This document shows positions 1 through 32,769 of a stretch of 32,769 nt of DNA, piece after piece. The position numbers and the translations under genes are program-made. Under the pieces are notes generated by a model. That model worked only from the letters and a program-made list of their open reading frames with translations, was not told where the DNA came from and ran no database searches. The stretch lies in NCBI GenBank assembly GCA_019120545.1, contig DWUX01000087.1, forward strand, positions 1 to 32,769. The letters run 5' to 3'. This DNA comes from Candidatus Blautia stercoripullorum. Its GTDB lineage: Bacteria; Bacillota; Clostridia; Lachnospirales; Lachnospiraceae. Within the stretch, counting starts at the first letter, position 1. Every line of letters begins with the position of its first letter.

Positions 1-31
1 TCTGTAACGGATTGAGTGGCTCTGAAGCCAC
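1..31 (-). CDS. Possible start of a CDS running off the left edge (GTG start, M-A-S-E-P-L-N-P-L-Q...)
   Basis: Minus strand reads AAGGGGGTGAGTATTCC-GTG-GCT-TCA-GAG-CCA-CTC-AAT-CCG-TTA-CAG: strong SD-like sequence 8 nt before GTG, open to the edge; only 10 codons visible. Confidence 0.35.
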   Translation of the reverse strand, partial: MASEPLNPLQ

Positions 32-164
32 GGAATACTCACCCCCTTGTGCTTTTTACAACATCCCTTCACCCTGTATCTCCGATTCTATTGTAGCACA
101 ATCCAGGCGGATCTGCCTCTAATCTTTACATTTAACTCTATAAATTTTGCCCGCAGGGACAAAT

Positions 165-216
165 TAGAAAAGGACAGCCCTGCAGGATATAAATTCTATC
201 CTGAAGGGCTATCCTT
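165..216 (-). terminator. Intrinsic terminator downstream of the GH25 lysozyme gene
   Basis: 19-bp stem with 2 mismatches (171-189 AGGACAGCCCTGCAGGATA / 197-215 TATCCTGAAGGGCTATCCT), 7-nt loop, TTTT tract following on the minus strand. Confidence 0.75.
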
Positions 217-229
217 AGATTATAAATTT

Positions 230-2218
230 CTATTTTTCATAATAAGCGTTTGCAGTGGATCCGGGAGCACTGCTTCCCTTAGGAAGAATCCGGATCTCAA
301 TTGCCTCCATACGTTTGGCATATCCGGAGGTACCTGCCGGCTCTCCATTCTTGGCCCATCCCAGCCAGCCGTAGGTCTGGGAATGTACCCGGTAATATAT
401 GTCATATTTCTGGCTCATCTCGCCTGTCAGCCGGATCTTCACCGCCTCCATACGTTTCTGTTCACCGGTAGTTCCTGCCTGGACGCCATTTGACACAAAG
501 TCCTGCCAGCCGTAAGTCTGTACATGGGTGCTATACTGGATATCACCGGAAAACGGCTGCTGGTTCAGCCGAATCTTCACTGCCTCTAACCGTTTCTGCT
601 CTCCGGTGGTTCCTGAAAGAGCGCCGTCTGCTACAAAATCCTGCCAGCCGTAGGTCTGCACATGAGAGCTGTATTCAACAGAAGCAGCCGGAATAACCTC
701 TTCTTCATTTTCCAGATAGGCGTCCTCTGTAGTTCCAGGCGCCTCTCCTCCTTTGGGTACTAACTGGATCTTAATTGCCTCCAGACGCTTAGCATATCCG
801 GAAGTGCCTGCCGGTTCTCCGTTCTTGGCCCATCCCAGCCAGCCAAAGGTCTGGGCGTGTACTGAGTAATAAATATCATAATTCTCAGCCGCAGCTCCCG
901 TAAGCTGGATTTTGATGGCTTCCAGTCTTTTGGCCTCTCCCGTAGTGCCGGCCACTGCCCCGTCAGAAACACAATCCTGCCAGCCGTAAGTCTGCACATG
1001 GGTGCTGTACTGGATGCCCCCTTCGGTACCGTTGCTCAAACGGATAGCAATAGCTTCCAGGCGCTTCTGTTCTCCGGTAGTCCCTGAAACAGCTCCGTCA
1101 GCGACCTCGTCCAGCCAGCCATAAGTCTGAGCATGAGTGCTGTACAGCACATGTCCCGGCTCCTCTGTGACTCCAGGAGTTGTATTGGCCCCATTATCTA
1201 TAAGAAAGTTTAAATCCACATTTCCATTGATCCCATCTACCTGGCCTGTGGAAGAACACTGCCATAAATCATATTCGCCCTGATAATCGCAGGTAGGATT
1301 CCACTGAGCCACCCATCTTGACCAGTTGTTAAAAACAGGATCTGTGAGATAATCATTCCACCAGTATAAGCTGGAATACACTCCGGTCTCATATCCGTTA
1401 TCTGTGATAATATTACAGAAGGTGGTGGCAATCTGAGTCTTCATACTGTCAGACAGCTCTAACGTAATATTATCCTCCAGGTCGTAATATACCGGATATG
1501 CAGGGTCATGTCCTTTCAGCAGACGAAGTACATGCTGGGCTTCGCTCTTAGCTTTTTCCAGGGTATCTGCATAAGAATACAGATATACGCCATAAGGAAT
1601 GCCAAGAGCTTCACAAGCCTCTACATTGGTTTTCCAGTAGTCGTCATCCTGGCTTTCCATATCCTGTCCATATCCGCAGCGGATAATGGCGAAATCAATA
1701 CCATCATTTTTTACCTTTTCCCAATCGATTTTTCCATTATGCTCGCTGACATCAATCCCCTTCATTACAGCGCCGGGGATCACTTCGCCGTTGCTGTTCA
1801 CAAACTGTCCGTCCACCTTTTCCCAGGCGTTGGGATCATCTGCATATGTACTCGGCATACTGACAGGCTGTCCATCAGAATATCTCCAGCTGTTTTCCGC
1901 TGAGGGGTCCGGATCCAGGGTCTGGTCTTCTGTAATCGAAGCGGTTTCTTCGCTGTCTTGAGTTTCTGGATCCTGAATTTCCGGAGTCTCTTCTGTCTCA
2001 GCCGCAGATTCCTCTTGTTCTTCCTGAGCAACCGGGGTTTCCATCTCCGAAAAGTCTTCCTGGGGTACTTCTTCTGAAACAGAAGTCTGTCCATCTTCAG
2101 AAACTATTTCCGCTGCAGACTCTTCTGCTCCATAGACAGCTGCCGGACTTGACAAAACACTTCCGCCCACCATAGAGAGGGACAAAGCAGCTGCCAGTAT
2201 TCTGTTCCACTTTTTCAT
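230..2218 (-). CDS. Secreted GH25 lysozyme with six C-terminal ChW-type repeats
   Basis: Signal peptide MKKWNRILAAALSLSMVGGSVLSSPAAVYGAEE; acidic linker; GH25 motifs MKGIDVSEHNGKIDWEKVK, FAIIRCGYG, YPVYYDLED, YDLWQCSS; six repeats of the type YSTHVQTYGWQDxVxxGxxAGTTGExKRLEAIKIxL; SD AGGAAGGAG. Confidence 0.93.
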   Translation of the reverse strand: MKKWNRILAAALSLSMVGGSVLSSPAAVYGAEESAAEIVSEDGQTSVSEEVPQEDFSEMETPVAQEEQEESAAETEETPEIQDPETQDSEETASITEDQTLDPDPSAENSWRYSDGQPVSMPSTYADDPNAWEKVDGQFVNSNGEVIPGAVMKGIDVSEHNGKIDWEKVKNDGIDFAIIRCGYGQDMESQDDDYWKTNVEACEALGIPYGVYLYSYADTLEKAKSEAQHVLRLLKGHDPAYPVYYDLEDNITLELSDSMKTQIATTFCNIITDNGYETGVYSSLYWWNDYLTDPVFNNWSRWVAQWNPTCDYQGEYDLWQCSSTGQVDGINGNVDLNFLIDNGANTTPGVTEEPGHVLYSTHAQTYGWLDEVADGAVSGTTGEQKRLEAIAIRLSNGTEGGIQYSTHVQTYGWQDCVSDGAVAGTTGEAKRLEAIKIQLTGAAAENYDIYYSVHAQTFGWLGWAKNGEPAGTSGYAKRLEAIKIQLVPKGGEAPGTTEDAYLENEEEVIPAASVEYSSHVQTYGWQDFVADGALSGTTGEQKRLEAVKIRLNQQPFSGDIQYSTHVQTYGWQDFVSNGVQAGTTGEQKRMEAVKIRLTGEMSQKYDIYYRVHSQTYGWLGWAKNGEPAGTSGYAKRMEAIEIRILPKGSSAPGSTANAYYEK
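233..1150 (-). repeat. Six ChW-like protein repeats arranged as two copies of a three-repeat supermodule
   Basis: Approximate repeat bounds: 1016-1150, 875-1015, 680-874, 542-679, 401-541, 233-400; repeats 3 and 6 share the variant GWLGWAKNGEPAGTSGYAKRxEAIxIxxxPKGxxAPGxTxxAY. Confidence 0.85.
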
Positions 2219-2263
2219 TAACGAACTCCTTCCTGAAAATTTAAGTTGACATTACACCCTTTG

Positions 2264-2292
2264 ATTATAAGCTTTCCCTGTATAATTATCAA
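2264..2292 (-). promoter_or_regulatory. Sigma-A-type promoter for the GH25 gene
   Basis: Minus strand TTGATA (2292-2287), 17-nt spacer, TATAAT (2269-2264). Confidence 0.8.
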
Positions 2293-2351
2293 CTGCTTTC
2301 TTTCCTGGCTTTCTGCTGGAAATTTATGGAAAGCTGAATTTCTGCACAGAT

Positions 2352-2394
2352 ACAAAAATAAGGCTTCCTGCAGATTTCTCTGCAGAAAGCCTTA
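2352..2394 (-). terminator. Intrinsic terminator downstream of the transglutaminase-like gene
   Basis: 15-bp stem 2359-2373/2380-2394 (TAAGGCTTTCTGCAG...CTGCAGGAAGCCTTA on minus, one G-U), 6-nt loop, followed by TTTTTG. Confidence 0.85.
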
Positions 2395-2418
2395 CTGTAA
2401 GATCAAAGATCTTTTTAA

Positions 2419-5400
2419 TTATTTAGCCTTAGCATATACATAATCACTGCCCACACCAACAGTAACATTTCCATTGCTATCTGTCTTATATGGATATACC
2501 CAGTAATAATTGTACTCTGTAGCAGATGCTTTTGTATCTGTGTACTTCATACCTGTTGTAGTCATACCAATAGATTCATAAGCTCCGCCTGCTCTACGTC
2601 CGTAGATCAGATATCCATCAGCATCACTGGTATCATTCCATGTCAGTTCAACGCCTCCTTCTACAGAAGTCGCCTTAAAGTCTGTAATGGAAGTAGATGC
2701 GGCCCTGCCATATACATACTGCGGGCATCTTCCTGGTATCATTTTTCCATCGTCATTTGTATGATATGGGAATACCCAGTAGAAGCTCCATTCAGTGCTG
2801 GAAGCTCCTTTATCTTTAAACTGTGTGCGGCCATCATTTACCATACCAATGTAGGAATAGGATCCGCCATTCTTAATACCGTAAACCAGATAGCCCTCTG
2901 CATCATTGCTCATAGTCCAAGATAACAGAACACCGTCATTCACAGAGGTAGCTTTCAGGTTCTTAACAGGTGCTGTAACACCCATACCATATACATATTT
3001 CGGGCAGCGTCCTTCGATGACATTTCCTTCACTGTCCTGAACATATGGGAATACCCAGTAGAAGCTATAGTCTGTATCCAGGGCTTCTTTATCTGTGTAA
3101 GATGTTACATCTTCACCAACTACGTAGCCAATCACTCCATCGTATACATCATTCTGTTTTCTGCAGATCAGGTAACCGTCAGCACCCTCAGATGCCTGCC
3201 AGCTGATTCTTACTTTCTGTTTACCGGCAGATGTCGCAGTTAAACCTTCAACTGGAGCAACTGCATCGTTGTTAACCGCTCCGCATTTAATACAGGTATA
3301 GTCTTCATACTCGCAGTTTTCTACTTCGTTGAGGTCACAGTTATTGCAGGTTACAGTGTGTGTGCCGTCTCCGTTGTCTTTGTATACATAGTCATGACCC
3401 TTTGCAGGAATCACTTCTTCTTTCGTATCTGTATAAGTTTTTTCACCCATTGTATAGGTGGCTGTATATACGCTCTTTCCATCTTCTGTGCAGGTAGCCT
3501 CTGTTGTCTCAGGTGTTACAGTGCAGTCTTCCTCAACAGTAGTTCCGCAGTTTGCACACTTAAGTGTGATCTTGCAGGTGCTGTAATCATCTGCCCATGT
3601 AAAGGTAGGCTCGCCATATACATGTTCTCCTGCAGGAATTTCTACAGCTTCCTCTGTGGTGTACTCTTTGCCATCAAATTCACAGGTTGCTGTGTAAGTG
3701 ATAGTTCCGCCTGCTGCACAATCAAAACCTTCATTATCACTTGTCACTTCACACTCTACAGTCTGAACCGGATTCTCGATGCCCTGGAGACAGTCAAGGT
3801 TCTGAACACTGCATACTACACAGCCGAATTCTGCTGTACAGCTACTATGATCTTCTGACCATGTAAAAGTAGGATCCCCATAGATATGTACTCCTGCTTC
3901 TTCTCCCTCATCTAATTCTGATTTAGCGTCTAAGCAGCTTGCGCAGATATATACAGTTTCTGTATTAAAGTTGCCTTCATCATCTTTTGTATAATGCTGG
4001 TCTTCCATCTGAATATAGTGATGTCCTAAAGCTTCTTTAATATCTGTACGCTCTGTACCAGGCTCGATCATTCCGCATTCTGTACAGCGGCTTTCTGTAA
4101 AGCCTTCTCTTCCGCAGCTTGGAGCAACAGTTACATCTTCATAAGTATGATCGCTGCCAGTCAGATGAGACATTGCAATAGTGTCTACAAAATTAGCGCT
4201 CCACATGAACTCGTCATTGTCGTTAATTTCATTGTTGTAGTTGAAGTAGCTGTTATATCCAGGATTATAGTTTGTTTCCTGATAAGCATAGCCCAGATTT
4301 TCTGTATCTTCCATGCTTGTCTTTCCTGAAATCCAGCCATAGTTTGTTGCAACAGATACATACATATTTCCATCGTCTTTGATCGTCATAGATGCGATAG
4401 GATTGTTGTATACTGTCAGATCTACATCTTCGCTGTCATTAGGAACTACGCTGAAGCCCATTCCGCCCAGTGCCACAGATAAGTCTCTGTGTGCGCTTAC
4501 CTTATTGTACTCAATAACTTTTGCAACCTCTCCTGTTGAAAGATTATAGGAAAGGATACAATTTGAAATATTGAAGTAGAATACTCCATTATAAACAGAT
4601 CCGGAAATTGCCACAGATGGGAATTTTTCCTGATAGTCCAGATGCTCTTCATACAGTTCCTTGATCAGGGAGTTTTCTTCCATCTCTCCAGTTTCAGGAT
4701 TAAGGACAGTGCCGTCTACAAAATTCACTAATGTTGTAAATTCATTAGCTGTATCAGCAGAATCTCCATCTCTGCAAACTAACTGATAGTCAGAATCTCC
4801 CATCAAGTCTTCATATCCTGCTCTGGAAGAAGCCTGAGAAGCTGTATTTCCTCCCATTCCGCCGTACTGATTCATCTGTTCGATCAGATCTGTGGAATCA
4901 TAGAAGTAATAGTAATCGCCATCTACTACATCTACAGGGCTCTTTACATAAGCGATCCAGGATTTCTGATAAGTCTCGTCTGTCGCGATATTCTCATATA
5001 AAGTATCCAGTGATTTGTAATATCCATCATAAAGCTCACGGACTGTAGGATCACTGATCATGAAATACATGTGGTTCATGTTTCCGTCTGTCTCTACACG
5101 TTCACGGATCATACATTCAATATAAATGTCTGTATAACATGGATCCACGTAATACCATTTGTCATCAACCTTTACTGCGTTCCAGTAATGGTCAGAGCCG
5201 AAATTCTCCTGTGGCTCACCGAACATGGTAACAGTTGCATCATAGGTGATACGCACATAGTCTACCATATACGCTGCATCCGGATCCCATTCCTTCACTT
5301 CTACAGTAACAGGATTTCCTTCTGCATCCAGAGTCTGAACTCCATTTTCATCAGCAGCCTGCTCAGTTTTGGTCACATAGTTCAGTTCTTCCTTTGTCTT

Positions 5401-6570
5401 CCAGCTGCCGTCTGCATTTTTATAGATTTCAGGGAACGCCCACTGTACCAGGTATGTATAAGCATTGGCATATCCCAGACAAACGCCTTTTTTCAGGCAC
5501 AGAGGTCCGAACTGATTGCCTTCCCACAGTCCCAGGATATTGGAATCAATCCCAGTATCTACTGGTTCCGGAGCTTCCATATTCATGATATAGGCCATAT
5601 CGAAGTTAGCCCAGTCTGCCAGCCAGTCGTTCAGCACCAGCAGTTTTTCCACTGTGCTCATGCTGTCATCCAGATGGCTGAGAGCCTGATCCTTTGCTGC
5701 TAAGAGTGATTCACCAAACTGATCTACTGCAGCCCTGTTTCCCTGATCAAACATCTGAACTGAGCCATAAAGCATCTCAAAAGTGACTGTGCCGTCTTCA
5801 ATCTGCTCTTCAGTCATTCCAGTAATTACCAGAAGAGAGCCCAAAGGTCCCCAATCTGAATCGCCAAGCTCCTTCTGAGTAAAGAACGGTGTCCGAATTC
5901 CGAAATAATCCGGCTCACTTTCTACATACTCCAGATAGCTGGCATATGCATCTAACACCTGCTGTTTCTGCTCATCGGTCATTGGGATAGGACCTTCCTG
6001 GCTGCCCTGTTCTCCTTCTCCATCAGAGAGTTCGTCCAACTCCTGGGCAACTGCCTTTAATTCCGGGTCCATGGAGATGGTCATAGTCTCAACCTGACCT
6101 TCTTCATTTTCTACAAATTCTGTATCAACAAGTGTTGTCGCATTGCTTTCAGTTAAAACTTCGTCAGTTACAGTTGCAGCTTCCTCCTCCTGAAGTGAAA
6201 ACTCAGAAAGATTTACAGCTGTGCTCTCATAGTCCTGGAAGATTGCCTTCCTGATGTACTCTTTCAGAGCTTCCCAGTCAATGGATCTGGCCTGAAGGGA
6301 GGCCTCTACTGCCTGAGCCTCTGCCGCCTGTTCTTCTGCTGAAGCTTCCGGCTGCTCCGCTTCTTCTGAGTCCTGGGCTGCTGCCTCTGCAGTTTCTTCA
6401 GGCTGAACAGATTCTTCAGCCGGTTCAGCAGCTGCTTCTGTTTGTTCTTCCTGTGTAGCACCGGCAGTCTCTGCATTCTCGGGTGCTGCAGTAACAGAGG
6501 ATGGGAATACGCTGACTACCATCGCCGCTGACAGCATCGCCGCAAGGATTTTCCTGATGCCCTTTTTCAT
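2419..6570 (-). CDS. Large secreted transglutaminase-like protein with CxxC-rich modules and three C-terminal FN3-like repeats
   Basis: ORF track starts at a TTG (6591); ATG at 6570 with AGAAGG SD gives signal peptide MKKGIRKILAAMLSAAMVVSVFPSSVTAA. Transglutaminase-like Cys-His-Asp context: KKGVCLGYANAYTYL, DHYWNAVKVDDKWYYVDPCYTD. Confidence 0.85.
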   Translation of the reverse strand: MKKGIRKILAAMLSAAMVVSVFPSSVTAAPENAETAGATQEEQTEAAAEPAEESVQPEETAEAAAQDSEEAEQPEASAEEQAAEAQAVEASLQARSIDWEALKEYIRKAIFQDYESTAVNLSEFSLQEEEAATVTDEVLTESNATTLVDTEFVENEEGQVETMTISMDPELKAVAQELDELSDGEGEQGSQEGPIPMTDEQKQQVLDAYASYLEYVESEPDYFGIRTPFFTQKELGDSDWGPLGSLLVITGMTEEQIEDGTVTFEMLYGSVQMFDQGNRAAVDQFGESLLAAKDQALSHLDDSMSTVEKLLVLNDWLADWANFDMAYIMNMEAPEPVDTGIDSNILGLWEGNQFGPLCLKKGVCLGYANAYTYLVQWAFPEIYKNADGSWKTKEELNYVTKTEQAADENGVQTLDAEGNPVTVEVKEWDPDAAYMVDYVRITYDATVTMFGEPQENFGSDHYWNAVKVDDKWYYVDPCYTDIYIECMIRERVETDGNMNHMYFMISDPTVRELYDGYYKSLDTLYENIATDETYQKSWIAYVKSPVDVVDGDYYYFYDSTDLIEQMNQYGGMGGNTASQASSRAGYEDLMGDSDYQLVCRDGDSADTANEFTTLVNFVDGTVLNPETGEMEENSLIKELYEEHLDYQEKFPSVAISGSVYNGVFYFNISNCILSYNLSTGEVAKVIEYNKVSAHRDLSVALGGMGFSVVPNDSEDVDLTVYNNPIASMTIKDDGNMYVSVATNYGWISGKTSMEDTENLGYAYQETNYNPGYNSYFNYNNEINDNDEFMWSANFVDTIAMSHLTGSDHTYEDVTVAPSCGREGFTESRCTECGMIEPGTERTDIKEALGHHYIQMEDQHYTKDDEGNFNTETVYICASCLDAKSELDEGEEAGVHIYGDPTFTWSEDHSSCTAEFGCVVCSVQNLDCLQGIENPVQTVECEVTSDNEGFDCAAGGTITYTATCEFDGKEYTTEEAVEIPAGEHVYGEPTFTWADDYSTCKITLKCANCGTTVEEDCTVTPETTEATCTEDGKSVYTATYTMGEKTYTDTKEEVIPAKGHDYVYKDNGDGTHTVTCNNCDLNEVENCEYEDYTCIKCGAVNNDAVAPVEGLTATSAGKQKVRISWQASEGADGYLICRKQNDVYDGVIGYVVGEDVTSYTDKEALDTDYSFYWVFPYVQDSEGNVIEGRCPKYVYGMGVTAPVKNLKATSVNDGVLLSWTMSNDAEGYLVYGIKNGGSYSYIGMVNDGRTQFKDKGASSTEWSFYWVFPYHTNDDGKMIPGRCPQYVYGRAASTSITDFKATSVEGGVELTWNDTSDADGYLIYGRRAGGAYESIGMTTTGMKYTDTKASATEYNYYWVYPYKTDSNGNVTVGVGSDYVYAKAK
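2422..3255 (-). repeat. Three ~90-aa FN3-like repeats at the C-terminus of the transglutaminase-like protein
   Basis: Repeated V.(G/N/D)(L/F).ATS....V.(L/I)(S/T)W....(D/E)GYL(I/V).(G/R)...(Y)xYWV(F/Y)PY......(V/M)..G....YVY pattern. Confidence 0.8.
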
Positions 6571-6639
6571 TCTCTTACCTTCTTTCTTCAAAAACTTTCT
6601 TGTTTAAACATGGGGGAGTCCCAAGTTTCAAACATCTTA

Positions 6640-6668
6640 AATATAGCTCAAATCTAAAACGAAATCAA
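6640..6668 (-). promoter_or_regulatory. Sigma-A-type promoter for the transglutaminase-like gene
   Basis: Minus strand TTGATT (6668-6663), 17-nt spacer, TATATT (6645-6640). Confidence 0.72.
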
Positions 6669-6732
6669 CTATTTATTTATTATTTATTAAAAAATTCTTA
6701 ACTCTCTTTAGAATTATTTGAAATGCTGCATA

Positions 6733-6758
6733 TAAAAAACGCCGCACTTCAGCGGCGT
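6733..6758 (-). terminator. Intrinsic terminator at the end of the polysaccharide operon
   Basis: Minus strand ACGCCGC-TGAAGT-GCGGCGT followed by TTTTTATA, six nt after the stop codon of the last operon gene. Confidence 0.9.
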
Positions 6759-6763
6759 AATTT

Positions 6764-8020
6764 TTAATCTTTTCTTATGATTATAAAAACCGTCATTCCT
6801 GCGAATAAAACTGCGATTCCCGAAACAATCAGAGCATAAAATATTGAAATCCCTAATAGTCCGGCTTGATTCACTATGTACTTTCCTAACAGGACAAAAA
6901 TAGCGGATCCTATAAAATATCCCCAAATAAGCCAATTCTGATATCTGGTAACTGTTATGATCATCTGAAAGAAATTAACGAAAGCCAGCATTCCGCCTGC
7001 TATCAGCAGAATCACCAGTTCATTTTTATAGCCTGCTAAATTTACTCCATAAATCAATGACAAAACAGGGATTCCCAGAAAATAGCCTCCTGTTATGGCA
7101 AAAAGAGTTAAAACTAATATAAGTGCAGCTTGCTTCAGTATGATTCTGATTAGTTCCTGAATTCTTCCGTCGTTCCAGATAATCGCGATTTTATGGATAA
7201 TAGGCTGATAAACAAACTGGCTCATTAGGCCTATTACAAAAACCGGCATAAAAATATAGTTAAAGCAGGCTTGTTCTTCGCTGTTTAATATTGTATCAAT
7301 GGCATATTTAGGCGCGTTTCCTATATACATTACAAGTGAAGATGACAAAAATAATGGAAAACACTCTTTACCTAGCCGGAATATATTTTTTATATCCTGT
7401 TCTTTTTTTTCACTGCTAAAGTTTTCTAAAGCAATATGGTTCAAGTATAGAAACAGTAGCAAGGATATCACAAATGTACCCGCGGCAGTAATAATCAGAT
7501 CCTGAAAAATGTAATATAGGGTCAAAAAAGCGATAATATAGATTAGCATACGTACAGCGAGTACTTTTCCAGCTATATCCAAATGGTTTTTCTGTTGTAG
7601 CATCCCATGAAGGACGTCTTCAAATGCATCAATTATTTTTGTAAAACCGATCAAGATAACGACTATACTTTTATAATAACTATAATTTCCTGTGCCATAA
7701 CAGTATCCCACGTAAGCGCAGAGTACTATAATAGACGCAAGGGTAGTAACAGCTCTCCAGTTTCTATATGTCTGAAAGCTATATTTTTCATGAACATCCG
7801 ACGCCTGAAACTGCCGGATTCCATATCTTGACACTGTCATAATAAGGTTTGCTATAGCAAAAGCTATTGTAAATATTCCTGCATCCAGAATTGGATCTAT
7901 TCTGGAAATCAGCATCAAAATAAACACCGTTTGAAATGCATTGAGCATGGACGCACAAGTATTCCAAATGAAAGCAGACTTCTGAACATCAGCGGAATTA
8001 CATATAAATCTTCTCAACAT
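6764..8020 (-). CDS. Polytopic Wzx/MATE-like polysaccharide flippase (second flippase of the locus)
   Basis: 418 aa, ~12 hydrophobic segments; N-terminus KSAFIWNTCASMLNAFQTVFILMLISR typical of polysaccharide exporters. Confidence 0.75.
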   Translation of the reverse strand: MLRRFICNSADVQKSAFIWNTCASMLNAFQTVFILMLISRIDPILDAGIFTIAFAIANLIMTVSRYGIRQFQASDVHEKYSFQTYRNWRAVTTLASIIVLCAYVGYCYGTGNYSYYKSIVVILIGFTKIIDAFEDVLHGMLQQKNHLDIAGKVLAVRMLIYIIAFLTLYYIFQDLIITAAGTFVISLLLFLYLNHIALENFSSEKKEQDIKNIFRLGKECFPLFLSSSLVMYIGNAPKYAIDTILNSEEQACFNYIFMPVFVIGLMSQFVYQPIIHKIAIIWNDGRIQELIRIILKQAALILVLTLFAITGGYFLGIPVLSLIYGVNLAGYKNELVILLIAGGMLAFVNFFQMIITVTRYQNWLIWGYFIGSAIFVLLGKYIVNQAGLLGISIFYALIVSGIAVLFAGMTVFIIIRKD

Positions 8021-8046
8021 TTCTCCTCGATTCTGGTCAGCTTACA

Positions 8047-8994
8047 CTACGGCCTTTCTTTCTTGTCTTCTGATTTTACAATGTCCTTGATAACATACTG
8101 AGGTGTTTCATTGATACACATATAAATTCTTCCAATGTATTCACCGATCAGCCCCATGAAGATGAGTATAACTCCGCCGATCAAAAGATTGACGGCCATT
8201 AATGAACTCCACCCTACCTGTATATTCGCTACAACCAATTTTCGGATGATAGTGATAATTGCGGTTAACACTCCCACCCCGGCAAAACCAAAACCTACAC
8301 CTACCGCTACACGCAAAGGCTTAATGGAAAAAGCAGTAAAACCATTGAGCCATAATTTTAATAGCTTTTTAATATTATATCCTGAATGTCCGCTTGCTCT
8401 TACTCTTTGCTCAATATCAATGTTCCCGACATTTTGCGTAGTTCTTAAAATTATTCCAGATATATATGGATATGGCTGTCTATATTTCACCATTTCATCA
8501 ACAATATATCTTCTTGCCATAAAAAAAGCCGCCATATAAGTTCCTTTGGGCTTTTCAATAAGCCAATCCGACATTTTTCTATTTAATACGGAGCCCAGTC
8601 TTCTAAAAGCAGATGGCTGATTCCGTTCAATATATCTGGCACATACCACATCATAGCCCTTTTTGATTTCATCAAGGAAATCAAAAACCCTTCCTACCGG
8701 AGTCTGTCCATCATCATCTGAAGTCATTATATAATCGCCTGATACATAATTCAGTCCGGCTAAGAGAGCGTTCGGCTGTCCAACATTTTTTGCAAGGTCA
8801 ATAGCAATAAGATTACTCCTTTTTTGGGCAATACTTTTTATCACCTCTGCAGTATTGTCTTTTGAGCAGTCATTTACTAAAATAATTTCATATTCAATCT
8901 CTTGCCTTTGCTTCATAGCATCATCAATTTCTTGAATTACTTTGCTGATATTCTTAGATGAATTATAACAGGGAATCACAAACGAAATTTTCAT
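8047..8994 (-). CDS. GT2 glycosyltransferase with C-terminal TM segments, GtrB/DPM1-like (polyprenyl-phosphate sugar transferase)
   Basis: ISFVIPCYNSSKNISKVIQEI, DYIMTSDDDGQTP, two C-terminal TM helices, GEYIGRIYMCINETPQYVI; SD GGAGG. Confidence 0.88.
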   Translation of the reverse strand: MKISFVIPCYNSSKNISKVIQEIDDAMKQRQEIEYEIILVNDCSKDNTAEVIKSIAQKRSNLIAIDLAKNVGQPNALLAGLNYVSGDYIMTSDDDGQTPVGRVFDFLDEIKKGYDVVCARYIERNQPSAFRRLGSVLNRKMSDWLIEKPKGTYMAAFFMARRYIVDEMVKYRQPYPYISGIILRTTQNVGNIDIEQRVRASGHSGYNIKKLLKLWLNGFTAFSIKPLRVAVGVGFGFAGVGVLTAIITIIRKLVVANIQVGWSSLMAVNLLIGGVILIFMGLIGEYIGRIYMCINETPQYVIKDIVKSEDKKERP

Positions 8995-9012
8995 TTTTCA
9001 CACTTATCCTCC

Positions 9013-9687
9013 TTACAGAAAATCAAATCCTGTTTTATCCTTCAGATAGTAGCTCCTGTTAGGAACCAGGACATGCTGTTCCGGCACATCTTTTGCTGCA
9101 TATGCTCCGGCCCCAACATAGGCATATGAATGTACACACACATGATTATTAACACAAGAATTATTTCCTAAAAAGCAATGATTTTGAATCTTACTGTAGC
9201 CAGATAAACTAACAGAAGGCGCCAGATTATTAAAATCTCCCAAAATGTTATGATGAGGCAATACTACGTTAGGCCAGATAATGTTTCCACTACCCACAAT
9301 AGAATGGTGTTCTATAGATACATTCTGCATTATAATATTGCCTTCCCCAATTTTTTCTGTATCCACGCAGGCACTTTTATGTATCACATTGGGGATCTTA
9401 TATCCCTTTTCCTTAATTTGAAAAAATATTTCCATTCTTTGATCAAACATTTTTTTACCAATAAACCCCAGCACTATATCATAATCTTCAGGCGGACAAA
9501 TTTTTTCGATTTTTTCAAACGGCATCAGAGGTTTATTTTGATATTTATTCTCAGATATGTAATTTTCGTTAATTGTATATCCACAAATCTCACAATGATT
9601 CACTTTTTCCAGAACATAGGAAACTATATCAGAAAAGTCCCCTGTTCCAAAGACAATCACTTTTTTTCTTTCCATATTAAATCCCAT
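9013..9687 (-). CDS. NeuD/PglD-like sugar O/N-acyltransferase (left-handed beta-helix)
   Basis: Rossmann-like N-terminus KKVIVFGTGDFSDIV and hexapeptide repeats IGEGNIIMQNVSIEHHSIVGSGNIIWPNVVL...VGAGAYAAKDVP; start could be 9687 or 9675. Confidence 0.82.
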   Translation of the reverse strand: MGFNMERKKVIVFGTGDFSDIVSYVLEKVNHCEICGYTINENYISENKYQNKPLMPFEKIEKICPPEDYDIVLGFIGKKMFDQRMEIFFQIKEKGYKIPNVIHKSACVDTEKIGEGNIIMQNVSIEHHSIVGSGNIIWPNVVLPHHNILGDFNNLAPSVSLSGYSKIQNHCFLGNNSCVNNHVCVHSYAYVGAGAYAAKDVPEQHVLVPNRSYYLKDKTGFDFL

Positions 9688-9698
9688 CTTTCTAGTTT

Positions 9699-10661
9699 TT
9701 ATAGAAGTCCGATCACTATATCTGCAATATATTCCATATCTTCTATGTCATACCTCTGATCGACCGGTAAAAATACACCTTTCTCAGACATTTCATATTC
9801 AATGGTTCCATAGAAATCTTGACATATCAACTCTCTCCAAATTGCCGGTACATATATTTTCCGGTCGATCAACGCTCTTTTTATATTTCCAGATGGCAGA
9901 AATGGATATAAGTATAATGGATCCTCTGGTTCCTCCAGTTTAAAAAGATTATATTTACTCAGTTTTTTATGAAGCGCCTCAAAATTCTTTTTTCGTTTAT
10001 CCGCGGTATACTGATAATCAATACTGGACAGCATAGTTCTTGTCAGATCTGACATTGCGCAATAGTTATCCATAAAAAAAGAATCACTTTGAAGCTTTTC
10101 TTGATAAGAACTGTTTGTACCATATTCAAAGCTTTTAACCAGATATAGAAAATGATCTGAAATTTTACACTGTTTTAATTGAATATCTTTCAGATTCATT
10201 CCAACTAAAAATCCGCCGTCTGGAACGCCAAAAAACTTGCGGCAAGAATAAACATTAAATATGTCTTCTCTGAAAACAGGTGCTGAAAAAAAGGAATGTG
10301 TCTGATCAATTATGACATTTTTATAGCGGCCAAGAATCTCTTTGATTCTTTTATTCATACATCCGAAATAATTAACAAGAATAATTCCTTCATCTTCTCC
10401 TATATTATCCAGTACAGGGCATAAATGTTCATCCAGATAATATCGTTTTATAGAAATCCCTGTATTCTGAATCATTTTAAAGACGCTGCCACAAAAATAG
10501 TAAGGCACATGGATACTATGAATATCCATCATTTTCAGCGCATAATATATAGCCGCTTTTCCTGAATTTGTTCTTATTATATTCTCTTCACCATAGACTG
10601 AAAAAAAATCTTTTTCTATGTGCCCTTCAAAAGGCAGATAGCCTCCATATTCTTCTTTCAT
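9699..10661 (-). CDS. Divergent DegT/DnrJ-type aminotransferase-like protein
   Basis: NSGKAAIYYALK, VNYFGC, IIDQTHSFF, candidate PLP lysine in YSCRKFFGVPDGG; short (320 aa). Confidence 0.65.
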   Translation of the reverse strand: MKEEYGGYLPFEGHIEKDFFSVYGEENIIRTNSGKAAIYYALKMMDIHSIHVPYYFCGSVFKMIQNTGISIKRYYLDEHLCPVLDNIGEDEGIILVNYFGCMNKRIKEILGRYKNVIIDQTHSFFSAPVFREDIFNVYSCRKFFGVPDGGFLVGMNLKDIQLKQCKISDHFLYLVKSFEYGTNSSYQEKLQSDSFFMDNYCAMSDLTRTMLSSIDYQYTADKRKKNFEALHKKLSKYNLFKLEEPEDPLYLYPFLPSGNIKRALIDRKIYVPAIWRELICQDFYGTIEYEMSEKGVFLPVDQRYDIEDMEYIADIVIGLL

Positions 10662-10672
10662 ATCTCTATCCC

Positions 10673-12037
10673 CTACTCTACATTTACAATAAGATTTACC
10701 TTTTTTCCGCCAGGAATACTGATTGTGACTTCCGTACTGCCTTTTTCATGAGAAAATATAAAGTCATTGGCGCAGACAGCAATCTGACTATTGTCAGAAG
10801 TGTATTTTTTATTTGCGAAATCCCAGAACACCGGCGTTTGAGAATACTCTATTTGTCTGTATTTCTCCTCTTCCATATAAACTTCTGTCTCTTTCAATTC
10901 TAAATTTCCGAAGCCTATATTGGCTATGACTTCTGGTACAAATAAAAGGAAGATTACTATAGCGATACCGGCAAATATTTTTTTACAATGGTTGGGCTGA
11001 CAGCAGAACTGATACATCCGCTGAAAATGAATGATTTTTTTGATCAAAACGATTCCCATTGCAGCTAATACAGAAACAACTGTAACTCTTATAAATATTC
11101 CCAGCAGATTCTCCGTGTAGTATATAAATCCGACAAAATAGCGGATAAAAACTGCATGGATCAAAAACATTTCAAATGAATACTTTCCTAAAAAAATCAA
11201 AGGCTTAAATACTGCCATATTTTCCACACGTATATCGGCCAAAAACATCATCATAATTAAGACTAAGATCCAGTCCAGGACATAATAACTCAGCATCTCA
11301 TCCAGATAAATCTGGCGGATTATTGTCACTAATAAAAACAATGCAATATACACCGGAATCCTTATATATAATTTCTGAGTTCCTGATCTTTTCGCCGCTG
11401 CCTGTTCAATGAAAATTTTTCTTTCTGCAAAAATCATCCCAAAAACAAAAAATGCAAAATAAATAATAACAGTATTTATACCATCGTTCAAAAGAAGGAT
11501 CACAGTAAAAAGAGGCAGCAGAATCCAGTTGAGTCTTTTTAGCTTTTTTATTACTGCATATAATATAGGAAAGCAAACATAGTAAAGTAATGTAGCAGAA
11601 ATATACCACCAGGAATTAACAAATTTAGGAGAACCTGTAAAATAAGAAATTCCCATTCCATCCATTAACACATAATAAAATGGATGCCCGGCGTAAACAG
11701 TCTGAAAGTTTCCTGTTATAATTCCTATAAATAAAGCGGCTAAAATAAAAACCAGCCAAAAAGTCAAAAATATTTTTATAATATGAACAGATACAAACTG
11801 TATTGTTTGCTTTATATTGGAGATCTGCTGCCTCTCATACGAGCAATAAAGTCCATATCCACTTAGAATCACAAAGATTGCCACACATATTTTCGCAAAT
11901 GACTGCAAATTGGAAACTAAGTCTATTCCAGAGACAAAAAAGGTTACTTCTGTTGACTGCCATCCATGATGGAGAAACAGAAATAAAATCGCAACACCTT
12001 TTAAAATCATGGTATCATTCTTTGTAAATCTGTTCAC
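10673..12037 (-). CDS. Acyltransferase-3 family membrane protein with C-terminal extracytoplasmic beta-rich (Ig-like) tail
   Basis: GVAILFLFLHHGWQS, FAKICVAIFVILSGYGL, FVNSWWYISATLLYYVCFP, LGKYSFEMFLIHAVF; tail WDFANKKYTSDNSQIAV...HEKGSTEVTISIPGGKKVNLIVNVE. Confidence 0.85.
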   Translation of the reverse strand: MNRFTKNDTMILKGVAILFLFLHHGWQSTEVTFFVSGIDLVSNLQSFAKICVAIFVILSGYGLYCSYERQQISNIKQTIQFVSVHIIKIFLTFWLVFILAALFIGIITGNFQTVYAGHPFYYVLMDGMGISYFTGSPKFVNSWWYISATLLYYVCFPILYAVIKKLKRLNWILLPLFTVILLLNDGINTVIIYFAFFVFGMIFAERKIFIEQAAAKRSGTQKLYIRIPVYIALFLLVTIIRQIYLDEMLSYYVLDWILVLIMMMFLADIRVENMAVFKPLIFLGKYSFEMFLIHAVFIRYFVGFIYYTENLLGIFIRVTVVSVLAAMGIVLIKKIIHFQRMYQFCCQPNHCKKIFAGIAIVIFLLFVPEVIANIGFGNLELKETEVYMEEEKYRQIEYSQTPVFWDFANKKYTSDNSQIAVCANDFIFSHEKGSTEVTISIPGGKKVNLIVNVE

Positions 12038-12038
12038 T

Positions 12039-13937
12039 TTATTCTACTCCTCTAATAATCGCATCTGTTTCTTCAAGATTCTCTCCCGATCCTGGAACTA
12101 ATACCATATAGTAATCATTTATGTATTCCATGTCATAATTATTTTCCCACAAGAAACTGATAAATTGCTCTTTTTTTCCTTCATAATCGCTATTGTTCTC
12201 TATCGCATAGTTTTCCTCAAGCGTTTCTTCATCAAAACCATAAGAATAGTTTGTGCGGCAGAATAATACTACAGGAAGAGCATCCCCATATTTATCCTTG
12301 GCAGATGCAAGATCTGCCTGATATTGTTCCAAGCTATATGTGTTCGGTGTTACCCAAGCAGTTGTATACGATTCTTTGTCCGTCATATAATAAAACAGAA
12401 GAGAACTTCCAAATACCATCAGCGGCTGATCTTTATCAGACACCTCGTCAATAGCTCCTAATACTCCGTTTATTGAATCTGCCTCCCTCTGAGTGGTAAG
12501 TATTCCTCTTACCTTTTCCGAATTTACTGTGGCGGTCAATTCTAAACGATTTACAGAATCATAATTGAAGGTGTAATAAATCATATGCATAAATTTTGCC
12601 ATAAACATAACTAAAAACAGGAGAAAAACCTTGGTAATATTTTTTTTCTGTATGTAAACCCCTGTTTTCATATAAAAGAGCCGTCCGGCCTTCAATATAT
12701 TCTCATTGAAAAAGATTTCTTTTACTGCTGCTACAAAAACCGGACCCATAAGCCATAGTCCCAGTACAATATGTTTTGTTCCAGTATTAGATCCTGCGAT
12801 TGTAAGTACTACCAGCAGATAAGCGCCTATGATCATTAACGTTTTTTTTCTGTTTTCTTCTCCGTTTTTAAAACCATTGACTGCATAAAAAAGGAAAGCA
12901 AAAACATACATGACCCCTATAACAAATCGAGGACCTGTTGTCATCTGCGGCCAGGTTTCGGCCGGATTAATGTCGTAAGCAAAAAACATTTCATATGCAC
13001 ATATAATTACTATAGCAATCCCTAAAACAATACAAAAGAAACGTTTCATCTTAGTTTTTGTTTTTGTATATGCAATACTGACTCCAATCCCGGCTATAAA
13101 AATGCTAGTGACATATATGAAACCTGAAGCCATAACTTTCATATTTTCAAAAACCAGTGTATATAGCAAGTTATAAAATCCATATGCTGTGGAATTATCT
13201 GATGCGATATTACTCAGACGAAAGATATTGTTTATAAAATATTCATCCAGATTGGTTGCTACTAAGGCACCTGCAAAAATCAGGAATACTATAGCTGCTC
13301 CTACTACATAGGAAAGCACATGCTTCCAGAAGGTTTTCCAGCTTCTTTCATGCATAACCGTATCATATAGATATAGGAAAAATGTTACTGCAGCTACTAC
13401 GCTGCCCACTCTGGAAAAGACCAGCAGCATGTAGACCATACCAGACAAAAAACTTAATATAAATTTTTCTTTGATAATAGCTTTATACTGAAGACAAATA
13501 ATCACAGTCAGCAGAAAGGCATTAAATTGGTGATAATTGAAAATATTTAAATATGTATCAGCTGCCATTATCGAAAGAAAACTTCCAAGAAGAATACAAG
13601 TTTTTCCTAATACATTTTTAAAGGTAATGTATACAATAATAACTATACTCCATTCCAGAAGGACTTCTAAAAAATTAAATGCTAAAAGTCCTAACTCCCC
13701 AAAGGCCTGATCCCATAAATATCCTATAACAGTGGTAAAAAAAGTTGTATAATTGATTTTTTCAGGATTTGAAGCCAAATTTTCAAACGCAAACAAATGA
13801 TATCCGGTATCTCCTAAGTCCAGTCCCAAAAAAGCTCCTGTCAAAGGATAAATCATGATTAAGATTACCAAAAATACTTTCAATACCGTTTCTATCTTTT
13901 TATGATGATTTTTCTCCTGTACTGTCTTTCCTTTCAT
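12039..13937 (-). CDS. Polytopic membrane protein, putative GT-C-type glycosyltransferase
   Basis: 632 aa, many TM segments; acidic motif in first loop (GLDLGDTGYHLFAFENL) and large C-terminal soluble domain; ATGA-type 4-bp overlap with upstream gene. Confidence 0.5.
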   Translation of the reverse strand: MKGKTVQEKNHHKKIETVLKVFLVILIMIYPLTGAFLGLDLGDTGYHLFAFENLASNPEKINYTTFFTTVIGYLWDQAFGELGLLAFNFLEVLLEWSIVIIVYITFKNVLGKTCILLGSFLSIMAADTYLNIFNYHQFNAFLLTVIICLQYKAIIKEKFILSFLSGMVYMLLVFSRVGSVVAAVTFFLYLYDTVMHERSWKTFWKHVLSYVVGAAIVFLIFAGALVATNLDEYFINNIFRLSNIASDNSTAYGFYNLLYTLVFENMKVMASGFIYVTSIFIAGIGVSIAYTKTKTKMKRFFCIVLGIAIVIICAYEMFFAYDINPAETWPQMTTGPRFVIGVMYVFAFLFYAVNGFKNGEENRKKTLMIIGAYLLVVLTIAGSNTGTKHIVLGLWLMGPVFVAAVKEIFFNENILKAGRLFYMKTGVYIQKKNITKVFLLFLVMFMAKFMHMIYYTFNYDSVNRLELTATVNSEKVRGILTTQREADSINGVLGAIDEVSDKDQPLMVFGSSLLFYYMTDKESYTTAWVTPNTYSLEQYQADLASAKDKYGDALPVVLFCRTNYSYGFDEETLEENYAIENNSDYEGKKEQFISFLWENNYDMEYINDYYMVLVPGSGENLEETDAIIRGVE

Positions 13938-14596
13938 CTCTTTTCCTCTTCTGATTTCAAATATTTTTTTAGACAGACGATATCAAATGTATCCCATTTA
14001 TAGCGGTCAAGATAAGTAAACCAAATATCCTCCTGTTCCTCTATCTGGTTTAATTTCTGTATAAATTCTCTGGTATGAAGTTCTTTTGGAATAATAACAA
14101 CCCCTGAATCATCACATACAGCGATGCTTCCATCATACATCTCATAGTGGGCCTTCCGTATTCCTTCATCCAGTTCCCTTTCTGGTTTTTTATTAAAACA
14201 GCCAATGGGACTCAGACCTTTACACCAAACCGGATAATTCTGTTTGATCAGGTCGTTTCCATCTCGTAAATTCCCATTTGTAATAACAGCAGCAGCTTCT
14301 TTATACAGAACAATGAATTTTGTTACTAATTCTCCAATAGTAGAACGATCCCCACAGTTAAAAGCTTCTATAAGCACGATATCCCCTGGCTGGGTATCTC
14401 GAATCTGTTCATGCACTGTGTAATTTGAATTATCATATGCGTAGACCCAGCGCACAGTCCCTACGGCAAAATGTCCTCTGTTAACAGCATGAGAATTTTC
14501 AAATAAACCTGTCTTTCCCATGCAATCGGCAACCTCTGTAGTTGATATTTTATTCTTCTTTATCAGTTCGATCATTTCTTCTTTTATTCCGCTCAT
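13934..14596 (-). CDS. RraA-family protein (aldolase/decarboxylase-like)
   Basis: ISTTEVADCMGKTG, GDIVLIEAFNCGDRSTIGELVTKFIVLYKEAAAVITNGNLRDGNDLIKQNYPVWCKGLSP matches the RraA/HMG-aldolase family GELxxxxA...GxxxDGxxRD...P.(F/W)..G pattern. Confidence 0.85.
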   Translation of the reverse strand: MSGIKEEMIELIKKNKISTTEVADCMGKTGLFENSHAVNRGHFAVGTVRWVYAYDNSNYTVHEQIRDTQPGDIVLIEAFNCGDRSTIGELVTKFIVLYKEAAAVITNGNLRDGNDLIKQNYPVWCKGLSPIGCFNKKPERELDEGIRKAHYEMYDGSIAVCDDSGVVIIPKELHTREFIQKLNQIEEQEDIWFTYLDRYKWDTFDIVCLKKYLKSEEEKR

Positions 14597-14615
14597 ATCT
14601 TACCTCCTAAACAAA

Positions 14616-15833
14616 TCAAGAAATCACTTTTATCGTTGTTTCCACCTTTTTCATAAGATCTCTTAATTCTTTTTCACTTTCGCCATAGGCAATATAATAT
14701 CCAGCCCTTGATCGGTCATCTTCAGCTCTGCAAATTATATCTCCCAGTTGAAAATCAAGCCCTATATCAATGACCTGTGGAATCTGCTTTACTTCATCCA
14801 ATCCGTGAATTTCTTTCACAGGTCTTCCTGTTACCTCAAAATCTAGGAATTTTAATACTGCACATCTGTTTTTATAGCTTGGATCAATTTGAATCTTATC
14901 CCCGGCATCAATACCTAAAGCATGGCAGATTAAATACTTGTAATTATCTACACCGCTCATCAGAGGAACGATATGTGAAGCGATTTTAGTTCCGCCGCCT
15001 CTTGCAGCCATCTCGATCAAAATATATTCACCATTCTCAAATTTGTATTCTGCATGAGTTAATCCATAAGGAAGTCCTGTAGCGTCAATTAATCGATTAT
15101 TCGTATGTCCCAATTTTTCATAGTCATATTTTTCGTTGATATTTGAAAAAAACAGCTCACTTGCAATGCTTTTATTGTAATCAAAGTGTTTTTTCTGTGA
15201 AATGCACACCGTCACATGACCATTAGGCGTTTTGATACCATCTACTGTAAATTCCGTTCCCTCAATATATCTCTCAGCAATTACACTCTTTTTGTCATCT
15301 GAATACTGTCTGGCATCATTAAAATATTCTCCTATTTTATCTTTGTCAGCCATGGTAATCGTATGGACGCCTCTGCTTGACTGGCTGTCAATAGGCTTAA
15401 TTATTATCTTTTTCCCTAATTTTTCCAAAAATTCCAAGATTTCTTCTGCACATTCACATTTTTTATATTCGGGATAAAGGAAACCATGATCTCTGCAAAA
15501 TTTGCGCATTTCAAATTTGTCAGTAAAAAGCTTTGCATATAATTGCCCGATAGACGGCAATTTTAATTGATCCGCTACATATGCTACCGTGGGAACTGCA
15601 ATATCACTCTGATCCGTAACTACACCATCTATATGATTTTGCATTGCGATCTGCAAATTTTTTTCTTTGTCTCTTACATCCGCAACAGCAGTAACATCCG
15701 CATATTTAAAACCTGGAGAATCTTCATACAAATTTGAGTTCACTACAAAGCAGCCCAATTCTTTAGCTCTTTTCACAAGAGGAACCTGCCATGTTCCTCC
15801 GGCAATAATCATAAGTCTTTTATTAATCTGCAC
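14616..15833 (-). CDS. ATP-grasp domain protein (carboxylate-amine ligase-like)
   Basis: N-terminal LMIIAGGTWQVPLVKRAKELG, ATP-grasp KKIIIKPIDSQSSRGV, AERYIEGTEFTVDG, ILIEMAARGGGTKI. Track ORF starts at TTG (15869); GTG at 15833 with AAAGGAAG SD or ATG at 15812 look more likely. Confidence 0.85.
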   Translation of the reverse strand: MQINKRLMIIAGGTWQVPLVKRAKELGCFVVNSNLYEDSPGFKYADVTAVADVRDKEKNLQIAMQNHIDGVVTDQSDIAVPTVAYVADQLKLPSIGQLYAKLFTDKFEMRKFCRDHGFLYPEYKKCECAEEILEFLEKLGKKIIIKPIDSQSSRGVHTITMADKDKIGEYFNDARQYSDDKKSVIAERYIEGTEFTVDGIKTPNGHVTVCISQKKHFDYNKSIASELFFSNINEKYDYEKLGHTNNRLIDATGLPYGLTHAEYKFENGEYILIEMAARGGGTKIASHIVPLMSGVDNYKYLICHALGIDAGDKIQIDPSYKNRCAVLKFLDFEVTGRPVKEIHGLDEVKQIPQVIDIGLDFQLGDIICRAEDDRSRAGYYIAYGESEKELRDLMKKVETTIKVIS

Positions 15834-15861
15834 CTTTATGTACTTCCTTTCACATATATAC

Positions 15862-16992
15862 TTATCCAAGATAAAATCTCTTTACCTGTTCCACAACAAA
15901 TTCTATATCTTTCTTCTCTAAATGATAATACATGGGCAGTCTGAGAAGTCTCTCACTTTCTTTTGTAGTATACCTATCTTCGCCATAAAAAGTTCCGTAT
16001 TTTCTGCCCGCAGGAGATGAATGTAAAGGTATATAGTGAAAAACCGCTTTTATTCCTTTTGCTTCCAGATAAGCGATCAAATCCTGTCTCTCTTCTAAAT
16101 CTTTCGTTTTAATATAAAACATATGAGCATTATGAGTGCACTCTTTGGGTATTACTGGAAGCTGTATATATCCCTTTTCCTCCAACTCTTTCAAACTGCT
16201 AAAATACATATTCCAGGATCTCATTCTATTGTCTAAAATAGTATCCGCCACTTCCAGCTGGGCCCAAAGATATGCCGCATTCAGCTCGCTGGGAAGATAA
16301 GAGGAGCCTGCGTCCATCCAGGTATATTTATCAATCTGTCCCCTGAAAAATTTGCTCCTGTTGGTTCCTTTTTCCCGGATGATCTCGGCACGCTCGATAT
16401 TTTCCGGGTCTTTGATCAGAAGGGCTCCCCCTTCTCCCATACTGTAATTTTTTGTTTCATGGAAGCTGTAGCAGCCATAATCTCCGATGGTGCCAAGCTG
16501 TCTGCCTTTGTATGTAGAGAGCACTCCCTGAGCGGCATCTTCGATCACAGACAAATGATATTTTTCTGCAATGCCGCATATGGTATCCATCTCACAGGCC
16601 ACTCCTGCATAATGTACCGGGACAATAGCTTTGGTCCTTTCTGTCACAGCCTCTTCGATCAGATTTTCATCTATATTCATCGTATCCGGCCGGATATCTA
16701 CAAAAACTGCCTTTGCTCCCCGCAGTACAAAAGCGTCTGCCGTAGAGACAAAGGTATAAGAAGGCATGATCACCTCGTCTCCCGGCTGGATATCTGCCAG
16801 AATCGCCGCCATCTCTGTGGCATGTGTGCAGGAAGTAGTCAGCAAAGCTTTCGCTGTACCGGTTTTCTGCTCCAGCCATGCCGAACATTTTTTTGTAAAA
16901 ACCCCGTCCCCGCAGATCTTTTTGTTCTCAATAGCCTCCTTAATATATTTCATTTCATTTCCCACTACAGGCGGCACATTAAAACTTATCAT
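15862..16992 (-). CDS. WecE/RffA-like dTDP-4-amino-4,6-dideoxygalactose transaminase (DegT/DnrJ/EryC1/StrS)
   Basis: MISFNVPPVVGNEMKYIKEAIENKKICGDGVFTKKCSAWLE...SYTFVSTADAFVLRGAKAVFVDIRPDTMNIDE...IEDAAQG...SFHETKNYSMGEGGAL; ATG at 16992 with AGGAG SD, shorter than the track ORF (17079). Confidence 0.88.
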   Translation of the reverse strand: MISFNVPPVVGNEMKYIKEAIENKKICGDGVFTKKCSAWLEQKTGTAKALLTTSCTHATEMAAILADIQPGDEVIMPSYTFVSTADAFVLRGAKAVFVDIRPDTMNIDENLIEEAVTERTKAIVPVHYAGVACEMDTICGIAEKYHLSVIEDAAQGVLSTYKGRQLGTIGDYGCYSFHETKNYSMGEGGALLIKDPENIERAEIIREKGTNRSKFFRGQIDKYTWMDAGSSYLPSELNAAYLWAQLEVADTILDNRMRSWNMYFSSLKELEEKGYIQLPVIPKECTHNAHMFYIKTKDLEERQDLIAYLEAKGIKAVFHYIPLHSSPAGRKYGTFYGEDRYTTKESERLLRLPMYYHLEKKDIEFVVEQVKRFYLG

Positions 16993-17014
16993 CTTTTGCT
17001 TTCTCCTTCTTTTT

Positions 17015-18802
17015 CTATTCTGTATAAACTTTCCATATCTGATATCCGTCAATTTCTTTATAGAGCTCAGCTCTTGCATCTGGATAATAATGCTCCTGGA
17101 GATAGGTGATCTTCCACTGTAAGGTACGGGTATCCGAGTCCACTAAGTAAACATTGTCATTTGCCAAAGCTTTCAATGGCTGCTCTGCATGATATCTGCT
17201 TAAAGTTTTTATGCATTCCGGATAGTTTGTCATGATGCTTGCAAAATATAAAGAATTTTGGAAATATTCTTCTGGCAGAGTATAGAAAGGATTCCATTCA
17301 TAATACAGGGTCTGCATGGTTGTCTGAAAATCCAGGAAATAAAAATTTTGTTTATTCGATTCTATCTCTTCTATCAGGCCATTCGCCGGCACATTTTTAT
17401 TCACAACTTTTCTATATTTTCTTGCATCATAATTCCAGGATTCAAAGAAAGTTTCTTCTATATAATCCTTTCTGCTTTCCTCTGTCACATCCAGATAAGA
17501 TCTGTCTGGAATATATAGAATAGACTGCATAATTACGCATACTAATGTGATTATAGCACAAATCCTGGTAATTTCAACATTATGCCTTTTCCTTCCTTCT
17601 GTATTTTTCTCCCAGAAAAAGCACAGGCATAAAAACATGCAAAGAAAAATCCCGAATTCTGTTCGATACACGATCCTTTCTATTACAAAAAAATATACCA
17701 GATAGAGGACTCCCATACCGGCCGCCGGCAGTCCCGCCAAAAAATATTTGTTTTCCAAAGCAGCTGTCAGTACAAATAAAATCACAAAGGCAATACAGCC
17801 CGGATAATTAAAGTACTGTCTTTCCTGCATTCCCTCCAGAATTGCTTCTTTGGAAATCTCCGCATTTTCTTTATAATCTGATATTATCTCTGCAGCCTTT
17901 TTCATAACGTCCAGACTGAAAACTTTATTGTCTGCAAAGTTCCAGGAACGAAGCAGCAGATAATCATTTTCTGATATGCCGATCTTCTCCAGTTCTTCCT
18001 GGTATGCTTCATATCCATAGTCGCTTGCATCTACAATGGCAGCTCTGGCCGCGTTATATTCTCTGAAATATTTATATTCTTCGTCGCTGTTATAAATCGC
18101 CTGATCGATCTGTCTTATACCTGCAGCCGCTCCTATCAGCAAGATCCCGGGCAAGAAAAATCCCAGCAGTCGTTTTTTCCAGTTATTATTTTTGTCTTTA
18201 AAAAATATAAGGGTTTCTGAGATGATAAGAATTGTAAGAAAACCGCCTGCTAAAAAGATGGTATTGAACCGGATCATGGTTCCCAGCAGGCATAGAAGGG
18301 CAGAAAGTATTTTTATCCTTTTTGTCTTATTTTCTGCCAGCGCCCATATAAACACCACGCCTCCTGCCATTACCGCCAGTACGGCGGTCTTTGTAAACTG
18401 GACCAAAACATAAACATCATCTGCAAAGAAAGTCAAAAGTAATACGATAAGCATAACTGCCGGCTTTTTATCTGATTTTTCCAGCAGCATGTAAGAAAAG
18501 ATGGTGCAGGAGGCAAAGCATAGCAGAATCTGTGAGATAAGATACCAACTGATATGAGAGTTAAGGTAATAAAAAGGCAATAGGATATAACCCCATATAA
18601 TATTAATGAATATCATATGGGGGTTCGGTTCTCCTCCAAATGCCCCGGACATGATCGATGCCATTAAAAAATCATCTGATGTTTCATATTTAATATCACA
18701 GAACAGAAGGATAGATAGCAAAAATATCAGATTTATCCCTGCCGCCAGGCAGACATTAGATTTCTTTATCCTGTTGATCCATGTTCTCCAGTGTATTTTC
18801 AT
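17015..18802 (-). CDS. Polytopic membrane protein, putative GT-C-type glycosyltransferase
   Basis: ~595 aa, multiple TM segments, acidic YETSDDFLMASIMSGAFGGEPNPHMIF after first TM; start 18802 (GGAGAAG SD) or 18814. Confidence 0.5.
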   Translation of the reverse strand: MKIHWRTWINRIKKSNVCLAAGINLIFLLSILLFCDIKYETSDDFLMASIMSGAFGGEPNPHMIFINIIWGYILLPFYYLNSHISWYLISQILLCFASCTIFSYMLLEKSDKKPAVMLIVLLLTFFADDVYVLVQFTKTAVLAVMAGGVVFIWALAENKTKRIKILSALLCLLGTMIRFNTIFLAGGFLTILIISETLIFFKDKNNNWKKRLLGFFLPGILLIGAAAGIRQIDQAIYNSDEEYKYFREYNAARAAIVDASDYGYEAYQEELEKIGISENDYLLLRSWNFADNKVFSLDVMKKAAEIISDYKENAEISKEAILEGMQERQYFNYPGCIAFVILFVLTAALENKYFLAGLPAAGMGVLYLVYFFVIERIVYRTEFGIFLCMFLCLCFFWEKNTEGRKRHNVEITRICAIITLVCVIMQSILYIPDRSYLDVTEESRKDYIEETFFESWNYDARKYRKVVNKNVPANGLIEEIESNKQNFYFLDFQTTMQTLYYEWNPFYTLPEEYFQNSLYFASIMTNYPECIKTLSRYHAEQPLKALANDNVYLVDSDTRTLQWKITYLQEHYYPDARAELYKEIDGYQIWKVYTE

Positions 18803-20294
18803 GATCTTCTCCATGTTTTTTCCAACGCTCCAAAAATATTTTTCCTATAATCTCCATTACAAACTTTTCTCTCTGAACCAGCAGTAATCCTCCATAACAG
18901 CCGAAAAACAGCACCGCGGTGACTGCCAGGTTTAAAAAGATCTGAAGTTCTGAAGCCCCATCCGGAAGGGCCAGAAACCTCTTGGTCACTAATAATACAC
19001 CCAGAGAAACCAAGGAGGCAAGAAGATTTTCCCGAATGCTGATTTTTTTCACCAATTCCCGGAGCATTTTTCTCAGATAAATGCACTGGACCACAAGTAC
19101 GATAAGTTCCGCCAGCAAAGTAGCAAAAGCCGCTCCTGCCGCTCCGTAGTTCCCGATCAGGGCCAGATTCAGCACAAAGTCCAGGACAGCTCCATATATA
19201 ATAGAATACACCACTTTATTTTCATATCCTTGAGGCGTAAGGATCTGAATTCCTGTAATATTGGATAAACCGATAAACAGCACTGCCGGCATGAGGATCT
19301 GCATAGGCAGCACAGAAGGCCCGAATTGATCTCCTGCCAGCAGCAAAATAGATTCTTTTGCCATAAAAATAAAGTATATTGTTACTGACAGTCCGATGAT
19401 GGTCACAAAGTCAAAGGCTTTTACTACCATTCTATGAAATGCCTTTTTTTCTCCCTTTTCTATATAATAGGAAAGTCTGGGAAGAAGTACTGTTCCAAGG
19501 GAAGTAATAAGGCTGACTAATAAAGTTTTTACTTTGATCGCCGCAGTATAATACCCTACCTCTGTACTGCCTCTCATAAAACGGATCATAACAACATCCA
19601 GATTTGTATATACACTGATGGCCGCCGATGTAGCAAAGAAAATCAGTATAGGTTTTATGTGCTGTCTGAAATCGTAAGGACCTGTTTTTTTAAAACTGAT
19701 ATACTTTCTCAGATTCCAGAAGTTGAGCACATAGGACGCGCTTCCTGCAAATACGGTAATAGCTCCATATTTAATATAGTCTTCCGGGTTTTTGACCCAT
19801 AAGAACATCATGATAATAGATATGATCTTAAATATAATGGAACAGGTAGTAATGTAGGCATACTGCTCAATGGCATTATAGAACCAGGAAACTCCAATAA
19901 CATTGAGGACCATACTGATACTGTTGATCAGAAGCAATGTCCTTTCTTCTGCAAACTCCGGAACTACCGCCAGCATGATCAGGAATACCGTAAAGGAGAT
20001 CAGCATGCTGACCGTGTTGATGATCATCAGCTCCTGAACGGTCTTTGACAGTTTTTCTTTATTGTCCCGGACTTTTGCGCATGTACGGATTCCATAGGTA
20101 GGGATCCCTAAAGACGCAAACATCATAAAGTATGTGATGATCGCCGCCGCCGAATCTACTTTTCCGCTTCCTGCCGGCTGCAGGGTTCTGAAAATATAGG
20201 GAGCAGTGATCAGCGGAAAAATAACAGAAGATGCTGTCAATATAAAATTCATGATAAAATTAAATTTCACAGATCGTATTTTCATATTTTCCAC
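18756..20294 (-). CDS. Wzx-type oligosaccharide flippase (RfbX/MATE superfamily)
   Basis: NFIMNFILTASSVIFPLITAPYIFRTLQPAGSGKVDSAAAIITYFMMFASLGIPTYGIRTCAKVRDN is typical of flippase proteins; 512 aa. Confidence 0.93.
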   Translation of the reverse strand: MENMKIRSVKFNFIMNFILTASSVIFPLITAPYIFRTLQPAGSGKVDSAAAIITYFMMFASLGIPTYGIRTCAKVRDNKEKLSKTVQELMIINTVSMLISFTVFLIMLAVVPEFAEERTLLLINSISMVLNVIGVSWFYNAIEQYAYITTCSIIFKIISIIMMFLWVKNPEDYIKYGAITVFAGSASYVLNFWNLRKYISFKKTGPYDFRQHIKPILIFFATSAAISVYTNLDVVMIRFMRGSTEVGYYTAAIKVKTLLVSLITSLGTVLLPRLSYYIEKGEKKAFHRMVVKAFDFVTIIGLSVTIYFIFMAKESILLLAGDQFGPSVLPMQILMPAVLFIGLSNITGIQILTPQGYENKVVYSIIYGAVLDFVLNLALIGNYGAAGAAFATLLAELIVLVVQCIYLRKMLRELVKKISIRENLLASLVSLGVLLVTKRFLALPDGASELQIFLNLAVTAVLFFGCYGGLLLVQREKFVMEIIGKIFLERWKKHGEDHENTLENMDQQDKEI

Positions 20295-20302
20295 TCATTC
20301 CT

Positions 20303-21316
20303 TTATGACTCTGTGGTTTTGTTTCTTTTTTTACTGATATCCATGATCCATCTGTATCCTAAAAAACGGGTCTTTCTGAGCAGTCGCAGCATCCCGCTGT
20401 AAGTGCCTGTCTGCTCATAAACTTTTAAGTTTCTTTTTTTCAATTCTTCGTCGAATCTTTTGAATTTTTCCCGTATTTCCTTATTGGAAGCAGGAAAGCT
20501 CATAAAAATATCCGCCTGATCTCTGGCCATCTGGGAAATCCGGGTACACATATAATTTATCTTTTCCGGATCGCCGCCCTTTGCCATATAACTGGATAGG
20601 AAATCTGCCAGATGAAGGACCACATCTATATGATTCTGCAGATGTTTCTGATAGCCCGCCATACTTACGCTTTGGGTCGCTACCGCCAGACGGTACATAT
20701 AAACATACTCGTCCAGATACCAGACGCTTTCCGCATAGGGAACAGGGAAGAGAATATACTCTACATCCACATAAAAGCAGTGCTCGTCCAACTTTATTTT
20801 ATTTTTTTTCAGCAGTTCTGTCCGAATAGTCAATCCGTGCATAGGTATCTGGATCTTTTCCAGCACTTTCTGGATATTCAAAACTTTTTTTGCAGGGATC
20901 TGCCGGAAACTTTTCTCTTTTCTGGCTTTGGTGACATCATTGACTTCATAATAATTTGTTATCACAAAATCACAGCGGCAGTTTTCCAGTTCTTTGACCA
21001 GATTCTCAAAACCCTGAGTCTCCACCCAGTCGTCTCCATCTACCACTTTGAAATATTTCCCTTTTCCCTCCAGGATCCCCCGGTTAATGGTTGATCCGTG
21101 TCCCCCGTTTTCTTTTGTGATCACACGGAAAACATCTGGATATTTCTGTTCATATTTTTTGCCAATTTCCTCTGTTCGGTCTGACGAGCCGTCATTGACG
21201 ATCAGGACTTCTATCCTCTTCAGCCATTGGGGTGCTATCAGAAAAGAAGCTATTGTCTGTTCCAGATATTGTTCCACATTATAGGAGGGGATTACTACAG
21301 TAAGTAATTTTTCCAT
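20303..21316 (-). CDS. GT2 family glycosyltransferase
   Basis: LTVVIPSYNVEQYLEQTI, EVLIVNDGSSDRT, GKYFKVVDGDDWV. Confidence 0.92.
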   Translation of the reverse strand: MEKLLTVVIPSYNVEQYLEQTIASFLIAPQWLKRIEVLIVNDGSSDRTEEIGKKYEQKYPDVFRVITKENGGHGSTINRGILEGKGKYFKVVDGDDWVETQGFENLVKELENCRCDFVITNYYEVNDVTKARKEKSFRQIPAKKVLNIQKVLEKIQIPMHGLTIRTELLKKNKIKLDEHCFYVDVEYILFPVPYAESVWYLDEYVYMYRLAVATQSVSMAGYQKHLQNHIDVVLHLADFLSSYMAKGGDPEKINYMCTRISQMARDQADIFMSFPASNKEIREKFKRFDEELKKRNLKVYEQTGTYSGMLRLLRKTRFLGYRWIMDISKKRNKTTES

Positions 21317-21320
21317 ACCA

Positions 21321-22328
21321 TCACACTTTCCGGCTGCGGAATAATCTCTGAACGAGTATCCTTCCCCTAGACAGCATTACCATAAACCAATACTGTTCTG
21401 TTTCTATTGTTTTTAAATGCAGCCTGTCTTTTTTTGATAAATATTGTTTCAGATATATATTTCTATGAAAATCAGGAAACATCGTATAGATATACCTTTT
21501 AAATTTTTTCAGCACAGGGCTTTTTCTGTCTTGCAGAATAATTTCTCTGGAAGGAAGAAAATATCCATTCATAACTGCAAGATACTCCAGTTCCTGATAA
21601 TAGGTTTCAAATGCCTCATGTTCTTTAAAAAAGTCCATGACCTGATCGATCATTTCTGTACGGTCCTGATAATTTTTTTCCGCTTTTGCTCCTGTCATAA
21701 TGGATCCTGAGCGGATCATATAATAATAAAAAGGTTCTTTTAAATATCCTATTTTTTCAGCCATAAGAAGCAGCTTGGGAATGGTTCCAAGGTCCTCATA
21801 ATATTTTCCCACAGGAAATCGGATCTTCGTTTTTATAAACAGATCTCTTCTGAAAAGTTTATTTACTGCCGATGGGGAACCAAAAAGAAACCTGGGCTCT
21901 TCCCTCAAAGAATAGGTCCCGCTTTTTTCAATCTCCAGGGTGGTGATCTCTTTTAATCCCTCTTCTACCCGGATAAAATCAAAGATCACCATATCGCATT
22001 GATCTTTTTCCGCCCGGTCCACGCATTTCTTGATCAGATCTTTTTTTACATAATCGTCACTGTCTGTAAACAATACATATTTGCCGGAAGCTGCTTCCAG
22101 TCCGGCGTTTCTGGCATCGCTGAGTCCTCCGTTCTTTTTATGGATTACTTTTATCCGGGTATCCTGTTTGGCATATTCATCACACATTTCTCCGCAATGA
22201 TCCGGTGATCCGTCATCTACAAGAATAATCTCTATATTTTTGTACGTTTGAGTTCTGAGACTTTCCACACATTTTTCAAGATATTTTTCTACATTATATA
22301 TAGGTACAACTACGCTCACCAGTTCCAT
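21321..22328 (-). CDS. GT2 family glycosyltransferase
   Basis: VSVVVPIYNVEKYLEKCVESLRTQTYKNIEIILVDDGSPDHCG, GKYVLFTDSDDYV. Confidence 0.93.
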   Translation of the reverse strand: MELVSVVVPIYNVEKYLEKCVESLRTQTYKNIEIILVDDGSPDHCGEMCDEYAKQDTRIKVIHKKNGGLSDARNAGLEAASGKYVLFTDSDDYVKKDLIKKCVDRAEKDQCDMVIFDFIRVEEGLKEITTLEIEKSGTYSLREEPRFLFGSPSAVNKLFRRDLFIKTKIRFPVGKYYEDLGTIPKLLLMAEKIGYLKEPFYYYMIRSGSIMTGAKAEKNYQDRTEMIDQVMDFFKEHEAFETYYQELEYLAVMNGYFLPSREIILQDRKSPVLKKFKRYIYTMFPDFHRNIYLKQYLSKKDRLHLKTIETEQYWFMVMLSRGRILVQRLFRSRKV

Positions 22329-22343
22329 GGAGCCGCTCCTTTC

Positions 22344-23462
22344 TCATTCCATTCCCTTGACCAGTTGTTTTATCTGTTGGATTTTCAAGTTTTCTAAACT
22401 ATAATTTTCTTTATTACCCAACCATTTAATCCCTGCTCTGTCCTTCTGTCTGTGGGCTAAGATAAAGTCTGCCCATTGTTCCGGCTTATCTTTCAAAGAC
22501 ATAAACCAGCAGTTTTCCGTGATCCTGGCTTCTTCTGTAATCCTGCTGCTCATCAGACAGGGCAGACCGCTGCACTGAGCCTCCACCCCAACCGTTGGAA
22601 GTCCTTCAAAATTTGATGGAAGCACAAAAAAGTCCATTGCCTGAAACAGCCGATATACATCCTTCCGGAAACCTGTCATAATCACGCAGTCTCCCAAACC
22701 TTTTTCATCCGCCATTTTTTTTATTTTTTCAAAACGAGGCCCCTTTCCTGCCATCAGCAAAAGAGCCTTCGGACATTTTCTGTGGATTTCTTCAAAAACT
22801 TCCAGAAGATATTCCTGATTCTTCTGATAACAAAAATTTCCCACATGTCCGATCACAAATCTGTCTTCAATTTTTAACTCTTTCCTTGTCTCCCTGCGCA
22901 GGACGTCATTGAAAGAAAATTTTTTCATATCTATGGCATTAAAGATTGTATGAAATCTGGGAGAATCCACGATTTTTTTAGGAAACATCCATTCTCCTGC
23001 TTTTTTGGAACAGCCATAATATTCGGTTCCAAATCGGTATAAAAAACTTCTGCAGAAATAATGGATTCCATCCAGGACTTTTCTTTTCCCTATATTTTCA
23101 CAGTCATTCCCGCTGGAATGACTGTGGATCAGGATTCTTGGAATCCTGCATCTGCTGGCCGCCATGGCTGCAATACAGTCAATGGCTGTAGAAATATTCA
23201 AATATACCATATCATAATCTTCTGCTTTGATCAGCTGTTTCACCTGCCGGAACTGGGATACCGGATGTCTCAGATTTGCTATGGGAAAGATCCTGGAATG
23301 ATACTTTTTAAGATATTCTTTCAGATCTCCATCTACCTCATTGCTGAGAAAATCTATCTGCATTTCGTCATCCCATACATTCTCAAGGAAATTCAGAAGA
23401 TAACGGTCAATTCCTCCTGCCTTTCCATCCATAATAAATCCCACCAGTATTTTTCTGTCCAT
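22344..23462 (-). CDS. GT4-type glycosyltransferase
   Basis: FVIGHVGNFCYQKNQEYLLEVFEEI, LLMAGKGPRFEKIKKMA, VIMTGFRKDVYRLFQAMDFFVLPSNFEGLPTVGVEAQ. Confidence 0.92.
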   Translation of the reverse strand: MDRKILVGFIMDGKAGGIDRYLLNFLENVWDDEMQIDFLSNEVDGDLKEYLKKYHSRIFPIANLRHPVSQFRQVKQLIKAEDYDMVYLNISTAIDCIAAMAASRCRIPRILIHSHSSGNDCENIGKRKVLDGIHYFCRSFLYRFGTEYYGCSKKAGEWMFPKKIVDSPRFHTIFNAIDMKKFSFNDVLRRETRKELKIEDRFVIGHVGNFCYQKNQEYLLEVFEEIHRKCPKALLLMAGKGPRFEKIKKMADEKGLGDCVIMTGFRKDVYRLFQAMDFFVLPSNFEGLPTVGVEAQCSGLPCLMSSRITEEARITENCWFMSLKDKPEQWADFILAHRQKDRAGIKWLGNKENYSLENLKIQQIKQLVKGME

Positions 23463-24980
23463 CTATCTCTTCTCCTCTGTCTGCCTTGAAAAATAGTGCA
23501 TCAGATACCCCAGAAAATCCCATAAAATAAAGGTTCCCGGTGAATTTGTATATATTCCTTCCAGAAGAAACAGCATGGATACTGCGATCACAGCAATGAC
23601 TGCAGTTAAAAAGGTAATATACAGTCTGTCCCTTTCAGGAATACTCTTGATCCCGCGGCACCAGCTCCAGAGCACCCCTCCGATAAATATCAGAGAAATA
23701 ACTGCACCCAGGATTCCCTGATACACCAGGATATTCAGGTACCCGTTGTGCAGGCTGACATAATTTCCCTGATCATTATTTACCACATAAGTATCTGGAA
23801 GCGTCTCTTCCACATAAGGCAGGAAAGAGTTATATCCGGTTCCCGTAACAGGTTTTGTTTTCCATATTTCTATCCCGCTTTTCCAAAGGTCGAATCTTCC
23901 GTTGCTCACATCTGTCTGGATATCCTGGGCACGTCCCACGGTTTCCTGTTCTTCTGTTTCTGGCTCCTGGGGAGTCTCTTCGCTTTTTTGTTCCGGGCTG
24001 GAAGCAGAAGCATTTTCTGTACTTGCAGCAGATTTTCCACTGTCTCCGGTATTTGCTTCTGTACTTTCTCCGCCGCCTACTTTCTTTTCAGAAGGAATAT
24101 TTTCTTCACTCTCCGGCTGTTGTGCCAGGGCTTCGATCTGAGCATTATACCACCCCTTCAAAAGAGAAGTTCCTCCTACAAAAGCCACAGCAAAAACTGC
24201 CGTAAGGAAAAATCCCACAGCAATTCCTTTCCAGTTTTTTCTTCTGCCGTACAAAAATAATAAGAGGATCACCCCTATACCGGCACACATGGTTACTTCT
24301 GCGGTCCTGGAATCACTGAATATCACATAAACATAGTCTGCACAAATAGCCAGAACATACCATATCCTGCACAGTCCTTTTCTGATAAAGATGAAATATA
24401 TGCACATCAAAATGGCCGCTACACTGAATACGCCTCCATAGTTAGGATCTGTATAAACACCCCAAAGCCTTCCCCACTGAAATCCGGCGATCAGGACTTC
24501 GCCGCTCTCAGTAGTCCAGAGATCATGATAATTCTGCAGTAATAAATAAATACTTGCCAGAGCACATACGACACTTAAAACAATAAGGATATCTGCAAAT
24601 ATATGAAATTCTTTCTTATAAGAATTTCTGCTTCTTGTCCCGTCACATGTATATAGAAGGAAAAAAATAAAACCTGTCCAGATCACCCACTTTAAGTCTG
24701 CCATTCCCGCATTATATTTCCAGTTCACAAATATCGTAAGACAAAAGCTAATACAGAATAATACCAGCACGGGCAGATAGGGCGTCTTAATATAATCTTT
24801 CAGGAAAAACAAACGACCTGCCGCCGCCAACACTCCTAAAATCAGGCAGACCTTTACCAATGCCGGCTGAATGGGGGAATCATAAATAAAAGAGTTAAAA
24901 GTAAATAGTCCCAAAAGTAAATATGTGATTTTAAATCCCCATTCTAATATCTTTATATATTCTTTCTTGATCAGTTTCAT
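23463..24980 (-). CDS. O-antigen ligase/polymerase (Wzy-like) membrane protein
   Basis: GRLWGVYTDPNYGG, GRFDLWKSGIEIWKTKPVTGTGYNSFLPYVEETL...HNGYLNILVYQGILGAVISL; long acidic insert. Confidence 0.88.
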   Translation of the reverse strand: MKLIKKEYIKILEWGFKITYLLLGLFTFNSFIYDSPIQPALVKVCLILGVLAAAGRLFFLKDYIKTPYLPVLVLFCISFCLTIFVNWKYNAGMADLKWVIWTGFIFFLLYTCDGTRSRNSYKKEFHIFADILIVLSVVCALASIYLLLQNYHDLWTTESGEVLIAGFQWGRLWGVYTDPNYGGVFSVAAILMCIYFIFIRKGLCRIWYVLAICADYVYVIFSDSRTAEVTMCAGIGVILLLFLYGRRKNWKGIAVGFFLTAVFAVAFVGGTSLLKGWYNAQIEALAQQPESEENIPSEKKVGGGESTEANTGDSGKSAASTENASASSPEQKSEETPQEPETEEQETVGRAQDIQTDVSNGRFDLWKSGIEIWKTKPVTGTGYNSFLPYVEETLPDTYVVNNDQGNYVSLHNGYLNILVYQGILGAVISLIFIGGVLWSWCRGIKSIPERDRLYITFLTAVIAVIAVSMLFLLEGIYTNSPGTFILWDFLGYLMHYFSRQTEEKR

Positions 24981-26080
24981 GAAGCAAATTCCCTCTTCAC
25001 TAATTTGAATGCGGATTCTATCACCTTGTCCATATCATAGTATTTATACTCTGCCAGTCTTCCTCCGAAAAGAACACGCTCCTCTTTATCTGCCAGTTCT
25101 TTATATTTCTGGTACAGGTTCTGGTTCTTCTCATCGTTGATAGGATAGTAGGGTTCCATACCTTCTGCCCAGTCTGCCGGATACTCTCTGGTGATCACCG
25201 TCTTTGGCTGAGTACCGAACTCAAAATGTTTATGCTCGATCACTCTGGTATATGGAGTCTCCCGGTCAGTGTAGTTTACCACAGCCACGCCCTGATGGTT
25301 TTCCTCATCCAGGATCTCTGTCTCAAATCTCAAACTCCGGTACTCCAGTTTGCCATAGCAGTAATCATAGAAAGAATCTATGGTTCCTGTATAGAGGATT
25401 TTTTCTCCCAATTCCTTATATTTTTCTCTGTGCTGATTATAATCCACTCCAGTTTCAATATCGCAGCCCTGGAAAAGCTTCTCTATAAGCACATTGTATC
25501 CTCCGATGGGGATTCCCTGATATAAGTCATTAAAGTAATTATTATCATAGGTATATCTTACCGGAAGTCTTTTGATAATGAATGCCGGCAGATCCCTGCA
25601 GTCTCTTCCCCATTGTTTTTCCGTATAGCCTTTGATCAGTTTCTTATAGATATCTTCTCCTACCAGACTGATGGCCTGTTCCTCCAGATTTTTAGGCTCT
25701 CCCTGAATACTGGATCTCTGTTTTTCAATGATTGCTTTTGCCTCTGCAGGAGTGCTGATATTCCACATTTTGCTGAAGGTGTTCATATTAAAGGGCATGT
25801 TGTACATTTCCCCGTGAAAATTAGCGACGGGAGAATTTGTATAACGGTTAAACTCTGCCAGAGAATTTACAAACTGCCATACCTCTTTATTGCTGGTATG
25901 AAAAATATGGGCTCCATATTTATGAACATGGATTCCCTCTATATCTTCACAGTACAAATTTCCGCCTATAGTGTCTCTTTTTTCCACAACCAGACATTTT
26001 TTCCCCGCTTTCTGTGCAAAATAGGCAAACACGCCGGAAAACAGTCCGCTTCCAACTAATATATAATCATATTTTTTCAT
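24977..26080 (-). CDS. glf: UDP-galactopyranose mutase
   Basis: YDYILVGSGLFSGVFAYFAQKAGKKCLVVEKRDTIGGNLYCEDIEGIHVHKYGAHIFHTSNKEVW, GYTEKQWGRDC, LPVRYTYDNNYFNDLYQGIPIGGY, LFGGRLAEYKYYDMDKVI. Confidence 0.97.
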   Translation of the reverse strand: MKKYDYILVGSGLFSGVFAYFAQKAGKKCLVVEKRDTIGGNLYCEDIEGIHVHKYGAHIFHTSNKEVWQFVNSLAEFNRYTNSPVANFHGEMYNMPFNMNTFSKMWNISTPAEAKAIIEKQRSSIQGEPKNLEEQAISLVGEDIYKKLIKGYTEKQWGRDCRDLPAFIIKRLPVRYTYDNNYFNDLYQGIPIGGYNVLIEKLFQGCDIETGVDYNQHREKYKELGEKILYTGTIDSFYDYCYGKLEYRSLRFETEILDEENHQGVAVVNYTDRETPYTRVIEHKHFEFGTQPKTVITREYPADWAEGMEPYYPINDEKNQNLYQKYKELADKEERVLFGGRLAEYKYYDMDKVIESAFKLVKREFAS

Positions 26081-26118
26081 TTTATCATCCTTCTCTCATT
26101 TAAATTTTGATATATCCA

Positions 26119-27189
26119 TTATCTCTTGGATTTTACTTTAGAATAAATCATTGGCAGGCCTCCTCTGATCACATGGATTCCTCTTCCGAAAGCTGTACAC
26201 AGCAGTACAGATCTCCTTTTAATACAGAACAGGGACAGGGCCAACGCTTTGCTGTCTTTTGCCTCAGCCTCCGGGATCAACCTGAGAAACAAGGGATCTG
26301 CGAAAACTTCTCTGCAGAACTTTACCCGATCCTTATGTTTCATCTGAGCCCGTCTGTCGCAGTTCCGCTCCAGGGCAGATAATATGTATCTGCCATAAAG
26401 GCTGCCCAGTAAGGAACGGGTTTTCTGATCATCTCTATTCCAGTATTTCTGCTGATCATAAAGCATGGCGATCCTCCTCCGGTGGAGAGGGTAATAATCA
26501 GGAACAAACCTGGCGGTGAGATTTCCCTCCATTCTTTTCCCATAGTGATATGGTGAAATATCCAGCAGATTCATACTGTCAATATCCATACAATATTGAA
26601 TATTAAATACAATATCTTCTATCAATGGAACATCCTCATAGGAAAGGCCTTTTGCCCTGATATAATCCAGATCGTATGCTTTGTTCCATGCATAGCCATA
26701 AAGGGTTTCCTGTTCCAAAGTGAGGATATGGCTGCGGACCTCCTCTGCCGTCCGGCAGAAGGCTTTCTCAGGCTTGATTTCGTGGGCGTAGCTGAAACTC
26801 CCGTCTTTCTCATAGTATTCCTCCTTATGCCCGAAAACCGCCAGTTTTGCCGGATTATTGAGAAAAGCTTTCCACAGTTTTTCCAAAAGCCAGGGATCCA
26901 CATAATCATCGGGATCCATAAACCAGATATATTTTCCTTTGCCATGAAAAATACCGGTATTTCTGGCAGCGCTTAATCCTTGGTTCCGCTCATGGTGTAC
27001 CGCATGGATCCGAGGATCTTTTTTCGCCAGTCTTTCAGCCAGTTCTCCGGTTCTGTCCGGGGAACCGTCTTCCACAATGATCAGTTCCCAGTCTCCAAAA
27101 CTCTGGGCACAGATACTGTCCACTGCCTTTTTTAAATATTTTTCAACTCCATAGGCAGGCATCACAACTGTAAAAAATGGTCTGTTCAT
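26119..27189 (-). CDS. GT2 family glycosyltransferase
   Basis: FTVVMPAYGVEKYLKKAVDSICAQSFGDWELIIVEDGSPDRTG, NQGLSAARNTGI, IWFMDPDDYV. Confidence 0.93.
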   Translation of the reverse strand: MNRPFFTVVMPAYGVEKYLKKAVDSICAQSFGDWELIIVEDGSPDRTGELAERLAKKDPRIHAVHHERNQGLSAARNTGIFHGKGKYIWFMDPDDYVDPWLLEKLWKAFLNNPAKLAVFGHKEEYYEKDGSFSYAHEIKPEKAFCRTAEEVRSHILTLEQETLYGYAWNKAYDLDYIRAKGLSYEDVPLIEDIVFNIQYCMDIDSMNLLDISPYHYGKRMEGNLTARFVPDYYPLHRRRIAMLYDQQKYWNRDDQKTRSLLGSLYGRYILSALERNCDRRAQMKHKDRVKFCREVFADPLFLRLIPEAEAKDSKALALSLFCIKRRSVLLCTAFGRGIHVIRGGLPMIYSKVKSKR

Positions 27190-27190
27190 A

Positions 27191-28405
27191 TCATGTGAGC
27201 TCCTCGATCAATTCTATAATCTTCTTATAAGACTGGGGACGGTCAAACTGCTCCATGGCAATCTCTCTGGCCTTTCTTCCCATACGTTTTCTGCCTTCCG
27301 GATCTTTATAGAGATCTGCAACTGCATCTGCCAGGATCCTGGGATCCTCCGGAAGAATGTTGATGCCGAATCCGTCCTTTTCTACCTTCGTACGGAACTC
27401 AGGGCTCATGCAGGTATTGATCATCGGTTTCCCCGCTGCCAGATAGTCTCCGATTTTAGTCACGATGCTCTGAGGAGCTTTTTTCACAAAGGAATTTACC
27501 AGAATGTCTGACTTTGCAAGCCAGGCAGCCATCTCAGGATAAGAAACATAACCGAGGAACTCTACATTCCGGCACCCCTGGTCTTTTGCCAGCTTTTCCA
27601 GTTCTTCCTTCAGAGGTCCGTTTCCCAGTATTTTAATCTTGATATTATCCATTTTTCTGTCCAGGAGCTCTTTTCCTGCAAGAACCATTGTCCGTATGTC
27701 ATAACTGGTTCCGATAGTCCCTGCATAAGTGACCCAGAATTCCTCCCCTTTTTTCAGGATCTCCGGGCCGTATTGGCTGACCCCCTTATCAAATTCGGCG
27801 ATTTCATTGCCTACATATACAGTCTTTTTTGGGACATCCAGCTTCTGATTTTTTAAAGGCCGGTCCCTGTATTCATCAGAGGTTCCCACGATACCCGATA
27901 CCAGCGAATATACTTTTTCCGCATCTCTCTTAAGAGGATAAAAAAGGATATCGCTGACAACCGGTATATCCAGGACCATCCTCATGGCTTCCGGCCAGAG
28001 ATCATTTACATCCGGCACAAAGGGGATTCCTCTGTCATGAGCATACTTAGCCGCCGCCAATGCTACGTCATTAGGCGGAATCTCGCAATAGATCAGATCA
28101 TAATCCCCCTCTTTTTCCAACATCTTTTTTAAATTTTTTGCCGCTATCCGATGACTGAATATTCTTCGGATATCTATATTTTTTTTGTAGCCCGGCTCAT
28201 AGATAAATTTCAGCCGGAACTTATATTCTTCTTTGTTTATAGCCTCCACATCTCTCTGTGCTTTCTCCCAATGCTGAAAAGTAGTAGTGATCAGATCCAC
28301 CTGATACCCTGCATCAGAGAGAAAATCTCCGATATATCGGAAACGGCTGTAGCCTTTTTCTCCATTGAGTTTTACCCCCATAGAAATCACTGCAATTTTT
28401 TTCAT
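27191..28405 (-). CDS. GT4-type glycosyltransferase (WbuB-like)
   Basis: KKIAVISMGVKLNGEKGYSRFRYIGDFLSDAGYQVDLIT, DVNDLWPEAM, VTYAGTIGTSYDIRTMV, KIKILGNGPLKEELEKLA. Confidence 0.9.
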   Translation of the reverse strand: MKKIAVISMGVKLNGEKGYSRFRYIGDFLSDAGYQVDLITTTFQHWEKAQRDVEAINKEEYKFRLKFIYEPGYKKNIDIRRIFSHRIAAKNLKKMLEKEGDYDLIYCEIPPNDVALAAAKYAHDRGIPFVPDVNDLWPEAMRMVLDIPVVSDILFYPLKRDAEKVYSLVSGIVGTSDEYRDRPLKNQKLDVPKKTVYVGNEIAEFDKGVSQYGPEILKKGEEFWVTYAGTIGTSYDIRTMVLAGKELLDRKMDNIKIKILGNGPLKEELEKLAKDQGCRNVEFLGYVSYPEMAAWLAKSDILVNSFVKKAPQSIVTKIGDYLAAGKPMINTCMSPEFRTKVEKDGFGINILPEDPRILADAVADLYKDPEGRKRMGRKAREIAMEQFDRPQSYKKIIELIEELT

Positions 28406-28419
28406 ATATTGTCTCCTGT

Positions 28420-29118
28420 TTACTTAATCACAGCCAGAGCTGTATCTGCCATGATTTTTAAATCTCCCAAAACACTGAAGGATTCTATATATTCCAGATT
28501 GTATTTCATCTTCTCCGGCAAAATATATTGAATATAAATTTCTTCTGTATCTTTTCCCGTTTTTATTTTATAAAAATCTATGGCGTCTTCCTCGTTTTTA
28601 TAAGCAATACTTGTCCTGGAAGTAATGCCCGCCGGAAGAAGAAGCGTGGCCATCATCTCCGGGGAATAAGCGTCCACATATTTTTTTACCTCGGGGCGGG
28701 TTCCTACAAAACTCATATCCCCTTTCAGCACATTGAAAAGCTGAGGTATCTCATCCAGCCTGCATTTTCTCAGTTTTCTTCCCATATTGGTAATACGGGA
28801 ATCCCCGCCGCGGGTAACCAAAGGCCCCTGCTTATCCGCATCCGCTACCATTGTACGGAACTTATAAATACGGTAAGGCCTCCCATACTGGGTAATCCTT
28901 TCCTGACGATAAAAAATCGGTCCTTTGCTGTCCAGCTTAATACATACTGCGAGTATAAGCATTACGGGCGACAAAAGAACCGTTAAAACAATTCCCAGGA
29001 CTACGTCCAAAAAACGCTTGGCGAAAAGCGCCGGGCGTTTTTTGGCAAGATCCATATAATATTTTTTTACTTCTTCCTTTCTCATACATTCCGGAAGGCT
29101 GTTCCAATCTTTTAACAT
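28420..29118 (-). CDS. Initiating undecaprenyl-phosphate sugar phosphotransferase (PglC/WbaP catalytic-domain type)
   Basis: AKRFLDVVLGIVLTVLLSPVMLILAVCIKLDSKGPIFYRQERITQYGRPYRIYKFRTM, LRKCRLDEIPQLFNVLKGDMSFVGTRPEV. Confidence 0.95.
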   Translation of the reverse strand: MLKDWNSLPECMRKEEVKKYYMDLAKKRPALFAKRFLDVVLGIVLTVLLSPVMLILAVCIKLDSKGPIFYRQERITQYGRPYRIYKFRTMVADADKQGPLVTRGGDSRITNMGRKLRKCRLDEIPQLFNVLKGDMSFVGTRPEVKKYVDAYSPEMMATLLLPAGITSRTSIAYKNEEDAIDFYKIKTGKDTEEIYIQYILPEKMKYNLEYIESFSVLGDLKIMADTALAVIK

Positions 29119-29121
29119 ATC

Positions 29122-30327
29122 CTACAGCTCCTTGACAATTCTTCTATAAGTATGTATCACATATCCTATCTCCTCGTCTGTCAGACATGTATGAAGGGGA
29201 AGTGTGATCTCATTTTCAAACATGTGATAAGCATTCTGATAATTTTCAATATGGAACCCCAGATTTTTATAAGCCGTCATCATCGGCAGCGGCTTATAGT
29301 GAACATTTGTTGCAATACCTGCTTCCGCCATCTTATCGATCACTTCATTGCATTCTTCTCTGGTCCTGCCCGGGATCCTGGTAAGATACAAATGGCCGCT
29401 GGAGGAATGGTCGCCGCCATAATGATCTAATACAGATATATTTAAATCTTTAAAACCTTCATTATATCTTTCAATAATTTCTCTCCGCCGTTTTAGCAGT
29501 CCGGGATATCGGCTGAACTGTGCCAGTCCCAAGGCAGCCATAATATCCGTCATATTATATTTATAAAAAGGTGCTACGATATCATATTCCCAGTTTCCAG
29601 GCTTCAGTTTTGCAAAGGCATCCTTGCTCTGCCCGTGAAGAGAGAGTTCCATATACCGGTTATAGATATCTTCACTGGACACTTCCGGTATTTCTTTCCA
29701 AACTACCGCTCCGCCTTCTGCTGTTGTCAGATTTTTTACCGCATGAAAAGAAAAGCTGGTAAAATCTGCGATCTCCCCGCACATCTTTCCATCCTTCCGT
29801 GCTCCAAATGCATGGGCGCCGTCTGCTATTACCGCAATCCTTCCCAACGCTTTCTGAAGTTTTCCCGCTGGATGGAAAAGAATTTTCTTTTCTGCTGCAA
29901 TATCAAACATTTGGTTATAATAAGGATAAATAATACCCGCCAGGTCTACGCAGATTATGGCTTTTGTCCTTTCCGTAACCGCATTTCTCACCTGCTCCGG
30001 ATCCATATCATAAGAATCCGGAAGAGTATCTACCATGACCGGAGTAGCCCCCACATGGCAGATAACACTGCAGGTAGCCGTATATGTATACGCCGTAGTG
30101 ATCACTTCATCCCCAGGTCCGATACCTAATATACGAAGGCTTAATTCCAATGCGGCTGTTGAAGAATTTAAACAAACCGCTTTTCTGGTATGACAGAATC
30201 CCGCAATTTCTTCTTCAAACCGTTTTGTCTTTGGGCCGGTAGTAATCCATCCGCTTCTCAGTGTATCCGCAACTTCATTGATTTCCTTTTCTGTTATGTC
30301 TGGGGGTGAAAAAGCTATTTTCATCAT
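29122..30327 (-). CDS. DegT/DnrJ/EryC1/StrS aminotransferase (PglE/ArnB-like)
   Basis: IAFSPPDITEKEINEVADTLRSGWITTGPKTKRFEEEIAGF, GPGDEVITTAYTYTATCSVI, IADGAHAFGA, SFHAVKNLTTAEGGAVV. Confidence 0.93.
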   Translation of the reverse strand: MMKIAFSPPDITEKEINEVADTLRSGWITTGPKTKRFEEEIAGFCHTRKAVCLNSSTAALELSLRILGIGPGDEVITTAYTYTATCSVICHVGATPVMVDTLPDSYDMDPEQVRNAVTERTKAIICVDLAGIIYPYYNQMFDIAAEKKILFHPAGKLQKALGRIAVIADGAHAFGARKDGKMCGEIADFTSFSFHAVKNLTTAEGGAVVWKEIPEVSSEDIYNRYMELSLHGQSKDAFAKLKPGNWEYDIVAPFYKYNMTDIMAALGLAQFSRYPGLLKRRREIIERYNEGFKDLNISVLDHYGGDHSSSGHLYLTRIPGRTREECNEVIDKMAEAGIATNVHYKPLPMMTAYKNLGFHIENYQNAYHMFENEITLPLHTCLTDEEIGYVIHTYRRIVKEL

Positions 30328-30362
30328 CTGTCATCTCCTGAATTTTGTGTATATTTAAACTC

Positions 30363-30390
30363 ATTATACCTAATTCTGGAATAAAAGCAA
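30363..30390 (-). promoter_or_regulatory. Candidate promoter of the polysaccharide operon
   Basis: Minus strand TTGCTT (30390-30385), 16-nt spacer, perfect TATAAT (30368-30363), ~36 nt before the first ATG. Confidence 0.55.
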
Positions 30391-30439
30391 GACCATTAAG
30401 AAAATACTTCTTCGGACTCATTCTGGTAATTTCTGGTAC

Positions 30440-31555
30440 TTACTTACGATTCCGCCCTGATTTTTTCTGTATATAATCCTTCAAAAACTCATACATTTCC
30501 TCTTCTGTAGGAGGGCATCCCTTCAGATAATGCCGGAATTTCCTGGTACATTGTCCGATCCCCAGCTCTCCGGTCTCTCCTCTGAATCCCTGGCCAATGC
30601 AGATTTTCTCTTTCAGTTCCTTTAGCAGACCTTCTTCTTTCAGCTTCTGGAGGGCCGGTATCAGGTATCCGTAACAGGCGCTGCAGGACTCTACTTCCTC
30701 CACAGCATCCTGAAGTTCCACGATCTTTCTCTTCTTAGGAAGTATGGATTTTTCCTTAGGAAGATTCAGCTCCCGAAATTCTGCCAGCTCCCAGTCTTCC
30801 AGTCCGGCTCCCAGATCTGCGGCCATCTGGATATAAGGGATCTCTTCTAATTCGTACCCCATGAGATGAGCCACGTAAGCGTCACACAGTACCGGATCCG
30901 CCGCAGCCATGATCCGGTTCATGACTACCGGATTGCCTCCGTCTTCAAAGTCCCAGTCTCCGCAGATATTGTCTACCACAATAAAATCCTGATGGATCCC
31001 TGTTGCCAAATGGGCAATAGGTTTGTGAAGCCCCATAGCGTGGAACCGGCGTTTTTCCGAATTGGGGATCAGTCCCTTCATATTTTTCAGGGCGCAGGTG
31101 ATCTTGGTCTGGCAGTGGCCTTTCATGACCGGCACATTGATCAGGAAATCCAGCTTCATCGCTTCATCGCAGATCTTCAGCTCCATCCCCTGGCAGTCAT
31201 AAGTTTCATAACTGTCCTTCTGCATGTCCAGGAATTCCACGCCGTACTTTTCTGAAAGATCATAGTACCCGCAGAGTCTGGCCGTATCTTCAGTCTTATC
31301 CCCCACCCAGGAGCCTTCCAGCATGACCAGATCTTTAAATCCTCTCTCCTGAAGATATTCAATAATCCCCGCCACGATCTCCGGATGAGTGGTGGCTCCC
31401 CAGGAAGGGTCTGAGGGAGAGACCAGGTTGGGTTTTATGCCAATGCGGCATTCTTTGTCCGGTATCCGGGAAGCCAGATCCGCCTCCTCCAATAATTGTT
31501 TTGTCATTTCCTTATATTCTGTTCCATAGATAGCCAGGATTTCTGTATTTTCCAT
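30440..31555 (-). CDS. DUF362 family protein
   Basis: IGIKPNLVSPSDPSWGATTHPEIVAGIIEYLQERGFKDLVMLEGSW, FLINVPVMKGHCQTKITCALKNMKGLIPNSEKRRFH, VVDNICGDWDFEDGGNPV, AADPVLCDAYVAHLMGY. Confidence 0.9.
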   Translation of the reverse strand: MENTEILAIYGTEYKEMTKQLLEEADLASRIPDKECRIGIKPNLVSPSDPSWGATTHPEIVAGIIEYLQERGFKDLVMLEGSWVGDKTEDTARLCGYYDLSEKYGVEFLDMQKDSYETYDCQGMELKICDEAMKLDFLINVPVMKGHCQTKITCALKNMKGLIPNSEKRRFHAMGLHKPIAHLATGIHQDFIVVDNICGDWDFEDGGNPVVMNRIMAAADPVLCDAYVAHLMGYELEEIPYIQMAADLGAGLEDWELAEFRELNLPKEKSILPKKRKIVELQDAVEEVESCSACYGYLIPALQKLKEEGLLKELKEKICIGQGFRGETGELGIGQCTRKFRHYLKGCPPTEEEMYEFLKDYIQKKSGRNRK

Positions 31556-31651
31556 AGTTTACCGCCTTTCCCCCTATAATTCATATTAGGTTCAGGAATC
31601 CCCCAGGTTCTCTATAAGTCCCCGGAACTCCATCTGTTTCTGTTATGTATA

Positions 31652-31680
31652 ATCATAACGAAAACCCGGGAACCTGTAAA
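31652..31680 (-). promoter_or_regulatory. Sigma-A-type promoter for the DUF362 gene, overlapped by a palindrome
   Basis: Minus strand TTTACA (31680-31675), 17-nt spacer, TATGAT (31657-31652); palindrome GTTATG-TATAAT-CATAAC at 31642-31659 covers the -10. Confidence 0.7.
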
Positions 31681-31819
31681 GAACAAACTCTTTTTCCGGA
31701 AATTTCTTCAAATTCCTGCACGAATTCCTCTTTTTCCCCATCTTTCTCTTTACAACCCTATGTAAAATTGTGTAAAGTAGTATCGATATTAATTACATAC
31801 TATCCAGGAGGATTTACTT

Positions 31820-32769
31820 ATGTCAAAACCCAAAGCTTCTATCTTTGAAATGGACGGTGTGCCGGAATTCGGCCAGGCCCTTCCTCTGGCGCTGCAGCAT
31901 GTGGTAGCTATGATCGTAGGCTGTGTAACCCCTTCCATTATCGTAGCAGGCGTGGCAGATCTGGCTCCCGCTGACCGGGTGATCCTGATCCAGGCAGCCC
32001 TGTTTGTTTCTGCCATCAGTACCCTGCTTCAGCTTTTCCCTGTGATCAAGGGAAAAAATTTCCAGCTTGGAGCAAAGCTTCCCGTGATCATGGGCATCAG
32101 CTTTGCCTATGTACCCAGTATGCAGGCTATCGCCGGCCAATATGATGTAGGCACCATTCTTGGGGCTCAGATCATCGGCGGTATCGTAGCTGTCATCGTA
32201 GGTCTTACGGTGAAAAAAATCCGTATCCTGTTCCCGCCTATTGTTACCGGAACCGTGGTATTTACTATTGGTCTTTCCCTGTATCCCACAGCGGTAAATT
32301 ATATGGCCGGGGGGACTTCCAGTGAAACTTACGGCTCCTGGCAGAACTGGCTGGTAGCTATTTTCACCCTGGCAGTGGTAACAGGACTGAATCACTTTGC
32401 CAAAGGATTTTTAAAACTTGCCTCTATTCTGGTTGGTATCATCGCAGGCTATATCCTGGCAGCATGTTTCGGTATGATCGACTTTTCCGGTATCGGTTCT
32501 TCAGGTTTCTTCCAGCTCCCTCAGCCTCTGCACTTCGGCGTAAGCTTTGAGCCTTCCGCCTGTATTGCCATCGGCGTTTTATTTGCCATTAATTCTATTC
32601 AGGCAATCGGAGATCTGTCCGCCACTACTGTAGGAAGTATGGATCGGGAGCCTACCACCAGAGAGCTTCAGGGCGGAATCGTCATGTACGGTATTGAAAA
32701 TATCATCGGCGCTGTATTCGGCGGTCTTCCTACCGCTACCTACAGTCAGAACGTAGGTATCGTAACCAC
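31820..32769 (+). CDS. Uracil/xanthine permease family transporter, truncated by the right edge
   Basis: AGGAGG SD then ATGTCAAAACCC; FGQALPLALQHVVAMIVGCVTPSIIVAGVADL, KLPVIMGISFAYVPSMQAIA, GTVVFTIGLSLYPTAVNYMAGG, INSIQAIGDLSATTVGSMDREPTTRELQGGI: NCS2 nucleobase transporter signatures. Confidence 0.93.
   Translation, partial: MSKPKASIFEMDGVPEFGQALPLALQHVVAMIVGCVTPSIIVAGVADLAPADRVILIQAALFVSAISTLLQLFPVIKGKNFQLGAKLPVIMGISFAYVPSMQAIAGQYDVGTILGAQIIGGIVAVIVGLTVKKIRILFPPIVTGTVVFTIGLSLYPTAVNYMAGGTSSETYGSWQNWLVAIFTLAVVTGLNHFAKGFLKLASILVGIIAGYILAACFGMIDFSGIGSSGFFQLPQPLHFGVSFEPSACIAIGVLFAINSIQAIGDLSATTVGSMDREPTTRELQGGIVMYGIENIIGAVFGGLPTATYSQNVGIVT

Follow-up and report, generated by a model that had tools for sequence, protein, structure and literature searches.

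An RraA-family protein paired with an ATP-grasp ligase in a Blautia polysaccharide operon: a probable acid-making and amino-sugar-acylating unit

Results

The analysed window is a 32,769-nucleotide stretch of Candidatus Blautia stercoripullorum (contig DWUX01000087.1), in which an unbroken minus-strand polysaccharide operon runs from 30327 to 6764 with gaps of less than 60 bp. As the original prediction had stated, genes for a WecE-like aminotransferase, an ATP-grasp protein and an RraA-family protein are contiguous within this operon; all three were found intact, co-directional, on the minus strand and at the positions given. They encode a WecE-type dTDP-4-amino-4,6-dideoxygalactose transaminase (15862..16992; 376 aa) predicted to make dTDP-Fuc4N, an ATP-grasp carboxylate-amine ligase with a C-terminal LAL_C2 domain (14616..15833; about 405 aa if translated from the favoured GTG) and an RraA-family protein (13934..14596; 220 aa) predicted to be a metal-dependent aldolase/lyase that supplies an acid. 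The host genome also contains rmlA and rmlB.

The WecE/RffA-like 4-aminotransferase assignment was confirmed by scores of 652 bits for TIGR02379 (cut-off 434.85) and 652.6 for PRK11706 (cut-off 375), by matches of about 560 bits to the solved WecE structures 6BLG and 4PIW, and by retention of the PLP lysine K181 and of D152, which together place the protein in the WecE family; its reaction is expected to be identical to that of WecE of the enterobacterial common antigen. The longest open frame of the ATP-grasp gene spans 14616-15869, and the GTG at 15833 is the likelier start, being preceded by an AGGAAG motif and agreeing with the starts of homologues. The protein scored above the cut-offs of PF13535 (52.1 bits) and LAL_C2 PF18603 (43.3 bits), and its model (pLDDT 92.5) matched the fold of 4DIM and of the L-amino-acid ligases 3VOT and 4WD3. 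Residues K118, K158, E199, H272, E274, E286 and R290 were invariant among 16 diverse members, so that the catalytic residues are retained as anticipated; the domain scores and the Mg/ATP residues among these (K158, E199, E274, E286 and R290) assign the protein to the carboxylate-amine ligases. The named L-amino-acid ligase equivalogs were not reached (BacD NF053745, 23.0 against 850 bits; DdaF NF041595, 34.0 against 840). In fold and residues, the modelled ATP-grasp protein corresponds to an active carboxylate-amine ligase.

The RraA protein belongs to PF03737 (77.9 bits, cut-off 24.5), and the best PDB fold match of its AlphaFold2 model (pLDDT 94.4) was the HMG/CHA aldolase 3NOJ (E 7.2e-15). 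In the sequence alignment, N71, H75, G101, R123 and D124 of the aldolase correspond to N58, H62, G88, R111 and D112, the last four of which showed no variation among the 38 subfamily members, N58 being kept in 37 of them, confirming that the catalytic residues are kept; in HMG/CHA aldolase R123 is catalytic and D124 binds metal (PMC5065237). The protein therefore carries the pyruvate- and metal-site residues of an HMG/CHA aldolase-type class II pyruvate aldolase. It differs from HMG/CHA aldolase, a catabolic enzyme, in scoring far below the TIGR02798 equivalog cut-off (53.3 bits, cut-off 304.5), in having E89 in place of D102 and in a conserved family-specific C-terminal segment, EEQEDIWF. Subfamily members have D, E, S or A at the D102 position, and one more residue than in the aldolase separates it from the R-D pair, so that aldolase activity is not assured. 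Reactions within the RraA family extend beyond aldol chemistry, as FlDet is a member acting as a dehydratase/decarboxylase (PMC8563752). This activity, together with the unconserved D102 position, would suit a FlDet-like dehydration or decarboxylation of a sugar-derived 2-keto-3-deoxy acid ahead of the same ligase step; with an aldolase as the closest solved fold and an R111/D112/H62/N58 pattern matching the pyruvate site of the aldolase, such a reaction seems improbable. A non-catalytic or regulatory role, like that of the RNase E regulator of Escherichia coli, is suggested by the family name and by the existence of regulatory members. It was rejected as very improbable, because the RNase E regulator equivalog NF006875 was not reached (21.9 bits, cut-off 136) and the active-site residues are invariant over several phyla.

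Conservation of the gene pair was examined across 39 RraA loci from several phyla (RraA in L013, L031 and L035 being counted from tblastn positions). In 37 of them an ATP-grasp gene in the orientation of RraA was present within 3 kb, in 26 of these 37 within 75 bp; a nearby ATP-grasp gene was likewise seen in all six further RraA-bearing genomes that came from sampling at the level of family, order and phylum. The grouping is therefore not attributable to chance. Distances for RraA and ATP-grasp were correlated (r 0.72, Mantel p 0.001), and among 10 loci with WecE the correlation was 0.78 for RraA with ATP-grasp versus 0.51 for RraA with WecE. WecE itself occurred in 12/39 RraA loci and other DegT sugar aminotransferases in 20/39. 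The core is a two-gene unit of RraA and ATP-grasp, with WecE as a frequent, not constant, partner. Of the three-family co-occurrence first proposed, the RraA/ATP-grasp pairing thus proved conserved far beyond the strain, whereas WecE turned out to be one of several aminotransferase partners. Likewise, the trio put forward as a cassette is present here, but WecE with ATP-grasp was far commoner without RraA (more than 20 loci) than with it, which makes RraA an optional acid-supply part. Among cultured strains, the cassette is carried by [Ruminococcus] faecis JCM 15917, Dorea sp. 5-2, Cohnella sp. CFH 77786 and Paenibacillus montaniterrae J40TS1. No RraA relative was found in plasmids at E 1e-20.

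The many WecE/ATP-grasp loci that have no acid-making gene, and the LAL_C2 domain and L-amino-acid-ligase fold of the ligase, might instead indicate that an ordinary amino acid (e.g. Ala, Gly or Asp) is joined to Fuc4N, RraA making no unusual acid and having a subsidiary task, for instance oxaloacetate decarboxylation (an activity known for RraA-type enzymes from the family name), that feeds or balances the amino acid. This is rather unlikely given that most loci have RraA next to the ligase, with which it co-varies more closely than with WecE, and that the methyltransferase and amidohydrolase of extended loci suggest a special acid. Specifically, related cassettes carry added amidohydrolase, methyltransferase or aspartate-aminotransferase-like genes, the last adjoining the pair in L010, L012, L015, L016 and L033. 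In two sister loci an HMGL-type aldolase stands in the place of RraA with unchanged ORF320/ArnC-like partners, and these loci nest among the RraA-linked ATP-grasps in the tree; another locus has an Asp/Glu racemase and DapB instead of RraA. HMGL-like genes also lie beside cytidylyltransferases in other polysaccharide loci, so that the case for replacement of RraA rests on two related genomes. The flagellar glycan of Treponema denticola reportedly contains a methoxy-trihydroxyhexanoyl nonulosonate, which would suit nonulosonate-type loci.

Downstream of the three genes, and also on the minus strand, lies a 632-aa integral-membrane protein (12039..13937), its start overlapping the RraA stop by 4 bp. 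It had no Pfam or NCBIfam match, and homologues occur in six RraA loci other than that of the window; from its size, membrane character and surroundings it is predicted to be a GT-C-type transferase. It is followed by an Acyltransferase-3 membrane protein (10673..12037; PF01757, 76 bits) with predicted O-acylation activity and by a 320-aa protein (9699..10661) for which no Pfam match and nothing in a profile search against PDB sequences was found. Only profile-profile comparison (hhalign against a WecE/DegT profile, 98.3%) placed the latter, as a divergent DegT-superfamily PLP enzyme with K142 and D119 invariant in eight homologues and a possible aminator of the aldolase product; an enzyme of this type also lies beside ATP-grasp and the HMGL aldolase in L045 and L046. 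Further along, a GT2 of the polyprenyl-phosphate glycosyltransferase type (PgfS/ArnC-like; 8047..8994; PF00535) scored 169 bits for NF047588 and 167 bits for the ArnC equivalog NF007986, both under the equivalog cut-offs (529 for NF007986). Such ArnC/PgfS-like GT2s recur beside WecE/ATP-grasp, and for this one the predicted role is transfer of the completed sugar to undecaprenyl phosphate. The last gene, at 6764..8020, encodes a Wzx-like second flippase, a predicted exporter of lipid-linked sugar judging by its length, polytopic sequence and homologues; these homologues are found in L004, L009 and L046, and ArnE/ArnF-like EamA pairs occupy its place in other loci.

Between the PLP enzyme and the GT2 lies a NeuD/PglD/VioB-like hexapeptide acetyltransferase (9013..9687; minus strand), which scored 133.2 bits for the NeuD/PglB/VioB model TIGR03570, below the cut-off of 160.8. 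It is possibly a competitor for the 4-amine or an acetylator of the added acyl group. With such a gene near RraA in eight loci including the window, and with a second DegT aminotransferase of the operon (29122-30327) offering another amine, the 4-amine might be acetylated to plain Fuc4NAc and RraA and ATP-grasp might modify a different residue of the polysaccharide. This is unlikely in view of L017, L018, L021 and L023, in which the ArnC-like GT2, ATP-grasp and RraA occur and NeuD is absent beside the pair, and of L032, L038 and L039, which have WecE and the pair without NeuD. Since the NeuD/VioB-like enzyme could acetylate the 4-amine, the acceptor atom and the acid itself remain putative in the proposal that RraA supplies an acid for amide formation by the ligase, a proposal that the variant cassettes, with other acid genes and added methyltransferase, amidohydrolase and aminotransferase, otherwise fit.

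Discussion

Literature searches for RraA combined with ATP-grasp found nothing, and the enzyme combination looks undescribed; the rraA named in a Vibrio capsule paper is the housekeeping rraA/menA boundary gene. In type B flagellin glycosylation of Clostridioides difficile (CDR20291_0244-0247), an FdtB-like DegT-family aminotransferase adjoins a PF13535 ATP-grasp gene that is needed for the terminal peptidylamido-sugar, with no RraA, another sugar, a sulfonated acid part and flagellin rather than a polysaccharide as target (PMC5207246). The sfmABCDE genes of Shewanella oneidensis, with a PF13535 ATP-grasp (SfmE) and a methyltransferase, contain a TPP enzyme and a reductase and no RraA; in the corresponding glycan, a pseudaminic-type sugar bears an outer part that is methylated and free of nitrogen, and flagellin of the sfmE mutant is smaller (PMC3765264). 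As both PF13535 ligases complete amide-linked glycans, they provide a precedent for the ligase role. Hydroxy-methyl-pyroglutamyl amino sugars of the O-antigens of Vibrio cholerae O5, Plesiomonas shigelloides O74 and Vibrio anguillarum V-123 show that the N-acyl groups of 3- and 4-amino sugars can be branched hydroxy acids whose carbon skeleton resembles that of glutamate (PMC10609480). The V-123 acid skeleton could derive from 4-hydroxy-4-methyl-2-oxoglutarate; no link of these O-antigens to an RraA gene was found in the literature searched.

The preferred reading, to which a probability of about 0.5 is assigned, is that RraA and ATP-grasp form a unit that makes an acid and ligates it as an amide, and that this unit belongs to a module for a side branch of N-acylated 4-amino-4,6-dideoxy-D-galactose. 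In a well-supported first step, dTDP-Fuc4N would be produced by WecE together with RmlA and RmlB, whose genes lie elsewhere in the genome. Acting as a class II pyruvate aldolase that depends on metal, or as a close variant of one, RraA would form a hydroxylated 2-oxo acid, which the PLP enzyme at 9699-10661 may turn into an amino acid. The ATP-grasp ligase would then convert the carboxylate to an activated acyl phosphate and link the acid to the 4-amine of dTDP-Fuc4N, and the amino group so introduced may be acetylated by the NeuD-like enzyme. Finally, the GT2 would form the undecaprenyl phosphate-linked sugar, the second flippase would export it and the 632-aa protein would add it to the polysaccharide. 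This order resembles the Arn pathway (ArnB/ArnA/ArnC/ArnE/ArnF/ArnT), in which a 4-amino sugar nucleotide is made, N-acylated, put on undecaprenyl phosphate, flipped and transferred outside, with the differences that the sugar is Fuc4N and that N-acylation would proceed via an ATP-grasp ligase rather than formyl or acetyl transferases. Elsewhere the pair may serve nonulosonate sugars, the extra methyltransferase and amidohydrolase genes tailoring the acid. More tentatively, and at somewhat less than even odds, the acid-making gene would be exchangeable (RraA, HMGL aldolase, or racemase with DapB), and the unit, spread over several phyla, would give a new class of N-acyl groups, derived from hydroxy-oxo acids that a recruited RraA-family aldolase makes and placed by the ATP-grasp ligase on Fuc4N and nonulosonates, with methyltransferase, amidohydrolase and aminotransferase modifying the acid.

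The N-acyl substituents of amino sugars influence bacterial surface antigenicity and phage recognition, and to our knowledge the genes behind the unusual ones are mostly unknown. Members of the RraA subfamily usually carry the annotation of ribonuclease regulator or aldolase; the probable function of the pair described here is to form an uncommon small acid and couple it to an amino sugar. If so, this RraA subfamily would have a biosynthetic job, and its occurrence with an adjoining PF13535/LAL_C2 ligase would be a gene signature by which polysaccharides bearing new acyl groups could be sought in gut Lachnospiraceae, Bacteroidota, Paenibacillaceae and Campylobacterota.

Organization of the polysaccharide operon

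The window is contig C132 of the 261 contigs in the host assembly (3.18 Mb) and carries a single unbroken polysaccharide operon on the minus strand, running from 30327 to 6764 with intergenic gaps of <60 bp. The cassette recognized within it in the original prediction proved to be real, the genes for the WecE-type aminotransferase (15862–16992), the ATP-grasp ligase (14616–15833; GTG start preferred, frame open to 15869) and the RraA-family protein (13934–14596) all being intact on that strand. The start of the downstream gene falls within the stop codon of RraA. Formation of the WecE substrate requires RmlA and RmlB, both encoded elsewhere in the host genome. The GC content is 0.33–0.38 in the genes from the ATP-grasp downstream (6764–15869) versus 0.38–0.45 in most upstream operon genes (15862–30327), and the drop from the ATP-grasp onward gives the impression of a decoration module inserted into the operon. 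Two flippase-like genes are also present. The operon opens with a further DegT aminotransferase (29122–30327) whose nearest models, PseC and ArnB, scored below their cut-offs; gene type and context suggest the GT-C, flippase and export roles of the operon genes.

Features of the RraA and ATP-grasp proteins

The RraA model (pLDDT 94.4) had as its top PDB match the HMG/CHA aldolase 3NOJ, with RNase regulators behind. In a sequence alignment, aldolase N71, H75, G101, R123 and D124 corresponded to RraA N58, H62, G88, R111 and D112, which were invariant or nearly so across 38 RraA members; the aldolase uses R123 to stabilise the pyruvate enolate and D124 as a metal ligand (PMC5065237). The residue corresponding to aldolase D102 varies in RraA members (E, D, S or A), RraA does not score as an HMG/CHA aldolase equivalog, and a different reaction is known for another RraA-family enzyme (PMC8563752).

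The ATP-grasp protein has the fold and residues of a carboxylate-amine ligase and lies near L-amino-acid ligases. In Clostridioides difficile type B flagellin, a PF13535 ATP-grasp gene adjoined by an FdtB-like aminotransferase is required for the amide-linked end of the glycan (PMC5207246), and a PF13535 ATP-grasp gene influences the flagellin glycan in Shewanella (PMC3765264). The main competitor of the ligase for the 4-amine of dTDP-Fuc4N, its presumed acceptor, would be the NeuD-like acetyltransferase of the window operon. The combination of RraA with ATP-grasp was not found in open-licence papers and is undescribed as far as these go.

Co-occurrence of RraA and ATP-grasp

Scanning RraA against 84,980 species genomes, using peptides of the window protein, gave 40 loci; 39 loci were counted, each matching RraA over its full length and having sufficient flanking sequence (L003–L036, L038–L041 and, from a later search, L049). 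A same-strand ATP-grasp lay within 3 kb of RraA in 37/39 (the match being weak, 68–72 bits, in two) and within 75 bp in 26 of those 37, L013 and L024 being the only exceptions; these neighbour counts depend on open-frame calling and on profiles built from the same loci. Among the taxa named in the locus titles are Bacillota, Bacteroidota, Campylobacterota, Cloacimonadota, a Myxococcales, a Gastranaerophilales and a Sphingomonadales MAG. Since the first scan drew on window-protein peptides, a broader sample of order, phylum and family was taken with a profile, yielding six other genomes with the RraA subfamily (G260, G489, G523, G826, G905 and G914, the last with a short match containing an internal stop), all six with an ATP-grasp in RraA's gene cluster. 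The expected conservation outside the source strain was thus confirmed for the RraA and ATP-grasp pair. Within the order, RraA was rare (2/393 genomes); ATP-grasp relatives occurred in 74/393. Distances for the two proteins were correlated (r 0.72, Mantel p 0.001). In the ligase tree, RraA-linked ATP-grasps fell into at least two separate groups, so the partnership arose more than once or was often lost.

Putative acid-supply genes and amino-sugar context

In some loci RraA is accompanied by a SAM methyltransferase and an Amidohydro_2 protein, the methyltransferase (11 loci in total) being present in 10/10 strong amidohydrolase loci; in two further genomes (L123, L124) the amidohydrolase occurs but no methyltransferase is labelled. 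Alongside the RraA and ATP-grasp pair there is an aspartate-aminotransferase-like gene in L010, L012, L015, L016 and L033, and close to it a PhyH-type dioxygenase gene in L029, L031, L034 and L039. In L045 and L046, whose ATP-grasps are nested among the RraA-linked ones in the tree, an HMGL-type aldolase takes RraA's place with unchanged ORF320 and ArnC-like partners, and L048 has an Asp/Glu racemase and DapB. This is suggestive of alternative acid suppliers to one kind of ligase, and only suggestive because HMGL-like genes also stand beside cytidylyltransferase-like genes in other loci. In the polysaccharide loci L018 (13781–16147) and L021 (14707–16973), an HMGL-like domain is fused to or adjoins a cytidylyltransferase-like protein. 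ORF320 itself (9699–10661) encodes a divergent DegT-superfamily PLP enzyme with no Pfam match, its family being conserved in the related loci L005, L015, L045, L046, L093, L104 and L111.

WecE occurred in 12/39 loci and another same-strand DegT aminotransferase in 20 more. Five RraA loci (L008, L025, L026, L040 and L041) are clusters of the nonulosonate type that contain relatives of NeuB and PseG, L008 also having a PIG-L deacetylase that could be a source of free amine. Radical SAM/SPASM proteins occur in L008 and L026, where the cluster bears the RraA and ATP-grasp pair, and aldo/keto reductase family members in L008, L025 and L026. WecE, an ArnC-like GT2 and ATP-grasp were found without RraA in >20 loci, often with ArnE/ArnF-like transporters. 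Eight such loci (L064, L075, L076, L084, L086, L094, L097 and L099), from other families of the order, share a similar gene setting with neighbours of about 300, 310 and 255 aa. From the RraA-less and nonulosonate loci it follows that the ligase belongs to amino-sugar modules, in which RraA is one optional part of several.
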